A stretch of 64,000 bases of DNA from Streptomyces humicola. Its GTDB lineage: Bacteria > Actinomycetota > Actinomycetes > Streptomycetales > Streptomycetaceae. A program made the position numbers and the translations under genes. Numbering within the stretch: the stretch's first letter is position 1; every line of letters begins with the position of its first letter. A model generated the notes under the pieces. It did no database searches and was not told where the DNA came from. It worked only from the letters and a program-made list of their open reading frames with translations. Of the stretch, positions 1-64,000 are shown in pieces. The stretch covers positions 62,001 through 126,000 of the forward strand of contig NZ_JANFNG010000012.1 in assembly GCF_024436035.1 (NCBI RefSeq), written 5' to 3'.

Positions 1-199
1 CGCACGTCCAGCCGCTCAGGCCCGACTCGAAGCCGGGATTGGCGGCGAGGTTGGAGGTGGCCGCGGTCGCCGTCCCGGCGGCGCCGGTGGCGAAGAGCGC
101 CGCGCCGGAGAGCGCCGCCGTGGCAAGGGCGGCAACCGAGGCCTGCCATCGGCGCCTTGGAGGTGAGGGGGATGAGGGGATGGGGGACGGATGGTCCAT
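1..199 (-). CDS. Secreted chitinase-like or other glycoside hydrolase, N-terminal part
   Basis: Only the first 66 codons are visible; the gene runs off the left edge. The start is the ATG at 199-197, preceded by a GGAGG ribosome site. The N-terminus has an arginine-rich stretch (RRRW), a hydrophobic alanine-rich core and a likely signal-peptidase site near residue 47 (TATAA). It then reads NLAANPGFESGLSGWTC, the typical beginning of a carbohydrate-binding module in secreted Streptomyces hydrolases. A dre-type operator lies 43 bases upstream, which fits a DasR-controlled chitinase. The catalytic domain is outside the window, so the substrate is inferred from the N-terminus and the operator only. 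Confidence 0.7.
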   Translation of the reverse strand, partial: MDHPSPIPSSPSPPRRRWQASVAALATAALSGAALFATGAAGTATAATSNLAANPGFESGLSGWTC

Positions 200-241
200 T
201 GCTGCCTCCGCAGGGGAAGGGCATGGGAAATTGACGTGAAG

Positions 242-257
242 AATGGTCCAGACCAAT
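242..257. promoter_or_regulatory. DasR-responsive element (dre), first copy
   Basis: The 16-mer AATGGTCCAGACCAAT matches the known dre pattern centred on TGGTCTAGACCA, the GntR-family DasR operator that controls chitin and N-acetylglucosamine genes in streptomycetes. It lies 43 bases from the ATG of the leftward chitinase-like gene and about 119 bases from the GTG of the rightward pilus operon. It therefore could act on either or both; the chitinase is the more likely target by distance. Confidence 0.8.
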
Positions 258-375
258 GAGCTTGTCAATACATCAGCCGCCGTCACCCGGCCATTGCCCG
301 TTGAGCGACTTTCGGCATATGACTGACTACGCGCCGATAGGCTGAACCCAAAACGGGCGGTGGGGAGGTCATCAC

Positions 376-1191
376 GTGGCCGGCGTCATGACGGCAGTCG
401 CGAGGGATGCGTCGCTCCCTCTCGAACAGCACGTCCTGCGTTGCAGTGCCGCACTCGACGTGCACGGACATCTCGTCGTCCTCGTCCCGCCGGACGCTTC
501 CGACCCCGCCCGGCGCAGGCTGCACACCGTCCGCTCCGTGCTGGCGGCCGACCGGATGGCGCTGATACCCGTCGGGCTGCCCCCGCTCGCCACCGCGCTC
601 CTCGCCGAGCAGCTGCGGCAGTTGTCCGCCACCGACCTCGGCCCCGGAGTGCTCGCCGGGGCCGCGCCGCTGCTCGCCCACTACTTCTACGCGGGTGCAC
701 TCCTCGGCTCGGTCGCCAGACTCGACCGGGTGAACGTATCCGTCGGATCCCACCTCAAATCCCTCATCCCGGGCAGGCAGTTCGCCGTCGCCGCGACCCC
801 CGAGCCCCGGGTCGTCGAGGCGACCGAGCGCGACGTCCTGCCGGGGCCGGCCTACCCCACGCACCTCACCGTCGCCGCCTCCGGCTCCTTCGACACCTCC
901 TGGATCCACGGCCCGCTCGCCCGCGCATGGCGCCCGCAGCATGTCCGGGACGTCGCTGCGCCCGAGGACTGCGCTCACTGGTGGGGCACCTCACGCGTCG
1001 CCGAATTCACCGCGCACATCGCCGATCCCGGGGTGCTGTACCAGCTCGTCACCTCGGTGCGCCGTACCTCCTGCCGGTGGTGCGCACTGGAGATCATCGG
1101 CGACCGGTGTTTGTTCTGCTCCACCCGTGTCGAGAACCAAGCCGTACGACCAGACGTACGAACAGACGAACCCATGGACCGACGTCGATAG
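376..1191 (+). CDS. Conserved protein of unknown function, first gene of the Tad locus
   Basis: A 271-residue soluble protein of unknown function. It starts at a GTG preceded by GGGGAGG; an in-frame ATG 12 bases later is the alternative. Near the C-terminus two CxxC pairs about 15 residues apart (CRWC and CLFC) look like a zinc ribbon. No signal peptide or membrane segment is visible. It lies 12 bases upstream of the CpaB-like gene and is probably cotranscribed with the pilus genes. I recognise no catalytic motif. A role in pilus assembly is inferred only from position. Confidence 0.7.
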   Translation: MAGVMTAVARDASLPLEQHVLRCSAALDVHGHLVVLVPPDASDPARRRLHTVRSVLAADRMALIPVGLPPLATALLAEQLRQLSATDLGPGVLAGAAPLLAHYFYAGALLGSVARLDRVNVSVGSHLKSLIPGRQFAVAATPEPRVVEATERDVLPGPAYPTHLTVAASGSFDTSWIHGPLARAWRPQHVRDVAAPEDCAHWWGTSRVAEFTAHIADPGVLYQLVTSVRRTSCRWCALEIIGDRCLFCSTRVENQAVRPDVRTDEPMDRRR

Positions 1192-1203
1192 GGCCACCCA
1201 CCG

Positions 1204-1959
1204 ATGAACTCACGTCAGCGGCGCGGCATCATCCTGCTCGTTCTCTCCCTGCTGTGCGCGATCGTCGCGTTCGCCGGGGTCTTCGCGGTCGTCGCCAATG
1301 TGGAGTCCCAGGTCGGCCCGAAGGTCACGGCCTACCGCCTCACCCAGGACGTCCCCGCGTACAAGGCCCTCTCCGCCGACCAGGTGGAGCGGATCGAGAT
1401 ACCCCAGCGCTGGCGGCCGTCCACGGCCGTCACCGACCTCTCCCAGCTGCAGGGCAAGATCGCCGCGACCGGGCTCAAACGCGGCTCCCTGCTGCAGACC
1501 GACATGATCGACGACAAGCCGCAACTCGCACCCGGCCAGATGGAGATCGCGATCATGATCGACGGCGAGACGGGCGTCGCAGGCCAGATCACCCCCGGCT
1601 CGCGCGTCAACATCTTCGCGACCTTTGCCTCCGCCAACAACAACGGCCCCGACGTCTCGAAGATCATCGTGGAGGACGCCCAGGTCATGGACGTCGGCCA
1701 GGCCAAGGCGACCAGCGCGGTCGGCGGCGGGGACAACAGCTCCGACCAGAGCGGCAACGGAAGCACGACCACCCAGGAAGTTCCGATCACCTTCGCCCTC
1801 GACGCCGCCGACGCCCAACGCGTCGCCTATGCCGAGTCGTTCGCCCGCCACGTACGCCTCGCCCTCATCGCACCCGGCGACACCAGCACCATCCCGCCCA
1901 ACGAGCAGACCTACACCCTCTCCGCGGACAAGGGCCCGACACCGGCGGGAGGCCAATGA
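1204..1959 (+). CDS. cpaB: CpaB/RcpC-like SAF-domain pilus assembly protein
   Basis: A 251-residue protein with one N-terminal membrane segment at about residues 9-31, then a SAF domain at about 45-110 (VPAYKALSADQVERIEIP) and an RcpC/CpaB-type domain with the pattern MEIAIMIDGETGVAGQITPGSRVNI. CpaB proteins belong to the Tad secretion apparatus; in diderms they are periplasmic partners of the secretin, and in monoderms the role is less clear. The stop overlaps the next start (ATGATGA), indicating translational coupling to the CpaE-TadE gene. Confidence 0.88.
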   Translation: MNSRQRRGIILLVLSLLCAIVAFAGVFAVVANVESQVGPKVTAYRLTQDVPAYKALSADQVERIEIPQRWRPSTAVTDLSQLQGKIAATGLKRGSLLQTDMIDDKPQLAPGQMEIAIMIDGETGVAGQITPGSRVNIFATFASANNNGPDVSKIIVEDAQVMDVGQAKATSAVGGGDNSSDQSGNGSTTTQEVPITFALDAADAQRVAYAESFARHVRLALIAPGDTSTIPPNEQTYTLSADKGPTPAGGQ

Positions 1960-3554
1960 TGACCGTCCGCATCCTCTCCGCGGCCGCCGACCCCGATACC
2001 GCCCGGACGCTGACCGGCCTGCTCGGCCAACTGCCCGCCACCGACCCCGGCGAGGTACTGCCGGACACCACCGCCCTGCTCGACGCCCTCGCCCGAGCGG
2101 GTGAGAACGGCCTCGACCAGCTGCCCGAAGTCGTCCTCGTCCATGAGCGCGTCACGCCGATGCCCGCACTCGACCTGGTACGGCAGATCGCCCTGCGCTT
2201 CCCGGCCGTCGGCGTCGTGCTGATGACCTCCGACCCGAGCCCGGCGCTCTACGCGGCGGCGATGGAGTCCGGCGCACGCTCGGTGGTCGGGCTGCCGCTG
2301 GCGTACGACGAGTTGGCGGCGCGCGTCGACGCCGCGGCGGCCTGGTCGGTCGGCGTACGACGGCACCTCAGCCCCGGGCGCGAGCTGCCGGGCGGCGCGG
2401 GCGCGCGCCCCGGCGGGACGCTGATCGCCGTCGCCGGTGCCAAGGGCGGCACGGGCACCACCGTCAGCGCCGTCCAACTGGCGCTCGCCGCGCACGCCGC
2501 AGGACGCAGCACGGCACTGGTCGACATGGACTTGCAGGCCGGTGACGTCGCCTCCTACCTCGACGTCCAGTTCCGCCGCTCCATCGCCGATCTCGCCGAC
2601 ATCGGCGAGATCACCGGCCGGGTGCTCCAGGACGCCATGTACGTCCACCCGTCCGGCCTCGCGCTGCTGCTGGCGCCCGCGGACGGCGAGCGCGGCGAGG
2701 ACGTCACCGACCGCTCGGCGCGCCAGCTGCTGCATGCGCTGCGCGGGCGCTTCGACGTCGTCGTGGTGGACTGCGGCACGCAGATGACCAACGCCAACGC
2801 CGTCGCCGTCGAGACCGCGGAGACGGCGGTGCTCGTCACCACCCCGGACGTGGTCGCGGTGCGCGCCGCCAAGCGGATGGTACGGCTGTGGGACCGGTTG
2901 CAGATCCGCAAGCCGGAGGACGTCATCGTCACCGTCAACCGGCACACCCGCGCGAGCGAGATACAGCCGTCCTTGATCATGCGGATCACCGGGACGCGGG
3001 TGGCCAGGACCGTGGTCCCCGCCGCCTTCAAGGAACTGCAGGGCGTCATCGACGCGGGACGCCTCCAGGACCTGGACAACCGCTCCGGCGTCAAACAGGC
3101 GTTGTGGGCGCTCGCCGCCGAGCTCGGCATCACCGGCACCGCGGACGTCCCGGCCACGCCGCCCGCGCAGGCCCGGCGCAGGCGCCGTGAACTGGCCAAG
3201 GGCGACCAGGGACAGGTGGCCCTCGAATTCCTCGGCATGACACCGGTCATCCTCGTCGTGCTGGTCCTCATCTGGCAGGCGGTGCTCGCCGGTTACACCT
3301 TCACCCTTGCGGGCAACGCCGCGGACGAGGCGGCTCGCGCGGCCGCCGTCGGCAACGACGCCCGGGCCGCGGCGCTGGCCGACCTGCCGGGCGCATGGCG
3401 CGGTGACGCGCAGGTGGACCCGGTGGCGACCGGCGGCGGCCTGGTCTCCGTCACCGTCGGCCTGAAGGTCCCGGTGCTCTTCCCCGGGGCGGTCGACTTC
3501 CCGCTGACCGTCCACGGCCACGCAGCCGCGGCGGACGAACAGGACACGCGATGA
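1956..3554 (+). CDS. CpaE-like P-loop ATPase fused to a TadE pseudopilin
   Basis: A 532-residue protein. The open frame extends far upstream to 360, but the real start is the ATG at 1956 (GGGAGGCC before it), overlapping the cpaB stop. Residues 1-130 resemble a response-regulator-like CpaE domain. Residues about 150-400 form a MinD/ParA-type ATPase with a deviant Walker A (GAKGGTGTT, around residue 163) and a VDMDLQAGD motif. From about residue 415 the frame continues without a stop into a TadE segment (GDQGQVALEF, then a membrane helix). CpaE proteins position Tad pili and TadE is a minor pseudopilin. The gene overlaps the next tadE by four bases (ATGA). Confidence 0.9.
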   Translation: MMTVRILSAAADPDTARTLTGLLGQLPATDPGEVLPDTTALLDALARAGENGLDQLPEVVLVHERVTPMPALDLVRQIALRFPAVGVVLMTSDPSPALYAAAMESGARSVVGLPLAYDELAARVDAAAAWSVGVRRHLSPGRELPGGAGARPGGTLIAVAGAKGGTGTTVSAVQLALAAHAAGRSTALVDMDLQAGDVASYLDVQFRRSIADLADIGEITGRVLQDAMYVHPSGLALLLAPADGERGEDVTDRSARQLLHALRGRFDVVVVDCGTQMTNANAVAVETAETAVLVTTPDVVAVRAAKRMVRLWDRLQIRKPEDVIVTVNRHTRASEIQPSLIMRITGTRVARTVVPAAFKELQGVIDAGRLQDLDNRSGVKQALWALAAELGITGTADVPATPPAQARRRRRELAKGDQGQVALEFLGMTPVILVVLVLIWQAVLAGYTFTLAGNAADEAARAAAVGNDARAAALADLPGAWRGDAQVDPVATGGGLVSVTVGLKVPVLFPGAVDFPLTVHGHAAAADEQDTR

Positions 3555-3936
3555 AGCGGCTTCGGGGAGCGCGGGGCGCGGAGAGTGCGCGCGGGCAGGC
3601 GTCGCTGGAGTTCCTGGGGATCCTGCCCGTACTGCTGCTCATCGCCCTCGCCGGGATCCAGCTCGGGCTCGCCGCCTACACCGCCTCCCAGGCCACCACC
3701 GCCGCACGTACCGCCGCGCGGACCGCGTCGCTGCACGACCCGGAGGCCGACCCCCGGCAGGCCGGCCTCGACAGCGTCAGCGGCTGGCTGCAGTCCGGCA
3801 CCCACGTCGACCCCACCGACGAGGGCGAGGCCGTGAAGGTCGACGTCACCATGGACATCCCCTCCGTCATCCCCGGCATGAGCCTGTTCGGGCCCGTCCA
3901 CCGCACCGCGACAATGCCGAAGGAGGACAGTACGCC

Positions 3937-3940
<4 letters not shown>
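3551..3940 (+). CDS. tadE: TadE-family minor pseudopilin
   Basis: A 129-residue protein with a short basic N-terminus, a prepilin-type cleavage pattern G15|QASLEF with Glu at +5, and one hydrophobic helix, as expected for TadE pseudopilins processed by a prepilin peptidase. The C-terminal part is extracytoplasmic and lacks recognisable motifs. It begins in an ATGA overlap with the CpaE-TadE fusion and ends in a GTGA overlap with the CpaF ATPase gene, so it is translated within one tightly coupled operon. Confidence 0.88.
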
Positions 3941-5276
<1,336 letters not shown>

Positions 5277-5280
<4 letters not shown>

Positions 5281-6224
5281 ACGCCCTGCGCGACCAACTC
5301 CCGCTGATCGTGATCGGGGTGACGCTGCTCGCCTGCGTGCTCGGCGTCTGGGGCGTCCACAGCTGGACCCGCGGCCGCGCCCAGCGCGCCGCGCTCCTCG
5401 AACGGCTCGCCACCGAGCCCGGCGAACCGCGCGCCCGCGTCATCCCGTTCGCCCGCCTCGACCGCTCCGTGCGCCGCACCCTCTGGGGCCGGCGGCTCGC
5501 CGCCAACCTCGCCGCCACCGGGACGGCGCTCACCCCAGGGCAGTTCGTGGCCGCCGTCATCGGACTCGTCGTCGGTGCCTGGGCCGTCGCCGTCCTCGTC
5601 TTCGCTCCCTTCTTCGGCCCGATCGCCGCACTGCTCGCGCTGTGGGTCGCGTACTCGTTCCTCAGCTGGCGCCGCCGGATGCGCACCGAGAAGTTCATCA
5701 GCCAACTCCCCGAGCTGGCCCGGGTGCTGGCCAACGCCACCCAGGCGGGGCTCGCCCTGCGCACGGCCGTCTCCATGGCCGCGGAAGAGCTCGAAGCCCC
5801 GGCGGGGGAGGAGCTGCGGAAGGTCTCCGACGCCCTCGCCGTCGGCCACTCCATCGAGGACGCCCTCGGCGAGCTGCGCGACCGGCTGCCCTCCCGCGAA
5901 CTCGTCGTCCTCGTCTCGACGCTCGTGCTCTCCTCACGCGCCGGCGGCTCCCTCGTCGAATCGCTGCGCAACCTGACGGTGACGCTCGAGGAGCGCAAGG
6001 AAACCCGGCGCGAGGTGCGCACCCAGATGTCACAGGTGACGGTCACCGCCTACGCCGTGCCCGCGATCGGCATCGGCTCGCTGCTGCTCCTCGACCAGAT
6101 CATGCCCGGCTCGCTCGCCGCGATGACCGGCTCGACGGCAGGCCGGATCGCGGTGCTCGTCTCGCTCGCACTGTACGTCGTCGGATTCGCCATGATCCGC
6201 CGCATGTCCCGGATCGACGTATGA
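5277..6224 (+). CDS. tadB: TadB-type pilus platform membrane protein
   Basis: A 315-residue integral membrane protein of the type II secretion F (GspF) family. It has an N-terminal helix at about 8-25, two central helices near 85-125, the cytoplasmic GspF region (FISQLPELARVLANATQAG, SRAGGSLVESL) and C-terminal helices. TadB and TadC together form the inner-membrane platform on which the ATPase acts. GTG start overlaps the tadA stop by four bases. Length and layout are normal for the family. Confidence 0.92.
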
Positions 6225-6240
6225 CGGAGAGGGAGGGGAC

Positions 6241-7140
6241 GTGAGGGGACTCGCGCTCGCACTGGCCGCGCTCTTCGCGCTCGGCGTCGCCGGCGTCTGC
6301 TACGGCGTCGCCCTCTACCGCGCCGACACCAAGCTGCCCGACGACCTGGCGCTCGCCCTGGACGTCGGCAGCACCCGCACCACGCGGGTCGGCAACGCCG
6401 TCGACCGGCTCGGCATGCGCTACGCGCCGCTCGTCCTGCGCATGATGGGCCCGGCCCGGGTGGCCCGGGCCCGCGCACGCATCGACCACGCGGGCAACCC
6501 GTACGGCCTGACCGTCGACCGCTACGCCGCCCGCCGCGCCGTCTACGGGGCGCTCGGCGGGCTCGCCGCGCTCGTGCTGCTCGTCAAGGGCCACTGGAGC
6601 CTGGCGCTGCTGATGATCGGCTACGGCTGGGGCTGGACCGACCTCGGCATCTGGCTCGCCGTCCGCAGGCGCCGCGACGAGATCGAGCGGACCCTGCCGG
6701 ACTTCCTCGACGTCCTCGCCGTCGTCGTGAGCGCGGGACTCGGCTTCCGCCAGGCGCTGGAACGCGTCGCCGAGACCTACCGCGGCCCGTGGCCGGACGA
6801 GATCCGCATCGCGCTGCGCCAGATGGACGTCGGCGTCAGCCGCCGCGACGCCTTCGAGCAGCTGCGCAAGCGCAACAGGTCCGAGCAGGTGGGCCAGTTC
6901 GTCACCGCGCTGCAGCAGGGCGAGGAGCTCGGCGCGCCCATTGCCCGCACGCTGCTGCAGATCGCGCAGGACATGCGGCGCACCGAGGCACAGAACGCGC
7001 GCAGGCGCGCCGCCCGCACCGTCCCGCGAGCCACCGCCGTCATCACCATGGTGCTCGTACCGGCCACCATGATCCTGCTGATCACGGGGACGATCCTCGG
7101 CTCGCGCATCGACTTCGCGCAGATCCTCGGAAATGGGTAG
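6241..7140 (+). CDS. tadC: TadC-type pilus platform membrane protein
   Basis: A 299-residue membrane protein with the GspF pattern (TLPDFLDVLAVVVSAGLGFRQALERV, then QGEELGAPIARTLLQIAQDMR) and terminal helices, pairing with TadB as the platform. It starts at a GTG after AGGGAGGGGAC, 16 bases downstream of tadB. The last codons overlap the first possible start of the histidine kinase gene, so the regulators are probably cotranscribed with the pilus genes. Confidence 0.92.
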   Translation: MRGLALALAALFALGVAGVCYGVALYRADTKLPDDLALALDVGSTRTTRVGNAVDRLGMRYAPLVLRMMGPARVARARARIDHAGNPYGLTVDRYAARRAVYGALGGLAALVLLVKGHWSLALLMIGYGWGWTDLGIWLAVRRRRDEIERTLPDFLDVLAVVVSAGLGFRQALERVAETYRGPWPDEIRIALRQMDVGVSRRDAFEQLRKRNRSEQVGQFVTALQQGEELGAPIARTLLQIAQDMRRTEAQNARRRAARTVPRATAVITMVLVPATMILLITGTILGSRIDFAQILGNG

Positions 7141-8284
7141 TGCCATGGGCGAGCCGCATATCGCCGGGTTCCGGCTGGAACTGAGCGCCCTGCAGGCGCT
7201 GTGCCGGCACGTCTTCGCCTTCCGCCTCGCGATGATCGCGATCTCCGCGCCGATCGTGATGTACGGGGCGGATCCGGGCCCCTACCAGTGGGCCGTCGGC
7301 GCCGCGCTCCTGGTCACCTTCATGACCTCGTACGCGCTCTTCCGCGACTGGGAGCGGCTCGGCCCGCTGCTGCTGCGCCACCCCCTGCTGCTGCTCGGCG
7401 ACACGCTCTTCGCCGCGCTGCTGCTCCTCGCGGCGTCGCCGGACAGCCCGCTGGCATATCTGAGCGCGTGCACTCCGCTGCTCGCGGGCCTGGTGTACGG
7501 CGGCAAGGGCGCCGCCTGGTTCACCGTCCTGCAGGCCGTCGTCCTCGCCGCCGTCCTCGCCCTCGCCCCCGGCGTCGGCGCCGACCCCGCCAACTCCCTG
7601 CTGCTGCCCGGTTTCTACGCGATCGCGGGCTGGACCGGGACCGTCCTGCGTCGCCTGCTGCTGCGTTTCGGCGAGGCCACCCAGGCACTCGGCGACACCC
7701 GTGCCAAGCTCGCCGCGGAACGCGCCGTGGGGGAGGAGCGCGCCCGCGTCGCACGTGAGCTCCACGACACCGTGGCCAAGACGCTCGCCGGTGTCGCGCT
7801 CGCGGCCGAGGGCCTGGCGGATTCCGTCTCCGCCGCCCCCGACGCCTCGCCCGAGGTACGCTCCCGCGCCGCGCTGCTCGCCTCCTCGGCGCGGCAGGCC
7901 GCGGCGGAGTCACGGGCGTTGCTGGGACGGCTGCGGGCGGCGCTCGGCACCGGCGCCACCGCCGGACCGTGCGATCCGGTACGGGAGCTGACCGCCGTCG
8001 TCGCCGAAGCACTGGACAACGCCGAGCGGCACGCGGGAGCGTCGAAGGTGGTTCTCACCATCACGGTGACGGACGACGGACACGGACTGCCTGATGGCGT
8101 GGGAGTCGACGCCGGGGCGCTGGAACCGCTGTGCGAGGCCGGCCACTTCGGCCTGATCGGGATGGCCGAGCGAGTGAAGGCGATGGGTGCCCGGCTGAGC
8201 GTGACCGGCCCGGCGGGCAAGGGCACGGAGGTACGGGTCGAACTGCCGCTGGGGGTGAACGGCATTGCGGATCTTGGTGGTTGA
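7133..8284 (+). CDS. NarL-type sensor histidine kinase in the Tad operon
   Basis: A 383-residue membrane kinase. Several hydrophobic helices fill residues about 20-190, then a HisKA_3 dimerisation motif (ARVARELHDTVAKTLAGVAL) carries the phospho-accepting His. The ATP-binding domain is unusually short: N-box (EALDNAERHAG), DDGHGLP and GLIGMAERVKAMGA are present, but the strand region between N-box and G1 box is compressed by about ten residues against typical members. The ATG at 7133 overlaps the tadC stop; an in-frame ATG at 7145 is an alternative. It overlaps the response-regulator gene by 20 bases, so the two form a two-component pair. Confidence 0.9.
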   Translation: MGSAMGEPHIAGFRLELSALQALCRHVFAFRLAMIAISAPIVMYGADPGPYQWAVGAALLVTFMTSYALFRDWERLGPLLLRHPLLLLGDTLFAALLLLAASPDSPLAYLSACTPLLAGLVYGGKGAAWFTVLQAVVLAAVLALAPGVGADPANSLLLPGFYAIAGWTGTVLRRLLLRFGEATQALGDTRAKLAAERAVGEERARVARELHDTVAKTLAGVALAAEGLADSVSAAPDASPEVRSRAALLASSARQAAAESRALLGRLRAALGTGATAGPCDPVRELTAVVAEALDNAERHAGASKVVLTITVTDDGHGLPDGVGVDAGALEPLCEAGHFGLIGMAERVKAMGARLSVTGPAGKGTEVRVELPLGVNGIADLGG

Positions 8285-8978
8285 CGACAGCGCGGTGGTC
8301 CGCGCCGCACTGCGAGCCGTCCTCGGGACGGACGTGGTCGGAGAGGCGCGGGGCGGCGTGGAGGCGGTTGCGGCGGCACGTCGCCTTCACCCCGAGGTGG
8401 TGCTCCTCGACGTGCGGATGCCGGGCGGCGGCGGCCTGGCCGCGCTCCCTGAACTGGTCGCGTCGGGTGCGGCCGTGCTGATGCTGACCTACAGCGGTGA
8501 AGGCGACGTGGTGCGGGAGGCGGTGCGGATGGGCGCGGCCGGCTATCTGGTGCACGGCGAGTTCGACACGGCCGGGCTGACGGCGGCCGTGCGCGACGCG
8601 GCGTCAGGCCGCGCTCACCTCACGCCGACCGCGGCGACGGCTGTGCTCGCGGGGGTACGGGCGGCTGCCGAAGGAGCCGCCGAAGGGGCTGCGCAGGGGA
8701 CGGCCGGCGGTGTACCTTTGCAACCGCAACGGAATTTGCATCTGCAATCCGATGTGGGCGATGCGCGCGCTCGGTTCGGCCTCAGCCAACGGGAGGGGCA
8801 GATCATGGAGTTGGTTGCCGACGGCTTGAGCAATCCGCAGATCGCCGCCGCCTGCTTCGTCAGCGAGAAGACGGTCAAGAACCACATCAACCGCATCTTC
8901 GCCAAGCTGGGCGCAACCCGCCGCGGCCAGGCCATCGCCGTATGGCTGGGTCGGCGGAGGGCCGGGGCGTGCCCATGA
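8265..8978 (+). CDS. NarL/LuxR-family response regulator paired with the Tad histidine kinase
   Basis: A 237-residue DNA-binding regulator. The receiver domain has acidic residues at 7-8 and the phosphorylation site D49 (VVLLDVRMPG). The usual Lys of the YLxKG motif is replaced (YLVHGEF). An Ala/Gly-rich linker leads to a LuxR HTH (LSQREGQIMELVADGLSNPQIAAACFVSEKTVKNHI). The start is a TTG at 8265, the only one that preserves the first receiver strand (RILVVDD); it lies inside the kinase gene. The pair probably controls pilus expression, inferred from operon position. Confidence 0.9.
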   Translation: MRILVVDDSAVVRAALRAVLGTDVVGEARGGVEAVAAARRLHPEVVLLDVRMPGGGGLAALPELVASGAAVLMLTYSGEGDVVREAVRMGAAGYLVHGEFDTAGLTAAVRDAASGRAHLTPTAATAVLAGVRAAAEGAAEGAAQGTAGGVPLQPQRNLHLQSDVGDARARFGLSQREGQIMELVADGLSNPQIAAACFVSEKTVKNHINRIFAKLGATRRGQAIAVWLGRRRAGACP

Positions 8979-9101
8979 GCAGCCGCGCCAGGACGAGGAT
9001 TTGGGCCCGTGGACCCTGGGTGCGGGGCGTGACCGCGTCGTACGCTTCCCGTGACCGACGGGGGGAAGGACGGGGACAACCGCCGAGGGGCAGGGGCCGA
9101 G

Positions 9102-9317
9102 ATGAACGCATGGGTGACGCGACGGATCACGGCGTTTCGCGCACGCATGACAGCACACGCCACAGCACACGCGGACGAGGGCCAGACGTCGTTCGAGTAC
9201 CTGGGGATCGCGGTGGTGATCGCGGTGATCATCGGCGTGCTGGCGAGCACGACAAGCATCGGACAGGCCGTCCTCAACGGCATCCTCAACGAGATCACAA
9301 AGATCACGAGCCACTGA
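9102..9317 (+). CDS. flp: Flp-type major pilin
   Basis: A 71-residue Flp pilin. The start is the ATG at 9102 after GGGGCCGAG; an earlier frame opening at 9051 is rejected. The prepilin site is G27|QTSFEYLG with Glu at +5 and the Flp hallmark Tyr at +6, followed by a long hydrophobic helix (IAVVIAVIIGVLAS). It is the main filament subunit, exported through TadA/B/C and cleaved by a prepilin peptidase such as the one at 12450. The leader is long (27 residues). Its stop overlaps the probable start of the TadG-like gene. Confidence 0.92.
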   Translation: MNAWVTRRITAFRARMTAHATAHADEGQTSFEYLGIAVVIAVIIGVLASTTSIGQAVLNGILNEITKITSH

Positions 9318-9898
9318 ACCGGGCCGCAGGCCCCCGCAGCGAGCAAGGACAGACCCTCCCGCTCTACATCGTGGCGGTAGCGGCACTGCTCTTGCTCGCT
9401 GTCGCTTTCTTCGCCGTGGGCCAGGCCTCGGCCGTGCGCGGCGACGCCCAGACCGCCGCCGATGCCGCCGCGCTGGCGGCCGCACGCAGCGAACGCGACG
9501 GCGTGCAGGACGCTTTGCTGAAGGCCCTCACCAGCGGCAATCTCGCGCAACTCGGCACTCTGCTCCAGCCGGGAGCCAATGACTGTGCCGCCGCAGGCCA
9601 GTACGCCGCCGACAACCGTGCGAGCGTGACGAGGTGCGATCCAGCCAACGGAGAGCCCGGCTACACGGTCAAGGTCATCAGCCTCGACACGGTCGGCGGC
9701 TCCCCGGTCCAGGGGACGCAGTCCATGCACGCCACGGCGACGGCCACCGCCGTCATCGAACCCCGCTGCACGGTGCAGGGAAAGAACGGGAACTCCATCC
9801 GCCTCACCTGTGACGGCAACGACATCTCGATCGACCCGACCGCAGCAGGCTTCCACCTCGACCTGGCCGATTTCTTCACCGTTCATCTCAGCACGTAA
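9314..9898 (+). CDS. TadG-like / Tad-domain pilus protein (probable CTG start)
   Basis: A protein of about 194 residues with a short basic N-terminus, one membrane helix (residues 17-36) and a TadG signature (GDAQTAADAAALAAARSERDG). It carries a Cys pair and a secreted C-terminal domain. No ATG or GTG lies near the conserved beginning; the frame stays open upstream inside flp. The most likely start is a CTG at 9314 in a CTGA overlap with the flp stop. The leader shows G12|QTLPLY, where Leu replaces the usual Glu at +5, so cleavage by the prepilin peptidase is uncertain. Confidence 0.75.
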   Translation: MNRAAGPRSEQGQTLPLYIVAVAALLLLAVAFFAVGQASAVRGDAQTAADAAALAAARSERDGVQDALLKALTSGNLAQLGTLLQPGANDCAAAGQYAADNRASVTRCDPANGEPGYTVKVISLDTVGGSPVQGTQSMHATATATAVIEPRCTVQGKNGNSIRLTCDGNDISIDPTAAGFHLDLADFFTVHLST

Positions 9899-9909
9899 GG
9901 ACCGGGGAC

Positions 9910-10503
9910 ATGAGCATGGTGCAGAGCTCAACCAGCCGTAAGGGGGCGGCGGTCGGCACGCTCGCGTTCTGCCTGGCCCTGGCGCTCACCGGCTGCGGTG
10001 GCGGCGGCAGTTCCCACGCGAAGCCCACGGCGTCCCCGACGAAGAACGCGTCCGGAGGAGCCCAGTCCACCGGCGGTCAGCCCGCGGCGGCACCGAGCCC
10101 CTCCCAGACGCTCGCGCAGCTGAAGGGCGAGGACGGCATGGAGGTCGACATCACCTCGGCCATCCGGGACGCGGGCGGCTTCGTCACCGTGCAGGGCACC
10201 ATCACCAACAACGGAACCAGCCCCTTCAACGCCACCTCGTGGACGGGCCAGGAGATGGCCGTCCAGTCGTCGGGACCGTCCGTCGCCGGCGCCGTCCTCG
10301 TCGACGAGACCGGCAAGAAGCGCTACTACGTGCTCCGCGACACCGAGGGCAAGTGCTTGTGCACGATGGGCCTGGTCGGGATCGAGCCCAAGCAGTCCGT
10401 CCCGTTCTTCGCCCAGTTCCCCGCGCCGCCGCAGTCCACCACGCAGGTCGACTTCGAGCTGCCCACCATGCCGCCGGCCACCATCCAGATCTCCCAGGGA
10501 TGA
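9910..10503 (+). CDS. Lipoprotein of the Tad locus
   Basis: A 197-residue lipoprotein with a hydrophobic leader ending in the lipobox LTGC (Cys29), a Gly/Ser/Pro/Thr-rich spacer at about 30-70, and a beta-rich C-terminal domain with no family I recognise (FVTVQGTITNNGTSPFN suggests an immunoglobulin-like or DUF4352-like fold). A CLC pair occurs at KCLCTMGL. The ATG follows GGACCGGGGAC, 11 bases after the TadG-like gene. It shares an ATGA overlap with the OmpA-like gene, so the two proteins may act together at the cell surface. Confidence 0.82.
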   Translation: MSMVQSSTSRKGAAVGTLAFCLALALTGCGGGGSSHAKPTASPTKNASGGAQSTGGQPAAAPSPSQTLAQLKGEDGMEVDITSAIRDAGGFVTVQGTITNNGTSPFNATSWTGQEMAVQSSGPSVAGAVLVDETGKKRYYVLRDTEGKCLCTMGLVGIEPKQSVPFFAQFPAPPQSTTQVDFELPTMPPATIQISQG

Positions 10504-11138
10504 GAACCGCGATGCCTCACACCCCCCTGCGCACCGCCGCCGTCGCCGCATCGGCCGTGCTCGCCCTCGCCCTCGCCACCGACGCCCGTGCCGACGGCAG
10601 CTCCTCCCCCTCGCCCCTGCCGTCCGCGACGCCCTCCGCGCCCACCCCGATCGACACCTCGTCCCCCGCGCTCAAGCTCCCGCAGGGCGACACCCTCGCG
10701 CCGCCCAAGGTCCTCGACATCACCACGGTCGTGTCGGACTCCGACAACGCAGAGACCGAGTCGCAGTCCAACACCGAGATCACCTACGCGCTCGAAGCGG
10801 ACGTCCTCTTCTCCAAGGACAGCTACCAGCTCAACCCCGCCGCCCTCGACCGCATCAACGCCATCGCCACGGACATCAACAACCGCCATGTGACCGGCGC
10901 CATCCGCGTCTTCGGCTTCACCGACAACCTCGGCACGGTCGAGCACGGCCAGGTGCTCGCCAAGGAGCGGGCCAACGCCGTCTATCAGGCGCTCGCCCCG
11001 CAGATCACCGGTGGCAACACCTTCGACGTGCGCGGGTACGGCAACCAGTACTACGTCGCGGACAACTCGACGGAGGCGGGCCGTGCCCAGAACCGCCGCG
11101 TCGAGATCTCCTTCACCCCGCCGTCGACGTCTCCGTGA
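10500..11138 (+). CDS. Secreted OmpA/MotB-domain peptidoglycan-binding protein
   Basis: A 212-residue secreted protein. It starts at the ATG overlapping the lipoprotein stop. The signal peptide ends near DARA|DG (residue 31), followed by a Ser/Pro spacer and an OmpA_C domain at about 105-210 (ADVLFSKDSYQLNPAAL, VFGFTDNLG, ERANAVYQAL, GRAQNRRVEISF). OmpA_C domains bind diaminopimelate in peptidoglycan, so this protein may anchor the pilus to the wall of this monoderm; that is inference from its place at the end of the pilus operon. Its last 26 bases overlap the convergent DUF192 gene. Confidence 0.88.
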   Translation: MRTAMPHTPLRTAAVAASAVLALALATDARADGSSSPSPLPSATPSAPTPIDTSSPALKLPQGDTLAPPKVLDITTVVSDSDNAETESQSNTEITYALEADVLFSKDSYQLNPAALDRINAIATDINNRHVTGAIRVFGFTDNLGTVEHGQVLAKERANAVYQALAPQITGGNTFDVRGYGNQYYVADNSTEAGRAQNRRVEISFTPPSTSP

Positions 11139-11496
11139 TCCTCGTGACCTCCACCGTCACGGTCACACCGGGCCGCAACCCCCACCCCCGCATGGCGCCG
11201 GCCTGCGCCTCCAGGACGTGACGGGCGCGCAGCCGGGGACGGCCGAGCCGGCCCGGGCGCATCGTCCGCACCGCCAGCACACGCATCCGGCGGTCGAGGT
11301 ACGCGACGTCGATCGCGAAGCGCATACCGAAGGTATGGACGCCGCCGGCGGGCGTGAGCAGGATCATGCCGTCGATTCCGTCCCGGCCCAGCAGGCCGTG
11401 GGTGCGCGCCCGGTGCGACGCCGCGATCTCCAGCTCCACCGCACGCTGACCCATCCTGAGTACGCCGCTGCCGTCCCGCAGCCGCCGTCGCGCCAC
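11113..11496 (-). CDS. DUF192-family protein
   Basis: A 127-residue DUF192 protein. The core pattern includes SHRARTHGLLGRDGIDGMIL, VHTFGMRFAIDVAYLD and LEAQAGAMRGWGLRPG, which are typical. The function of the family is unknown; members often sit beside secretion or pilus genes. The GTG start at 11496 is chosen for the GGGGAGG seven bases upstream; a longer frame to 11556 would run through the dre operator. It converges on and slightly overlaps the OmpA-like gene. A dre site lies 24-39 bases before the start, suggesting DasR control. Confidence 0.82.
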   Translation of the reverse strand: MARRRLRDGSGVLRMGQRAVELEIAASHRARTHGLLGRDGIDGMILLTPAGGVHTFGMRFAIDVAYLDRRMRVLAVRTMRPGRLGRPRLRARHVLEAQAGAMRGWGLRPGVTVTVEVTRITETSTAG

Positions 11497-11519
11497 TGTC
11501 AACCCTCCCCGAAGCCCCC

Positions 11520-11535
11520 GCTGGTCCAGACCAAT
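11520..11535. promoter_or_regulatory. DasR-responsive element (dre), second copy
   Basis: The 16-mer GCTGGTCCAGACCAAT shares TGGTCCAGACCAAT with the first copy at 242-257 and matches the dre pattern. It lies just upstream of the DUF192 start and would sit over that promoter. Together the two copies bracket the Tad locus. Confidence 0.75.
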
Positions 11536-11576
11536 GCCAGGCCATTGGCGCGGCAACGCGCCCGGCCGTGTCAGAT

Positions 11577-11589
11577 GGTCTCCGAGACC
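11577..11589. promoter_or_regulatory. Palindrome GGTCTC-C-GAGACC before a possible short transcript
   Basis: A perfect 13-base palindrome, GGTCTCCGAGACC, 14 bases upstream of a -10-like TACAGT (11603-11608). It resembles the half sites of dre but with a three-base spacer, so it is not counted as one. It could be the operator of the short transcript ending at the hairpin at 11624-11657. Confidence 0.4.
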
Positions 11590-11623
11590 CCGTGCCGCGC
11601 GCTACAGTAAAAGTCCCCCCCTC

Positions 11624-11657
11624 GGGCCGATCCGCATCCCACCCCGCGGATCGGCCC
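11624..11657 (+). terminator. Strong hairpin with T-rich tail
   Basis: A 12-base-pair perfect stem (GGGCCGATCCGC with its complement) and ten-base loop, followed by TCTCCTCTTTTTCTCCCCCTTTTCTCC on the plus strand. It looks like a good intrinsic terminator, yet no plus-strand gene ends before it; the nearest genes upstream are leftward. It may end a short RNA starting near 11615, or serve the leader of the lipoprotein gene. Confidence 0.55.
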
Positions 11658-11826
11658 GTCTCCTCTTTTTCTCCCCCTTTTCTCCTCTTTTCGCCGCTTT
11701 CTCTTCCACGCGTCACCCTCGTGACACCTCGCATCCTGATCGAATTCACGTGCGCGTGAAGCTGGGGTAATCCTGGTAACGGAATGTGATCGAAAGCGCG
11801 GTCCGCTCAGAGGTTCGGATCGCCGC

Positions 11827-11873
11827 GCGGGTAACGCGGGTAACGTAGGGCTTCGGCCAGTGCATGACGTCAT
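11827..11873. repeat. Tandem GCGGGTAAC repeat and ATGACGTCAT palindrome
   Basis: Two head-to-tail copies of GCGGGTAAC (11827-11844) are followed by a perfect ten-base palindrome ATGACGTCAT (11864-11873), within 70 bases of the lipoprotein start. Their place fits promoter or operator elements for the lipoprotein-prepilin peptidase pair. No regulator is identified. Confidence 0.4.
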
Positions 11874-11895
11874 TGCCGCGTCCGGGATTGCCTGA

Positions 11896-12453
11896 GTGAG
11901 GGTGAGAGTGAGTAGCTCGATCGGCACAACGAAGCGGTGTGCGACGGCGGTTGGCGCCGTCATGCTGCTGGGTGCGGCAAGTGCGGGATGCGCTGTGGGC
12001 AAGGGCGCACCGGACGGCTGGACGTACTTCAATGCCCATGGCATCGCCTTCGCCGTCCCCAAGGACTGGCGCAGGACCGCCACGGCCGATCTGCCGCCGG
12101 GGGTGCTGGCCGCGGCCCACCTCGACGAGCACGGCACCCAGATCGCCGACGTCGAGGTGCTGACGCGCAAGCCGCCGACGCCCAAGGGGTACAAGCTCAC
12201 GGCCAAGCCGAGCACGCCGTTCAAGATGGGCGGCCACCTCTCGACAGAGGTGAACTACGCATTCCTCTCCAAAACGGACGGATTGCCGCGTCGCGTGACC
12301 GAGGTCACCACCAAGACGGCGAGCGGCCGGCCCGTCGTCGTGCTGATCACCGCCTCCGGCAAGGGCGCGGGCAGCTGGGTGGACACGATGTACCGCATCG
12401 CCAACAGCATCCAGATCGGCACCATCGGCAAGGGGAACCTCGTCAAGACGTGA
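11896..12453 (+). CDS. Putative lipoprotein
   Basis: A 185-residue protein with a hydrophobic leader and a Cys at residue 32 in an imperfect lipobox (ASAGC). The mature part has a PsbP/LpqN-like beginning (WTYFNAHGIAFAVPKDWRR) seen in actinobacterial lipoproteins of unknown role. Three GTG codons (11896, 11902, 11908) compete as start; the last is best spaced from GAGGG. The stop overlaps the prepilin peptidase start (GTGA), which suggests a joint role at the membrane. Confidence 0.78.
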   Translation: MRVRVSSSIGTTKRCATAVGAVMLLGAASAGCAVGKGAPDGWTYFNAHGIAFAVPKDWRRTATADLPPGVLAAAHLDEHGTQIADVEVLTRKPPTPKGYKLTAKPSTPFKMGGHLSTEVNYAFLSKTDGLPRRVTEVTTKTASGRPVVVLITASGKGAGSWVDTMYRIANSIQIGTIGKGNLVKT

Positions 12454-13115
12454 CCCGAGACGTGATCCAGGACGTGATCGTCGCCGCGGCGGCGGCGTGG
12501 GGGGCCGGCACCGGGATCGCGCTCCCGCGACTGGCACGCCGGTTCACCGGGGCGACCGCCACCGGCCGCCGCCTGCCGCAGGGGGCGGGGGCGGCAGGGT
12601 CGGCCGTCCTGAGCGCCCTCGTCTGCGTCGCGCTCGCCCTGACCAACGGGGCCAGGCCCGAGCTGGCGGCCTGGCTGCTGCTCGTCCCGCCCGCGATGCT
12701 GCTCACCCGGATCGACCTCGCCGTGCGGCGACTGCCCGACGTCCTCACCCTGCCCCTCGGCACCGGCACCGCGGCCGCGCTGGGGGTGGTGGCGCTGGTA
12801 CCCGGGCACGAGGGGTCATGGACGCGTGCGCTGCTCGGCGGGGTGGTGCTCGGGGCCGCGTACTTCGTCCTGCTGCTGATCAATCCGTCCGGTCTGGGGT
12901 TCGGTGACGTCAAGCTGGCGCCCACCCTCGGTCTCGCCCTGGGCTGGTACGGCTGGCCCGTGCTCTTCGCCGGGACGTTCGCCGGATTCCTGCTCGGTGC
13001 GATCACGGGGCTGATCCTGCTGGCGGCCGGACGGGCGAACCGGAAGACACCGATCCCGTTCGGCCCGTTCATGCTGCTCGGAGCGCTGGGCGGGGTGCTG
13101 CTCGGCTCCGGGTGA
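12450..13115 (+). CDS. A24-family prepilin peptidase
   Basis: A 221-residue integral membrane aspartyl protease that would cleave the Flp and TadE leaders. The first catalytic Asp lies in the TRIDLAVRRLPD segment (D89), the second in GFGDVK (D153); multiple helices surround them. It lacks the N-terminal methylase/zinc domain of PilD-type enzymes, as is usual for Tad systems. The GTG start overlaps the lipoprotein stop. It is separate from the tad operon by the leftward DUF192 gene but is clearly functionally linked. Confidence 0.9.
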   Translation: MTRDVIQDVIVAAAAAWGAGTGIALPRLARRFTGATATGRRLPQGAGAAGSAVLSALVCVALALTNGARPELAAWLLLVPPAMLLTRIDLAVRRLPDVLTLPLGTGTAAALGVVALVPGHEGSWTRALLGGVVLGAAYFVLLLINPSGLGFGDVKLAPTLGLALGWYGWPVLFAGTFAGFLLGAITGLILLAAGRANRKTPIPFGPFMLLGALGGVLLGSG

Positions 13116-13254
13116 GCCCGCGCCTGAGCGGCCGTCCGGGCAGCCCTGCGAGCAGCTCCCGGGCAGCCCGGAGCGATCACACCCCGGTCGTTGCCGGTCG
13201 GGGAGCCGCAGTATGGTGGCGGCGGGGTGCCGACAGTTCGAGGGGCTGGACACG

Positions 13255-14019
13255 ATGAAGAATCTGCGCGATCTGGTCTACGGGCTCTACGAACGCCGCA
13301 TCGAGGCCCACCTGGACCGTGCACAGGCGCCCAAGCACATCGGCGTCATCCTGGACGGCAACCGGCGCTGGGCGCGCGCCGCCGGAGGCACCGCAGAACA
13401 GGGCCACCAGGCCGGCGCGAACAAGATCGCCGATCTTCTCGGCTGGTGCCAGGAGACGGGTGTCGAGGTCGTCACTCTCTGGCTGCTCTCCACCGACAAC
13501 CTCGGCCGTCCGGCCGAAGAGCTCGACCCGCTGCTCGGCATCATCGAGAGCGCCGTCACCGGCCTGGCCGAGGACGGCCGCTGGCGCGTCCACCACGTGG
13601 GCACGCTGGATCTGCTGCCCTCGCACACCCAGCGGGTGCTGAAGGAGGCCGAGCAGGCCACCGACGCGGTGGACGGCATGCTCGTCAATGTCGCCGTGGG
13701 CTACGGCGGCCGCCAGGAGATCGCCGACGCCGTCCGCTCGCTGCTGCTGGAGCAGGCGAGCCGCGGCACCTCCATCGAGGACCTCGCCGAGATCCTCGAC
13801 ATCGACCACATCGCGGAGCACCTGTACACGCGCGGTCAGCCCGACCCGGACCTGCTCATCCGCACCTCGGGCGAGCAGCGCCTCTCCGGCTTCATGCTCT
13901 GGCAGAGCGCGCACTCGGAGTACTACTTCTGCGAGGTCTTCTGGCCCGCGTTCCGCAAGGTCGACTTCCTGCGCGCGCTCCGCGACTACGCCGCACGCCA
14001 CCGCCGCTACGGCAATTAG
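13255..14019 (+). CDS. uppS: cis-Prenyl (isoprenyl) transferase, UppS family
   Basis: A 254-residue polyprenyl diphosphate synthase. The catalytic motif [14 protein letters not shown] is at residues 28-41 (D34), followed by TLWLLSTDN, and the C-terminal substrate pattern [25 protein letters not shown] is intact. The ATG at 13255 follows GAGGGG; an upstream ATG at 13213 is less likely. Streptomycetes have two such proteins. This one, near a PIN-PhoH gene, resembles the paralogue whose product length (short Z-farnesyl or long undecaprenyl chain) I cannot tell from sequence. It makes lipid carriers for wall synthesis. Confidence 0.9.
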
Positions 14020-14335
14020 GCCTGTCCGGGGCCCGCCCGGCCGAGGCGATTTTGGCCACAGGGGGCATGCCCCCACACCCCCAAGGGAATACCCCCCTCA
14101 GGCCGACACCCGAGCCACGGGCGTCGGAGAGAAGCGGGTGGCAGGGTGCCGCCCGCCCGGGAGGCCCATTGCACACGGACGTGCTGTCACCCGATGGCAT
14201 CGACCGCGTCTCGACGCAGGGCCGCGGCCAGGCCCTGCAGCCCGGCCCCGGCCCAGTACTTGGCGACGCACGCGCTGTGACACCAGCGTCCGGTGCCGTC
14301 GCACCCCGATCTCTCCCGAGGGGGTTCGTCCACCC
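14020..14335. other. Intergenic region between uppS and the PhoH gene
   Basis: No coding potential is recognised. A perfect GGGGGCATGCCCCC palindrome is at 14061-14074, followed by C-rich sequence; it may be a weak terminator for uppS. GAGGGGG near 14320 is the ribosome site of the PhoH gene. Confidence 0.6.
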
Positions 14336-15655
14336 GTGGTGACCAGCAAGAACCGCCGGGAGCACGACCGGCGCACCTATGTCCTTGACACCAGCGTGCT
14401 GCTGGCCGACCCCAACGCCCTCACCCGTTTCGACGAGCACGAAGTGGTGCTCCCGGTGGTCGTGGTGACGGAACTGGAGGCCAAGCGCCACCACCCGGAG
14501 CTCGGCTACTTCGCCCGCCAGGCGCTGCGGCTGCTCGACGAGTACCGGATCAGGCACGGGCGTCTTGATGCGCCCATCCCGATCGGCGAGATCGGTGGAA
14601 CGCTGCGGGTCGAGCTCAACCACTCGGATCCCGCCGTGCTTCCGGCGGGCTTCCGGCTGGGGGACAACGACTCCCGCATCCTTGCCGTCGCCCGCAACCT
14701 GCAGGCCGAGGGCTACGACGTCACCGTCGTCTCCAAGGACCTGCCGCTGCGCATCAAGGCGTCGTCCGTCGGTCTGCTCGCCGAGGAGTACCGGGCCGAA
14801 CTGGCCATCACCTCGGGCTGGACGGGGATGGCGGAGCTCCAGATCGCGGGCGACGACATCGACGCCCTGTACGCCGACGAGCCGATCGCCCTGCCCATAG
14901 CGGACGAACTTCCCGTACACACCGGTCTGGTGCTGCAGTCCGAGCGCGGCAAGGCACTCGGACGGGTGACGGAGGACGGCAAGGTGCGCCTGGTGCGCGG
15001 CGACCGCGAGGCGTTCGGCATCCACGGCCGCAGCGCAGAGCAGCGCATCGCCCTCGACCTGCTCCTCGACCCGGAGGTCGGGATCGTCTCGCTCGGCGGC
15101 CGGGCCGGCACCGGAAAGTCGGCGCTCGCGCTGTGCGCCGGGCTCGAAGCCGTCCTCGAACGGCGTCAGCACCGCAAGGTGATGGTCTTCCGGCCGCTGT
15201 ACGCGGTGGGCGGGCAGGAGCTGGGCTATCTGCCGGGCAACGAGGCCGAGAAGATGAGTCCTTGGTCGCAGGCCGTCTTCGACACCCTCTCGGCCGTGAC
15301 CTCGGCAGAGGTGATCGAGGAGGTCGTCGAGCGGGGGATGCTCGAAGTGCTCCCGCTGACGCACATCCGGGGGCGGTCGCTGCACGACGCGTTCGTGATC
15401 GTCGACGAGGCCCAATCCCTCGAACGGAACGTGCTGTTGACCGTCCTCTCCCGGGTCGGGGCCGGATCGCGTGTGGTTCTCACCCACGATGTCGCTCAGC
15501 GTGACAACCTGCGGGTGGGGCGGTACGACGGCGTGGTCGCCGTCGTCGAGAAGCTCAAGGGCCACCCGCTGTTCGCCCATGTGACGCTCACCCGTTCGGA
15601 AAGGTCACCCATTGCGGCGCTGGTTACGGAAATGCTGGAGGATGTCCAGCCGTAG
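14336..15655 (+). CDS. PIN domain-PhoH ATPase protein
   Basis: A 439-residue cytoplasmic protein combining an N-terminal PIN nuclease-like domain ([13 protein letters not shown], residues about 13-140, with [11 protein letters not shown] and KDLPLRIKA) and a C-terminal PhoH P-loop ATPase (Walker [19 protein letters not shown] Walker [14 protein letters not shown]). PIN-PhoH proteins act as RNA helicase/RNases in mycobacteria, where they belong to VapBC-like phoAT-phoH2 loci. No antitoxin-like gene is visible here. The GTG at 14336 is chosen by the GAGGGGG upstream. Confidence 0.92.
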
Positions 15656-15706
15656 CCCACTGTGCGTCAACTGCACCTGATGCAGCCCGGTTAGGGCATT
15701 TTGGAG

Positions 15707-15735
15707 GCTGCTGCGTCCGCGAAGGGCGCAGCAGC
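15707..15735 (+). terminator. Hairpin after the PIN-PhoH gene
   Basis: A nine-base-pair perfect stem (GCTGCTGCG with CGCAGCAGC) and an 11-base loop, 52 bases after the PhoH stop, followed by TTACT. It is a plausible terminator without a long U tract, as is common in streptomycetes. Confidence 0.6.
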
Positions 15736-16091
15736 TTACTCGTGCCGGAGCGCGACACGCGCGCATTTCCCGAAAACAGGCGGCTCAAACAGCGTGTGAG
15801 CTTTACCACCCACAGGAGAATTGCGTTCAGGCGGCGGCCTCGGGCAGGGTGTGAGGCTGTCAGGCCCCGCTCACGACACACCAGCACCCCCAGCGGTGTT
15901 GAACAACAGAACTGAACAGCGTCGCCGTTGTGAGCCGCCCAGCACCACGCGGGCCCCGCGAGGGGATCGCACCGGGCCAGTGCCTCCAGTGACCAGCCGG
16001 ATGAACGCAGGTCCGGTCCAAGGGAGGCCCGAGTCAGGGGCACGATTGCGTCCGCGCGGTCACCACGCGGACGGTGCTGGAAGGAAACCGT
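15736..16091. other. Long leader region of the secreted SLT gene
   Basis: 356 bases without a gene. Leaders of streptomycete wall-hydrolase genes often contain a c-di-AMP (ydaO) riboswitch. I looked for its conserved blocks and did not find the CAGCTAAC segment, so none is called. Several G/C-rich inverted segments exist (around 15943-15985), and GGAAGGAAACC immediately precedes the start at 16092. Confidence 0.5.
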
Positions 16092-16769
16092 GTGAGCCGG
16101 ATCTCCGTCCGGGGAATCGCCGTCGCGTCAGCCACTGCGGTCACGACCGTGGGTGCCGTCGTAGGCGTTGCCTCAGGCAGCGAGCCGACCGCCGCCGCCT
16201 CGCAGCCTGTCGAGGCTGCCGATGCGACTTTGCTGGACACCATAGCCACCGGGCAGCAGGCCAACGCGCAGGCCGCGTCCTTCACGGAGCAGGCCCAGAC
16301 GCAGCAGGCCGAGGCCCAGGCTGCCGCTCAGCAGGCTGCTGCGGAAGCCGCGCGCCAGAAGGCCGCGGCGGAGGCCGCCGCCAAGAAGGCCGCCCAGGAG
16401 GCGGCAGCCGCTAAGGCCGCTGCCGAGAAGAAGGCCCAGGAGGAGGAGCAGTCCCTCCAGCAGACCATCGACACTTCCGTCTCCGGCATCCAGGCGTTGG
16501 CGCAGCAGATCATAGGGGACAGCCACCAGTACCAGTGCTTCTCCTGGATCGTGAGCCGGGAGAGCGGCTGGAACTACCAGGCGACCAACCCCTCCACCGG
16601 CGCCTACGGTCTCGTCCAGGCGCTGCCCGGCGACAAGATGGCCTCCGCGGGTTCCGACTGGCGTACCAACCCGGCCACGCAGATAAAGTGGGGCCTCAGC
16701 TACATGGACAGCCGCTACGGCAGCCCCTGCGAGGCGCAGTCCTTCTGGGAGAACAACGGCTGGTACTGA
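16092..16769 (+). CDS. Secreted SLT-domain (lytic transglycosylase-like) wall hydrolase
   Basis: A 225-residue exported protein. The signal sequence covers about residues 1-35, and an Ala/Gln/Lys/Glu-rich coiled coil covers about 55-125. The C-terminal SLT-like domain has the likely catalytic Glu157 in SRESGWN, then STGAYGLVQALPG and KWGLSYMDSRYG, ending in a Cys-containing tail. It should cleave peptidoglycan glycan strands at the cell surface. GTG start at 16092 with GGAAGGAAACC before it. It is a single gene flanked by terminators on both sides. Confidence 0.88.
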   Translation: MSRISVRGIAVASATAVTTVGAVVGVASGSEPTAAASQPVEAADATLLDTIATGQQANAQAASFTEQAQTQQAEAQAAAQQAAAEAARQKAAAEAAAKKAAQEAAAAKAAAEKKAQEEEQSLQQTIDTSVSGIQALAQQIIGDSHQYQCFSWIVSRESGWNYQATNPSTGAYGLVQALPGDKMASAGSDWRTNPATQIKWGLSYMDSRYGSPCEAQSFWENNGWY

Positions 16770-16788
16770 GCGGCTGCGCCGCCGACGC

Positions 16789-16826
16789 AAAGCCCCCGAA
16801 TCCCGCAGAGCCGGGCCGGGGGCTTT
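16789..16826 (+). terminator. Intrinsic terminator of the SLT gene
   Basis: AAAGCCCCC at 16789-16797 pairs perfectly with GGGGGCTTT at 16818-16826, a classic stem ending in Ts, 20 bases after the stop. Confidence 0.85.
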
Positions 16827-16959
16827 ACGCTGGCCGCGGCCCGCCCGGCCGTACTGTCCGGCTGCCCCTTACGGGGAAGCAACCCCGCACCCCGGTAACC
16901 TCGTCCTCCTCACGGGTTCACACGTCGGTGTCCGTGCAGGCGATGGTATGGGGAAGGCA

Positions 16960-18333
16960 ATGTCGCAGAAGCAGCCAGATCGCCCCGGTTTCTCCGGGTG
17001 GCTCGCCGCGTTCGCCGGCCGCCTCGGCGAGCGCCGGGCGGAGGCCGATGCCGACCGTGCCGCATCAGCAGACCCCGCCGGCGGGGCCGACGGCGACGTC
17101 GCCGGGCACGTCCCCGGCGACGCAGGGCAGCGGCCGGTCGATCACGTACCAGCGCCCCCCGACTACGCGCCCGCGGTCGCCGCGCCGCGCGCCCCCGTCG
17201 AAGCCGTTCCCTGGGGCGTACGGGTGGCCGCCGAGGTGGGCTGGCGGCTGCTGGTGCTCGCCGCCGCGCTCTATGTGCTGATGAGGGTGATCAGCGCGGT
17301 GGAGCTCGTCGTGCTGTCGTTCGTCGCGGCGTTGCTGATCACCGCGCTGCTTCAGCCGACGGTCTCGCGCCTCAAGCGCGCTGGGGTGCCACGCGGTCTC
17401 GCCACCGCCCTCACCTTCATCGGCGGCTTCGTCGTGATGGGCCTGGTGGGCTGGTTCGTGGTCTGGCAGGTCATGGAGAACACCGACACGCTCTCCTCCC
17501 GGCTGCAGGACGGTGTGATCGAGCTGAAGAAGTCGCTGCTCAATTCACCGCTGCATGTGACCGAGGCGCAGCTCAACCAGATCACCAAGAACCTCAACAA
17601 CGCGATCGGCACCAACGCCGATCAGATCACCTCGGCCGGGCTGCAGGGCGTCACCGTCGTGATCGAGATGTTCACCGGCATGTTCCTCGCGATGTTCTCC
17701 ACCCTCTTCCTCCTCTACGACGGACGGAACGTGTGGAACTGGGTGCTCAAGCTCTTCCCGCGCGAGGCGCGTGAGGGCATCGCCGGGGCCGGGCCGCGCG
17801 CCTGGCGCACCCTCACGCTCTATGTGCGCGGCACGGTGGTGGTGGCGTTCATCGACGCCGTCTGCATCGGCGTCGGCATCTATCTCCTCGGCGTGCCGAT
17901 GGCGGTGCCATTGGCCGTCGTCATCTTCCTGGGAGCGTTCATCCCGCTGGTGGGCGCGGTCGTCACCGGCGCGCTCGCGATGATCGTGGCGCTGGTGACC
18001 AACGGGCCGTTCACCATGCTGATGGTGCTGCTGGTGGTGCTCGCCGTGCAGCAGATCGAGGGCCACGTCCTGCAGCCGTTCATCCTGGGGCGTGCGGTGC
18101 GGGTGCACCCGCTGGCGGTGGTGCTCTCGGTCACCGCGGGATCGCTGATCGGGTCGATCGGGGGTGCGGTGGTCGCGGTGCCGCTGGTCGCGGTGGCGAA
18201 CACCGTCGTCGGATATCTGCGCGCGCACGGCCGGGAGGCTGCGCTGCGCCGTTCGCACGGCCCGCACGGTACGACGGCGGTGGTGACCGCCCCCGTCCGG
18301 GCGCCGGGCGAACCGCTCACCGCAGAGGAGTAG
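16960..18333 (+). CDS. AI-2E/PerM-family permease
   Basis: A 457-residue polytopic membrane protein of the AI-2E transporter superfamily. A polar, acidic and Pro/Ala-rich N-terminal tail of about 85 residues precedes seven or eight helices (WRLLVLAAALYVLM, VVLSFVAALLITALLQP, LATALTFIGGFVVMG, and a C-terminal series with GAFIPLVGAVVTG and QQIEGHVLQPFILGRAVRVHPL). Transported substrates of actinobacterial members are unknown; family members include Na+/H+ antiporters. The ATG at 16960 is preferred over 16948 because GGGGAAGG precedes it. Confidence 0.88.
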   Translation: MSQKQPDRPGFSGWLAAFAGRLGERRAEADADRAASADPAGGADGDVAGHVPGDAGQRPVDHVPAPPDYAPAVAAPRAPVEAVPWGVRVAAEVGWRLLVLAAALYVLMRVISAVELVVLSFVAALLITALLQPTVSRLKRAGVPRGLATALTFIGGFVVMGLVGWFVVWQVMENTDTLSSRLQDGVIELKKSLLNSPLHVTEAQLNQITKNLNNAIGTNADQITSAGLQGVTVVIEMFTGMFLAMFSTLFLLYDGRNVWNWVLKLFPREAREGIAGAGPRAWRTLTLYVRGTVVVAFIDAVCIGVGIYLLGVPMAVPLAVVIFLGAFIPLVGAVVTGALAMIVALVTNGPFTMLMVLLVVLAVQQIEGHVLQPFILGRAVRVHPLAVVLSVTAGSLIGSIGGAVVAVPLVAVANTVVGYLRAHGREAALRRSHGPHGTTAVVTAPVRAPGEPLTAEE

Positions 18334-18337
18334 AGAT

Positions 18338-18375
18338 ACGGGGGTTTCGGGGGCTAATGCCCCCGAAACCCCCGT
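18338..18375. terminator. Bidirectional terminator between the permease and ahpD
   Basis: A perfect 17-base-pair stem (ACGGGGGTTTCGGGGGC with its complement) and four-base loop TAAT in the 54-base gap between convergent genes. Confidence 0.9.
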
Positions 18376-18387
18376 GCGTCCTCGCCG

Positions 18388-18923
18388 TCAGGCGAGTGTC
18401 GCTTCCGCGTCCAGCGTGGTGCCGACCGCCTGGATCACTGCAGCGATCTTGAACGCCTCCTGGATCGTCTCGCGGTCAACTCCCGCCTTGCGCAGCACCT
18501 GTTCGTGGGAGTCCAGGCACTGGCCGCAGCCGTTGATCGCGGAGACCGCCAGCGACCAGAGCTCGAAGTCGGTCTTCTCCACGCCCGGGTTGCCGATGAC
18601 GTTCATCCGCAGGCCCGCGCGGAGCGTGCCGTACTCCGGATCCGACAGCAGGTGCCGGGTGCGGTAGAAGACGTTGTTCATCGCCATGACGGCGGCCGCC
18701 GACTTCGCCGCGGTGTAGGCCTCCGGCGTCAGGTTGGCCTTGGCCTCCGGCTCCAGCTCACGCAGCACGTGCGGGCTGCGCGAGGCGATCGCGCAGGCGA
18801 GCACCGTACCCCACAGCTGCTGCTGCGACAGCGTGTCGTTGTTGCCGATCACCGAACCGAGGTTCAGCTTCAGGTCCTTGGCGTAGTCGGGAAGAGCGGA
18901 CTTCAGCTCGCCGAGCGCCACGC

Positions 18924-18927
<4 letters not shown>
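18388..18927 (-). CDS. ahpD: Alkyl hydroperoxide reductase AhpD
   Basis: A 179-residue AhpD-type peroxidase/reductant. The redox motif CGQC with the following His (C134, C137, H141 in [10 protein letters not shown]) is intact. In actinobacteria AhpD regenerates AhpC. It overlaps the upstream ahpC gene by four bases and is cotranscribed with it. Length is normal. It converges on the AI-2E permease across a strong terminator. Confidence 0.95.
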
Positions 18928-20663
<1,736 letters not shown>

Positions 20664-20706
20664 TGCTACCTCCCGCGTTGTCATCAGCCTATCTATCGCA
20701 TACAGT

Positions 20707-20729
20707 GTTCGCGAACGGCGTTTGCGAAT
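20707..20729. promoter_or_regulatory. Probable TetR operator, two tandem sites
   Basis: GTTCGCGAAC (20707-20716, perfect palindrome) and GTTTGCGAAT (20720-20729, near palindrome) are 13 bases apart in the divergent TetR/hydrolase gap, immediately upstream of the hydrolase ribosome site. Confidence 0.7.
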
Positions 20730-20742
20730 TGGGAGGGATGCG

Positions 20743-21663
20743 ATGACGCGCTTCGCGCACAACGGCGAGATCCAGATCGCCTTCGAGGATCTGGGCGGCG
20801 CCGGCGGCGACCCGCTGTTGCTGGTCATGGGACTGGGCACCTCACGGTTCTGGTGGCCAGACGGCCTGGCGGCCGAACTCGTCGGCCGCGGCTTCCACGT
20901 CGTCGCCTACGACCAGCGCGACGCCGGTGAGTCCACCCACCTGCCGGACCGGCGCGTCGGCCCGCCGATCCAGGCCCTGCTGCGGCGCGGAGGTCCGGCC
21001 TACAGCGTCGAGGACCTCACCGACGACGCGGTCGCCGTCCTCGACGCCCTCGGCTGGGAGGGTGCCCACCTCTTCGGCCACTCAATGGGCGGGCTCATCG
21101 CACAGCGCATCGCGATCCACCACCCGAAGCGCGTGCTGAGCCTGGCCACCTCCTCGGCTGTCCCCAGCGACGCGAAAGGCCTGGGCGTCCTGCGTTACCT
21201 GCGCCTGGCATGCCTGCCCCGTTTCGCCCGGCTTCACTATCCCGAGACCCCTCAGGGCAACCTGGAGCTGGCCCTGGCTGTCGCCCGCATCCTGGCCGCG
21301 CCCGGCCAACACATCGACGAGCACGATGTGCGCGAGTTCGTGGACAAGGAGGCAGCGCACCAGGTCGCCAGCTTCCGCAACCAGAAAGCGCAGAGCCGCC
21401 AGATCGGCGCGAAGTGGCACAGCGGGTCACTGGCCCAGATCACCGTGCCGACCCTGGTGCTGCACGGTGAGCGCGACCCGCTTCTGCGCGTGGCGGCCGC
21501 GCGTGACATCGCCGCCGCCGTCCCCGGCGCACGGATGCGCCTTGTGCCCGGCGTCGGTCACTTCCTCGTCGGCGACGTCTGGGCGACCTACGCCGACGAA
21601 CTGCGCGCGCTCGCCGACCAGGCCCACGCACAACCACAAATCGAGGGGGTCACACACAGCTGA
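20743..21663 (+). CDS. Alpha/beta-fold hydrolase
   Basis: A 306-residue soluble esterase/lipase-type hydrolase. The nucleophile elbow is GHSMGG (S114), with the acid in HGERDPLL (D245) and the His in GVGHFL (H273). The oxyanion-region sequence LLLVMGLGTSRFWWP resembles streptomycete hydrolases near anthracycline-methylesterase (RdmC-like) proteins. Substrate unknown. The ATG at 20743 follows GGGAGGG. It is divergent from and probably controlled by the TetR repressor, so the pair may respond to a small ester or antibiotic. Confidence 0.88.
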   Translation: MTRFAHNGEIQIAFEDLGGAGGDPLLLVMGLGTSRFWWPDGLAAELVGRGFHVVAYDQRDAGESTHLPDRRVGPPIQALLRRGGPAYSVEDLTDDAVAVLDALGWEGAHLFGHSMGGLIAQRIAIHHPKRVLSLATSSAVPSDAKGLGVLRYLRLACLPRFARLHYPETPQGNLELALAVARILAAPGQHIDEHDVREFVDKEAAHQVASFRNQKAQSRQIGAKWHSGSLAQITVPTLVLHGERDPLLRVAAARDIAAAVPGARMRLVPGVGHFLVGDVWATYADELRALADQAHAQPQIEGVTHS

Positions 21664-21829
21664 CCGGCGGTCGCCGCCCGACGCACTCCTACGGGGCCCA
21701 CTGGAGCCGAACTGCCCTGTCGAGGAGATCCAAGGACACCCGACCCACAACTCCTGACAATTGCTCCGCGATGGGAGGCCCTGGCTCCGGTCGGGGCCTC
21801 CCGACGTGGGGTCGTCCTCGGGGTGGCGG

Positions 21830-22009
21830 TCACGTCGAGTTGCCTTGTTCGATCTGGTGGATGAGGCGTTTGAGGTGGGTGATTTCGTCTTGGAGCGCTT
21901 GGTCGCCGGTGGGGGTGAGGGTGATCCAGGTGCGGGGGCGTCGACCTTCATAGCCCTTCTCGATGTGGATCAGTCCGTTTCCCACGGTCTCTCCGAGATG
22001 ATCAGACAC
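21830..22009 (-). pseudogene. Truncated winged-helix regulator (C-terminal part)
   Basis: Sixty codons match the C-terminal half of a PadR/MarR-like winged-helix protein (LIHIEKGYEGRRPRTWITLTPTGDQAL, then a helix). The recognition-helix part upstream is missing; before VSDHL the reading frame continues into unrelated low-complexity sequence. No start with a ribosome site is visible. It is probably a remnant left by recombination at about 22010. Confidence 0.7.
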
Positions 22010-22054
22010 ACCTGGACCGTGCCGTTTGGCGTGCCGCACGCGTGCCAGACGGAG

Positions 22055-22094
22055 CGGGGAACACCGGGGACTCACGGGGAACAACGGGGAGTTG
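22055..22094. repeat. Ten-base tandem repeat around CGGGGA
   Basis: CGGGGA recurs exactly every ten bases four times (22055, 22065, 22075, 22085), with variable spacer AACA/CTCA/AACA/GTTG. It lies at the broken edge of the winged-helix remnant. No coding role. Confidence 0.6.
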
Positions 22095-22247
22095 CCTGTT
22101 CCATCGCGGTCAAGCCCGCGCCAGATGCGCGCCAGATCGGTCGGTACGTGACGGTCACTCAGGGGCACTACGGGGGCAAGGGTCCAACATCCGTCAAGGC
22201 AGGAAGCGCCGCAGGTCAAGAAGCTTGAGGACTGGCATCCTTGTAAA

Positions 22248-22275
22248 GCGGGGGTTCATCAGCTCGAACCCCCGC
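22248..22275. terminator. Ten-base-pair hairpin GCGGGGGTTC
   Basis: GCGGGGGTTC (22248-22257) pairs perfectly with GAACCCCCGC (22266-22275) around an eight-base loop. It could be a terminator orphaned by deletion; no intact gene ends nearby. The rest of 22010-22247 shows no gene. Confidence 0.45.
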
Positions 22276-22632
22276 ACGGCGATCACCGCCTGACCAGGCA
22301 AACCCCCTGACCAAGATCGGTATGGGTGCTTTCGCATGCGCATCTCTCACCCTAATAGGGCCGAACGATGCCACGTGTCTGGTCCGATTCCCGCAAGCGT
22401 ACGGGTGCCGATCTATTGCTCCAGGACAGGTCCAGCTCAAAGTTCCTCGGCTTGGCCTTGCTCGCCCGCTGGCTGTGGGCTGTACCGGTCAATCGTTCCG
22501 GCCGTTCTGGGGACGTTCCGCCGCCGGTGGCGCGTCGTCTGTCCTACCGGGGCATCCCTTTCGCCGGGGCAGGAGAACGCCAGCAGGGATAGGGCCGTCG
22601 GGCTATCCCGTTCATGAACAAGGAGCGGCTGA
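22276..22632. other. Intergenic region before the beta-helix gene
   Basis: No supported gene. Base composition is less GC-skewed at third positions than in neighbouring genes, so the short open frames here look random. An AAGGAGCGG ribosome site at about 22619-22627 serves the next gene. Confidence 0.5.
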
Positions 22633-23532
22633 ATGCTCGCGGGAACAGCTCAGGTGGTGCGGCACCGGTCTACGTCGGCTGTGGTGGTGGTAGCCATGGC
22701 GGCGGTTGGCCTAGCCCAGGCGGGCCCGGCCCAGGCCGCTCACCGCACTAGGGTGGACTGCAAGCACAACCCGTCAGCCCTAAAGACTGCGATCGCCACC
22801 GCCCCGCCGGGGGCGACCTTGTTCGTGAAAGGGACCTGCGTCGGCCCATTCACCATTCCCCAGAGCCTAACTCTGGTCGGGGTCGAACGCGCGATCCTCG
22901 ATGGCCACCACGCCGGCAATACCGTGACGGTCAATGCGGGCGCTCGGGTACGGCTGGTCAGATTGACCATTACCCATGGCAACGCCGGTCCCTTCGGCGA
23001 CGGCGGCGGAATCCTCAATAACGGCACGCTGACGCTCAACCAGTCCACGGTAAAGGACAGCACCTCAGGTGCTCCTGGCCAAGACGGCGACGGCGGCGGC
23101 ATCGAAAACGCTGGCGGCAGCACGCTGACGCTTGAGCGCTCCACCGTGAAGGACAACGCCGCGGGCTTCCTGGGCGGTGGCATCCTTAACAGATCTGGCA
23201 CCGTGATGCTGAACCAGTCCAGCGTGCGCGACAACACCGCCACCGATGGCGGCGGCATCTGGAACAACACCGGGACCACGGTGACGCTCAACGATTCCGA
23301 GGTGAGCCACAACGCGGCAACGGAACGGGGCGGCGGCATCTTCAACAACGGTGGCGGCACTGTGAGATTGAGCCGCACCGCAGTGCGAGGCAACATCGCG
23401 GTTGGCAACCCCGGCACCGTCGGTGGCGGCATCTTCAACGACGGGACAGTGACGCTGAAGCAGTCGAAGGTGCGGGATAACACCCCGGACAATTGCGCTC
23501 CGCCCGGCAGCGTCCCCGGCTGCGTCGGCTAG
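22633..23532 (+). CDS. Secreted right-handed beta-helix repeat protein
   Basis: A 299-residue exported protein. The signal peptide ends at AQA|AH (residues 33-35|36). The mature protein begins with an ordinary pectate-lyase-like rung (VDCKHNPSALKTAIATAPPG, then LFVKGTCVG) and then repeats a unit of the form GGGIxNxGTVTLxxSxVxDNxA about seven times, the pattern of polymorphic outer-surface parallel beta-helices. It is probably an adhesin or polysaccharide-binding protein; no catalytic residues are recognised. It has AAGGAGCGG before the ATG. It stands alone in the patchwork island. Confidence 0.85.
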   Translation: MLAGTAQVVRHRSTSAVVVVAMAAVGLAQAGPAQAAHRTRVDCKHNPSALKTAIATAPPGATLFVKGTCVGPFTIPQSLTLVGVERAILDGHHAGNTVTVNAGARVRLVRLTITHGNAGPFGDGGGILNNGTLTLNQSTVKDSTSGAPGQDGDGGGIENAGGSTLTLERSTVKDNAAGFLGGGILNRSGTVMLNQSSVRDNTATDGGGIWNNTGTTVTLNDSEVSHNAATERGGGIFNNGGGTVRLSRTAVRGNIAVGNPGTVGGGIFNDGTVTLKQSKVRDNTPDNCAPPGSVPGCVG

Positions 23533-23700
23533 CGCTCCTGGTCGGAGTGGGCTTCGTGCACAGACGGGGTGCCTCGCGCCATTACCGCGCCAGATCCAGC
23601 GGTCAGCGACGGTCGACAGCGGTGAATCACGGTGAGGACCGCTGGTCTTAGTGGTCGGCTCCGGAAGTCCTTCGGGGGTTGACCACTAGAGGGTGCGCCG

Positions 23701-24100
23701 GCCACCACCGTCGTCCAAGCCGTCGTCGACACCCACGCTCGCCGCATCACCGACAGCAGCGCCGGCCACCCGCCCCCCGGTCCTGCTCCACTAAGACGGC
23801 ACCTGCGATCTTCTGGACCAGGCCACCGACCCTCCGCTGGGAGCCCGCTCCAAACACCTCCCCCGCCTCCAGGCCAACTTGCCCTACACCCTCGCGCTCT
23901 ACACCGACGGCCTCATCGAACGCCGCGGCGAGGACATCGACGCCGGCCTGCAACGCCTCACCGACACGCTCGCCCGCTCTGCCCGCCATACCCCCGAACG
24001 CCTCGCCGACGCCCCGCTCGCGCACCTCGGCGTCAGCAGCGGCGCCCGCGACGACATCGCCCTGATCGTCTTCCGCCTTGACCCGCGCGCCGACACCTGA
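23701..24100 (+). pseudogene. Broken SpoIIE/PP2C-type phosphatase, C-terminal part
   Basis: Two reading frames together give the end of a PP2C_SpoIIE domain: AVVDTHARRITDSSAGHPPP, then, after a one-base frameshift at about 23782 and an in-frame TAA at 23791-23793, DGTCDLLDQATDPPLGARS, LPYTLALYTDGLIERRGEDID and ARDDIALIVFRLD. The N-terminal sensor and first half of the phosphatase are missing. A TTG-initiated 73-residue frame remains open from 23879 but could not form the active site. A full-length paralogue lies at 31289-33448. Confidence 0.8.
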
Positions 24101-24149
24101 GCGCCAACAGGTGGCGAACCCCGCCGCGTGTGGGTGGCGGATCCGGCTA

Positions 24150-24255
24150 TCCTGTTGTCAGGTGCAACTCCCAGGTGTGGCCGTACAGTCGGCCAGTTCC
24201 GCCGCTCGGGTGGAACGATCCGGTGTGATTCCGGGACCATGCGGTCAGACCCCGC
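24150..24255 (+). promoter_or_regulatory. FMN riboswitch (RFN element)
   Basis: Two conserved RFN blocks are recognisable: GGTGCAACTCCC at 24161-24172 and GATCCGGTGTGATTCCGGG at 24217-24235, with CAGACC-type sequence after it. They lie 86-190 bases upstream of the riboflavin-gene start. The 3' closing block departs from consensus. A GGCCCG/CGGGCC hairpin (24261-24282) follows and may be the expression platform. FMN binding would lower expression. Confidence 0.7.
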
Positions 24256-24340
24256 CCCTCGGCCCGCGGCTTTTCTCGGGCCCTCTCAAACCATCAACGG
24301 CGCTGTCGCAGCGCCTTGTGACGATGAGGGGTGTTGGCAC

Positions 24341-25561
24341 GTGTTCACTGGACGCATCGCTGAAGTCGGCGTCATCGACAGCATTGATGAGGACCTGGTC
24401 GGGGTGCGGTCACCCCGAGCCGCCGCCGGCGCCCAGCCGGGCGGCTCGGTATGCGTGAACGGAGTGCGGCTCACCGTACGGGCACTGTCCGACGGGGTCG
24501 CTGTCGCCACTGTGGCGGCGGAGACGAAGCGCCGGTCGACGTTTGATGTGCTCGCCGCCGGAGAACCGGTCAACGTCGAGCTTCCGCTGGCCGTCGGTGA
24601 CCGGCTCGACGGGCATCTGGTCCAGGGCTATGTGGACGCGGTCGGCAAGGTGGTGCGGGTCGAGGACGAGGGTGGCGGGTGCAGCCGGGTGTGGATCCGC
24701 CCGCCGGAGCGGTCGATGTCGCAGTTGTTCGCCAAGGCTCCGCTCGCGGTCGACGGGGTCAGCCTGACCGTCGCCGAGCGGCTGCGCGACCGGTTTTCGG
24801 TGGTCGTCCTTCCCGCTACCCGAGCGGCCACCACTTTGGAGCGGCTGGAGCCGGGGGTGAGGGTCAACCTCGAAGTGGACCTGATCAGCCGACTCACCAC
24901 GCGCAACCCCGACCGGGCACGCGGCTTCATCGACCGGATCGTCACAGGGCTGCCGTGGGCCGGTCATGTCGCCGGGAAACCGGGTGTGGAGAAGGTGGTG
25001 CGCCAACTGGCCGCGGGGGGAGGCGTGGTGGTGTGGGACCCGGCGACTGAAGGGGAGGGAGACGTGATCTTCGCCGGTGCCCAGCTGCCGCCCCAAGCAT
25101 TCACGTTCCTGCTTACCGAGGCATGCGGCCACACCACGGTGCCGTGCGCGCCGGAGGTGTTGGAGCGGCTGGAGATCGGCCCTATCCCGGGTGAGGGTGA
25201 CCGGCAGGGCACCGCCATGCACGTACCCGTCGACCTGGCCGCCACCAGCACCGGCGTCTCGGCGGCGGAACGGGCAGCGACCGTCCGCCGCCTGGCCGAC
25301 CCCGACGCACGGCCGGATGATTTCCTGCGCCCCGGCCATGTCTTCCCGCTGCGCGCCCGTCCAGGGCTGCTCGCCGAACGGCAAGGACACACCGAAGCCA
25401 CCGTCGCGCTGTGCCTGGCGGCCGGCCTGCCGCCGGTCGGTGTGTGCTGCGAGGTGATGAATCCGGACGGTCTCATGGCCCAGGCTGCTGACTTGGAAGC
25501 CGCCGCGCTGCGCTGGGGGATGCCGCTGGTGGACATCTGCGACCTGCGGGCCTGGCTGTGA
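24341..25561 (+). CDS. Riboflavin synthase-DHBP synthase fusion (RibE-RibB)
   Basis: A 406-residue fusion. Residues 1-200 contain two lumazine-binding (riboflavin synthase alpha) repeats, beginning MFTGRIAEVG, with second repeat LAVDGVSLTV. Residues about 210-406 are a 3,4-dihydroxy-2-butanone-4-phosphate synthase (EGEGDVIFA, QGTAMH, GHVFPLRA, GHTEA). There is no GTP cyclohydrolase II domain, which usually follows RibB in RibBA. Some conserved residues differ: RLTV for CLTV, QGYVD for QGHVD, and ATEGEGD for DRENEGD. The GTG start gives the normal N-terminus. An FMN riboswitch precedes it; the truncated methyltransferase gene overlaps its stop. Confidence 0.85.
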   Translation: MFTGRIAEVGVIDSIDEDLVGVRSPRAAAGAQPGGSVCVNGVRLTVRALSDGVAVATVAAETKRRSTFDVLAAGEPVNVELPLAVGDRLDGHLVQGYVDAVGKVVRVEDEGGGCSRVWIRPPERSMSQLFAKAPLAVDGVSLTVAERLRDRFSVVVLPATRAATTLERLEPGVRVNLEVDLISRLTTRNPDRARGFIDRIVTGLPWAGHVAGKPGVEKVVRQLAAGGGVVVWDPATEGEGDVIFAGAQLPPQAFTFLLTEACGHTTVPCAPEVLERLEIGPIPGEGDRQGTAMHVPVDLAATSTGVSAAERAATVRRLADPDARPDDFLRPGHVFPLRARPGLLAERQGHTEATVALCLAAGLPPVGVCCEVMNPDGLMAQAADLEAAALRWGMPLVDICDLRAWL

Positions 25562-25801
25562 GCACGAGGGGGTCCGATGTCTACGACGACCCGGGGTTCT
25601 TTGCGAGATACCAGCGCATGCGCGCTGAACATGCGGGGCTCAACGAAGATCTCGAACAGCCTGCCTTGGCCCGCATGCTCCCGGACGTGGCCGGGATGGA
25701 CGTGCTCGACCTCGGGTGTGGCGCCGGCTCCCTCGCGCGCCGACTCGCTGAGTGCGGCGCCCGGTCGGTGCTCGGCGTGGATGCGTCAGCGCGAATGCTG
25801 G
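25558..25801 (+). pseudogene. Class I SAM methyltransferase, truncated after motif I/II
   Basis: The frame starts at a GTG in a GTGA overlap with the rib fusion gene and encodes about 81 residues of a methyltransferase: FFARYQRMRAEHAGLNEDLE, motif I VLDLGCGAGSLA and the following acidic loop LGVDASARML. At about 25801 the homology stops and the frame runs into the antisense of an IS630 fragment. Two thirds of the enzyme are missing, so it is inactive. Confidence 0.82.
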
Positions 25802-25900
25802 GAGGATTCTTCCTGGTGATCGGCGGTGTGCCGGTCGAGCCTGGCCAGCAGATCGTCCAGGTCGGAGGTGGTGAACTTCCACTGGAACGGCTGTGCCGTG
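25786..25900 (-). mobile_element. IS630-family transposase C-terminal remnant
   Basis: On the minus strand a 38-codon stretch reads AQPFQWKFTTSDLDDLLARL, the typical C-terminus of streptomycete IS630 transposases, ending at a TGA (25788-25786). It abuts the methyltransferase break. The rest of the element is absent. Confidence 0.72.
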
Positions 25901-25908
25901 GCGTGGTG

Positions 25909-26115
25909 TCAGTCCTCCTTGGGCGGCCGTCCGCGGCGCGGGATCGGCTGGACCGCGCGTGGGAGGCGTCCCGCCTCCGACAAGGCGCGGCGCAGCAGGA
26001 ACTCGATCTGGGCATTGGTGCTGCGCAGCTCGTCCGCCGCCCACCGCGCGAGCGCGTCGTGCACGGCCGGGTCGAGCCGCAGCAGCACCTGCTTGCGTTC
26101 GGGCCTTTCCGTCAC
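25909..26115 (-). CDS. Small ribbon-helix-helix-like DNA-binding protein
   Basis: A 68-residue basic protein: KQVLLRLDPAVHDALARWAA, NAQIEFLLRRALSEAG, and a GRPPK tail. This is the layout of Arc/CopG-like ribbon-helix-helix proteins. The GTG start lies in a GTGA overlap with the end of the SPFH gene, so it is translationally coupled to it. The pairing is found in streptomycetes; the RHH protein may regulate the operon or act as an antitoxin-like factor, but no toxin is visible. Confidence 0.82.
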   Translation of the reverse strand: MTERPERKQVLLRLDPAVHDALARWAADELRSTNAQIEFLLRRALSEAGRLPRAVQPIPRRGRPPKED

Positions 26116-27053
26116 TGGTACAGGGAGCCGGTGTTGAGGACCGGCTGGGCCGCGCGTTCGCCGCAGAGCACGACCAGCAGATTGCTGACCATCGCGGCCT
26201 TGCGCTCCTCGTCGAGCTCGACCAGGCCCTGCTCGGCGATCCGGGCGAGCGCGGACTCCACCATGCCGACGGCGCCGGCGACGATGGTCTTCCGCGCGGA
26301 GACGATCGCGCCCGCCTGCTGGCGCTGGAGCATCGAGGAGGCGATCTCCGGTGCGTACGCGAGGTGGGTGAAGCGGGACTCGATGATCTTCACTCCGGCC
26401 GATTCGACGCGCGCCGCGATCTCGGCGGAGAGCTGCTCGGTGATGATCTCGGCGTTCTCGCGCAGGCTCAGCTCCTCCTCGCCGTGGGCGTCGTAGGCGT
26501 ACTTGGTGGCGATGTGGCGCACGGCGGTGTCCGTCTGGATTGCCACGAAATCCGTAAAGTTGTCCACTTCGAAGACGGCCTGCGCGGTGTCCGCGACCTG
26601 CCACACCACGACGCAGGCGATCTCGATCGGGTTGCCGTAGGCGTCGTTGACCTTCAACACCTCGGTCTCGTTGTTCCGCAGCCGGGTGGAGATCGTGCGG
26701 CGGCTGGTGAACGGGTTGACCCAGCGCAACCCGTCCTGCCGGATCGTGCCCTGGTAGCGGCCGAAGAGCTGGCAGACCCGGGCCTGGCCGGGGGCGACCT
26801 GGGTCAGGCCGCGCAGCATGACGACGTCGGCGGCGATCACCAGGGCGCCGCAGATGGTCAGGGCGGCGGAGGCGCCGCCGTGGCCGCCGCTCCTCGCCCC
26901 GGCGCCGGAGACGATCAGCGCGATGCCGCCGGCCAGCACGAGCAGCGCGAGCAGCAGGAACGGCAGGCCCGGCATGCCGAGTGCGCGGCGTTCCGTGATC
27001 CGCGGCCTGGGCATCTCCGGTATGTCGGTGGGCCGGTTCTCGACGGCGGTCAT
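26112..27053 (-). CDS. SPFH/Band-7 domain membrane protein
   Basis: A 313-residue flotillin/prohibitin-like protein. Two hydrophobic helices at about 27-70 precede the SPFH domain (GLRWVNPFTSRRTISTRLRN, VVVWQVADTAQAVFEVDNF) and a helical tail with SARKTIVAGAVGMVESAL. Such proteins form membrane microdomain scaffolds. The ATG at 27053 follows AAGGGGGAG; the longer frame to 27119 is rejected. It is the first gene of a two-gene operon with the RHH protein. Confidence 0.92.
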   Translation of the reverse strand: MTAVENRPTDIPEMPRPRITERRALGMPGLPFLLLALLVLAGGIALIVSGAGARSGGHGGASAALTICGALVIAADVVMLRGLTQVAPGQARVCQLFGRYQGTIRQDGLRWVNPFTSRRTISTRLRNNETEVLKVNDAYGNPIEIACVVVWQVADTAQAVFEVDNFTDFVAIQTDTAVRHIATKYAYDAHGEEELSLRENAEIITEQLSAEIAARVESAGVKIIESRFTHLAYAPEIASSMLQRQQAGAIVSARKTIVAGAVGMVESALARIAEQGLVELDEERKAAMVSNLLVVLCGERAAQPVLNTGSLYQ

Positions 27054-27128
27054 GGCTCCCCCTTGAGACGTGGTAAGGCGTTCGGCCTGGTGGCGGCCGG
27101 TCGGTGTGCGGTTGCTCACCCTAGCAAG

Positions 27129-27138
27129 GTGATATCAC
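27129..27138. promoter_or_regulatory. Palindrome GTGATATCAC upstream of the SPFH gene
   Basis: A perfect ten-base palindrome 76 bases before the SPFH start, in the 270-base gap shared with the divergent penicillin-binding protein gene. It may be an operator; the regulator is unknown. Confidence 0.3.
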
Positions 27139-27323
27139 ATTTTCCGAGGCCCTAAACCGGGGACGGGTGATCCTGAATGGTTCCCATGGGGCGGCGTGGG
27201 CCTTCTCACGTACCGAAATTATGCGACTTTAGGCAATTAAAGGCCGGAACCGGTGCTAGCTTCGTCGATCGCGCGTTCGTGCGAGCGCGTGCGCGACTGT
27301 TGGCGAGGTGAGGAGACCGGTAC

Positions 27324-29534
27324 GTGGGCAGCAGGGGCAAAGCCAGAGCCAGGACCGAGGCCAAGGAGATCGGCACGCCGCGCCGCCGCCGCTGGCTGCG
27401 CAGGCTGCTCGGTACCACCCTCGGCGTGATCCTGCTCGGCATGGCCGGCTTCATCGCGCTGTACTTCATGGTCGACGTCCCCAGCGCGAACGCCCAGGCG
27501 ACCGCCCAGGCGAACGTCTACAAGACCGCCGACGGCAAGGTCATCGCCCGCACCGGCGACGTCAACCGCGAGATCGTGCCGCTCAGCCAGGTACCCGTCG
27601 CCGTCCAGCACGCCTTCGTCGCCGCCGAGAACAAGACCTTCTACACCGACGGCGGCGTCGATCTGCGCGGCATGGCCCGCGCCGCCTACGACACCCTGAC
27701 CGGCAAGGGCCTGCAGGGCGGCTCGACGATCACGCAGCAGTACGTCAAGAACTACTACCTCGACCAGAACCAGACAGTCACCCGCAAGGTCAAGGAACTG
27801 ATCATCTCGCTCAAGGTCGATCAGGAGAAGAGCAAGGAAGAGATCCTCGACGGCTACCTCAACACCGCGTACTTCGGGCGCGGCGCCTACGGGATCCAGG
27901 CCGCGTCCCAGGCCTACTACGGCGTCGACGTCAGCAAGCTCAGCCCCGAGCAGGGTGCCTACCTCGCGGCGCTGGTCCAGGCCCCCAGCCAGTACGACGT
28001 GTCGACGGCCACCGCCGCCGGCAAGCAGCTCGCCCTGGCCCGCTGGAACTACGTCCTGGACAACATGGTCGGCATGCACTGGCTCGACCCCGCGCAGCGC
28101 CGCACCGCGGTCTTCCCTCAGCCCGTCAGCCCCAAGGGCGCGGCCGGCGTCACCGGCCAGACCGGCTACCTCATCGACGCGGCCGACAGGCAGCTGACCA
28201 GCAGCGGCGCGCTCACCGACGGCCAGCTCGCCGCCGGCGGATGGACGATCACGCTCACCATCGACCCGGCCAAGCAGAAGGCGCTGGAGAACGCGGTCAG
28301 AACGCAGCTGACCGACAACCTCTCCTCCTCCAGCTCCATCGACCAGCGCGTGCAGCCCGGGGCCGTCTCGGTCGACCCGAAGACCGGTGACGTCGTCGCG
28401 CTCTACGGCGGCGCCGGCTACCCGCAGCACTACACCGACAACGCGACCCGCGACGACTACCAGGTGGCCTCCACCTTCAAGCCGATCGTGTTCGCCTCCG
28501 CGCTGGAGAACAACTCCACGACGCAGGACGGCCGCACCATCGGCGCCGACACGATCTACGACGGCACCAGCGGCCGCCCGGTCCAGGGCTCCGTCACGCC
28601 GTTCGCCCCGCCCAACGAGGACGACCGTTCCTACGGGAAGATCACCGTGCAGACCGCGATGGACAACTCGGTCAACTCGGTCTTCGCGCAGCTCGCCGTC
28701 GACGTCGGCCTCGACAAGGTCGCGCAGACCGCGCAGACGCTCGGCATGCCCTCCGACACCAAGGGGCTCAACGACGGTCCGGCAGTCGCGCTCGGCACGA
28801 TGGGCGCCAGCCCCATGACGATGGCCGGGATCTACGCGACCATCGACCACCACGGCCAGAAGGTCACCCCCTCGATCGTGAAGTCGGCGGTGCGGGGCGG
28901 CGAGGCGGTCACCCTGCCCGACACCATCGGCAACCAGGTGATCAGCCGCTCCACGGCGGACACCGTGACCTCGGTGCTCACCGGCGTCGTCAACTCCGGT
29001 ACCGGTACCGCGGCCGAGCAGGCGAGCCAGGTGGCCGGCAAGACGGGTACCTCCGACGACAACAAGTCGGCGTGGTTCACCGGCTACACCCCGGACCTGG
29101 TCACTTCCGTCGGCCTGTTCGGCCAGGACCCGAAGACCGGCGCCCAGGTCTCCCTGACCGGTGCGGGCGGCGTCGGCCGGGTCAACGGCGGCGGCTTCCC
29201 GGCACAGATCTGGGGCGCCTACACCAAGGCGGCGCTCAGCGGTGAGTCGCCGCTCCAGTTCGACTTGCAGACCAATCAGGGCGCCGCGGTGCAGCCGCAG
29301 ACCACGCCGTCCTCGACGCCGTCGGCCACGCAGAGCCCGTCGGGGACGCCGAGCACCACGCCGTCGCAGAGCCCGGCGCCGACGCCGAGCACTACCGGCC
29401 CGGCGACCACACCCCCTGCCGTGCCGACGCCCACCGTGACGGCCCCCTCGGCCACGCCGACGGACACGGGCACCGGCGGCGCCACCCCGCCGGGCAGCGG
29501 CCCGACCCGGTTCCCGCGGGGTCAGACCGGCTGA
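27324..29534 (+). CDS. Class A penicillin-binding protein
   Basis: A 736-residue bifunctional peptidoglycan glycosyltransferase/transpeptidase. A short basic cytoplasmic tail and one helix (about 29-50) anchor it. The GT51 domain has AENKTFY (catalytic E102) and QGGSTITQQYVKNYY. The transpeptidase domain has STFK (S383), SVN and KTG (K573). A Pro/Ser/Thr-rich tail of about 80 residues ends the protein. GTG start after GGTGAGGAG. It makes and cross-links wall glycan outside the membrane. It converges on the catalase gene across a bidirectional terminator. Confidence 0.95.
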   Translation: MGSRGKARARTEAKEIGTPRRRRWLRRLLGTTLGVILLGMAGFIALYFMVDVPSANAQATAQANVYKTADGKVIARTGDVNREIVPLSQVPVAVQHAFVAAENKTFYTDGGVDLRGMARAAYDTLTGKGLQGGSTITQQYVKNYYLDQNQTVTRKVKELIISLKVDQEKSKEEILDGYLNTAYFGRGAYGIQAASQAYYGVDVSKLSPEQGAYLAALVQAPSQYDVSTATAAGKQLALARWNYVLDNMVGMHWLDPAQRRTAVFPQPVSPKGAAGVTGQTGYLIDAADRQLTSSGALTDGQLAAGGWTITLTIDPAKQKALENAVRTQLTDNLSSSSSIDQRVQPGAVSVDPKTGDVVALYGGAGYPQHYTDNATRDDYQVASTFKPIVFASALENNSTTQDGRTIGADTIYDGTSGRPVQGSVTPFAPPNEDDRSYGKITVQTAMDNSVNSVFAQLAVDVGLDKVAQTAQTLGMPSDTKGLNDGPAVALGTMGASPMTMAGIYATIDHHGQKVTPSIVKSAVRGGEAVTLPDTIGNQVISRSTADTVTSVLTGVVNSGTGTAAEQASQVAGKTGTSDDNKSAWFTGYTPDLVTSVGLFGQDPKTGAQVSLTGAGGVGRVNGGGFPAQIWGAYTKAALSGESPLQFDLQTNQGAAVQPQTTPSSTPSATQSPSGTPSTTPSQSPAPTPSTTGPATTPPAVPTPTVTAPSATPTDTGTGGATPPGSGPTRFPRGQTG

Positions 29535-29541
29535 GCACCAT

Positions 29542-29583
29542 GCAGCCCCGGGCACGGAGGGCGGTCACGTGCCACGGGGCTGC
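29542..29583. terminator. Bidirectional terminator between the PBP and catalase genes
   Basis: GCAGCCCCG (29542-29550) pairs with CGGGGCTGC (29575-29583); inner bases GCA/TGC extend the pairing. It fills the 69-base convergent gap. Confidence 0.7.
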
Positions 29584-29603
29584 GTCCGGTGGGCGGTCTG
29601 CGG

Positions 29604-31052
29604 TCAGATGCCGTTGACCGCTGTGGCGATGCGGTCGCCCGTCTCCTTGTCGATGTTGCGCCAGTACTGCACGGCCCGCTCCAGGACCGGCCGGGAGACG
29701 CCATTCTTCAGGTGGCCGGAGACGTTGTTCACCAGCCGGGTGCGGGCGGCGTCGTCGAGCACCTGCCGCACCATGGTGCCCGGCTGCCCGAAGTCGTCGT
29801 CCTCGCGGTGCAGCGTGTAGGCCTCGCGGACCATGTCGCCCGCCGCCTCCCAGCCGGCGATCTCACCGAACGCGCCGGGCACGGCGGCCGGGCCGCCCTT
29901 GGAGTTGGGCGCGTAGACGGCGCCGACCCGGTTGGGCTCGTAGCGCATCGGCCCGTCCTTGGCGTAGGAGTGCACCGGCACGTGCGGGCGGTTCGGCGGC
30001 AGCTGCGCGTAGTTCGGGCCGATCCGGTAACGGTGCGTGTCGGGGTACGAGAAGAGCCGGCCGAGCAGCATCTTGTCCGGCGAAGGGCCGACGCCCGGCA
30101 CCATGTTGCTCGGCTCGAACGCGGCTTGCTCGATGTGGACGAAGAAGTCCTCCGGGTTGCGGTCGAGCGTCATCCGGCCGACCTCGATCAGCGGGTAGTC
30201 GCCATGCGGCCACACCTTCGTCAGGTCGAACGGGTTGAACCGGTAGTCGGCCGCGTCCTCGAACGGCATGACCTGCACGTAGAGCGTCCACGACGGCGCG
30301 TTGCCGGACTCGATCGCCTGCCACAGGTCCTTGCGGTGCAGATCCGGCTCGGAGCCGGCGAGCTCGTCGGCCTCCTCCTGGGTGAGGAAGTCGATGCCCT
30401 GGTCGGTCTTGAAGTGGTACTTGATCCAGAACTTGGTCTCGGCGCCGTTGACCCACATATAAGTGTGGGAGCCGTAGCCGTTCATGTTGCGGTACGTCTT
30501 CGGGATGCCGCGGTCACCCATCAGCCAGGTGACCATGTGCGCGGACTCCGGCGAGAGCGTCCAGAAGTCCCACTGCATGTCGTTGTCGCGCAGCCCGTTG
30601 TCGGGGCGGCGCTTCTGCGACCGGATGAAGTCCTGGAACTTGATCGTGTCGCGTACGAAGAAGATCGGCGTGTTGTTGCCGACGAGGTCGTAGTTGCCCA
30701 GTTCCGTGTAGAACTTCAGGGCGAAGCCACGCGGGTCGCGCCAGGTATCGGGGCTGCCCTGCTCGCCGGCCACGGTCGAGAACCGCGCCAGCATCTGGGT
30801 TCGCTTGCCGGGCTGGAACAGGTCCGCCTTGGTGAACTGGCTGACATCGTTGGTGACTTCGAAGAATCCGTACGCGCCGGCGCCCTTGGCATGCACCACC
30901 CGTTCGGGAACCCGTTCCCGGTTGAACTGGGCCATCTTCTCGATCAGGTAGTGGTCCTGCAGCAGGATCGGACCGTTCGCGCCGACAGTGAGCGAATGCT
31001 CATCGCTCTCCACCGGAATACCGGCGTTGTTCGTGGTGTAGGGGGTGCTCAT
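29604..31052 (-). CDS. katA: Monofunctional heme catalase
   Basis: A 482-residue clade 3-type catalase. The distal His54 is in [12 protein letters not shown] and the distal Asn127 in VGNNTPIFF; the proximal heme-Tyr motif [16 protein letters not shown] is intact. It degrades hydrogen peroxide in the cytoplasm. The ATG at 31052 follows GGGAGGA; an ATG five codons earlier is rejected. A TTGGAC-ACA-GTCCAA palindrome about 115 bases upstream may be a Fur-family (CatR-like) operator. No catR gene is visible next to it. Confidence 0.95.
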
Positions 31053-31164
31053 CGGGCGTCCTCCCATGGGATGGGTTCAGGCCGCTGGGGTCGTCACATC
31101 AATCGACTGACGTCGGCGTGTCACCCCATGCAGTCAACAGCCACTACGACATATCGGCAACAGA

Positions 31165-31179
31165 TTGGACACAGTCCAA
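31165..31179. promoter_or_regulatory. Candidate catalase operator
   Basis: A perfect inverted repeat TTGGAC-ACA-GTCCAA, 113 bases upstream of the catalase start. Streptomycete catalase genes are controlled by Fur-family repressors binding such short palindromes; which one acts here is not known. Confidence 0.5.
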
Positions 31180-31224
31180 GCCTAAACCCGATATGGGACC
31201 TATGGGAGACTTCTGGACATCGAC

Positions 31225-31300
31225 CCGGCGCGTCACGTGCGGGACGTCATGCCCGGCGCGTCACGTCCGGGACGTCACCTCCGGGACGTCATGTCCGCGC
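31225..31300. repeat. 28-base direct repeat rich in GACGTC
   Basis: Two copies of CCGGCGCGTCACGTSCGGGA continuing CGTCAYS (31225-31252, 31253-31280) are followed by a third partial copy CCGGGACGTCATGTCC (31281-31296). Each contains the palindromes GACGTC and CACGTG/CACGTS. They lie between the catalase promoter and the end of the PP2C gene, just overlapping its stop. Confidence 0.65.
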
Positions 31301-33448
31301 GGGCAGCGCCAGCTCGAACCACACCACCTTGCCCGCGCTCAGCCGCGTCGCGCCCCATCGCTGCGCAAGCCGGTTGACCAGGAACAGGCCGCGTCCGCTC
31401 TCGTCCTGCGGCTGCGCGTGCCGCATCCGCGGCAGCTGCGGCGCATCGTCCCCCACCTCGCAGCGCAGCACGTCGGTGCGGAGCAGCCGCAGCGTGATGG
31501 GCCGCCCCGCGTACCGCACGGCGTTGGTCACCACCTCGCTGACCAGCAGCTCCACACCGTCGGCGAGCTCGTCGAGATCCCAGCGGTGCAGCGCGCGCCG
31601 CACCAGCCGCCGGGCACGGCCCGCCGTCTGCGGATGCGGCTCGAGGAACCAGTACGCGACATCGCTCGGCGCGATCCCGTCGAAGCGGGCGGCGAGCAGC
31701 GCGATGTCGTCGTCCCGGTCGCCGGGCCCGAGGATGTCCAGCACCTCGTCGCAGAGCGGTTCCAGCGGCGGAGGGCAGACGATCGAGCCCACCGCACGCA
31801 GCCGCTCGCGCAGCGCCTCGATCCCCGTCCACACGTCCCGCGTCCGCGACTCGACGAGACCGTCGGTGTACAGCAGCAGCGTGGCACCGGCGGGCGCGGG
31901 CAGTTCGACCGCCTCGAACGGCACCCCGCCGACGCCGATCGGCGCGCCCGACGGCACGCGTAGCACCTCCGCGCGGCCGTTGCCGTGCAGTAAGACCGGT
32001 GGCGGATGCCCGGCGTTGGCCACCACGAGACGGTGCGCTATCGGGTCGTAAACCGCGTAGACGCAGGTGGCCATGCGGTCGCTGCCGAGCCGCTGGGCCT
32101 GCTCGTCGAGGTGGTAGAGCACCTCCTGCGGCGGCAGGTCGAGCCCGGCGAGGGTCTGGACGGTGGTACGCAGCTGCCCCATGATCGCCGCCGACTGCAT
32201 CGAGTGGCCCATGACGTCGCCGACGACGAGCGCGACCCGGCTGCCCGGCAGCGGGATGGCGTCGTACCAGTCGCCGCCGACCCGGGCGGTCTCGGCCGCC
32301 GGGAGGTAACGGCTGGACAGCCGCACCCCGGTGGGCTGGGGGAGCGAGTCGGGGAGCATGGCGCGCTGCAGGGAGTCGGCGATGTAGGCCTCGCGGCCGT
32401 AGAGGACGGCCTTGTCCACGCCGAGCGCGGTGTGGGTCGCCAGTTGGGCGGCGACGAGCAGGTCGTCGGCCTCGAACGGCGGCCGGTCGGTGCGGCGCAG
32501 CAGGACGGCCGTCCCTGTGACCCGGCGGCGGCCGCGCAGCGGCGCGACGATCGCGCGCCGGCCGGTGGGCATGGCGGTGCCCACCAGCTCGTCGAGGGCT
32601 GCTTCCACGAGCGGGGTGTCGGCGAACAGCGGCCGCACCCCGCGCAGCACCTCGACGAGCTGCCCGTCGCTGCGCACCCGGGTGGTCTCGGCGGCCCCGC
32701 TGACCTCGGGCGCGGGGACCAGCGGCAGTCGGGTGCCGGGCCCCGCACCCGGTGACGATGCGTCCGTGGGGTCGAGGGTGATCCGGTCGGTGCGGCGCAG
32801 TCGCAGCACGAACGGCTCGGTGGGCCGCTCGTCGCCGACGGGCAGCGGATCGCGCAGGTAGACGAGGATGGCGTCGGCGAAGGTCGGAACGACGGACCGG
32901 CACAGGCCGAGCACGATCTCGTCGAGGTCGAGCCCGCGGGCGATGCGGCGGGTGGCCGCGCCGACGTAGCGCAGCCGTTCGCTCTCCGGGCTCGCGGCCG
33001 GAACCTCGGGCCGCGGCCGCCGCTCCTCCGGTCTGTGCGGCGGTACGGGGTGCGGCTCGGGCGCGGAGCCGTCCTGGTGGGCGCCGGGGGCGGGGAGCGC
33101 CGGGCCGGCCGGGGCGTCGACGCTCGGCCGGGGGCGTCCGGCAGCCGCATCGCCGGGGGAGCCCGAGGGGCTCGGGGTTCCCGAGGAGCCGGGCGGCCCG
33201 GCGGGCCCGGGGGACTGGGCGGGCAGCCGAGGGCCGTGCCCTGCCTTCGCACCGCGCGGCGCTCCCGGGGTGCTGTGATGACAGTCCCCATCGGTCATGC
33301 GGAAGCCGCTGCGGGGATCGCTCAGGGGTTCGGAGAGGCCCGGGGCCGGGGTTGACGTGTGCGGGCGCGCGACGGCGCCGGTCGGCGCTGTTATCTCGTC
33401 GGCCGCCCGCCGTGGGGTGCGGTGCTCCGTCACGCTATGAGGTTCCAT
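31289..33448 (-). CDS. GAF-PP2C (SpoIIE)-HATPase regulatory phosphatase
   Basis: A protein of about 719 residues. A long Pro/Gly/Ala-rich N-terminus (about 150 residues) precedes a GAF-like sensor domain, a SpoIIE-type PP2C phosphatase (GGDWYDAIPL, VGDVMGHSMQSAAIMGQLR, VANAGHPPPVLL, LLLYTDGLVESR, DDDIALLAARFD) and a C-terminal anti-sigma-factor-like HATPase (LLVSEVVTNAVRYAG, DESGRGLFLVNRLAQRWG). This build is common in streptomycetes and acts in sigma/anti-sigma partner switching. The start is uncertain: ATG 33448 is chosen; ATG 33298 and GTG 33475 are alternatives. Confidence 0.88.
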   Translation of the reverse strand: MEPHSVTEHRTPRRAADEITAPTGAVARPHTSTPAPGLSEPLSDPRSGFRMTDGDCHHSTPGAPRGAKAGHGPRLPAQSPGPAGPPGSSGTPSPSGSPGDAAAGRPRPSVDAPAGPALPAPGAHQDGSAPEPHPVPPHRPEERRPRPEVPAASPESERLRYVGAATRRIARGLDLDEIVLGLCRSVVPTFADAILVYLRDPLPVGDERPTEPFVLRLRRTDRITLDPTDASSPGAGPGTRLPLVPAPEVSGAAETTRVRSDGQLVEVLRGVRPLFADTPLVEAALDELVGTAMPTGRRAIVAPLRGRRRVTGTAVLLRRTDRPPFEADDLLVAAQLATHTALGVDKAVLYGREAYIADSLQRAMLPDSLPQPTGVRLSSRYLPAAETARVGGDWYDAIPLPGSRVALVVGDVMGHSMQSAAIMGQLRTTVQTLAGLDLPPQEVLYHLDEQAQRLGSDRMATCVYAVYDPIAHRLVVANAGHPPPVLLHGNGRAEVLRVPSGAPIGVGGVPFEAVELPAPAGATLLLYTDGLVESRTRDVWTGIEALRERLRAVGSIVCPPPLEPLCDEVLDILGPGDRDDDIALLAARFDGIAPSDVAYWFLEPHPQTAGRARRLVRRALHRWDLDELADGVELLVSEVVTNAVRYAGRPITLRLLRTDVLRCEVGDDAPQLPRMRHAQPQDESGRGLFLVNRLAQRWGATRLSAGKVVWFELALPART

Positions 33449-33499
33449 CCGTATAGTCGGTGCGCCGCCGGCCACTTGCGCGGTGCGGTTGCTGCCCGT

Positions 33500-34180
33500 T
33501 CAGACGGGCCGTCGGCAGTGCAGGAAGAGCTGCTCCTCCGGCGGCGCGTCTGTGCTCGCCGGTGCGTACGAGTACGACGACTCCTCGACGATCTCGAATC
33601 CCGCGTCTCGTACGACCTTGCGCAAATCGTCCCGCAGGTATCCGGATACCCGGATCGTGTTTCCAAGGAACGGAATCGCGAAATCGTCCACATCCGCTTC
33701 GACCATCGACAGTGCGAACAACCCGCCGGGAACCAGCAGTTCACGCACCGTTCGCAGTGCGTACGGAATCTCCCGGCGCGGCAGCATCAGCAGCGAGAAG
33801 AAGGCGGTCACGGCGTCGAAGCGGCCCGGGTCGTGCGGGCCGCCCGGCACGAGGTCGGCGATGTCGAGCCGGTGGAAGACGGCGTCGGGCACGTTGCGCC
33901 GGGCGAGCTCGACCATGCCGGCTGACAGGTCGACACCGACCACCTCCAGCCCCGCTTCGGTGAGCTGACGCGCGGTCGGCAGCCCCGTGCCGCAGCCGAT
34001 GTCGAGGACGCGCGAGGCGGCCGGCAGCGACTTGGCGAGCCACTCACCGGCGGCCACCTGCCCCTCCTTGTGCGGGAACGCGTTGTCATAGCCGTCGCCT
34101 ATCGCGTCGAACGCCTCCGCCTGCCCAGCGCGGTCCCGCTCCATGCCCCCGTAGCCGTCCTCGTAGCCAACGCTGCCCAC
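33500..34180 (-). CDS. Class I SAM-dependent methyltransferase
   Basis: A 226-residue soluble methyltransferase with motif I ASRVLDIGCGTGLPTARQL, the acidic loop VVGVDLSAGM and post-I DAVTAFFSLLMLP. The C-terminal half has the Ubie/type-11 layout. The GTG at 34180 follows GGGGGG; an upstream ATG at 34240 is less likely. Substrate unknown. It lies 51 bases upstream of the PP2C gene on the same strand and may be cotranscribed. Confidence 0.85.
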   Translation of the reverse strand: MGSVGYEDGYGGMERDRAGQAEAFDAIGDGYDNAFPHKEGQVAAGEWLAKSLPAASRVLDIGCGTGLPTARQLTEAGLEVVGVDLSAGMVELARRNVPDAVFHRLDIADLVPGGPHDPGRFDAVTAFFSLLMLPRREIPYALRTVRELLVPGGLFALSMVEADVDDFAIPFLGNTIRVSGYLRDDLRKVVRDAGFEIVEESSYSYAPASTDAPPEEQLFLHCRRPV

Positions 34181-34372
34181 GAACCCCCCTGACTTTGAGT
34201 CAACTACTGGCCTTGGCTTGCTTTTTATCTGTGCTGTCAATCTGTGATGGTGCAGACGGTGCGAAGGACGATCCTACGTATGAAGGGGAGGGGCGTATCA
34301 AGGGGCTTACTCAATTCCACGCGCCGGCGACCGGTCCGACGACCCATCGCGGTGACGCCCCGTCGGGAGGTC

Positions 34373-35071
34373 TCACACGGGCCGCCGGTCCCAGTCGTGC
34401 GGCAGCGTGGGCACCGTCCACGCCGGGTCGGGGCGCCAGTCCTGCCAGCCGTCCCGGAACGGTGAACCCCACTCCTCGATGAGCCGTACCGCCCGGACGC
34501 CCGCGTCGCGCACCCGCTCGGCGAGCACGCGGTCCACCAGCCCGTCGGTCTGAGCCTGGGCGAACTCGTCCTCGTCGCGCCAACCCCACGTGCGATCCGG
34601 ATTCACCGAGATGTCCAGGAAGTGGTCCTGCGAATCCACTCCTCCGGACCAACGGCGTCGCGGTTCCTCCAGATTTACGTACCAGTTCTTGAACCGCCAA
34701 CCGGGCTTCCAGAACAGCCACACCGACCACGGCTCGCCGGGCCGCGCCAGCTTCAGCACCCCCGTGCCCCACCACTGCTCGACGCGCGTCGACCGCGGCT
34801 TGCGGTACCGGGTGGCGAGCGGCTCGCGGTGCACCGCCGTACCGTCCGCGAGCACCGGTTTGACGCACGGCGTCCCCGGTGCCATCCACACCGCCAGCAG
34901 CTCCGGATCGTCCCGCACCACCGTCACCGGGCGTGCGATGTGCACCTCGTCCCGGTAACGGTCGCCGTTGCCGCGGTAGCGCCACAGCACATGCTCGCCG
35001 GGCGCCCAGTGTCCGGTCCCGTCATCGGCGTCATGACCATCATCGAGAAGCGCGTGCGTGTCGGCTGTCAT
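34373..35071 (-). CDS. DUF402-domain protein
   Basis: A 232-residue protein with the DUF402 core: RYRDEVHIARPVTVVRDDPE, WSVWLFWKPGWRFKNWYVNL, DHFLDISVNPDRTWGWRDEDEF. DUF402 proteins include nucleoside phosphatases and FomD-like hydrolases. It lies 24 bases downstream of fumC on the same strand, so is probably in that operon. Start ATG at 35071; the ribosome site is weak. Confidence 0.85.
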   Translation of the reverse strand: MTADTHALLDDGHDADDGTGHWAPGEHVLWRYRGNGDRYRDEVHIARPVTVVRDDPELLAVWMAPGTPCVKPVLADGTAVHREPLATRYRKPRSTRVEQWWGTGVLKLARPGEPWSVWLFWKPGWRFKNWYVNLEEPRRRWSGGVDSQDHFLDISVNPDRTWGWRDEDEFAQAQTDGLVDRVLAERVRDAGVRAVRLIEEWGSPFRDGWQDWRPDPAWTVPTLPHDWDRRPV

Positions 35072-35094
35072 GACGGGATCTTACGGATGCACCG

Positions 35095-36498
35095 TTACGA
35101 CGGTGATGCCGACGGCCGTGTCATCCGCAGCACATCCAGCGCCTCGTCCAGCTGTTCCTCGGTGATCTGCCCCCGCTCGACGTAGCCGACCTCGACCACC
35201 ACCTGGCGGATCGTCTTCCGCTCGGCGAGCGCTCGCTTGGCGACCTTGGCCGCCTCCTCGTAGCCGATGTACCGGTTGAGCGGAGTGACCACCGACGGCG
35301 ACGACTCCGCGTATTCGCGCAGCCGCTCGACGTTGGCGGTGATCCCGTCGACTGTGCGGTCGGCGAGCAGCCGCGAGACGTTGGCGAGCAATCGCACCGA
35401 CTCCAGGACGTTCTTGGCGATCACCGGGAGCATCACATTGAGCTCGAAGTTCCCGGACGCCCCCGCCCAGGCCACCGTCGCATCGTCGCCGACGACCTGG
35501 GCCGCCACCATCGCCACCGCCTCCGGGATCACCGGGTTCACCTTGCCCGGCATGATCGAGGAACCGGGCTGGAGGTCGGGGAGGTTGATCTCGGCGAGGC
35601 CGGTCCGCGGGCCGGAGCCCATCCAGCGCAGGTCGTTGGCGATCTTCGTCAAGGAGACGGCGAGGGTGCGCAGCTGCCCTGAGGTCTCCACGATGCCGTC
35701 CATCGCTCCCTGCGCCGCGAAGTGGTTGCGCGCCTCGGTGAGCGGCAGCCCCGTGACCCGCGCCAGCTCGGCGATGACGGCCGCGGCGAAGCCGGGCGGT
35801 GTGTTGATGCCGGTTCCCACCGCCGTGCCGCCGAGCGGCAGCTCCGCCAGCCGCGGCAGTGCAGCCCGCAGCCGCTCGATCCCGCTGCGCACCTGAGCTG
35901 CGTAACCGCCGAACTCCTGGCCCAGCGTCACCGGCGTCGCGTCCATCAGATGGGTGCGGCCCGACTTCACCACGTCCGCGAACTGCTTCGCCTTGCGTTC
36001 CAGCGCCGCGGCCAGGTGGTCCAGCGCCGGGATCAGATCGCCCACCACTGCCGACGTCGCGGCGATGTGGATCGAGGAGGGGAACACGTCGTTCGACGAC
36101 TGGCCGGCGTTGACGTGGTCGTTGGGGTGGACGTCCCGGCCCAGCCGCTCGCTCGCCAGCGTCGCGATCACCTCGTTGGTGTTCATGTTCGACGACGTGC
36201 CGGAGCCGGTCTGGAAGACGTCGATGGGGAAGTGGTCGTCCCAGCGGCCCTCCGCCACCTCGCCCGCCGCCTCGACGATGGCGTCCGCGACCTCCTTGTC
36301 CACCACCCCGAGCTCGCCGTTCACCCTGGCGGCGGCCGCCTTGATCCGTGCCAGCGCCTCGATGTGCGCCCGCTCGATCCGCTGCCCGGAGACGGGGAAG
36401 TTCTCCACGGCGCGCTGCGTCTGAGCCCGCCACTTGGCGTGCGCGGGCACCCGTACCTCGCCCATGGAGTCGTGCTCCACCCTGAATTCGTCGCTCAT
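35095..36498 (-). CDS. fumC: Class II fumarate hydratase
   Basis: A 467-residue iron-independent fumarase of the tricarboxylic acid cycle, interconverting fumarate and malate. The superfamily signature [11 protein letters not shown], the active-site regions [14 protein letters not shown] and [11 protein letters not shown], and full length are present. The ATG at 36498 is chosen among three nearby (36507 and 36549 are the others). It lies directly downstream of a class I fumarase on the same strand, with 73 bases between, an arrangement known in streptomycetes. Confidence 0.95.
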
Positions 36499-36570
36499 AC
36501 CGCTCATACCAATGACAGTGCCCGGGAGCACCGAAGTGTTCCCGGGCACGGACCGGATGGCTCAAACGGT

Positions 36571-38259
<1,689 letters not shown>

Positions 38260-38400
38260 CGAGGGGTCCTCATTCGGCGGCATCGACGAAGCCTCCCCAG
38301 CGTAGAACGCCCGCGGCGGCCCAATGCTGTGAGGTAAGGCTCACCCGCGGCGACGGACGTCAACGGGAGCCCTAGTCACGATCTATCGCGTTTCGCTATC

Positions 38401-39078
38401 GTGTCCGTCGTGGACCTTGAAAAGCGACCGCAGCCAGGGGGCGCCTCCCGCCGTGGGCAGGGGGAGCAGAAGCCGTACGCCGAGGCGGAGATACGCGCCT
38501 CCGACGCCGACCGGGACCGCATCGCAGAGATCCTGCGCGATGCCCTTGCCGAAGGGCGTCTGACGCCCGAGGAACACTCCGAACGCATCGACGCCGCCTA
38601 CGCCGCGAAGACCGTCGGGGAGCTGGAACCCATCGTCCGGGACCTCCCCGCACGCCGTTCCGCGCCCGCCGCGGAACCCGCGGCGGCTCCGCTCCCGGTG
38701 GCCGAGTCGTCGACGCCCGGACACAACGTGGTGGCGGTCTTCGGCGGCGCCACCCGCAAGGGCCGCTGGCGCGTCGGCCCCCGGACCAACGCCTTCGCCT
38801 GCTTCGGCGGCATCGAGATCGACCTGACCGAGGCCGTCTTCGAGCAGCGCGAGACCGTGATCAACGTGGTCGCGGTCTTCGGCGGCGTCGAGGTCAAGGT
38901 CCCGGAGAACGTGACGTTGCGTGGCTCGGGCGCCGGTATCTTCGGCGGCTTCGAGGTCAAGACGCACGAGTCGGAGGATCCGGACGCGCCCGTGGTGGTG
39001 CTCACCGGCGCGGCGATCTTCGGCGGCGTCGACGCCAAGCCGCGCCGTGGCAAGCGCGTGGCACGCCTGCAGCGCTGA
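38401..39078 (+). CDS. DUF1707 / LiaF-C-like protein
   Basis: A 225-residue protein. Residues about 28-82 form the DUF1707 domain (IRASDADRDRIAEILRDALAEGRLTPEEHSERIDAAYAAKT), and the C-terminal half has the glycine-rich, repeated FGG motifs (VVAVFGGATRKGRW, FGGIEIDL, VFGGVEVKVP, IFGGFEVK) of the cell-wall-active antibiotic response (LiaF) domain. No membrane helix. GTG starts at 38401 or 38410; the latter may be leaderless. Role unknown, probably in envelope stress. Confidence 0.88.
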   Translation: MSVVDLEKRPQPGGASRRGQGEQKPYAEAEIRASDADRDRIAEILRDALAEGRLTPEEHSERIDAAYAAKTVGELEPIVRDLPARRSAPAAEPAAAPLPVAESSTPGHNVVAVFGGATRKGRWRVGPRTNAFACFGGIEIDLTEAVFEQRETVINVVAVFGGVEVKVPENVTLRGSGAGIFGGFEVKTHESEDPDAPVVVLTGAAIFGGVDAKPRRGKRVARLQR

Positions 39079-39269
39079 ACGCGACCTCGTCGCGACTCTC
39101 CGCATGAACGCCCGCACAGCGGGTAAGGCTTCGGCATCGTCTCGTCGTCGTACGACCGGGCGGGGACGCGCCGGGCGCGGTAGGTGCAGGTCGTACGGCT
39201 CAGGGACAGCAGGGTGACACAAGGTGACACAAGCTGTGACACAAGCCGAGCCGTCGTCAGGAGTACCCC

Positions 39270-39623
39270 GTGCTGCAACCGATCGAGCCCGTGAAGGACG
39301 CCGCCCCGTCCCCGTACCGTCACCCACGGGACCTGGCAGGCCCGTGGCACGCGGAGGCCGCGTGCCGGCGTGACGAGGCGGGGATGTTCTTCGCGCCATC
39401 GAAGGAGCCCACCGCAGCGCGGCTGTCACGTGAGGAGGCCGCGAAGCGGGTGTGCGCGCGCTGCCCGGTGATGATCGAGTGCCGGGAGCACGCGTTGCTG
39501 CAGCCCGAACCGTACGGCGTGTGGGGCGGGTTGACCGCCGCGGAGCGCAGGGTCGTACTGGCCCGCCGGCGGCGCCGCGAGGCCGACCTGCAACGCGCGC
39601 CGCGGATCGCCGCAGCGGGCTGA
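39270..39623 (+). CDS. wblI: WhiB-like iron-sulfur regulator
   Basis: A 117-residue actinobacterial WhiB-family protein that binds a nitric-oxide-sensitive 4Fe-4S cluster and usually acts with the principal sigma factor. The four Cys are C32, C62, C65 and C71 ([15 protein letters not shown]), the GVWGG turn is at 83-87, and a basic tail ARRRRRE follows. GTG start after AGGAG. The position immediately before convergent glpX matches wblI in Streptomyces coelicolor. Confidence 0.9.
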
Positions 39624-39642
39624 ACGACGACGGGGGAAAGCG

Positions 39643-39683
39643 AACGGGCCGGGCACCGCCGATGCGGCGGCGCCCGGCCCGTT
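39643..39683. terminator. Strong bidirectional terminator between wblI and glpX
   Basis: AACGGGCCGGGC with CACCGCC extends into a long, nearly perfect stem pairing with GGCGGCGCCCGGCCCGTT around a short loop. Confidence 0.88.
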
Positions 39684-39690
39684 GAGCGTT

Positions 39691-39726
39691 GCGGCAGTTG
39701 CGGCAGTTGCGGCAGTTGCGGCAGCC
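39691..39726. repeat. Nine-base tandem repeat GCGGCAGTT
   Basis: Three perfect head-to-tail copies of GCGGCAGTT (39691-39717) and a fourth with CC at the end (39718-39726), between the terminator and the glpX stop codon. It is noncoding and likely to vary in copy number. Confidence 0.85.
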
Positions 39727-39742
39727 GGCGAGCCGGCGGCGG

Positions 39743-40774
39743 TCAGCGGGCGCGGTCGAAGTCGATCTGGCTGTAGGCGCGCAGCTTGGAGAGGCGATGC
39801 GTGGAGTCGATCTGCCGGATCGTCCCGGACTTCGACCGCATCACCAGCGACGAGGTGTGCGCAGTCTCCGCGCCGTAGCGCACGCCGCGCAGCAGCTCTC
39901 CGTCCGTGATGCCGGTGGCGACGAAGAAGACGTTCTCGCCGCTGACGAGGTCGTCGGTGAGCAGGACCCGGTCCAGGTCGTGGCCGGCATCCAGGGCACG
40001 CTGCTTCTCCGCGTCGTCCTTGGGCCACAGGCGGCCCTGGAAGACGCCACCGAGACACTTGATCGCGCAGGCGGCGATGATGCCCTCGGGCGTGCCGCCG
40101 ACGCCGAGGAGCATGTCGACGCCGGTGCCCTCGCGCACTGTCATGATCGCGCCGGCCACGTCTCCGTCGGAGATGAACTTGATGCGGGCCCCGGTCTCGC
40201 GGATGCCCTTGACCAGCCCCTCGTGGCGGGGACGGTCGAGGACGACGACGGTGACGTCCTCCGGGGCGCAGCCCTTCGCCTTGGCGACGGCCCGGACGTT
40301 GACGGCGGGCGGGGCGGTGATGTCGACGACGTCGGCCGCCTCGGGGCCGACGGCCAGCTTGTCCATGTAGAAGACCGCGGACGGGTCGAACATCGTGCCG
40401 CGTTCGGCGACCGCGAGGACGGAGACGGCGTTGGGCATGCCCTTGGCGGTCAGGGTCGTGCCGTCGACGGGGTCGACGGCAACATCGCACTCGGCCCCGG
40501 TGCCGTCGCCCACCCGCTCGCCGTTGAAGAGCATCGGCGCCTCGTCCTTCTCGCCCTCGCCGATGACGACGACGCCGTTCATCGACACGGTGTGGACGAG
40601 GGTCCGCATGGCCTTGACCGCGGCGCCGTCCGCGCCGTTCTTGTCACCACGGCCGACCCAGCGGCCGGCGGCCATGGCGGCGGCCTCGGTCACCCGCACG
40701 AGTTCGAGTGCCAGGTTGCGGTCGGGAGCCTCGGGGCTCACCTCGAGCTGGGACGGCAGATGATGGTCGGTCAT
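39743..40774 (-). CDS. glpX: Class II fructose-1,6-bisphosphatase
   Basis: A 343-residue GlpX gluconeogenic phosphatase. Key motifs are [36 protein letters not shown] and [20 protein letters not shown]. Normal length and ATG start at 40774 with AGGTGCG-type ribosome site. It is the only FBPase type in most actinobacteria. It converges on wblI. Confidence 0.95.
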
Positions 40775-40973
40775 CGGAGCGCACCTTTCTGTACGGCGAC
40801 GGCCGTATGGGGAGGGTGCTGTGACTGTATCTGGCGCGCTCGACTCTGAGCAGGGTGCCTGTCACATGAGCAGCGCAGCAGGGGGCGAGAAAGCGTCTGA
40901 TAGGTGCCAGATCAGGATAAGTCGATGCCCGCGAACCCACCCCCCGATCGGGGCCGCCCGGCCATGGGGGACG

Positions 40974-41522
40974 ATGGTGGGCGTGGCAAGCAAGCGCGGT
41001 AAGCAGACGGTGCGGGACATGGTGCTGTCGATGGCGGTGATCGGGCTCGTCGTCGCGGGCATCTACGCCCTCTTCCTCCCGCGCGGCACGAAGGAATCGA
41101 TCACCCCGGTCGACTACACCGTCGAGCTGGGGCAGGCACGCCGTGCCGCGCCGTACCCCGTGGCAGCGCCCAGCGGACTCCCCGGTCAGTGGCGGGCCAC
41201 CTCCGTCACCTACGACGACTCCGACCCCAGGAACACCCACTGGCACCTGGGGTTCCTCGACCCGGAGAACCAGTACGCGGCGATCGAGCAGTCCAACGAG
41301 GACGAGGCGACGTTCGTCTCGGCCGAGACGCAGCAATCCCAGCGCAGCGGCTCCCAGGTCGTGGACGGAAAGACCTGGGAGCGATACGACGGCGGCCGCT
41401 ACCGGGCGCTGGTCCTGGAACAGAAGGGCCAGAACGGTCCGGTGACGACGATGGTCACCGGCACGGCGCCGTACGACCAGCTGGCGCAGCTGGCGGGCGC
41501 GCTCAGGTTCTCCCGTACGTGA
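40974..41522 (+). CDS. DUF4245 membrane-anchored protein
   Basis: A 182-residue protein with one N-terminal membrane helix (MVLSMAVIGLVVAGIYALFL) and an extracytoplasmic DUF4245 domain (YPVAAPSGLPGQWRATSVTY, WHLGFLDPENQYAAIEQS, LAQLAGALRF). Family function unknown; its place next to glpX is conserved in streptomycetes. The ATG at 40974 after GGGG is chosen; a GTG at 40983 is the alternative. The long upstream frame is rejected. Confidence 0.85.
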   Translation: MVGVASKRGKQTVRDMVLSMAVIGLVVAGIYALFLPRGTKESITPVDYTVELGQARRAAPYPVAAPSGLPGQWRATSVTYDDSDPRNTHWHLGFLDPENQYAAIEQSNEDEATFVSAETQQSQRSGSQVVDGKTWERYDGGRYRALVLEQKGQNGPVTTMVTGTAPYDQLAQLAGALRFSRT

Positions 41523-41558
41523 TCACACCTGATCGCGTGATGCCGTAGCGGCTCGGGC

Positions 41559-42152
41559 TCAGACGGTGGTGACGACCTCGTCGTAGGACAGACGCGGGGC
41601 ACGCGGGCGGTAGGCGTCGTCGCCGGGCCTGCCGATGTTGACCACAGCGAGCACCGAGTGCTCGCCGTCGCCGAAGAACTCCTTGTTGATGGCGGCGGCG
41701 TCGAATCCGGTCATCGGGCCGGCGGCGAGGCCTGCGGCGCGCACGCCGACGATGAAGTACGCAGCCTGCAGCGCGCCGTTGAACGTCGCGGACCGCTCGC
41801 GCACCGAACGCTCGCTGAAGAAGGCATCCTTCGCCTGCGGGAAGGCCGGGAAGAGCTTCGGCAGCTCCTCATGGAACTCGTTGTCGGCGGCGAGGATCGC
41901 GGTCAGCGGGGCGCTGGCGGTCTTGGCGCGGTTGCCCTCGCTCATGTGCTGCACCAGACGCTCGCGGCCTTCGGGGGAGCGGACGAGCACCACGCGCAGC
42001 GGCGACTGGTTGAACGCGGTCGGCGCATACTTCACCAGGTCGTAAATGGCCTGGACCTGCTCGTCGGTCACCGGTTCATCGGTGAAGGCGTTCGCCGTGT
42101 GCGCCTCGCGGAACAGCAGATCCTGGGCGGCGGGGTCGAGAATGAGAGACAT
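41559..42152 (-). CDS. Malonic semialdehyde reductase-type nitroreductase
   Basis: A 197-residue flavin-dependent nitroreductase of the RutE/HadB group. The pattern DLVKYAPTAFNQSPLRVVLV, FNGALQAAYFIVGVRAAGLAAGPMTGFD and VLAVVNIGRPG is typical. It may reduce semialdehydes, quinones or nitro compounds using NAD(P)H. The ATG at 42152 follows AAGGA; the ATG six bases earlier is less likely. It converges on the DUF4245 gene. Confidence 0.9.
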   Translation of the reverse strand: MSLILDPAAQDLLFREAHTANAFTDEPVTDEQVQAIYDLVKYAPTAFNQSPLRVVLVRSPEGRERLVQHMSEGNRAKTASAPLTAILAADNEFHEELPKLFPAFPQAKDAFFSERSVRERSATFNGALQAAYFIVGVRAAGLAAGPMTGFDAAAINKEFFGDGEHSVLAVVNIGRPGDDAYRPRAPRLSYDEVVTTV

Positions 42153-42242
42153 CAGCATCCTTCAGCGCATCGAGCGGACTCGGTTTCGCCCACGCCAACA
42201 CGTGTGAATCTTCAAGTAGTCCCGCTTGCCGTGTGAGGCCTG

Positions 42243-42509
42243 TCACTCCTCGCCGTCGTGGGTGTTCCCTTCCCCGGGCTCCTCCGCCGCGCTCCCGGCG
42301 CCGTCCGCGGCGCTCTCCTCGGCGAGCGCCGCGTCCAGCCGGGCGCGTGCTCCCTCCAGCCAGCGGCGGCACACCTTCGCCAGCTCCTCGCCCCGCTCCC
42401 ACAGAGCGAGCGACTCCTCCAGCGTCGAGCCGCCCGCCTCCAGCTGCCGTACGACGTCGACGAGCTCGTCCCGCGCCTGCTCGTACCCGAGCGTGTCCTG
42501 ATCCGTCAT
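42243..42509 (-). CDS. xseB: Exodeoxyribonuclease VII small subunit
   Basis: An 88-residue helical protein with [20 protein letters not shown], the standard XseB pattern, followed by [22 protein letters not shown] and an acidic tail. It forms exonuclease VII with XseA. It lies nine bases downstream of xseA in the same operon. Confidence 0.93.
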
Positions 42510-42518
42510 GGCCCCAGC

Positions 42519-43772
42519 CTATGAGTCGCCACCGACAGGGCCCGCGCCGTCGCCGCCGTCGGGCCCGTCGGTCACCCGTACCGAGAACTCCCCGTCCGCG
42601 ACCCGTGCGCGCAGCGTCTCGTCCTCCTTGACCTCCGTCGCCGCCCGCACCACCGCCCCGTCCGCGCGCTGCAGCACTGCGTATCCGCGCTGCAACGTGG
42701 CGGCGGGCGACAGCGCCAGCACACGCGCTCGGGTGTGTTCGACATCCGCGTCCGCCCGGTCCAGCAGGTGCCCGAGACAGCGCCGCGCGCGTTGGGCCAG
42801 CCCCGCGATCTGCTCCTCGCGCTCCTCCACCATCCGGTGCGGATGGGCCATCGACGGCCTGCTCAGCGCCGCCTCCAGCCCATGCTCCTCGCGTTCGAGC
42901 CGGTGGGTGACGATACGGCGCGCGCGGTCGCGCAACTGCTGGATGCGCAGCAGCTCCTCGCGCACATCCGGCACGATCTTCTTCGCCGCGTCCGTCGGCG
43001 TCGACGCGCGCAGGTCGGCGACGAGGTCGAGCAGCGGCGAATCCGGCTCATGGCCGATCGCCGACACCACCGGGGTGCGACAGGCGGCGACCGCCCGCAC
43101 CAGCCGCTCGTCCGAGAACGGCAGCAGATCCTCCACGCTGCCGCCGCCGCGTGCCACCACGATCACGTCCACGTCCGGATGCGCGTCCAGGCCCCGCACC
43201 GCCTCGATCACCTGCGGCACCGCGTACGCGCCCTGCACCGGCACATTGCGCACCTCGAAGCGGACGGCGGGCCAGCGCAGCCGAGCGTTCTCCAGCACGT
43301 CCCGCTCGGCCGCCGAGGCGCGCCCGCAGACCAGGCCGATCAGCTGCGGCAGGAACGGCAGAGGCCTCTTGCGGTCGAGGGCGAACAGACCCTCCGCCGC
43401 CAGCGCTTTCTTCAACTGCTCCAACCGGGCGAGGAGTTCGCCCACGCCGACGGGCCGGATCTCCGACGCGCGCAGCGACAGCTGCCCGCGCGGCGCATAC
43501 CACTCCGGCTTGGCGTGCACCACGACCCGCGCGCCCTCGGTCACGGTGTCGGCGACCGCGTCGTACACGGCGCGAAAACACGTCACCGTGATCGAGATGT
43601 CGCGCGACGGATCGCGCAGAGTCAGGAACACCACGCCCGCGCCGGGCCGCCGCGACAGCTGAGCGATCTGCCCCTCGACCCACACCGCACCCAGCCGGTC
43701 GATCCATCCCCCGATCAGACGGGAGACCTCGCCGACGGGGATCGGAGCTTCGGCGGACGTGGTGAGTGCCAT
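42519..43772 (-). CDS. xseA: Exodeoxyribonuclease VII large subunit
   Basis: A 417-residue nuclease subunit. An N-terminal OB fold (about 10-115, ISVTVTCF region and [21 protein letters not shown]) binds single-stranded DNA. The catalytic domain has [18 protein letters not shown] and [13 protein letters not shown], followed by a long coiled-coil region that binds XseB. Start ATG at 43772. Normal length. Confidence 0.95.
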
Positions 43773-43858
43773 ACGCCGAGGTTAGCTGTCGTTATGGACG
43801 GCTCAGGCACGTACAACCGGTCGAACGCACCGCCGATCCGGGGTATTAGGCGTGTCCG

Positions 43859-44491
43859 GTGCCCGCTTCCTCCTACTTCCACCCCTACTTTTATCGGGTG
43901 GACCATCCCCGCACGCGCACCTCGCACCCGTCCCGCGCCGCAGGTTCGGGCGGCCGTCCCCCGGCGCACGGCGCATCCGCGTCCGGAGCGTCCGCCGCCC
44001 GCTCCGCCACGGTGCCTTCCGACGGCCCACCCGTCGACACGGCGACTGTCTACCGCACCCGCGCTCACCGCGGCGGCCACCCGGCGCACCCCGGCACGCT
44101 GCTGAGCCGCATCGTCCACCCCTCCGCCCGGCTCACCGGCTTCGGCACCGGCGTTGTCATCACCTCGATCACTCTCGCGGGAGGGGCGATCGACTCCTGG
44201 CTGTTCAACGGCCCCGGAGTCTTCTTCGGGCTCGTCTTCGTCGCCGCGAGCATCGCGGGTGCGCTGTGGGTGCGCCGCTACGACCTCGCCGCGGCACCCG
44301 TCAGCGCGCCCATCGCCTTCGCGCTGGCCCTCGTCTTCACCGGCGACAGCGGCAGCGGCGGAATCGTCGGCCACCTCATGGGAACGGTGACGGGCCTGGC
44401 CACCCACACCGTCTGGCTCTACGCCGGGACGATCCTCGCCGCCGTCGTCGCCGTCGTACGCAAGTTCGCCGGCCGGCCCCCGCCCCGGTAG
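43859..44491 (+). CDS. DUF6542-type membrane protein
   Basis: A 210-residue protein with a disordered Pro/Ser/Ala-rich N-terminus of about 90 residues and four helices in the C-terminal half (GVVITSITLAGGAI, GVFFGLVFVAASIAGALWV, APIAFALALVFTG, VWLYAGTILAAVVAVV). This layout matches a streptomycete family of unknown function found beside xseA and ppgK. GTG start at 43859; ribosome site weak. It converges on ppgK. Confidence 0.8.
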   Translation: MPASSYFHPYFYRVDHPRTRTSHPSRAAGSGGRPPAHGASASGASAARSATVPSDGPPVDTATVYRTRAHRGGHPAHPGTLLSRIVHPSARLTGFGTGVVITSITLAGGAIDSWLFNGPGVFFGLVFVAASIAGALWVRRYDLAAAPVSAPIAFALALVFTGDSGSGGIVGHLMGTVTGLATHTVWLYAGTILAAVVAVVRKFAGRPPPR

Positions 44492-44505
44492 GTCAGGCGG
44501 GCAGC

Positions 44506-45261
44506 TCAGGCTGCGGACGGGGCGTGCGCGGCGGAGGCAGCCATCGCCGCGCCGACGATCCCCGCGTTGTTCTCCAGCGCGGCCGGTACGACCTGCGCCC
44601 TGATGCCATCGATCAACGGCAGGAACTTGTCCGACTTGCGGCTCACACCGCCGCCGATCACGAACAGCTCCGGCGAGAACAACATCTCCAGATGGGCCAG
44701 ATAGCCGCTCACCCGCTCCGCCCAGTGCTTCCAGCTCAGGCCGTGGTCCTCCTTCGCCTTCGACGAGGCCCGCTTCTCCGCCTCGTGGCCCCCCAGCTCC
44801 AGATGGCCCAGCTCGGTGTTGGGCAGCAGCCGCCCGCCCACGAAGACCGCGCTGCCGATGCCGGTACCGAACGTCAGCAGGATCACCGTCCCGTCGTGCC
44901 CCTTGCCCGCACCGAAGGCCATCTCGGCGATCCCGGCGGCATCGGCGTCATTGCGCACCGTGACCGGCAGGCCGAGCGTGTCGGCGAGCATCGCGCGGGC
45001 GTCAAGGCCCACCCACGCCGGGTCCATGTTCGCCGCGGTGCGCGTCACCCCGTCGGTCACCACGCCGGGGAACGTCACCCCGACCGGCCCCGACCAGCCG
45101 AAATGCGTCACGACCTCCTTGACGCCCGCCGCCACCGCGTCCGGCTTCGACGGATGCGGCGTCAGGACCTTGCAGCGCTCCTGGGCCAGCTCACCGCGCT
45201 CCAGATCCACCGGGGCACCCTTGATACCCGAGCCACCGATGTCCACACCGAAGACATTCAT
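44506..45261 (-). CDS. ppgK: Polyphosphate glucokinase
   Basis: A 251-residue ROK-family kinase that phosphorylates glucose with polyphosphate or ATP. The phosphate-binding loop is FGVDIGGSGIKGA at the N-terminus; further motifs are RNDADAAGIAEMAFG (catalytic Asp), LTFGTGIGSAVFVGG and NTELGHLELGGHEAEKRAS, specific for PpgK. The ATG at 45261 is preferred over 45270. It is followed upstream by ispH on the same strand, 30 bases away. Confidence 0.95.
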   Translation of the reverse strand: MNVFGVDIGGSGIKGAPVDLERGELAQERCKVLTPHPSKPDAVAAGVKEVVTHFGWSGPVGVTFPGVVTDGVTRTAANMDPAWVGLDARAMLADTLGLPVTVRNDADAAGIAEMAFGAGKGHDGTVILLTFGTGIGSAVFVGGRLLPNTELGHLELGGHEAEKRASSKAKEDHGLSWKHWAERVSGYLAHLEMLFSPELFVIGGGVSRKSDKFLPLIDGIRAQVVPAALENNAGIVGAAMAASAAHAPSAA

Positions 45262-45291
45262 ACGACCCAAACTACGGCCGCGGCAGCGGGC

Positions 45292-46317
45292 TCACCCTTC
45301 GGACGGCGACTCCCGCGAGAAGGTCTTCTCCGCAGCAGCCTCGGCAGCCTCCGCCGCCTCGGCACGCAGATCGCGGCGCAGCTCCTTCGGCAGCGAGAAC
45401 TGGATGCTCTCCTGGGCCGAGGTGACGACCTCGACGTCCCCGTACCCACGCTCGGCGAGCCACTCCAGCACACCCTCGACAAGGATCTCCGGCACCGAGG
45501 CGCCCGACGTCACGCCGACCGTCGTCACACCCTCGAGCCACGCCTCGTCGATCTCGTCCGCGAAGTCCACCAGGTGGGAAGCCTTCGCCCCCGCCTGCAG
45601 CGCGACCTCCACAAGGCGCTTGGAGTTCGAGGAGTTCTTCGACCCGACGACGATCACCAGGTCGGCGTCGGCGCCGATCTGCTTCACCGCGACCTGCCGG
45701 TTCTGCGTCGCGTAGCAGATGTCGTCGCTCGGCGGGCTCACCAGCGCCGGGAACCGCTCCTGCAGCCGGTCGACGGTCTCCATCGTCTCGTCCACCGACA
45801 GCGTGGTCTGCGACAGCCACACCAGCTTGTTCTCGTCGCGCACCTGGAGGTTGGCGACATCGTCGGGCCCGTCGACCAGATGGATGCGCTCCGGCGCCTC
45901 GCCCATCGTGCCGATGACCTCCTCATGGCCCTCGTGGCCGATGAGCAGGATGTCGTAGTCCTCGCCCGCGAAGCGCTTGGCCTCTTTGTGTACCTTGGTC
46001 ACCAGTGGGCAGGTCGCGTCGATGGAGGCGAGGCGGCGCTGCGAGGCCTCCTCGTGGACGGCGGGGGCGACGCCGTGCGCCGAGAAGATCACGATGGAGC
46101 CCTCGGGCACCTCCTCCGTCTCGTCGACGAAGATCGCACCCTTCTTCTCCAGCGTCTGCACGACGTACTTGTTGTGCACGATCTGCTTGCGTACGTAGAC
46201 CGGCGCTCCGTACTGCTCCAGCGCCTTCTCGACGGTGATCACGGCTCGGTCGACGCCCGCGCAGTAACCGCGCGGGGCGGCGAGGAGGACGCGGCGTTCG
46301 GCGGTCGGTGCAGTCAT
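45292..46317 (-). CDS. ispH: 4-Hydroxy-3-methylbut-2-enyl diphosphate reductase
   Basis: A 341-residue iron-sulfur enzyme, last step of the MEP isoprenoid pathway. The three cluster Cys are C19 (APRGYCAG), in [11 protein letters not shown] and in [10 protein letters not shown]; the conserved [13 protein letters not shown] and SKNSSNS motifs are present. The ATG at 46317 is chosen; 46326 is possible. The very long upstream open frame comes from a tandem repeat and the antisense of a permease remnant and is not part of the gene. ppgK follows. Confidence 0.95.
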
Positions 46318-46375
46318 GCCCTCCATCGTACGGGCGGGTTGTGACAGGCAGCGGGGCGCGGTGTCTGGTCCAATC

Positions 46376-46447
46376 GGGGAGCAGGGGGAGCAGGGGGAGC
46401 AGGGGGAGCAGGGGGAGCAGGGGGAGCAGGGGGAGCAAGGGGAACAG
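46376..46447. repeat. Nine-base tandem repeat GGGGAGCAG, eight copies
   Basis: Six perfect copies from 46376, then GGGGAGCAA and GGGGAACAG. The array starts 59 bases upstream of the ispH start codon, so it lies in or near its promoter, and it ends 30 bases before a decayed permease gene. Such arrays change length by slippage. Confidence 0.92.
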
Positions 46448-46477
46448 CCGGCGCACGGAGGATGCGGGAAGGCACGG

Positions 46478-47161
46478 ATGACGTCGACGCAGGAGCCCGC
46501 GCCCCTGACGGGTTCGGTGGACGGCACCCTCCGCCGCACCCTCGGTTTCCGCGACCGGTGGTCTACGGGCTGCTCTTCATCGCGCCCATGGCAGCGGTCG
46601 GCGTCTTCGGCACGCTGGACGCCAAGGCGCACGGCGCGGTCGCGTTCGTCTACGTGGTGGCGACCGCGGCGATGGCGTTCACTGCTTTCAGCTACGCCCA
46701 GATGGTCCGGGTCGTCCCGCAGGCCGGCGACTCGGCCTTCTACGACGCGACCGAGGCCGGGATCGGCCACTGGCTGCACCAGCTGGTCGCCGCGAGCAAG
46801 GCGATCGGCGCCGCCTTCGCGGCGCTCGCCGGCCAGGCGGCGGCCGGCGGGCTGCTCTTCGCGATGGCCCGCGGCAGACGGCTGCCGCCCGCGCTGTCGA
46901 AGGTCGACGAGGGCGAGTGGGGCGCCACGCCGGGCGCTGCTGATCACGGCGTGATCACCTTGATCGCGGCGGTATGGGCGGCGCGGCGGTCGCGTCAACG
47001 TGTGGGCCCACGTCGCCGCGCCCGTCCTCGGCCTCGGTGTCACGGTCGCCGTGATCGTCGAGGCCGCGCGCACCACACGGTGGGTCGGCCCGGCCTGGCT
47101 GGCGGCCGGGCTGATCGCGCTGGCGGCGCAGCGATCGGGGCGACGCGCGCACAGCGCCTAG
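46478..47161 (+). pseudogene. Amino-acid permease (APC family) remnant
   Basis: Three frames together give a permease: ATG start and [17 protein letters not shown], then after a frameshift at about 46555 [18 protein letters not shown] and [19 protein letters not shown], then a jump over several helices (internal deletion at about 46740) to [36 protein letters not shown], and after another frameshift near 46935 the last helices [23 protein letters not shown], ending with a stop at 47161. About half of the usual 450-500 residues remain. Confidence 0.85.
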
Positions 47162-47212
47162 ACTGGAGCACCGTTCTACATACCTCAGTCACTCTCGCCG
47201 GGAAGTCGTCAC

Positions 47213-48301
<1,089 letters not shown>

Positions 48302-48431
48302 TGCCCGCTGTAGCATTGGCGCGGCGATTTCGCAAACGTGCAGGTCAAGCGGGGTCGGGTCCATCGGGGGTCGGCCCCGTTGTGTTTCCCGTTGCTGGAT
48401 CCGTGCTGGATCGTCCGCTCGCTCGGGCACG

Positions 48432-48521
48432 GTGAGGCTGCCGCCCTTCGTGTCTCCCGGCCCCACCATCCGGAACGCCATCGCCACCCTGCGAAGCGAT
48501 GGCCTGATCGAGGTCGGCCGG
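48432..48521 (+). pseudogene. Possible GntR-type HTH fragment
   Basis: About 30 codons, RLPPFVSPGPTIRNAIATLR then SDGLIEVGR, resemble the recognition-helix and wing of a GntR winged-helix domain. Nothing before or after extends it. It is joined at about 48522 to a minus-strand IS4 fragment. Confidence 0.4.
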
Positions 48522-48653
48522 GCGGAAGAGCGTCTCCAGCGGTTCCGGGCCCAGGCGGGCGTGGGCCCGGCACAGCGAGGACTTGTTCACCCGCCGCAGT
48601 GTGGTGCTGCCTGGCAGACCGACCGAGAGTAGTCGGATGACCTCCTCTGGCGC
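48522..48653 (-). mobile_element. IS4-family transposase N-terminal fragment
   Basis: On the minus strand about 44 codons read EEVIRLLSVGLPGSTTLRR, then LCRAHARLGPEPLETLFR, the N-terminal DDE_Tnp_1-associated region of IS4 transposases in streptomycetes. No ends or catalytic part are present. Confidence 0.6.
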
Positions 48654-48778
48654 GGATGCTACTGCGGATACGGCGGCTCGTGCGTGTTGACCGGTTGTTG
48701 ATCGGTGGGCCGGACGGCACGGCTGGTGATGGGAGTGCCGGTTGAGGGTGTTGGCGGCGATCTTCCAACAGAGCGATC

Positions 48779-48925
48779 TACCCGCGGCGCAACGAAGTCG
48801 AGCGGACGATCAACCGTCTGAAGATCTTCCGCGCGGTCGCGACCCGTTAGGACAAGAGTGCCTACGTCTTTCACGGGACGGTCACCGTCGCCTCGATCCG
48901 GCTCTGGCGCTGGCTCTGCACGTGA
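48779..48925 (+). mobile_element. IS5-family transposase C-terminal fragment
   Basis: Forty-eight codons match the end of IS5-type transposases: RRNEVERTINRLKIFRAVAT, then DKSAYVFHGTVTVASIRLW. A TAG replaces the conserved Tyr (ATR-stop-DK) at 48848-48850, so even this piece is interrupted. Confidence 0.78.
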
Positions 48926-49270
48926 GGTTCGCTCGCTCCTACTCCAGCATGCGTTCCGCGTCGTCTGGGACCCAGGGAAAGGGCAGGGTGGAACTTCACC
49001 TGCTGGCAACGACCGACCGCCCTGCCGCCGTTACCTGACGACCGGCCCAACAACCCCGACACGACAAAGTAAGGAGCACCCTGCACCACCTCCGGGTGCC
49101 GTGGAACCCCGGCGCAGCCGCAGCGACATGCGAAGTCCCTGCCCGCGATCACGCTGGACAAACAGGGCGAACCAACGATCCAGTCACGCTGCCTCACGAC
49201 CGCTGACGAATCGAGGTTAGACGGTGCACGTGTGGCGCGGTCCGCTCATGGGCCACACAGGGTCTTCAGC
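48926..49270. other. Region without recognisable genes
   Basis: 345 bases between the IS5 fragment and the amber-interrupted gene. I see no coding sequence, repeat or clear hairpin. Several palindromic GGGTGG/CCACCC-like pieces are short and not convincing. Confidence 0.4.
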
Positions 49271-49732
49271 TCACCCCTGAGCAGGAGGTGTACCGAAGTT
49301 GAGGGAGCCCACAGTGCCGGCCTGAACCACCGTGCCGTGCTGCACGCCTCCGCTGATTGTGTTGCGGACAGCCACTACCTGTCGTTCATTGGAGCTGGGC
49401 ACCAATTCGTCGATTACTTCCCGAAGTTCGGCAGCGGCAGCCGGATTGGCCACCAGGGTGCGCCGCAATCGCGTACGCCACTCCGTCTCGACATCCGAGG
49501 CGGTCTGCTCGTCGCCGGCCTACATGGCCAACGTCAGTTCTCCGCGCGAGGTCTCTAGCGCTCCCTCGATCACGTCTTCCTCACCGCCACGGCGTGAGAA
49601 GAACGAGACGATGCGATCACGAGCTTGCGCCCACGAGTCCGCCGCCATCTGCTGAACGAACGCCGTAGCACCTGCGGCAGCGAGTGCGAAGGCGAACCGT
49701 GAAGACTGCCAGACCCGCTTCGTCCCGCTCAA
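49271..49732 (-). pseudogene. Amber-interrupted small protein with C-terminal NTISGG tail
   Basis: One minus-strand frame runs through both halves with a single TAG (49520-49522) between them. The first half (from a TTG at 49732) has a hydrophobic helix FAFALAAAGATAFVQQMAAD, then RIVSFFSRRGGEED. The second has AGDEQTASDVETEWRTRLRR, AAAELREVIDELVP and the tail NTISGGVQHGTVVQAGTVG, a motif typical of actinobacterial proteins next to NB-ARC/TPR effectors. Without the stop the product would be about 153 residues. Confidence 0.7.
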
Positions 49733-49877
49733 GCACCGGGCCGAGGGGGAGTACCGGGACGTTCCCTTGCTCGCGTTCCTCGTGCCACTTCCGACGGGAT
49801 TGTGAGGAGATCTGCTTGGTGACGCGTGGGATACTTGATCAGGCCTGTGACCAACCCGTGGCTGGCTGGACCGGCCC

Positions 49878-50159
49878 CTAAAGAGCGGCTCTGATCGTCT
49901 TGGGGCGTCCCCCTCTCCATTTTGGGTTCCAGCGCGTCAAACCCCCGCTCGCTGAAGGCGTGGATGTCATCGCGGGTGTAGCCTCGCCGACCTGCATCAG
50001 CGCTGTGATGTCTTTGACAGTCTGGCCTTGGGCGGACATCAGCACCACGATCGCCCGGCGGAGTTTCACCGGGTCCTTCGCGGTCCGGCTGATCCGGTGG
50101 AACTTCCGGCCCTCGTCCATCGTGACCGGCCGGACGAACTCACTCGGCCGACGTCCCAC
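49878..50159 (-). mobile_element. IS630-family transposase N-terminal fragment
   Basis: About 60 residues, EFVRPVTMDEGRKFHRISRT, LRRAIVVLMSAQGQTVKDIT, match the HTH region of IS630 transposases. A frameshift follows (DVIHAF-type sequence in another frame), then GGRPKTI and a stop. The DDE domain is missing. Confidence 0.75.
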
Positions 50160-50305
50160 GACCACCTCCAAGATCAGGTCTTGGAGGTGGTCTGCTGGCC
50201 GACGAGCAGCGGGTCGATTACCCGGCCAAGGCCGTGTGACGAGCCGGTAGCGGGGAAACTCGGGGCAGCGATGGTGCCTGGGTGCCGCGCCCGGGAGCCG
50301 GCGGG

Positions 50306-53077
50306 TCAGCGGGCGGTCTGCCAAGTTCCGCTCGCCCACAGTGCGCCGCCCGTGCCCGGACCACCACCGCCGCGGTAGACGACGAAGTTACCGTCGTCCT
50401 GCATCAATGCGTATGCGCCAGAGTGACCCGACGTGCCGGTTGCCCACAGCGCGCCGCCCTTGCCCGGACCGCCACCGGCGGCGTATACCACCAGATTTCC
50501 GTCCGTCTGCATCTCCGCGTACGCCCCCGGGTGGTGGGAGGTGCCGCTCGCCCAGATCGCCGCGCCATCCCGCTTGCGGTACATCACCAGGTTGCCGTCC
50601 GGCTGCATCACCAGCCGCGTCAGCGTTCCCTGCGTCCACCACCCGGCCTTGATCACCGTGCCCGAACCGATCGTCTGCTGCCTGGCCCATGTGCCGGTCG
50701 CCCACAAGGCCTGACTGCCCTGGTACACCACGACGTTCCCGTCGTCCTGCACCGTCGCGTACGCGCCCGGATGGCCGGACGTGCCGGAGGCCCACAGCGC
50801 GCCGCCCTTGCCGGCGCCACCACCCTGGGCGTACACGACCAGGTTTCCGTCGGTCTGCATCACCGCGTACGCGCCCGGATGGCCGGACGTACCGCTCGCC
50901 CACAATGGTGCGCCGGCACCGCTGCCGCCCGTCTTCAGGTACGCCACCAGGTTCCCGTCCGACTGCATCGTCAGCGTCACGCTGCCGCTGCTCACACTCC
51001 GGCCGGGGGTCAGGAGCTGGCCGGTGAGGATGGAGTCGCCCCCGGCGGGGGCGGGCGCGGATGCGGGTACGTGCGGATCGACGACGTCGATGTTCTCCTG
51101 CGCGTCGAGATACGCGATCCCGCCGTCGTACTTGTCGACCGCCCAGGTCACGCGCCGGTCGTCGGTCAGCGGGCCGGCCGGCAAGGCGGTGAGGTCGCTG
51201 GTGACCGCGGTGCCGGTGTGGAAGTCGGTCAACTCCAGCTTTCCGGCGGCCCGGTCGTGCTCCACGAGGAATCCGTCACCGAGTTGCGCGAGCCCCGCGG
51301 ACGGCACCGGGATGTCCTTGCCGTTCGTCAGGTCCCACACCCCGGACGGCCCGCCGTTACCGCACGACCAGTAGACCCACCGGCTCGCCGACGCCTGCAG
51401 CTCGCTCGGCGTGCACGGCGCGCCCGTTGCCACGGTCTGCACGGTCTTCTGCGTCGCCAGGCCGATCTGGCTGATCGAGCCCTCGGTCGGGTCCGCCACC
51501 CACAGGGTCGATCCGGAGAGGGCGGCGGCGGTGATCGGGCGGGTGAAGAGCACATGGCCGGCGTTGGCCGACTCGGTGTCACCTATGTACTGCTTGTTCG
51601 TCGAACCGCCGTCGTAGACGACGTAGCGGCCGTTGGAGTCGATGAGGGTGCCGCCGGTGGCGCCGGGCTCGATGACGTCGTCCGCCGAGCCGTTCTGGAC
51701 GGTCACCAGGTCGCCGGTCCCGTTGCCGTTCTTCCACAGCTGCGAGATGCGACCGTCACCCGTGCCGATGGGCGGAACGCAAGTGGCCGCGGCATCGCAG
51801 TCACTGCTCACCGCCACATTGCCGAACGCGGTGTGATCGCCGTACGAGGGCGCGGTCCCGCCGAGGGTGATCGAGCGCGTGAACCCGTCGACCGTGGGCG
51901 AGCTGTTGCGCTCGTCGGTGAACAGGGTGCCGCCGGCGAGCGAGAGTCCGTCGATCGGTGACGGGATGACAGGCTCGGGCTCCACTGAGTTGAACGCAAG
52001 CGTGCTGTCGGTGTCAGCCGTCACCCGGCGTACAGCCCAGTCCGTGACGGAGGTGCCGCCGAGCACCACGGCACCGCCCGGGCCGGAGTCGACCTCGTCC
52101 ATGTTCGCGTGGTCGAGGACCGGCGTGAGGCTGCTGCCGGACAGCGGCATCGAGTACAGCGGATAGCCGACGGTGTCGTCGGTGACTATGGCGCCGGTGT
52201 GTGACACCTCGAAAGTGGCCAGCAGCGAGTCCCCGACGATGGCGAAGGAGCGGGGCGTGGCGGTGTAGCCGCTGGGCAGCGGCGGCGCCGGTACCGGGAC
52301 CTGGGTTATCGGCGCGTAGATCTCGGTGCGCTTCAGCACATTCAGGACGGGTTGAGTGCTGCTTTCGTCCCACATGGCGACGTATGTGTCGCTCAGCAGC
52401 GCCTGCACCTTGTGGCCGGATGGGATGATGAAGGCGATGTCCGCGCGGGCGGTGGCCAGGTCGAGCAGGCCCAATTCGCTGCCGCTGCTGCCGTCCTGCC
52501 TGAGCACGACGGAGTTGGCGTCCCCGGCCAGCGCGGTCACTGTGACGTTGGTGTCGCCGGACATGCCGGTGACCGTGGTGTCGGTCTCCTGGCCGTTCGA
52601 CTGGCTGAGCACGTGGACGCTCACCCCGGTGTCGCCGGTGTCCGGGGCGGTGGTGACGACTCGCGAGCCGAAGGTGCCGAGGTAGGTCTGGCCCGCCGGG
52701 ATCGTGAAGAGGGTCGTCGTGCCGGTGTCCATGTCCTGCAGCTGGATGCCGTCGCTGACCGCGGTCGCGACGACGTCCGCGCCGGCCCCGGACTTGCCGA
52801 CGCCGACGCCGAGGTTTTCGTTCACCGGGGTGTTGACGCTGCCGGCGTACGTGGTCCACTCGTAGCCGGTCTGGCCCTCCTGCTTGTGCAGGAATCCGCC
52901 AGGCCCGGCGAAAACAACGTTATCGGCGGGCGGCGTGTCCCGCAGTGCCGCTGGAATGACCGACTCGCTCGGGCTGTCCGCGTGGGCCGCGGGTGCGGCG
53001 AGCGAGGCCAGACCAGAGACGAGGGTGAAAGCCGCGGCAACTGCGATGGAGCCGTGTACGAGGGCGCGTTGAGCCAC
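50306..53077 (-). CDS. Secreted beta-propeller-like protein with two bulb-lectin domains
   Basis: A 923-residue exported protein. The signal peptide covers residues 1-33 (AAHA|DS). Residues about 50-670 form repeated beta-rich segments like a propeller (recurring VVLRQDGSSGSELGLLDLAT, TLWVADPTEGSISQIGLAT). Two D-mannose-binding B_lectin domains follow at about 685-795 and 800-923, each with repeated QxDGNLVxY sites (MQSDGNLVAY, MQTDGNLVVY) and ALWASGTSGHPGAYA. It should bind surface mannose-type glycans. ATG at 53077 after GGGAGGA-type sequence. It ends in the same lectin pair as the amidase gene next to it. Confidence 0.88.
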   Translation of the reverse strand: MAQRALVHGSIAVAAAFTLVSGLASLAAPAAHADSPSESVIPAALRDTPPADNVVFAGPGGFLHKQEGQTGYEWTTYAGSVNTPVNENLGVGVGKSGAGADVVATAVSDGIQLQDMDTGTTTLFTIPAGQTYLGTFGSRVVTTAPDTGDTGVSVHVLSQSNGQETDTTVTGMSGDTNVTVTALAGDANSVVLRQDGSSGSELGLLDLATARADIAFIIPSGHKVQALLSDTYVAMWDESSTQPVLNVLKRTEIYAPITQVPVPAPPLPSGYTATPRSFAIVGDSLLATFEVSHTGAIVTDDTVGYPLYSMPLSGSSLTPVLDHANMDEVDSGPGGAVVLGGTSVTDWAVRRVTADTDSTLAFNSVEPEPVIPSPIDGLSLAGGTLFTDERNSSPTVDGFTRSITLGGTAPSYGDHTAFGNVAVSSDCDAAATCVPPIGTGDGRISQLWKNGNGTGDLVTVQNGSADDVIEPGATGGTLIDSNGRYVVYDGGSTNKQYIGDTESANAGHVLFTRPITAAALSGSTLWVADPTEGSISQIGLATQKTVQTVATGAPCTPSELQASASRWVYWSCGNGGPSGVWDLTNGKDIPVPSAGLAQLGDGFLVEHDRAAGKLELTDFHTGTAVTSDLTALPAGPLTDDRRVTWAVDKYDGGIAYLDAQENIDVVDPHVPASAPAPAGGDSILTGQLLTPGRSVSSGSVTLTMQSDGNLVAYLKTGGSGAGAPLWASGTSGHPGAYAVMQTDGNLVVYAQGGGAGKGGALWASGTSGHPGAYATVQDDGNVVVYQGSQALWATGTWARQQTIGSGTVIKAGWWTQGTLTRLVMQPDGNLVMYRKRDGAAIWASGTSHHPGAYAEMQTDGNLVVYAAGGGPGKGGALWATGTSGHSGAYALMQDDGNFVVYRGGGGPGTGGALWASGTWQTAR

Positions 53078-53550
53078 CCGTTCCTCCCATGAAGGCTGAT
53101 GAATGCATGGGACGCCACGAACACCACGATGGTTCTTGCCATCCGGTGATTCAGTTCAGTGTGTGAAGCCCCCGGCCCCCACCCCATGCGAGTGATCGGA
53201 AGGCTAGCGCAGCTTCATGCGTCGCGGAAGATGTGAAGGAACAGAAACCGAAAGCGCTTGCGCACGAGAAGCCGCCGACACCATGACCTGCGGCTCTGCG
53301 AGCCACCGGCCGGCGGGGGCGCCTGAATTTGGGTGCAGCAATGCATCTCGATCTACTCGTTGTCGGCCGGCCCCGCGGACCGCGTATCCCAGCGCCTTCG
53401 GGCTTGCCGACGCAGCCCGCGGACCTACGCGGCGCTCTCTCCGGATCTAGTGCCGGATTGAGCTCGCGGGTGGCCGCCCACCTCCTGCAAGGCGCGCTGC
53501 CGCCGGCCGCCGTCTGTGCGGTGGGTTCTGGTCAGCGAGCTGAACGTTGA
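53078..53550. other. Intergenic region between the two lectin genes
   Basis: The 530-base gap contains the promoter and ribosome site of the propeller-lectin gene on the minus strand and, at its right end, the terminator of the amidase gene. No additional gene is supported; a 77-codon plus-strand frame at 53217 looks random. Confidence 0.55.
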
Positions 53551-53583
53551 CTGCCCTGCCGGGCCAGGTGGCCGGCAGGGCAG
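53551..53583 (-). terminator. Terminator of the lectin-amidase gene
   Basis: A perfect 12-base-pair stem, CTGCCCTGCCGG with its complement, nine-base loop, 29 bases after the amidase stop on the minus strand. Confidence 0.85.
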
Positions 53584-53611
53584 TCTGTGTTGGTGGCTCA
53601 ACCGGTGGTGG

Positions 53612-56578
53612 TCAGGGCACCTGGCTTGAGGTGTTGCTGGTCCACAGGGTGGAGCCGGTGACGGTGGGGCCGCCACCGCTGCCGTAGACGACGAGGTTGC
53701 CGTCGTCCTGGAGGGTGGCGTAGGCGCCGGAGTGTCCCCAGGTGTTGGTGGACCACAGTGCGCCGCCGGTGCTGGGGCCGCCACCGGGCTTGTAGACGAC
53801 GAGGTTGCCGTCGGTCTGCATGTAGGCGTACGCGCCGCCGTGGCCGTAGGTGCTGCTCGACCAGATCGGCTTGCCGTCGCTGTTGCGGTACATCACGAAG
53901 TTGCCGTCCAACTGCATGACCAGCCGGGTGTACTTGGCTTGCGTCCACCAGCCGGGCGTCAGCTTCTGGCCCGAGCCGATGGTCTGGGGGTGGTCGTAGA
54001 CGTTGGTGGCCCACAACGCGCCGCCGGTGCTCGGCCCGCCACCGCTGCCGTAGACGACGAGGTTGCCGTCGTCCTGGAGGGTGGCGTAGGCGCCGGAGTG
54101 TCCCCAGGTGTTGGTGGACCACAGTGCGCCGCCGGTGCTGGGGCCGCCACCGGGCTTGTAGACGACGAGGTTGCCGTCGGATTGCATGTAGGCGTAGGCG
54201 CCGCTGTGTCCGTTGGTGTTGGAGGCCCACACCGCCAGGCCGTTTCCGCTGCCGCCGGTCTTGAGGTAGCCGACCAGGTTGCCGTCCGTCTGCATGGTCA
54301 GCGTCATGCTGGCGCTGGACAGGCTGTGGCCCGGGATGAGGAACTGACCGGGCTGGATGGTGTTTCCGCTGGCCGACGGCGCAACGGGGTTCACGACCTT
54401 GACGTCGGCGGTGTTCACGTAGGCGAGGCGGTCGTCATACTGGATCGGATAGTAGGTGGTCGTGCCCGTGACCAGGGTGCGGTCACCGGGCGCGCTTCCG
54501 TCGATGTTCACCGAGTTGTAGAAGTCGGACGTCTCCGCTGGCTGGGCGAGGTAAAGCTGCCCGGCCGGGACGGTGTACTTCGACAGCGGGCTGACCGGCT
54601 GCGCAGTGATGGTGCTCGGGTAGGCGCTCGCCTCCGGGTAGGCGCGGCCGTAGACCGCAATCGAGGTGGCGCCGTCCTTGGGGGTGATCAGCGTCTGCGT
54701 GGTGTCGCTGACCGGCGTGGTGAACGTCCCGCCGGGATTGTCGAACCAGACTTCCTGGCCGCCATACCAGATCGCTGTCCAGTCACCTTGCTGCGCTGCG
54801 ACCACGAACTGCTGCCCGGCTTCGGCCTTGTCTCCCCAGTCCGGTCCAGCCGTGGTGCCCGACCCGCTGGAGTGCAGGTACGGATCCGAGATCAGCGGAT
54901 CGCTGCTGGACGGGCCGGTGCGCAGATAGACGAAGTTGGCCGGCTGAGCCGAGGTGCTGTCCACCGGGGGCTCGTTGGCGGTGGTGAACGGTGGTGCAAT
55001 CTGGATCAGTTCTCCGGCCTGCAGCGGGTCGCCGACCGGGTTGCTGTTGCTCGGTGCGCCGAGCAGCTGCATGTAGTGGTTCCAGTCCCAGAAGGGCCCT
55101 GGGTCCCAGTGCATGCCGGCCACGTAGGCGTCGAGCGGTCCGGGGACGTTGTCGTGGCCGATGATGTGTTCACGGTCGAGCGGGATGTTGTACTTCGCCG
55201 CCAACCACTTCACCAATGTGGCGGAGGACTCGTACTCGGACTCGGTGTACCATGTCGCGCCCTGGAGCGCGTAGCCCTCGTGCTCGACCCCGATCGCGTG
55301 CATGTTGATGTACTTGTTGCCCGCGTGCCAGGCGATGTCCTTGTTCGGCACCATCTGAGTGACCAGTCCGTCGGAGGACCGGATCACGTAGTTCGCGCTT
55401 GCATACGCGGTCGGGTCCTGGAACTGGTTGATCGTCGTGCTGTAGCTGGCCTCGGTGTCGTGGATGACGATGTACTTGATCGCGTCCCCGTCGGCCGGAC
55501 GGTTGGCGATGTCGTAGTTGCCGTAGTCGCTCAGGGACGAGCTGTCCTGCGCGTACGCGGCGGGAACGAAGTTGCACGCCAGACCTGACGGGCACTCTGG
55601 CGTCGGTGTTGGCGTGGGCGTAGGGCTCGGGCTCGCCGTGGGCGTCGGGCTGGCCGTGGCGGTTGGGGTCGGCGGGGGCGTGGGCGTGGGGCTGGCCGTG
55701 GCGGTTGGAGTCGCGGTGGGTGTGGGCGTCGGGCTCGCGGTCGCCGTCGCGGTTGCGGTGGCCGTGGTGGTGTAGCTCATCGGCGAGTAGCTCGCCGTCG
55801 TGGTCTGCGGCCGCAGGCTTGGCTGCGCGGGCAGCGTCACCGCCTGGCCGTCGGCGGTGAGCCGGCTGATGCCCTGCTGGATGTGTGCGTAGACGCGCTG
55901 TGCGAACTGCGCCGCACCTGCAGCGTCCGGGGACTGGCTGAACCGCTCGACGGCCGGATACCACTGGGCCGGATCCGTCGGAAGCCCGCCGGTCGCCTGC
56001 TGCTCGTACTGCGCCAGCAGCGCCGCGCCACCGCGCAAGCTCTGCTTCATGTCGCCGCGCAGCGCGCTCGCGGACTGGCCGGTCAGCTTCGCCGCAGCAT
56101 CAAGGGTGTGCAGCGCCGGGGTGTTGGTCTGCACCGCGCCTACATCCGCGAGCACCCGGGCGTCCGGGTGGAAGTGGCCCCGCCGGTCGTCCCCGCGCAT
56201 GTTCAGCTCGGTCATCCGGTCCGAAACCGACGGATGCTCCACCTGCGTCGGGTCGACTTGGGTCAGACCCATCACGTTGTAGTTGCCGGTCGCGCTCGGC
56301 TGCCCGTTGTGGGTGTCCCAGCGGGACTCCATGTACGCCACACCGAGTAGCACACTCTCCGGCACGTGGTACTCCTGCGCCGCCGCGCCGAACTCGTCCT
56401 GCAGCGCATACGGCTGCGGACCCCCGGACTGGCCAGCTTGCGCCATCGCCACGATCCCGGAAGCCGCTGCCACCGCCACCACGCCCGCGATCCCGACCGT
56501 GATCCGGAGATGAGATCTTCGGTGCTTACGCTCTCTTCGGGACAAAACGCCCCCTATCCCTCGGCCGATGATGTTCAT
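53612..56578 (-). CDS. SLT-amidase wall hydrolase with two bulb-lectin domains
   Basis: A 988-residue protein. The ATG at 56578 starts a basic N-terminus and one membrane helix (about 25-48). Residues about 60-260 form an SLT-like region (PESVLLGVAYMESRWD, GLTQVDPTQVEHP). A Pro/Thr/Ala-rich linker is at about 265-335. Amidase_2 (N-acetylmuramoyl-L-alanine amidase) spans about 360-520 with zinc ligands in IVIHDTE and HIIGHDNVPG. Two B_lectin domains end it (about 741-860, 864-988). It would cut peptidoglycan while bound to mannose-type glycan. It is downstream of the BMP-like gene on the same strand. Confidence 0.9.
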   Translation of the reverse strand: MNIIGRGIGGVLSRRERKHRRSHLRITVGIAGVVAVAAASGIVAMAQAGQSGGPQPYALQDEFGAAAQEYHVPESVLLGVAYMESRWDTHNGQPSATGNYNVMGLTQVDPTQVEHPSVSDRMTELNMRGDDRRGHFHPDARVLADVGAVQTNTPALHTLDAAAKLTGQSASALRGDMKQSLRGGAALLAQYEQQATGGLPTDPAQWYPAVERFSQSPDAAGAAQFAQRVYAHIQQGISRLTADGQAVTLPAQPSLRPQTTTASYSPMSYTTTATATATATASPTPTPTATPTATASPTPTPPPTPTATASPTPTASPSPTPTPTPTPECPSGLACNFVPAAYAQDSSSLSDYGNYDIANRPADGDAIKYIVIHDTEASYSTTINQFQDPTAYASANYVIRSSDGLVTQMVPNKDIAWHAGNKYINMHAIGVEHEGYALQGATWYTESEYESSATLVKWLAAKYNIPLDREHIIGHDNVPGPLDAYVAGMHWDPGPFWDWNHYMQLLGAPSNSNPVGDPLQAGELIQIAPPFTTANEPPVDSTSAQPANFVYLRTGPSSSDPLISDPYLHSSGSGTTAGPDWGDKAEAGQQFVVAAQQGDWTAIWYGGQEVWFDNPGGTFTTPVSDTTQTLITPKDGATSIAVYGRAYPEASAYPSTITAQPVSPLSKYTVPAGQLYLAQPAETSDFYNSVNIDGSAPGDRTLVTGTTTYYPIQYDDRLAYVNTADVKVVNPVAPSASGNTIQPGQFLIPGHSLSSASMTLTMQTDGNLVGYLKTGGSGNGLAVWASNTNGHSGAYAYMQSDGNLVVYKPGGGPSTGGALWSTNTWGHSGAYATLQDDGNLVVYGSGGGPSTGGALWATNVYDHPQTIGSGQKLTPGWWTQAKYTRLVMQLDGNFVMYRNSDGKPIWSSSTYGHGGAYAYMQTDGNLVVYKPGGGPSTGGALWSTNTWGHSGAYATLQDDGNLVVYGSGGGPTVTGSTLWTSNTSSQVP
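53670..54180. repeat. 145-base perfect direct repeat within the lectin domains
   Basis: Bases 53670-53814 recur identically at 54036-54180, an offset of 366 bases (122 codons, exactly one lectin domain). Identity falls sharply outside, so a recent duplication or gene conversion has copied part of one lectin domain to the other. Confidence 0.9.
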
Positions 56579-56822
56579 AATCACCCGGTGGGGGGCGGGC
56601 ACGGGAACGATAGCAGGCAGATCATAAGTCGAGTGGTGGAGGAGGGCGTTCGGCGTTGGCGTGCTGCTCCAGGCCGGCCCGGTGACCGGGGCTCGGCCCC
56701 ACTGCTCTGTGGGCCCCGCGAAGAGCGCCAACCTACGAGAGCCGTACACGGCCAGGCTGCCATAGCCCTGATGGACAGGCCATTCTTGGGGCGCTGCCGT
56801 CCGGGTTCCGCCCGCCTGATAC

Positions 56823-57353
56823 TCAGGCCCGGTGGGGTGACTGGGGGTGGGCGGCTCCTCGAACCATACTGCTGATGGTCGACTGGCTGGCCGATGAAAA
56901 GCTGTGCATGTTGGGCAGCTTGATGGGTTGACCGATGCTGACGAATTGCTGGCGCGGGTTGTGCTGAGCCGCTGTGACTATGGCATCGTGCAGATCGGGT
57001 CCTACGGAGATTATCAGTCCGCAGTGACGCTGCATAAGGCTGTTGACATAGGGGAGCGGCGCTGCATTTCCGGTGTCCGGGACCACGATGTGCTGCGCGT
57101 TGATTGCGGCGCCCTGAGCGGCTTCCTGCACGGCCGACCAGACGGACGGGGTCATAGCGGCATCGTGCTGATCGTTGATCAGGCAGGTGCGGAAATTTCT
57201 TGAGACATTGTTGGCGACGATCCGTGGGGTCTGCGGACCTGTCAACACGGAAAAAGCAAGCCATGTCAGCAGACCCACGGTGATCAGTGCGCCTAGGGCA
57301 GCCGTCAGTCGGGCCTGTCGAGGGCGATTTTGAAGACTGAAAGGAAGGTTCAC
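56823..57353 (-). CDS. Secreted BMP-family-like ligand-binding protein
   Basis: A 176-residue protein with a single helix at about 18-38 and a truncated BMP/PnrA-type periplasmic-binding fold: FRTCLINDQHDAAMTPSVWS, QHIVVPDTGN, LMQRHCGLIISVGP, RQQFVSIGQP. It is about half the length of transporter-bound BMP proteins, but matches short streptomycete members. GTG start at 57353 after GGGAGC. It lies upstream of and parallel to the SLT-amidase gene, divergent from the Rhs gene. Confidence 0.72.
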   Translation of the reverse strand: MNLPFSLQNRPRQARLTAALGALITVGLLTWLAFSVLTGPQTPRIVANNVSRNFRTCLINDQHDAAMTPSVWSAVQEAAQGAAINAQHIVVPDTGNAAPLPYVNSLMQRHCGLIISVGPDLHDAIVTAAQHNPRQQFVSIGQPIKLPNMHSFSSASQSTISSMVRGAAHPQSPHRA

Positions 57354-57905
57354 GTGGCGCTCCCGATGTGGATTCGAAAGTAGCTTGATACTTTCTGGTC
57401 GGTGTGACCGTGGTTTGCTTCTGGGTTCGGCATTTCTGTTTTTCCGCCCACTTGCTGCAGAGGTGCGATGTCCCTGGAGAGGTGCGGATGCCGAGCCTGC
57501 CTGCTTGATGGAGCGGTGTTTGTGGCACTAGGTGGCCACCCACGCAGGCGTCTTTGCGGGAACAGCATCGGGCTCCAATCGGTGCGGGCCTCGCGTACGA
57601 CGCGCAGGTCGGGAGCACGGAGCCAGCCAGGTTTTACCACATCGACTGATGGGACGGCGGTGCGGGAGGCCGGCCACTCTCCTCGATCTTCTGTGAGTCT
57701 CAATGTGACTCTGGCGCGGGGGGCGGGCGGCCGCCAAGGTTTGGCAAAGATCGCCGAGGGCAAATCGGGTGCAAACGTGTGTGATCATGCCGGGTCATTA
57801 TGACTGTTTGTCGATGAATCGTTGCCGAACCGTCAAAGCACGGGTACAACTTGGCCGCTGCGCCTCCACAGGAGGGGCGCTTGTGCCTTGTGTGGGGGTT
57901 CTGCG
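57354..57905. other. Divergent intergenic region before the Rhs gene
   Basis: 552 bases between divergent starts. No gene or strong repeat. It must hold the promoters of both the BMP-like gene and the Rhs gene; GGGGGT at about 57892 is the Rhs ribosome site. Base composition is less GC-rich than in the flanking genes. Confidence 0.5.
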
Positions 57906-60900
57906 ATGAGTCGCCGGGCTGTTGGTGTGTCGTCTTGTGTGGTCAGGGGGTTGGCGTTCATCGCTTCCCTCGGCTGCGGTGTGCAGCGGCGTTGGCTGCG
58001 GTGGATGGCGACCGTCGTGAGCGGCGTGCTGCTCGTGACGCTGGCAACGCAGCCTGCGCAGGCGGTCATCGTCGAGCACGCCGTGGCGTCAGGCTCTGCG
58101 GTGCTTCCGCAGCAGCGGACCGGGTCGGCGGCGGGGTTGGCGCACCAGGTGAGGTCGGCAGCTCTGCGGGCGAGCCGGAGCGCGTCGAGCCCGAAGGCCA
58201 AGCCGGTCCCGGGAGCTTTGCCATCCTCGTCGACGCACCTGCCGCCATCGAAGGAACAAGGCTCCTTCACCCCCAAGGGCACGACTGTCGCCAAGCAGGT
58301 CACGCCTCCGGCGCAGGTGCGTGCCGCTTTGCTGAAGCAGGCTCAGCAGCACGCCGCGAGGGCGAATTCGACGGCGCCGCAGGGGGATCCGCACCTTCCG
58401 GGGCCGAAGGCCAGCGGCGTGGAGGTGGTCAAGGACCGCACCGCGAACACCTCGGTGTTCCAGAACCCGGACGGCACGTACACCGCCCGGGTCTACCCCC
58501 GTCCGGTGCACTACCGCACCGCGAACGGCACCTGGGCGGACATCGACAACACCCTGGTGAAGGGTTCGGATGGCAGGTGGGCCGAGCGGGCGGATTCGCC
58601 GTCGGCGAGCTTCGCTGGTAGCGGAAACGATCCTCTCCTGGTCTCCTACGGTCCGTCGGCGAATGAGCAGGTCGGCTACTCGCTGCAGGGCGCCGCTGCC
58701 GTGACGGGGCAGGCGTCGGGGAGCACGATCACCTACCCCGCGATCGCGACCGCTTCGGATCTGCAGTACGCGGTCACCTCGAGCGGGGTGAAGGAAACCC
58801 TGCTCCTGCACGACGCCTCGGCCCCGACGACCTGGGTGTTCCCTCTCCACCTAACCGGCTTGACCCCCTCACTCACTTCAGACGGCAGCGTGGTGTTCAA
58901 GGACGCCTCCGGCGCCGTGCGTGCGACGATTCCGCACGGTTACATGGAGGACTCCAACATCGGTCAGGTCTCTGGCGAGGGCGCGATGTCGACCGGGGTG
59001 GCCTACAGCCTGACCACAGTGAACGGTGCCCCGGCGCTGCGGGTGTCGCTGGATACGTCGTGGCTGCACGACAAGGCGCGCGTCTTCCCGGTCAAGGTGG
59101 ACCCGACTAACCTCAACGCCTCCTCCAGCACCTATGTGGAGACGCCCTACGACATCAACTTCTCCACTGACTCGACGCTGAAGGTCGGCTCCTACGACGG
59201 AGGCGCGCACAAGGCCAACAGTTATGTGCTGAACTGGTCGTTCGGGTCGACGTTCCAGAACGACTACATCGAGCAGGCATCGTTGTACCTGGACGATGTG
59301 TGGTCCGGGGGCTGCACGGCCGAGCCGGTCTACGTTTCGCCGATCACCAGCGGCTGGAACGTCAGCCAGATCGCCAACTATCCCGGGTTGTCGTACGGTT
59401 CGCCGATCGGGTCGGCGAGCTTCGAGGCCGGCGCCAGCTGCGGCGGCTCGTCCTGGCACAGCATCGACCTGGGCGATACCGACCAGGCCTCCGGGGTGAA
59501 GCTGCTGGAGGGTTGGGCCCATGGCACCTACAACGAGGGCTTGGCGCTGACCGCGAACAACTCGGTCGTGGCGGCGTGGAAGCAGTTCGCCTCCGTCAAC
59601 TCCTCCTACCCGCCGTACCTGTCGGTCACCTACAGCACCTACGGGGCCGACTACAACATCCCGAGCCAGAACTACACCGAGCCCACGGCCAACACCTACG
59701 GCTCGATGAACGTCAACGTCACCAATCGGGGCACGTCGGCGTGGACGTCGTCGAACATGACGCTGTCCGACGACGTGTACAGCAGCTCCTGGTCGTCAAT
59801 CAGCGCGATCTCGCCGCGCGTTTCGGTCCCGTCCACGGTTAACCCGAACTCCAGTGTGTCGATGACTGGGTCGATCGGCCCGATCACCCCCGGCCAGTAC
59901 TACGTGTGCTGGGACATGTATCTGAACGGGAACACCTCGTTCTACTTCACCTACCACGTCACGTATGCGTGCTATGAGATCAACTCGGCAAACGCACCGC
60001 CACAGATCGACTCCACCTCGCCACCCTCGAACGTAGCGCTCGGCAGCCTCACACCGGAGCTCTTCGCCTCCGGCCATGACCCGGACAACTACCCGGGCAA
60101 GGGCCTGACCTACGACTTCCGTATCTACACCAACCCCACCGCCGGCTCCCCGTCGCTGGTGGTCGACTCCGGCTCGATCAGCGCAACGCACTGGGTGGTG
60201 CCATCAGGCAAGCTGTCCTGGAACCAGTCGTACTACTGGCAGGTCTCCGACAACGACACGCTCTCTTCCAGTGCGTGGAGTGCCCCGTCGTACTTCACGA
60301 CGACCGTTCCCCAGCCGCTGATCACCTCACACCTCGGTGCGGCAGCACAAGGGCCGAACGGCAAGACCTTCGACCCAAGGGTCGGGAACTACACCACCTC
60401 CGCCACCGATGCGAACGTGTCCGTGGTCGGACCGGCGCTGTCAGTGGCGCGCTCCTACAATTCCCTCGATCCGCGCACCAGCAACCTGTTCGGCGCCGGA
60501 TGGTCGACGACGTACGACATGTCCGCAGCGCCCGATAACGACGGAACCGGCGCGGTCGTGGTCACCATGGCCAACGGCCAGCAGGAGCGGTACGGACTGA
60601 ACGCGGATGGAAGCACGTTCTCCCCTCCTCAGGGCACCTATGCCACCTTCCAGACGGTCAGCGGCGGTGGCTACACCCTCACGGACAAGTCGGGGACCAC
60701 GTACACCTTCGGCGAGCAGTCCGGTACGGTCTGGAAGCTGACGAAGATCACGGACGCGGACGGGCGGAGCGAGACTCTCACCTACAACTCCGACGGCACG
60801 CTGGCCACGGTCACCAACACCGGTAGCAACCGGTCGCTGCACTTCACCTGGGGCAGCGGTCACGTCACCCAGGTGGCGACCGACCCAGCCACCTCCGGTG

Positions 60901-63900
60901 GCGCGGCCGAGACCTGGACGTACTCCTACAGCGGCAACAACCTGACCGGGGTGTGTCCGCCCACCTCCTCCACGGCGTGCACCGCCTACTCCTACACCTC
61001 CGGCTCGTCCTCCGGCTCGCACTACCGCTCAGCTGTACTGGACGCCAACCCCTCTTCCTACTGGAGGCTGGGCGAGTCCTCCGGTACCACGGCAGCCAGC
61101 GAGGTCGCGGTCAACGAGGGCAACGACGACGGCACCTACACCGGCGGTGTGACTCTCGGCGCGGCCGGGCCGCTGCCCGGCTCGCCGACCACCGCGGCCA
61201 CGTTCAACGGCTCCAGCGGTTACGTGTCCCTGCCGAACAGCCTGCTGACGTCTGCGACCTATACCTCGGTCGGGATGTGGTTCAAGACCAGTGGCTCCGG
61301 TGTGCTGTTCTCCTACCAGAAGGACGCGCTGACCAACAGCTCCACCCCCGGTAACTACACCCCGGCCCTGTACGTCGGCACCTCCGGCAAGCTGTACGGC
61401 GAGCTGTGGGAGAACAGCGTCTCCCCGATTGCCACCTCCGGTTCGGTGGCGGACGGCAAGTGGCACTACGTCGTCCTTTCGGCCGCTGGGAACACGCAGT
61501 CGCTCTACCTGGACGGCGCCCTGGTCGGCACCCTGTCGGGGCAGGTGCAGGTGACGGGGCAGCCGGTGGACGCCATCGGCACCGGTTTCCTCGGCGGTGG
61601 CTGGCCGGACGAGCCCCACTACAACACCTCCAGCAACACCGGATACCCCACGTACTTCAACGGCACCATCGCCGAGGCCGCCTTCTACACCCACACCCTC
61701 GGGCTGCCGGCGGTCCAGCAGCAGTACACGGCCGGCACCACCCCGGCCACCGAGCTGACCGGCATTACCCTGCCTTCGGGCAAGACGCAGATGGCCGCCA
61801 CCTACGACGCGGTGCGCGACCGGGCCACCCAGATCACCGACAACAACGGCGGCACGTGGAAGCTGTCGGATCCGACCACCACGGGGTCGGGCGCCTACTA
61901 CCGGGATGCGGTCATCTCCCAGGCGGCCCCGAACTACTGGCGCTTCCAGGACACCTCCGGAACCCAGGCCGCCAACGAGGTCGCCGGCACCACGGCCTCC
62001 AACTGGTGGTCCTCCGGTCCCGCGACCTACAACAACGTCACCCTCGGTGCTCCGGGCCTGTTCACCGGCAGCCCGGAGACCGCCGCCTCGTTCAACGGCA
62101 CCAGCTCATACGTGTCGCTGCCGTCCACCACGATCTACAGCGGCCAGCTCTCGGCGAACTTCTCCGTCGAGCTGTGGTTCAAGACCTCCACAGCCGGTGA
62201 GACGCTATTCAGCTACCAGTCCACCGCGATCGGCACCACACCCTCGGGGAGCTACACCCCGGCCCTGTACGTCGGCTCCGACGGCCACCTGTACGGGCAG
62301 TGGTGGGATGACCTCCTCTCACCCATGAAGTCACCTGGCACGGTCAACGACGGCAACTGGCACCAGGTCGTGCTCACCGTAAACACCGACGGCGAGCAGA
62401 CGCTGAATCTGGACGGCAAACAGGCCGACACCCGCACCGGGCAGCAGCTGGACTTCACCGGCCAGTCCTACGTCTCCATCGGCGCCGGCTATTTGTCCGG
62501 GGCCTGGCCCGCACTGCCGTCGAACAACCCGCAGGGCTACTTCAACGGCGAGATAGCCGAGGTCTCCACCTTCAACCAGGCCCTCAACTCCACCACGGTG
62601 GCGGCGCAGTACGCCGCCCGCGGCACCTCCAACGGCGCCACCCCGGTCACTGCCGTTACCGTGACCGACCCGACGGGCAAGACGCTCACTTACCGGTATG
62701 ACCCGGACAACGACTCCCGGCTGATATCGGTCACCAACGCGCTCGGCTACACCACCTCCTACAGCTACGACACCGGCGGCTTCCAGAACACCGTCACCGA
62801 CCCGGACGGCAACTACACCGCCACCACCTACAACGCGCGCGGGGACGTGCTGTCGCGCACCACGAGCGACATGCACGGCGACACCACCACCAGCTACTGG
62901 AACTACCCGGCGTCCGGCACCTACAGCGTGACCGACCCGCGCAACGACGAGCCCACCTCCTACGCCGACCCGCGCTCGGCCAGCTCCACCGATACCACCT
63001 ACGCCACCACCTACACCTACTCCTCGACCGGAGACCCGCTCACCACGACCAACCCGGACGGGGATGTCACCACCAAGACCTACACGGCGGGAACCGAGTC
63101 CGCGATCGGCGGCGGCACCGAACCGCCAGGTCTGACGGCTTCCGCCAAGGACGCAAACGGCAATACCACCACCTACGCGTACGACAGCTCAGGCGACCTT
63201 GCCCAGGTGACCTCGCCCTCAGGGCTGAAGACCACCTACACCTTTGACAATCTCGGCCGCCGCCTCACCCAGACACAAGTCTCGGACACCTACCCGAACG
63301 GCGTCACCACGAGCTACACCTACGACGCCCAGGACCGCATGGTCACCCAGACGGGACCGGCCACCACGGACGCCGTCACCGGCACCACCCACACCCCGCA
63401 GACCACCTACACCTACGACGCCGACGGCAACACCACCTCCAAGGCCGTCGCCGACACCACCGGCAAGGACGCCACCCGCACCACGAGCTGGACGTACAAC
63501 GCCTACAACCAGGAGGCCTCGGTCACCGACCCCGCGGGCCGCGAGACCACCTACGGCTACGACGCCTACGGCAACCGCACCTCGGAGACCGACCCGAACG
63601 GCAACGCCTATACCTACGCCTACTCGCCGACCGGTGAGCTGCTCACCACGACGCTGACCAACTACACCGGCGACCCGGAAAACCCTTCCTCGCCCACCTC
63701 CTTGGTGGTGGACTCCAAGGCGTACGACCCGGCTGGCTGGGTGGCCTCTGACACCGACTCGATGGGGCGGACCACCGACTACTACTACAACTGGAACCAC
63801 CAGCTCATTCAGAGCTTCCTGGCCAACTTCCACAATCCGGGCGGCTCCACCACCAAGGTCCTCGAGCAGGACGGCTACGACGCGGCCGGTCACCTGATCG

Positions 63901-64000
63901 AGCAGCAGAAGACCGCCGCGCTGATCGAAACCGACTACACCGTCGACCCGGCCGGCCGCACCACGAAGGCCACTTTCGACCCCTACGGCCTGGACAAGAC
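57906..64000 (+). CDS. Giant secreted DNRLRE-LamG-Rhs/YD-repeat protein, N-terminal part
   Basis: An uninterrupted frame of over 2,030 codons that runs off the right edge. The ATG at 57906 follows GGGGGT. A long basic leader with a membrane segment (MATVVSGVLLVTLATQPAQA, residues about 43-62) directs export. Then come a DNRLRE-type beta domain (about 395-580), fibronectin-like regions, the start of the Rhs core at about 800 (SVARSYNSLDPRTSNLFGAGW), two LamG/concanavalin-like domains inserted in it (about 1046-1280 and 1332-1580), and YD repeats (TYTYDADGN, YGYDAYGNRT, and others). Rhs cores form a shell enclosing a variable C-terminal toxin; that part is outside the window. Confidence 0.92.
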   Translation, partial: MSRRAVGVSSCVVRGLAFIASLGCGVQRRWLRWMATVVSGVLLVTLATQPAQAVIVEHAVASGSAVLPQQRTGSAAGLAHQVRSAALRASRSASSPKAKPVPGALPSSSTHLPPSKEQGSFTPKGTTVAKQVTPPAQVRAALLKQAQQHAARANSTAPQGDPHLPGPKASGVEVVKDRTANTSVFQNPDGTYTARVYPRPVHYRTANGTWADIDNTLVKGSDGRWAERADSPSASFAGSGNDPLLVSYGPSANEQVGYSLQGAAAVTGQASGSTITYPAIATASDLQYAVTSSGVKETLLLHDASAPTTWVFPLHLTGLTPSLTSDGSVVFKDASGAVRATIPHGYMEDSNIGQVSGEGAMSTGVAYSLTTVNGAPALRVSLDTSWLHDKARVFPVKVDPTNLNASSSTYVETPYDINFSTDSTLKVGSYDGGAHKANSYVLNWSFGSTFQNDYIEQASLYLDDVWSGGCTAEPVYVSPITSGWNVSQIANYPGLSYGSPIGSASFEAGASCGGSSWHSIDLGDTDQASGVKLLEGWAHGTYNEGLALTANNSVVAAWKQFASVNSSYPPYLSVTYSTYGADYNIPSQNYTEPTANTYGSMNVNVTNRGTSAWTSSNMTLSDDVYSSSWSSISAISPRVSVPSTVNPNSSVSMTGSIGPITPGQYYVCWDMYLNGNTSFYFTYHVTYACYEINSANAPPQIDSTSPPSNVALGSLTPELFASGHDPDNYPGKGLTYDFRIYTNPTAGSPSLVVDSGSISATHWVVPSGKLSWNQSYYWQVSDNDTLSSSAWSAPSYFTTTVPQPLITSHLGAAAQGPNGKTFDPRVGNYTTSATDANVSVVGPALSVARSYNSLDPRTSNLFGAGWSTTYDMSAAPDNDGTGAVVVTMANGQQERYGLNADGSTFSPPQGTYATFQTVSGGGYTLTDKSGTTYTFGEQSGTVWKLTKITDADGRSETLTYNSDGTLATVTNTGSNRSLHFTWGSGHVTQVATDPATSGGAAETWTYSYSGNNLTGVCPPTSSTACTAYSYTSGSSSGSHYRSAVLDANPSSYWRLGESSGTTAASEVAVNEGNDDGTYTGGVTLGAAGPLPGSPTTAATFNGSSGYVSLPNSLLTSATYTSVGMWFKTSGSGVLFSYQKDALTNSSTPGNYTPALYVGTSGKLYGELWENSVSPIATSGSVADGKWHYVVLSAAGNTQSLYLDGALVGTLSGQVQVTGQPVDAIGTGFLGGGWPDEPHYNTSSNTGYPTYFNGTIAEAAFYTHTLGLPAVQQQYTAGTTPATELTGITLPSGKTQMAATYDAVRDRATQITDNNGGTWKLSDPTTTGSGAYYRDAVISQAAPNYWRFQDTSGTQAANEVAGTTASNWWSSGPATYNNVTLGAPGLFTGSPETAASFNGTSSYVSLPSTTIYSGQLSANFSVELWFKTSTAGETLFSYQSTAIGTTPSGSYTPALYVGSDGHLYGQWWDDLLSPMKSPGTVNDGNWHQVVLTVNTDGEQTLNLDGKQADTRTGQQLDFTGQSYVSIGAGYLSGAWPALPSNNPQGYFNGEIAEVSTFNQALNSTTVAAQYAARGTSNGATPVTAVTVTDPTGKTLTYRYDPDNDSRLISVTNALGYTTSYSYDTGGFQNTVTDPDGNYTATTYNARGDVLSRTTSDMHGDTTTSYWNYPASGTYSVTDPRNDEPTSYADPRSASSTDTTYATTYTYSSTGDPLTTTNPDGDVTTKTYTAGTESAIGGGTEPPGLTASAKDANGNTTTYAYDSSGDLAQVTSPSGLKTTYTFDNLGRRLTQTQVSDTYPNGVTTSYTYDAQDRMVTQTGPATTDAVTGTTHTPQTTYTYDADGNTTSKAVADTTGKDATRTTSWTYNAYNQEASVTDPAGRETTYGYDAYGNRTSETDPNGNAYTYAYSPTGELLTTTLTNYTGDPENPSSPTSLVVDSKAYDPAGWVASDTDSMGRTTDYYYNWNHQLIQSFLANFHNPGGSTTKVLEQDGYDAAGHLIEQQKTAALIETDYTVDPAGRTTKATFDPYGLDK

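What the first reader, a model, noticed from the sequence alone, without database searches (positions are those of the whole stretch)
242..11535. Tad pilus locus bracketed by two DasR operators
AATGGTCCAGACCAAT at 242-257 and GCTGGTCCAGACCAAT at 11520-11535 both match dre and share 14 bases. They lie at the two ends of a complete Tad locus, the first beside a chitinase-like gene. This suggests that chitin or N-acetylglucosamine availability controls pili that may attach hyphae to chitin. I am not aware of a chitin-regulated Tad pilus; the link is inference.
Basis: partly seen in the sequence, partly recalled or inferred. Interest (0 to 1): 0.8.

Follow-up and report, generated by a model that had tools for sequence, protein, structure and literature searches.

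The report
Chitinase operator beside Tad pilus genes
One of the two DNA switches flanking these pilus genes is the ordinary, widely conserved chitin switch of the neighbouring chitinase gene, and the other is an unconserved site beside a small gene of unknown function, so there is no good evidence that chitin controls the pilus genes.

Summary
Both sites are present as described and share TGGTCCAGACCAAT; about 0.02 such 14-mers are expected in this 7.07-Mb genome. The genome encodes DasR. The claim that they control the Tad pilus is not supported.

The left site lies inside the predicted promoter of a divergent GH18 chitinase: its core ends 7 nt from a TTGACA box. Its S. coelicolor counterpart, between chiA (SCO5003) and SCO5004, is bound by DasR in vivo and released after N-acetylglucosamine addition (PMC4398421, Table 1). 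In 49 of 49 relatives with the chitinase beside tad the site is present; in 11 of 11 where other genes separate them it stays with the chitinase; in 10 without a detected chitinase but with a complete flank, 8 lack it and 2 keep it as an orphaned chitinase promoter. Distance to the TTGACA is fixed (6–8 nt in 48 of 49), that to a tad −10-like box varies (60–433 nt).

The right site is 23 bp upstream of a DUF192 gene pointing back toward tad. It is absent at 27 of 27 DUF192 genes in relatives and in the other genome of the genus. It is not the end of the locus: the only prepilin peptidase found lies beyond it.

What is real is a conserved chitinase–tad neighbourhood.

The parts
1..199 (-). 5' end of a secreted GH18 chitinase gene (start ATG at 199; gene continues left of the window to about -1315, = L006:4685-6199)
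   Evidence: Pfam Glyco_hydro_18 2.4e-19 and CBM_4_9 5e-16 on L006:4685-6199:-; contains DGVDIDLE (sequence; that this is the GH18 active-site motif is recalled)
242..257 (-). dre1, DasR operator lying in the spacer of the predicted chitinase promoter
   Evidence: sequence; S. coelicolor counterpart DasR-bound in vivo (PMC4398421 Table 1); conserved with the chitinase in relatives
263..268 (-). chitinase -35 candidate TTGACA, 7 nt from the dre1 core
   Evidence: sequence; TGTCAA with at most one mismatch 6-8 nt from the core in 48 of 49 relatives with chitinase beside tad
240..245 (-). chitinase -10 candidate CATTCT, 17 nt from the -35, overlapped by dre1
   Evidence: sequence; inference
338..343 (+). 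candidate tad -10 box TAGGCT, about 80 nt downstream of dre1
   Evidence: inference from the GATA-type box upstream of tad in relatives; the window does not match the Streptomyces element as a whole
376..1191 (+). first gene of the tad operon, no Pfam family; by order and site position the counterpart of SCO5004
1204..1959 (+). RcpC/CpaB
   Evidence: Pfam RcpC 3.8e-20, SAF 4.7e-7
1956..3554 (+). TadZ-like ATPase with a TadE domain in its C-terminal part
   Evidence: Pfam CbiA, AAA_31, TadE
3551..3940 (+). TadE-like
   Evidence: Pfam TadE 3.9e-11
3937..5280 (+). TadA/CpaF ATPase
   Evidence: Pfam T2SSE 1.1e-73
5277..6224 (+). TadB
   Evidence: Pfam T2SSF 4.8e-18
6241..7140 (+). TadC
   Evidence: Pfam DUF5936 7.7e-64, T2SSF 6.6e-21
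7133..8284 (+). histidine kinase inside the tad locus
   Evidence: Pfam HisKA_3, HATPase_c
8265..8978 (+). LuxR-type response regulator inside the tad locus
   Evidence: Pfam Response_reg, GerE
9102..9317 (+). Flp-like pilin candidate
   Evidence: no Pfam hit; EYLG motif and hydrophobic stretch seen in the sequence; homologues in relatives
9314..9898 (+). TadG-like
   Evidence: Pfam Tad (PF13400) 5.4e-8
9910..10503 (+). putative lipoprotein
   Evidence: no Pfam family; homologues in relatives
10512..11138 (+). OmpA-like protein, last gene of the tad operon
   Evidence: Pfam OmpA 1.6e-12
11113..11496 (-). DUF192 gene (GTG start at 11496), convergent with tad
   Evidence: Pfam DUF192 3.3e-14
11520..11535 (-). 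dre2, 23 bp upstream of the DUF192 start codon
   Evidence: sequence; no such site at 27 of 27 DUF192 genes of relatives or in G001
11623..11658 (+). terminator-like hairpin (13-bp stem) followed by TCTCCTCTTTTT, between dre2 and the next + strand gene
   Evidence: -30.4 kcal/mol for 11600-11690, z -7.0
11896..12453 (+). lipoprotein-like ORF between dre2 and the prepilin peptidase
   Evidence: no Pfam family; matched in L024 and L034
12693..13010 (+). prepilin peptidase domain (within ORF 11937-13115), the only PF01478 match found in the genome
   Evidence: E 9.8e-13

Best explanation
dre1 is the DasR operator of a divergent GH18 chitinase gene, counterpart of S. coelicolor chiA. It lies between the -35 and -10 candidates of the chitinase promoter, so bound DasR would shut that promoter until GlcNAc-derived ligands release it. 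The tad operon merely lies on the other side of the shared intergenic region and is read from its own promoter further on. dre2 is a separate dre-like site, seen only in this genome, immediately upstream of a DUF192 gene that converges on tad; if bound, it would most likely repress DUF192. Shown: site positions, gene content, presence of DasR, conservation with the chitinase, dissociation from tad, and published DasR binding at the S. coelicolor counterpart. Inferred: promoter boxes, start sites, repression of the chitinase in this species, and any effect of dre2.
For: (1) Spacing: TGTCAA (complement of TTGACA) follows the dre core by 6-8 nt in 48 of 49 relatives with chitinase beside tad (exact in 47) and by 7 nt in the window. 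(2) Separation: 11 of 11 loci with other genes between chitinase and tad keep dre plus TTGACA at the chitinase and have none within 700 bp of tad. (3) Absence: of 12 loci without a detected chitinase 9 lack dre (one of them, L036, for want of sequence); the 3 with it are L067 (contig ends before the chitinase position) and L030/L031, which keep the whole TTGACA/dre unit as an orphan. (4) Second sample: 23 of 23 Streptomyces-like loci with the chitinase beside tad have dre with the TTGACA; of 7 without a chitinase within 1.5 kb, 6 with over 1.4 kb upstream have none and the seventh (L141) has dre but is cut by its contig end; other genera 8 of 8 with, 0 of 4 without (L114 has only 533 nt upstream). 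(5) Extra dre sites in L035, L058, L061 and L082 each precede a second ORF left of the chitinase, GH18-like by eye in L035, L058 and L061; the three printed (L035, L061, L082) show the same 7-nt spacing. (6) The distance from dre to the tad -10-like box is 60-433 nt (n=48, SD 97); the tad element occurs in loci without dre near tad, e.g. L044, L057, L054, L070. (7) PMC4398421 Table 1: SCO5003-SCO5004 site bound at 24 h and (one probe) 54 h and before GlcNAc addition in both media, and not at any of the three times after it.
Against: No transcription start has been mapped here; promoter boxes are predictions. L030/L031 (probably one event) keep dre 283-295 bp upstream of tad without a chitinase, which could mean that it serves tad. 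L048 lacks the TTGACA at the usual place. In L023, L024, L026 and L027 dre lies only 81-83 nt upstream of the tad -10-like box, near enough for an effect. dre2 is too good a match to be composition noise, so selection on it in this species is possible. Table 1 gives no gel shift for the chiA site. A review (PMC6097792, passage) says that chitinase transcript levels changed little in the dasR mutant, so DasR is not the whole switch even for chitinases. The loci compared are related, so the counts are not independent events.
Confidence: 0.85

Rival explanations
1. DasR at dre1 controls both divergent transcripts, so chitin/GlcNAc co-regulates the chitinase and the Tad pilus.
For: Shared intergenic region; the chitinase is within 1.3 kb of the first tad gene in 49 of 72 classified loci; in vivo DasR binding between SCO5003 and SCO5004 with the position given relative to both genes; dre kept upstream of tad in L030/L031 without a chitinase.
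Against: dre goes with the chitinase in 11 of 11 separated loci and is missing upstream of tad in 8 of 10 loci without a detected chitinase and with a complete flank, and in 6 of 6 of a second sample; no fixed spacing to tad; tad promoter-like element present without dre; L030/L031 keep the chitinase TTGACA too, as a relic would.
Confidence: 0.12
2. dre2 is a functional, recently gained DasR operator for DUF192, and possibly for the pilus-maturation genes to its right, in this lineage only.
For: Its 16-mer differs at one position from the DasR-bound S. coelicolor chiA site; 0.019 copies of the 14-mer expected per genome; 23 bp upstream of the DUF192 start codon.
Against: Absent at 27 of 27 DUF192 genes in relatives and in G001; no TTGACA at the chitinase-type spacing; a strong terminator-like hairpin lies between it and the rightward genes.
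Confidence: 0.4
3. dre2 is a chance match or a decayed fragment of a chitinase promoter with no role.
For: Not conserved; two TGGTCYRGACCA are expected per genome by chance and five are found; up to two mismatches from TGGTCTAGACCA the genome has 228 matches, no more than the reversed control with 266.
Against: The longer 14-mer is expected only 0.019 times, and the place is directly upstream of a gene.
Confidence: 0.5

Closest known systems
DasR operator of chiA (SCO5003-SCO5004 intergenic region), S. coelicolor
   Same: Same gene pair by order, nearly identical 16-mer (ggtggtccagaccaat) and similar layout: -77 and -258 in the paper; about 58-73 and 252-267 nt in the S. violaceorubidus locus L081, which has the same 16-mer.
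   Different: Shorter distances in the window (42 bp between site and chitinase ATG, 118 bp between site and first tad gene); DasR binding not shown in this organism.
Streptomyces chitinase promoters with direct repeats (Delic 1992; Ni and Westpheling 1997; known to me only as cited in PMC6097792, passages seen)
   Same: Chitin-inducible chitinase promoters carrying repeats; DasR binding to chitinase promoter segments later shown (same passages).
   Different: Here a single site rather than a pair of repeats.
Actinobacterial Tad/Flp loci, e.g. Micrococcus luteus competence pili (PMC4322843, outline and abstract seen)
   Same: Tad genes of a high-GC Gram-positive bacterium, with a prepilin peptidase.
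   Different: The M. luteus role is DNA uptake; no role in streptomycetes was given in the papers seen.
Chitin-regulated type IV pilus of Vibrio cholerae (recalled, from no call)
   Different: Other pilus class and other regulators; no evidence for such control here.

Membership tests
DasR-responsive element (dre), left site | match to A(G/C)TGGTCTAGACCA(G/C)T | tested here: met
   12-bp core with one mismatch; 3 of 16 positions differ from the full consensus, as in the DasR-bound chiA site (by eye)
DasR-responsive element (dre), left site | DasR encoded in the genome with its own regulon sites | tested here: met
   L020:491-1366 matches DasR structures 4zs8 and 9i0v at about 4e-141; one-mismatch sites at or near dasR/solute-binding gene, HPr, PTS EIIC, PdtaS and two GH18 genes; other such sites (L003, L004, L012, L013) lie near no evident regulon gene
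DasR-responsive element (dre), left site | lies in a promoter of a chitin/GlcNAc gene | tested here: met
   between predicted -35 and -10 of a GH18 chitinase; conserved spacing
DasR-responsive element (dre), left site | bound by DasR in this organism | not testable with these tools
   published binding only for the S. coelicolor counterpart
DasR-responsive element (dre), right site | match to the dre consensus | tested here: met
   core with one mismatch; 3 of 16 differ from the full consensus (by eye)
DasR-responsive element (dre), right site | conserved with the gene it would control | tested here: not met
   0 of 27 DUF192 genes in relatives have a site within one mismatch of TGGTCYRGACCA in the 700 bp upstream (L065 has less than 700 bp there); absent in G001
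DasR-regulated Tad operon | dre conserved upstream of tad independently of the chitinase | tested here: not met
   exception L030/L031
DasR-regulated Tad operon | fixed spacing of dre to the tad promoter | tested here: not met
   60-433 nt, n=48; the tad promoter itself is a prediction
DasR-regulated Tad operon | tad transcript responds to GlcNAc or dasR | not testable with these tools
Tad/Flp pilus locus | TadA ATPase, TadB/TadC, TadZ, RcpC, TadE/TadG, Flp pilin, prepilin peptidase | tested here: met
   the Flp pilin is assigned by motif and position only; the peptidase lies right of the bracket

The most novel reading that the evidence does not exclude
The chitinase and the Tad locus form a conserved functional unit of Streptomycetaceae (attach to chitin, then digest it) in which DasR at the shared intergenic region also tunes the pilus, and in this lineage a second, newly gained dre at DUF192 extends GlcNAc control to the far end of the locus beside the prepilin peptidase.
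Probability: 0.08. Interest if true: 0.65.

Novelty: new member of a known kind. Interest (0 to 1): 0.27.

Why it matters
It shows how a pair of good operator matches can suggest a regulatory link that comparison then assigns to the neighbour gene. If DasR did control tad, streptomycetes would have a chitin-responsive adhesion pilus; the conserved chitinase–tad neighbourhood makes that worth one direct expression test.

Tried and rejected
Chance as the explanation of both sites: rejected for dre1 by conservation, unlikely by base composition for dre2.

dre2 as a conserved tad feature: rejected. A family-wide pattern search for dre followed by the DUF192 start matched 4 of 394 genomes; for the three besides the window's own, tblastn printed no DUF192 match. 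That pattern is narrow, so one search is the main test.

An RNA element or tRNA near dre2: no Rfam match at gathering score in window 1-20000, no tRNA in the window. Consensus scan of 1-12500: no sigma-70 promoter called, so the boxes rest on comparison; the scan also missed the hairpin at 11623, whose loop of 10 exceeds its limit.

PDB relatives of the DUF192 protein: none at E 0.01. In one search and the other DUF192 searches I used window:11128-11499, which begins one codon before the GTG at 11496 and omits the last residues.

Literature: DasR with 'Tad pili' gave 0 papers; DasR with 'pilus' gave 9, none about streptomycete pili by title; Streptomyces + 'Tad pilus' + chitin gave 3, none on this by title; SCO5003-SCO5008 gave 4 papers; other searches were (listings seen). 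SCO5005 is listed among genes expressed like the phosphate-starvation response (PMC2267785, section 12) and SCO5006/SCO5008 as septum site-determining proteins (PMC3897704, one passage): hints of other control, not followed. PMC12370203: one passage; pilus, pili and Tad do not occur in its main text. PMC9739842: one passage.
Full report
Observation. The two 16-mers are at the stated places, are the only sites in the window with at most one mismatch to TGGTCTAGACCA, and share TGGTCCAGACCAAT. The genome (7.07 Mb, 78 contigs) has five TGGTCYRGACCA places against 2.0 expected from a first-order model; the 14-mer is expected 0.019 times and occurs twice. Against this, with up to two mismatches the consensus is no commoner (228) than its reversed control (266), so only close matches mean anything. 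Its DasR is L020:491-1366 (GntR plus UTRA), matching DasR crystal structures at about 4e-141. Of 21 places with at most one mismatch to TGGTCTAGACCA, those whose neighbours I examined include the dasR/solute-binding gene pair, HPr, a PTS EIIC gene, PdtaS and two further GH18 genes, as expected of the known regulon (compare PMC4398421 Table 1); L004, L012 and L013 showed no evident regulon gene, nor did L003, whose TGGTCCGGACCA has two mismatches, and some places were not examined.

Left site. The chitinase runs off the window; with the flank from the genome it is a GH18 enzyme with CBM4_9 and a signal-like N-terminus. 42 bp separate dre1 from its ATG and 118 bp from the first tad gene. On the chitinase strand the sequence reads TTGACA, 17 nt including most of dre1, CATTCT: the operator sits inside the predicted promoter.

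Known counterpart. Table 1 of PMC4398421 (section 5, part 1 read; passages) lists SCO5003-SCO5004, chiA, with ggtggtccagaccaat at −77 and −258, bound at 24 h and (one probe) 54 h, and in both media bound before but not after GlcNAc addition; no gel shift is listed for it. The S. violaceorubidus locus L081 has the same 16-mer between its chitinase and first tad gene at similar offsets. SCO5006 is annotated as a septum site-determining protein (PMC3897704, passage) and as an orphan response regulator of ATPase type (PMC9739842, passage), fitting TadZ as third gene. So SCO5004 onward is very probably the S. coelicolor tad operon; this is inferred from order, since I did not fetch the S. coelicolor sequence.

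Does the site belong to tad? Of these, 72 have a match to the first tad gene; the other 8 (L025, L053, L056, L060, L072, L097, L099, L101) were not classified. In 49 of the 72 the chitinase match lies within 1.3 kb of tad, and 49 of 49 have dre (47 exact, 2 with one mismatch to TGGTCYRGACCA); 48 of 49 have TGTCAA within one mismatch 6-8 nt away, the exception being L048. In 11 the chitinase lies further off; dre stays with it in 11 of 11 and none lies within 700 bp of tad. In 12 no chitinase was detected: 9 lack dre (L036 has no upstream sequence), L067 is cut by its contig end, and L030/L031 keep dre together with the TTGACA box where other sequence lies in place of the chitinase. Of 24 genomes chosen to cover 17 genera, 12 had the first tad gene; 8 of 8 with the chitinase had dre, 0 of 4 without (L114 has only 533 nt upstream). 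The samples may share species and are related by descent. In G008, G012 and G022, which lack the chitinase beside tad, four GH18 homologues elsewhere have dre-like sites just upstream; a fifth (L126) has none; G001 has no such chitinase at E 1e-30.

A separate tad promoter. Upstream of tad in many Streptomyces lies a conserved element, TTCTCC, 17 nt, TACAGT or similar; the 36 hits used to describe it include loci without dre near tad. Not all loci carry it in this form: the window and its near relatives show only a GATA-type box (window GATAGGCT, 336-343), so here the promoter is an inference. dre lies 60-433 nt upstream of this box (n=48).

Right site. dre2 is 23 bp upstream of the GTG of a DUF192 gene that converges on tad. 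None of 27 DUF192 genes in the 80 loci has a site within one mismatch of TGGTCYRGACCA in the 700 bp upstream, and G001, the only other genome of the genus held, has none within three mismatches upstream of its copy. A 13-bp hairpin followed by a T-rich tract (z −7.0) lies between dre2 and the next rightward gene, so a rightward effect is unlikely. The only prepilin peptidase found in the genome lies further right; in several relatives it is the divergent neighbour of DUF192. dre2 therefore sits within the extended Tad locus, not at its end. No site with at most two mismatches to TGGTCTAGACCA occurs between the two.

Verdict. dre1: an ordinary, conserved chitinase operator whose counterpart is already published. 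dre2: a strong but unconserved match, candidate operator of DUF192. The chitin-controlled Tad pilus is not supported by the comparison, though no expression data were at hand to exclude it. The widely conserved chitinase–tad neighbourhood is real and may reflect shared ecology or merely the conserved order of the core chromosome.

Noticed in passing
L023-L102, L111-L122, L137-L166: A GH18 chitinase lies divergently beside the tad operon in most Streptomycetaceae loci examined (49 of 72, 23 of 30, 8 of 12); the searches showed no paper on this by title.
   Followed up: partly
e.g. L081, about 180 bp upstream of the first tad gene: A strongly conserved element AAACGCTGTTCTCCGGTCAC-N5-CGTGGATACAGTGCT upstream of tad in many Streptomyces, probably its promoter plus a regulator site.
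   Followed up: partly
window 1956-3554: TadZ-like ATPase and a TadE domain are in one open reading frame, apparently a fusion.
   Followed up: no
window 7133-8978: A histidine kinase and LuxR-type response regulator are embedded in the tad locus; matched in many but not all relatives. A likelier tad regulator than DasR.
   Followed up: no
L030 5198-5406, L031 4979-5179: No chitinase detected, but its TTGACA/dre unit is kept upstream of tad.
   Followed up: partly
L035 3765, L058 785, L061 4042, L082 406: Second dre preceding a second ORF left of the chitinase (GH18-like by eye in L035, L058, L061; not run through Pfam).
   Followed up: partly
window 11623-11658: Strong terminator-like hairpin on the + strand; tad transcripts might run antisense through DUF192 and dre2 to it.
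   Followed up: no

What the first reader, a model, noticed from the sequence alone, without database searches (positions are those of the whole stretch)
24150..25561. Riboswitch-controlled RibE-RibB fusion with altered active-site residues
Riboflavin synthase and DHBP synthase are joined in one protein without the usual GTP cyclohydrolase II. CLTV is RLTV, QGHVD is QGYVD and DRENEGD is ATEGEGD, while metal-binding acids and GHTEA persist. With an FMN riboswitch upstream and a methyltransferase remnant downstream, it could be the rest of a flavin-analogue pathway or a lumazine-binding protein with new function.
Basis: partly seen in the sequence, partly recalled or inferred. Interest (0 to 1): 0.7.

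Follow-up and report, generated by a model that had tools for sequence, protein, structure and literature searches.

The report
Variant flavin-riboswitch leader controlling RibE-RibB paralogue
A scattered family of soil actinomycetes carries a second, altered copy of two vitamin B2 enzymes fused into one protein, behind an RNA element that descends from the vitamin B2 (FMN) riboswitch but has lost the parts that bind FMN, so both probably serve an unidentified flavin-related compound.

Summary
The fusion is real: a 406-aa protein (24341-25561, GTG start) with two lumazine-binding barrels plus a DHBP-synthase domain and no GTP cyclohydrolase II. It is a paralogue: the same genome has a normal ribE/ribBA operon with a normal FMN riboswitch on another contig. 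It belongs to a monophyletic, patchy actinomycete family (17 intact members plus one truncated). In 67 canonical RibE loci C48 and H102 never vary; in the family C48 is always lost (R/G) and H102 drifts. The DHBP-synthase metal and catalytic residues persist, but the active-site loop is shortened and N39 is lost. The strongest part is the leader. All 17 intact members carry a covarying RNA descended from the FMN riboswitch. It has lost P1, J1/2, A48, A85, G98 and A99, fails Rfam's FMN threshold (about 21 versus 66 bits), and in 294 genomes of the order occurs only before this gene. A class I methyltransferase gene overlaps the fusion in 10 loci and is truncated here. Likely function: DHBP production plus lumazine/flavin binding for an unidentified metabolite, controlled by a variant riboswitch with a non-FMN ligand. 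Ligand and product are inferred.

The parts
24148..24153 (+). TATCCT, -10-like promoter hexamer, 13 nt upstream of P2
   Evidence: Positional scan over 16 leaders: best offset is 13 nt upstream of P2, mean score 3.24 against 1.55 (sd 0.30) over all offsets. No start site was measured.
24159..24268 (+). Leader RNA descended from the FMN riboswitch (P2 to P6, no P1)
   Evidence: 102 bits with model R1 (the window is in the training set); 21.2 bits with Rfam FMN, threshold 66.2; 28 pairs, 98% of cells paired, 9 pairs with double changes, 0/500 shuffles as high.
24161..24171 (+). P2 with T-loop (GGTGCAACTCC; family GGTGYGATTCC)
   Evidence: Invariant GG/CC pairs in 16 of 16; alignment A1.
24178..24195 (+). 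P3, extended to 6 bp, pairing the position equivalent to A48
   Evidence: 3 pairs with double changes, 100% of cells paired.
24196..24216 (+). P4
   Evidence: 3 pairs with double changes, 97.6% of cells paired.
24219..24236 (+). P5 with T-loop (CCGGTGTGATTCCGG)
   Evidence: 2 pairs with double changes, 95% of cells paired; matches Rfam FMN positions 86-103.
24241..24255 (+). P6; a Watson-Crick pair stands where the FMN riboswitch has A85 and G98
   Evidence: G-C in 15, A-U in 1; pocket numbering from PMC7573352.
24256..24261 (+). CCCCTC, candidate anti-Shine-Dalgarno strand
   Evidence: Pairs with 24326-24331 in the minimum-energy fold; not better than shuffles for this locus alone.
24326..24331 (+). 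GAGGGG, candidate Shine-Dalgarno
   Evidence: About 10 nt before the GTG start.
24341..25561 (+). RibE-RibB fusion paralogue, 406 aa, GTG start
   Evidence: Pfam; 16 orthologues aligned from the same start.
24341..24910 (+). Riboflavin-synthase-like half; C48 is R43 (codon 24467-24469), H102 is Y97 (codon 24629-24631)
24989..25552 (+). DHBP-synthase half; altered loop WDPATEGEGD (ATEGEGD at 25043-25063), metal ligands kept
   Evidence: PF00926 residues 217-404; residue counts.
25558..25803 (+). Truncated class I methyltransferase, overlapping the fusion's stop codon
   Evidence: 59% identity to residues 3-82 of the intact 252-aa protein; homology then ends.

Best explanation
This is a horizontally spread actinomycete cassette: a paralogous RibE-RibB fusion whose DHBP-synthase half is probably catalytic, whose riboflavin-synthase half probably binds but no longer dismutates lumazine, and which in many loci is paired with a methyltransferase. 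A leader RNA descended from the FMN riboswitch controls its expression, probably at translation. It keeps the peripheral architecture (P2 and P5 T-loops, P3, P4, P6) but has lost the P1 regulatory helix and most of the FMN pocket, so it most likely senses a different ligand, plausibly a lumazine- or flavin-derived compound made or bound by the fusion. Proposed switch: transcription starts at P2; the strand 3' of P6 pairs with the Shine-Dalgarno region and competes with P6, so a ligand that stabilises P2/P6 would change access to the start codon. Shown by computation: gene architecture, family, residue losses, leader conservation and covariation, exclusive association of leader and gene in the genomes searched. 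Inferred: enzymatic activities, transcription start, ligand, product and direction of the switch.
For: Canonical ribE, ribBA and FMN riboswitch elsewhere in the same genome. Monophyletic family with patchy distribution and a placement of the window beside Amycolatopsis rather than the other Streptomycetaceae member. Purifying selection on both halves. C48 and H102 invariant in 67 canonical loci, lost or drifting here; E38, E40, D42, H136, R150, H153 and E174 kept in all. Leader: 41 invariant columns, covariation above all shuffles, 102 bits or more only in the three genomes with the fusion among 294, next best 41.8 bits, and 108.4 bits for a leader not used in training. Rfam FMN score about 20 against 66.2. 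No P1 beyond chance. Shine-Dalgarno complementarity of 8-11 nt in the Nonomuraea/Planobispora/Saccharothrix leaders.
Against: No binding, enzyme or expression data exist. H102 persists in Kribbella and Actinomadura, so loss of riboflavin synthase activity is not proven for all members. Anti-Shine-Dalgarno pairing is not significant in the window, Amycolatopsis or Kribbella taken singly. The methyltransferase is absent in six intact loci without replacement elsewhere where that was searched. Pocket positions were mapped by eye. The training leaders are partly close relatives, which inflates covariation counts.
Confidence: 0.55

Rival explanations
1. It is an ordinary second riboflavin-biosynthesis enzyme, a bifunctional RibE/RibB that boosts riboflavin, regulated by a diverged FMN riboswitch that still senses FMN.
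For: Both domains are recognisable, RibE scores just under the NCBIfam cut-off (152.4 against 155), DHBP-synthase catalytic residues persist, and an ordinary RibE-RibB fusion inside a normal rib operon exists elsewhere (L150).
Against: That ordinary fusion keeps C48, H102 and RENEGD, whereas this family does not. The FMN pocket and P1 are lost. The canonical operon is present.
Confidence: 0.17
2. It is a self-protection copy: an inhibitor-resistant DHBP synthase that protects against natural inhibitors of riboflavin synthesis such as phosphonothrixin, which inhibits DHBP synthase.
For: Altered active-site loop with kept catalytic residues; duplicate housekeeping enzymes are known self-immunity genes, and phosphonates against riboflavin enzymes are known (PMC12871164).
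Against: No PEP-mutase motif EDKx(4-6)NS in the flanks held; no shared biosynthetic neighbours. It explains neither the degenerate RibE half nor the leader.
Confidence: 0.08
3. The leader no longer senses a small molecule; it is a relic or protein-binding element (for example autoregulation by the fusion protein) that kept the T-loop scaffold.
For: Loss of P1 and of the pocket; the leader goes strictly with this one gene. T-loop motifs are common structural modules (general knowledge).
Against: 41 invariant columns and covariation at a level seen in aptamers. FMN-riboswitch variants with a changed ligand are known: the Clostridium subtype 2 variant binds lumichrome and lumiflavin (PMC11477304).
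Confidence: 0.15

Closest known systems
FMN riboswitch (RFN element, Rfam RF00050)
   Same: P2 and P5 T-loops, P3, P4 and P6 in the same order and similar sequence.
   Different: No P1 or J1/2, pocket nucleotides A48, A85, G98 and A99 gone, about 20 bits against a threshold of 66.2.
Subtype 2 variant FMN riboswitch of Clostridium and Atopobium (lumichrome/lumiflavin sensor, as described in PMC11477304)
   Same: Also a rare FMN-riboswitch derivative with a changed pocket.
   Different: That variant lies in Clostridium and Atopobium; in C. difficile it precedes an EmrB/QacA-type efflux gene. This one lies in actinomycetes before a RibE-RibB fusion. The primary paper was not held, so a nucleotide-level comparison was not made.
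Riboflavin synthase RibE (PF00677 x2)
   Same: Two lumazine-binding barrels, C-barrel residues K137 and T148 always kept, S146 and D185 nearly always.
   Different: C48 lost in all, H102 in 11 of 17, trimer-helix Tyr replaced, fused to RibB.
DHBP synthase RibB and RibBA (PF00926)
   Same: All metal and catalytic residues examined except R37 and N39.
   Different: Active-site loop one residue shorter, N39 lost, R37 variable; no GTP cyclohydrolase II.
Class I methyltransferases 3BKW and 3G5L
   Same: The intact partner methyltransferase (252 aa) matches over nearly its full length, E 4.3e-57 and 4.8e-43.
   Different: Those structures are uncharacterised; the partner is below every NCBIfam equivalog cut-off listed. 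In the window only a remnant is left.

Membership tests
FMN riboswitch RF00050 | score above the curated gathering threshold (66.2 bits) | tested here: not met
   21.2 bits in the window; no gathering hit at the fusion in 15 related loci; 19.5-21.2 bits or unlisted at relaxed threshold.
FMN riboswitch RF00050 | P1 regulatory helix with J1/2 (G10, G11) | tested here: not met
   5' and 3' flanks pair no better than shuffles; -10-like box 13 nt before P2. The genome's canonical element shows P1 GCGCACT/AGTGCGC.
FMN riboswitch RF00050 | isoalloxazine pocket A48, A85, G98, A99 | tested here: not met
   Positions paired or replaced in alignment A1; pocket list from PMC7573352. Mapping by eye.
FMN riboswitch RF00050 | paired T-loops in P2 and P5, with P3 and P6 | tested here: met
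   In Kribbella the P5 loop is shortened.
FMN riboswitch RF00050 | binds FMN | not testable with these tools
   Needs in-line probing.
Subtype 2 variant FMN riboswitch (lumichrome/lumiflavin sensor) | upstream of an EmrB/QacA efflux gene; found in Clostridium or Atopobium | tested here: not met
   Actinomycete leader directly before the fusion gene in all intact members; description in PMC11477304.
Subtype 2 variant FMN riboswitch (lumichrome/lumiflavin sensor) | its consensus sequence and structure | not tested
   Primary paper not held.
Riboflavin synthase (RibE) | two lumazine-binding barrels | tested here: met
   PF00677, two stretches.
Riboflavin synthase (RibE) | N-barrel catalytic residues C48 and H102 | tested here: not met
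   R43 and Y97 in the window; 67/67 C and H in canonical loci.
Riboflavin synthase (RibE) | NCBIfam equivalog cut-off | tested here: not met
   PRK09289 152.4 against 155; TIGR00187 117.3 against 156.6.
DHBP synthase (RibB) | metal and catalytic residues E38, E40, D42, H153, E174 | tested here: met
   17 of 17 in the family.
DHBP synthase (RibB) | intact RENEGD loop (R37, N39) | tested here: not met
   ATEGEGD in the window; N39 67/67 in canonical loci.
DHBP synthase (RibB) | NCBIfam TIGR00506 cut-off | tested here: not met
   142.4 against 177.45.
DHBP synthase (RibB) | makes DHBP from ribulose 5-phosphate | not testable with these tools
   Needs enzyme assay.
RibBA | C-terminal GTP cyclohydrolase II | tested here: not met
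   No such domain found and the frame ends after the RibB domain.

The most novel reading that the evidence does not exclude
The leader is a new riboswitch class evolved from the FMN riboswitch by loss of P1 and remodelling of the pocket. It senses a metabolite made or handled by the RibE-RibB fusion (a lumazine or flavin derivative, often methylated), that is, an undescribed flavin-related pathway in actinomycetes.
Probability: 0.38. Interest if true: 0.8.

Novelty: new variant of a known kind. Interest (0 to 1): 0.6.

Why it matters
Few riboswitches are known to have changed ligand. One that dropped its regulatory helix and pocket, yet stayed tied to a rib-type gene, would show how an aptamer fold is reused and would point to an unrecognised flavin or lumazine metabolite. 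The one-to-one pairing of leader and enzyme in 17 genomes makes both the ligand and the product directly testable.

Tried and rejected
Ordinary RibE-RibB fusion: rejected as the simple reading, because a true ordinary fusion (L150, in a normal rib operon) keeps all catalytic residues. L020-L085 as further fusions: rejected, none is a single open frame across both domains. A conserved P1 from further upstream: not found (the canonical control of that script returned no rows because its pattern failed, so the canonical P1 is read directly). Hidden methyltransferase orthologues elsewhere in genomes lacking it at the locus: only distant paralogues at about 1e-18. Phosphonate self-resistance: no PEP-mutase motif in the flanks held. 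Conserved wider cluster: none within about 9 kb. Plasmid spread: the only close plasmid-collection hit is an 11.85 Mb Nonomuraea gerenzanensis replicon, evidently a chromosome. AlphaFold model: RibE half confident, DHBP-synthase half poor because the alignment is shallow, so not used. Primary papers on FMN-variant riboswitches and on the S. davaonensis riboswitch were not held. Literature searches for a described RibE-RibB fusion of this kind found none, which is weak evidence because most subscription papers are missing.

Full report
The gene. A single frame at 24341-25561 encodes 406 aa. Pfam gives two Lum_binding stretches and one DHBP_synthase domain, and nothing of GTP cyclohydrolase II. 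The family alignment starts at MFTG, so the GTG at 24341 is the likely start; the longer frame from 24128 runs through the leader. All NCBIfam equivalog cut-offs listed for RibE, RibB and RibBA are missed, one of the RibE models only narrowly.

It is a paralogue. The same genome has separate canonical ribE and ribBA on contig C22, 43-46% identical to the matching halves, behind a canonical FMN riboswitch of 99.3 bits. Riboflavin supply therefore need not depend on this gene.

It is a family. Named genomes give 14 relatives at 61-70% identity, and two more come from unnamed relatives. One of the 14, in Amycolatopsis acidicola (L019), is truncated at its 5' end and has no leader. A further intact member lies in Nonomuraea gerenzanensis. 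With the window that makes 17 intact members. The family is rare: 3 of 61 relatives including the window's own genome, and 3 of 395 genomes of the class pass 1e-90, one of which (L150) is an unrelated ordinary fusion. In a tree the family is separated from the genome's own RibE+RibB and from L150 with full support; only two canonical rows were included and the root is a midpoint. The window sits beside Amycolatopsis (95/92), while L086, from the same family as the window, groups with Nonomuraea, Planobispora and Saccharothrix (91/88). Horizontal spread is the natural reading. In close pairs dN/dS is about 0.13 to 0.26, and the RibE half alone is also under purifying selection, about 0.14 to 0.35.

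Residues. I read 12 RibE and 16 RibB positions in 67 canonical loci and in 17 family rows. C48 and H102 of riboflavin synthase are invariant in the canonical set; the family never has C48 (R in 9, G in 7, one row truncated) and has H102 in only 6 of 17 (Kribbella and Actinomadura). The C-barrel residues K137 and T148 are always kept, and S146 and D185 nearly always. The trimer-helix Tyr is Leu or Met where aligned. In the DHBP-synthase half, E38, E40, D42, H136, R150, H153 and E174 are kept in all rows, while N39 is replaced and the loop is one residue shorter. In this RibB count the row of L016 may come from the canonical ribBA that lies in the same locus, which would explain the single N39. 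The functional roles of these residues rest on general knowledge of the E. coli enzymes; no held paper confirmed them.

The leader. Upstream of all 16 intact members first aligned lies a conserved RNA. Alignment A1 has 41 invariant columns. The consensus structure has 28 pairs, 98% of cells paired and 9 pairs with changes on both sides; none of 500 shuffles reaches these three-way values. It is an FMN-riboswitch descendant: the P2 and P5 T-loops, P3, P4 and P6 line up with the genome's own canonical element. It is not an FMN riboswitch by the curated test: 21.2 bits against 66.2 in the window and about 20 in the others that were listed at all. Model R1 over 294 genomes of the order finds three hits above 100 bits, exactly the three genomes with the fusion; the next, at most 41.8 bits, include the loci of canonical FMN riboswitches. 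The N. gerenzanensis leader, not used in training, scores 108.4 bits directly upstream of its fusion gene.

What was lost. PMC7573352 lists the F. nucleatum pocket: A85, G98 and A99 on the ring side, G47, A48 and A49 in the junction before P4, and G10, G11, G32, G62 and G84 at the phosphate; ligand binding stabilises P1. In the variant the region that should hold P1 and J1/2 is not conserved and does not pair with the 3' flank beyond chance. A -10-like hexamer sits at a fixed distance, 13 nt upstream of P2, about 5.6 standard deviations above the mean over offsets. The A48 position is now paired in an extended P3, A85/G98 are replaced by a Watson-Crick pair (G-C in 15, A-U in 1), and A99 is gone. 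The correspondence was made by eye and the numbering relies on the recalled F. nucleatum sequence, which agrees with every nucleotide named in the paper.

Expression platform. In the Nonomuraea and Planobispora leaders, and less strongly in Saccharothrix, the strand just after P6 (CCACCUCUCG or a close form) is complementary to the Shine-Dalgarno region over 8-11 nt. The window folds the same way (CCCCUC with GAGGGG), and the sequestering helix overlaps P6 in the predicted folds. Kribbella and Amycolatopsis show no clear pairing. Translational control with P6 and sequestration in competition is plausible, not shown in general.

The methyltransferase. Ten loci carry a class I methyltransferase gene that overlaps or abuts the fusion's stop codon, similar to the uncharacterised 3BKW and 3G5L. 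In the window it is cut after about 82 residues. The two intact Amycolatopsis members, Planobispora, N. terrae, N. gerenzanensis and Actinomadura lack it at the locus, and the genomes searched among these hold no orthologue elsewhere. It is therefore a frequent partner, not an obligatory one.

Interpretation. The best reading is a neofunctionalised cassette: DHBP made by the RibB half, a lumazine or flavin bound by the RibE half, a methyltransferase modifying something in many lineages, and a leader that no longer recognises FMN. Ligand and product are inferred. An ordinary duplicate, a self-protection copy and a non-sensing leader are the rivals; each has a clear test.

Noticed in passing
window about 23795-24101 (+): Remnant of a PP2C/SpoIIE-type phosphatase C-terminus (LYTDGLIERRGEDIDAGLQRL... 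in frame), recognised by eye; the cassette thus lies between two truncated genes.
   Followed up: partly
window 26112-29534: SPFH-domain gene and a penicillin-binding protein gene lie next to the cassette. Both are adjacent in relative G006 (82% and 73% identity), whose 18 kb stretch lacks the alpha/beta-hydrolase, beta-helix and fusion genes, so the cassette side looks inserted.
   Followed up: partly
L150 1501-2781 (genome G634): An independent, ordinary RibE-RibB fusion with all catalytic residues, inside a ribD - ribE/ribB - ribA - ribH operon of a 2 Mb actinomycete.
   Followed up: yes
L019 9001-10017 (Amycolatopsis acidicola): A decayed member of the family: truncated at the 5' end and without the leader.
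   Followed up: yes
L016 (Kribbella sp. VKM Ac-2527) 1352-2193 and 8839-10206: A canonical FMN riboswitch with ribBA-type gene lies about 7 kb from the variant leader and fusion.
   Followed up: partly
A1 rows L009, L012, L013, L016, L017 (Kribbella leaders): Kribbella leaders have a long P3 loop and a shortened P5 loop (no UU), so the P3-P5 kissing contact may be rebuilt there while P2-P6 is kept.
   Followed up: no
NZ_LT559118.1 (plasmids collection): An 11.85 Mb Nonomuraea gerenzanensis replicon is labelled 'plasmid I'; it is evidently the chromosome.
   Followed up: no

What the first reader, a model, noticed from the sequence alone, without database searches (positions are those of the whole stretch)
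57906..64000. Giant Rhs protein with two LamG domains inside the YD shell
The frame is open for over 2,030 codons. DNRLRE and two LamG/concanavalin-like domains accompany the Rhs core, the latter inserted between YD segments at about residues 1046-1580. The toxin tip and any immunity gene lie right of the window. Glycan-binding LamG domains inside the core may steer delivery.
Basis: partly seen in the sequence, partly recalled or inferred. Interest (0 to 1): 0.65.

Follow-up and report, generated by a model that had tools for sequence, protein, structure and literature searches.

The report
Secreted bacterial toxin with lectin-like inserts
A soil actinomycete carries a giant secreted toxin-delivery protein whose hollow shell has two sugar-binding-type domains set at fixed places, and across relatives these domains appear to be swapped as whole cassettes, as the toxin tips are, which suggests two separately changing parts, one perhaps for aiming and one for killing.

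Summary
The ORF (57906 to window-equivalent 68252) encodes 3448 residues: signal peptide, CBM96/DNRLRE-like domain, two FN3-like domains, DUF6531, YD shell with two LamG domains (residues 1039-1280 and 1331-1575), Rhs-associated core, PT-HINT pretoxin domain and HNH nuclease tip. A DUF4265 gene, the likely immunity gene, starts 22 nt after the stop. It is a Sec-type, WapA-like Rhs polymorphic toxin.

The LamG placement is a conserved subfamily trait: in about 100 relatives (Streptomyces, Kitasatospora, Amycolatopsis, Kutzneria, Actinoplanes and others) the LamG1-LamG2 spacer is nearly always 50-52 residues, and many carry a third LamG at a second site. Eighty tips match 13 Pfam families, 11 of them nuclease, deaminase or toxin families. 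Within near-identical shells the LamG bodies look replaced: shell 93%, LamG1 93%, LamG2 body 49% in one pair; this protein's LamG1 body is 45% identical to S. murinus against 78-84% in the shell. Tips and LamG types reassort.

So this is a new variant of a known kind. Its strongest novel reading is an Rhs toxin with two independently exchanged modules. That the LamGs bind target glycans is inferred.

The parts
57906..64000 (+). Rhs polymorphic-toxin gene, 5' 2031 codons; continues to window-equivalent 68252 (L009:907-11253, 3448 aa)
57906..58064 (+). Sec-type signal peptide (residues 1-53, RRWLRW...QPAQA/V)
   Evidence: hydrophobic stretch plus AxA; same feature in 77 of 99 relatives; cleavage site inferred
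59133..59636 (+). CBM96/DNRLRE-like carbohydrate-binding-module fold (residues 410-577)
   Evidence: model m67a4c9b1b7f7 vs 8wab Z 17.7 and 7vbo Z 15.2; DNRLRE hit at the same place in relatives; no direct HMM hit on this protein
59637..60314 (+). Two FN3-like domains (residues 578-803)
   Evidence: structure matches Z about 10
60375..60593 (+). DUF6531, start of the Rhs core (residues 824-896)
   Evidence: PF20148 E 1.2e-10
60594..61019 (+). First YD segment of the shell, ending in the conserved Cys pair C1017/C1025
   Evidence: alignment; Cys positions; model aligned to Rhs structures
61020..61745 (+). LamG1, concanavalin-like domain (residues 1039-1280)
   Evidence: PF13385/PF02210; family HMM envelope; matches AbnA domain 4 5hon Z 21.6
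61746..61895 (+). 50-residue YD spacer between the LamGs (residues 1281-1330), length conserved in nearly all relatives
61896..62630 (+). LamG2, concanavalin-like domain (residues 1331-1575)
   Evidence: PF13385 best stretch 1397-1566
62631..64000 (+). YD-repeat shell, first part; continues beyond the window to residue 2930 (Rhs_assc_core 2851-2930), then PT-HINT 3203-3336 and HNH 3410-3443; the DUF4265 gene follows at window-equivalent 68275-68754

Best explanation
This is a secreted, WapA-like Rhs polymorphic toxin of an actinomycete. Sec exports it. The N-terminal CBM96-like and FN3-like domains hold or present it on the producer's surface. The YD shell encloses the C-terminal segment, and the Rhs core protease and the PT-HINT domain cut the tip free. 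The HNH tip degrades nucleic acid in the target cell, and the downstream DUF4265 protein protects the producer. Two LamG domains looped out of the early shell at fixed places bind surface glycans and set which cells are hit; they are exchanged as cassettes between relatives, separately from the tips. Shown by sequence: domain order, fixed LamG spacing, tip polymorphism, LamG divergence inside near-identical shells. Predicted by model: fold and continuity of the shell. Inferred: surface anchoring, glycan binding, target choice, cleavage, nuclease activity, immunity function.
For: Full domain order. The model (pLDDT 86, pTM 0.75) aligns with Rhs shells across both LamGs (8qja Z 27.8 over 470 residues spanning model 1-1046; 7q97 557 residues over 1-1147), so the LamGs are insertions in an otherwise ordinary shell. 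The LamG1-LamG2 gap is 50-52 in nearly all of about 100 relatives. Tips: 80 non-redundant tips match 13 Pfam families, 11 of them nuclease, deaminase or toxin families; 75 of 80 have an ORF directly downstream; this protein is 66-84% identical to its four closest relatives in the shell but 11-25% in the tip. LamG exchange: 268 pairs with shell identity 75-97% show bimodal LamG2 identity; for shell 85-97%, 15 pairs lie at 45-60%, 43 at 70-100% and none between. Edges are sharp at DNA level, and the same tip occurs with different LamG2 types. DUF4265 also follows HNH-type tips in L139, L141 and L171. The pretoxin HINT region matches chain 8w20 (E 2.1e-25), and lectins set species targeting in Streptomyces umbrella toxins (PMC13274773).
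Against: No binding, cleavage or killing data. LamG folds also bind proteins or are structural. Only 4 DUF4265 genes were seen behind HNH-type tips; most DUF4265 genes in relatives stand elsewhere. The LamG2-type switches on the shell tree are not forced by strongly supported branches. The tip half could not be folded here.
Confidence: 0.62

Rival explanations
1. Same toxin, but the LamG pair binds the producer's own wall or sheath glycans and anchors the protein, as proposed for laminin-G in polymorphic toxins by Zhang et al. 2012; cassette differences follow the producer's own glycans.
For: PMC3482391 section 42 proposes anchoring for laminin-G; surface glycoconjugates of Streptomyces vary between species (PMC13274773).
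Against: The protein already has an N-terminal CBM96-like domain that could do this; the LamGs lie in the shell, not at the N-terminus. The reassortment of tips and LamG types fits targeting but does not exclude anchoring.
Confidence: 0.22
2. The LamGs are structural: they brace or gate the shell and bind nothing outside; differences between relatives reflect relaxed constraint.
For: Fixed spacing and position.
Against: LamG2 identity is bimodal with a gap rather than a smooth decline, and the drop is confined to the LamG body with conserved edges; copy number at the first site varies from 2 to 4.
Confidence: 0.1
3. An ordinary surface adhesin or wall protein with no toxic role, its C-terminus being a remnant.
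For: No activity shown; many adhesion-type domains.
Against: PT-HINT and HNH domains at the end, an adjacent small gene, and strong tip polymorphism in relatives.
Confidence: 0.06

Closest known systems
WapA of Bacillus subtilis (Sec-secreted Rhs toxin of Gram-positives, PMC5566331)
   Same: Signal peptide, carbohydrate-binding-type N-terminal region, YD repeats, Rhs-associated core, variable C-terminal nuclease with an immunity gene (WapA layout from general knowledge).
   Different: WapA has, to my knowledge, no LamG inside the YD region and no PT-HINT; here there are two LamGs in the shell plus HINT and an HNH tip.
T6SS Rhs effectors with solved shells (8qja, 7q97, 7pq5, 8h8a)
   Same: Same shell fold in the modelled part (Z 22-28) and Rhs repeats.
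   Different: LamGs are not part of the aligned shell; T6SS Rhs proteins carry PAAR/VgrG-linked parts, none of which was hit here.
Streptomyces umbrella toxins (PMC11062931, PMC13274773)
   Same: Antibacterial polymorphic toxins that use lectins; the pretoxin plus HINT region here matches chain 8w20 (E 2.1e-25), which I take from memory to be an umbrella-toxin chain.
   Different: Umbrella lectins are separate proteins in a particle; here the LamGs are built into one Rhs chain.
Polymorphic toxins with adhesion domains surveyed by Zhang et al. 2012 (PMC3482391)
   Same: Laminin-G listed among associated domains; RicinB, discoidin and bulb lectin noted among RHS repeats.
   Different: Laminin-G was described as usually N-terminal with an anchoring role; fixed LamG sites in the shell and cassette exchange are not in the section read.

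Membership tests
Rhs/YD-repeat polymorphic toxins | Many YD/RHS repeats with DUF6531 and Rhs-associated core | tested here: met
   29 RHS_repeat stretches, DUF6531, TIGR03696 54 bits vs cut-off 32.5; shell fold
Rhs/YD-repeat polymorphic toxins | Variable C-terminal toxin domain behind a conserved core | tested here: met
   Core similar, tip dissimilar; 13 Pfam families among 80 tips, 11 of them nuclease, deaminase or toxin families
Rhs/YD-repeat polymorphic toxins | Immunity gene directly downstream | tested here: inconclusive
   DUF4265 gene 22 nt downstream, also behind HNH-type tips in L139, L141, L171; function untested
Rhs/YD-repeat polymorphic toxins | Autocleavage and toxicity | not testable with these tools
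   Motif and domain matches only
WapA-type secreted Rhs of Gram-positives | Sec signal peptide and DNRLRE/CBM-type N-terminal domain, no T6SS parts | tested here: met
   signal, by hydrophobicity only; CBM96-like, by relatives and fold; no PAAR or VgrG domain
LamG / concanavalin-like domains | Profile and fold match | tested here: met
   PF13385 86.5 bits vs 27.6; 5hon Z 21.6
Streptomyces umbrella toxins | ALF-repeat stalk with separate lectin subunits | not tested
   Only the HINT region matches 8w20; the chain here is YD-repeat
Teneurin-like proteins | TTR, FN-plug and related superfold parts N-terminal to the YD shell | tested here: inconclusive
   Foldseek lists teneurins below Rhs effectors for the core; the specific N-terminal parts were not examined

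The most novel reading that the evidence does not exclude
A widespread actinomycete class of Rhs toxins with two independently exchanged modules: LamG glycan-recognition cassettes at fixed sites inside the shell, and nuclease or other toxin tips at the end, so that target choice and killing activity diversify separately within one polypeptide.
Probability: 0.45. Interest if true: 0.68.

Novelty: new variant of a known kind. Interest (0 to 1): 0.5.

Why it matters
How secreted Rhs toxins of Gram-positive bacteria choose their targets is, as far as I know, unsettled. Fixed, swappable lectin-type domains in the shell give a concrete candidate for the recognition part. If binding is shown, single-chain Rhs toxins would share the logic described for Streptomyces umbrella particles, where lectins set species targeting and toxin domains vary separately.

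Tried and rejected
Direct DNRLRE match: NCBIfam gave none on this protein; replaced by evidence from relatives and fold. Alignment A1 was too divergent to scan genome contigs; a six-row alignment worked. The Foldseek list for the N-terminal model was dominated by FN3/Ig-type chains; VIA-align brought out the CBM96-type matches. A simple regex for the core motif missed most relatives, so it was not used for counts. Relaxed constraint as the cause of LamG divergence: disfavoured by bimodal identity and sharp DNA edges. DUF4265 as a dedicated immunity family: only partly supported, since most DUF4265 genes in relatives are not behind a recognisable toxin gene. Literature searches for LamG within Rhs found only the 2012 survey text.

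Full report
Observation. The frame from ATG 57906 is open to the window end (2031 codons). The window is G000:C3:62001-126000, and the contig continues; the gene ends at window-equivalent 68252, giving 3448 residues. Pfam finds 29 RHS repeats, DUF6531, two LamG stretches, PT-HINT (3203-3336) and HNH (3410-3443); NCBIfam finds the Rhs-associated core (2851-2930). A gene of 159 codons with DUF4265 (E 3.7e-20) starts 22 nt after the stop.

N-terminal half. A signal-peptide-like segment is present here and in 77 of 99 relatives. Residues 160-840 were modelled with 36 rows (pLDDT 87.9). The stretch about 410-577 matches a chondroitin-sulfate-binding CBM (8wab, Z 17.7) and the alginate-binding CBM96 structure (7vbo, Z 15.2); residues about 578-803 look like two FN3 domains. 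The CBM96 founder shows about 30% identity to DNRLRE domains (PMC9971899). DNRLRE itself is hit in 22 of 36 rows but not in this protein.

Shell and LamGs. Residues 815-1985 were modelled with 63 rows (pLDDT 86.3, pTM 0.75). VIA-align places known Rhs shells across the model from residue 1 to beyond 1046 (8qja Z 27.8, 470 aligned; 7q97 557 aligned), which can only be so if most of the LamG residues are skipped, and LamG1 matches domain 4 of the arabinanase AbnA (5hon, Z 21.6). The LamGs are therefore insertions in a continuous shell. That they point outward is inferred from their size and from the second insertion site falling in what reads as a hairpin turn (residue about 2071).

Conservation. 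The LamG-in-shell layout occurs in many relatives and in 80 named loci kept of 204 found. The gap between LamG1 and LamG2 is 50-52 residues in nearly all, with 57-60 in a few. Some carry LamG3 and LamG4 directly after LamG2, and many carry another LamG type at the second site. On a LamG tree the second-site domains form one group (support 100), and LamG1 and LamG2 mostly group by position across families, so the pair is old (quick tree, careful one unfinished).

Tips. Of 80 non-redundant C-termini, 17 match a DNA/RNA non-specific endonuclease family, and others match DddA-like and XOO_2897 deaminases, NucA/NucB, colicin DNase, WHH and Ntox families; 13 Pfam families are matched in all, 11 of them nuclease, deaminase or toxin families. 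In 75 of 80, an ORF of at least 60 codons begins within 130 nt (not compared with chance). This protein and its four closest relatives are 66-84% identical in the shell and 11-25% in the tip. DUF4265 follows HNH-type tips in L139 and L141 and L171, which supports but does not prove immunity.

LamG exchange. Pairwise identities in the 63-row alignment show pairs such as L090 and L104 with shell 93%, LamG1 93% and LamG2 55%. In that pair the LamG2 body (177 aligned codons) is 49% identical in protein and 66% in DNA, against 92-94% in DNA for the shell before LamG1 and after LamG2 and for LamG1, and 87% for the short spacer and LamG2 edge. For this window and S. murinus (L078), the LamG1 body is 45% identical against 84% in the shell before it and 78% after. 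Across 268 pairs with shell identity 75-97%, LamG2 identity is bimodal; for 85-97% there are 15 pairs at 45-60%, 43 at 70-100% and none between. Pairs share sequences, so these counts are not independent. LamG2 type D appears in three places on the shell tree, though strongly supported branches do not force this. Of 46 tips, 7 clusters have more than one member, and 6 of the 7 span different LamG2 types. The simplest reading is replacement of LamG bodies by recombination, separate from tip replacement.

What it is. A Sec-secreted, WapA-like Rhs polymorphic toxin with built-in lectin-type modules. The pretoxin region also matches chain 8w20 (E 2.1e-25), from memory an umbrella-toxin chain. In umbrella toxins separate lectins give species-specific binding to surface glycans (PMC13274773). 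Zhang et al. 2012 noted laminin-G in polymorphic toxins, usually N-terminal and read as anchoring, and other lectins among RHS repeats. Within the texts I could read, fixed LamG sites in the shell and their exchange were not described; most subscription papers were out of reach.

What is not shown. Glycan binding, target choice, shell cleavage, nuclease activity and immunity were not tested. The similarity to AbnA is of fold only. The tip half could not be folded with the tools at hand.

Noticed in passing
window 53612-56749 (-): Large protein with an N-acetylmuramoyl-L-alanine amidase domain and a D-mannose-binding B_lectin domain, upstream of the Rhs gene.
   Followed up: no
L009:13760-16294 (-) and L009:16036-17322 (+): A CHAT-domain protein facing a CATRA-N/CATRA-C (caspase and TPR associated) protein, downstream of the Rhs locus; possibly a conflict-related pair.
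   Followed up: no
G000 contigs C4, C16, C20, C27: Four further contigs of the same genome carry RHS repeats in long open frames, none with LamG found in the same frame.
   Followed up: no
L064, L085, L100, L118, L133, L134, L140, L154 (second LamG site, our residue about 2071): A separate LamG subtype inserted about 500 residues or more after LamG2, absent in the window's protein; one group on a quick tree.
   Followed up: partly
L061, L063, L066, L067, L069, L083, L086, L089: Tandem LamG3 and LamG4 directly behind LamG2, with short linkers.
   Followed up: partly
L147: A relative whose LamG-bearing reading frame appears split, with a stretch read as N; likely a gap in the assembly.
   Followed up: no
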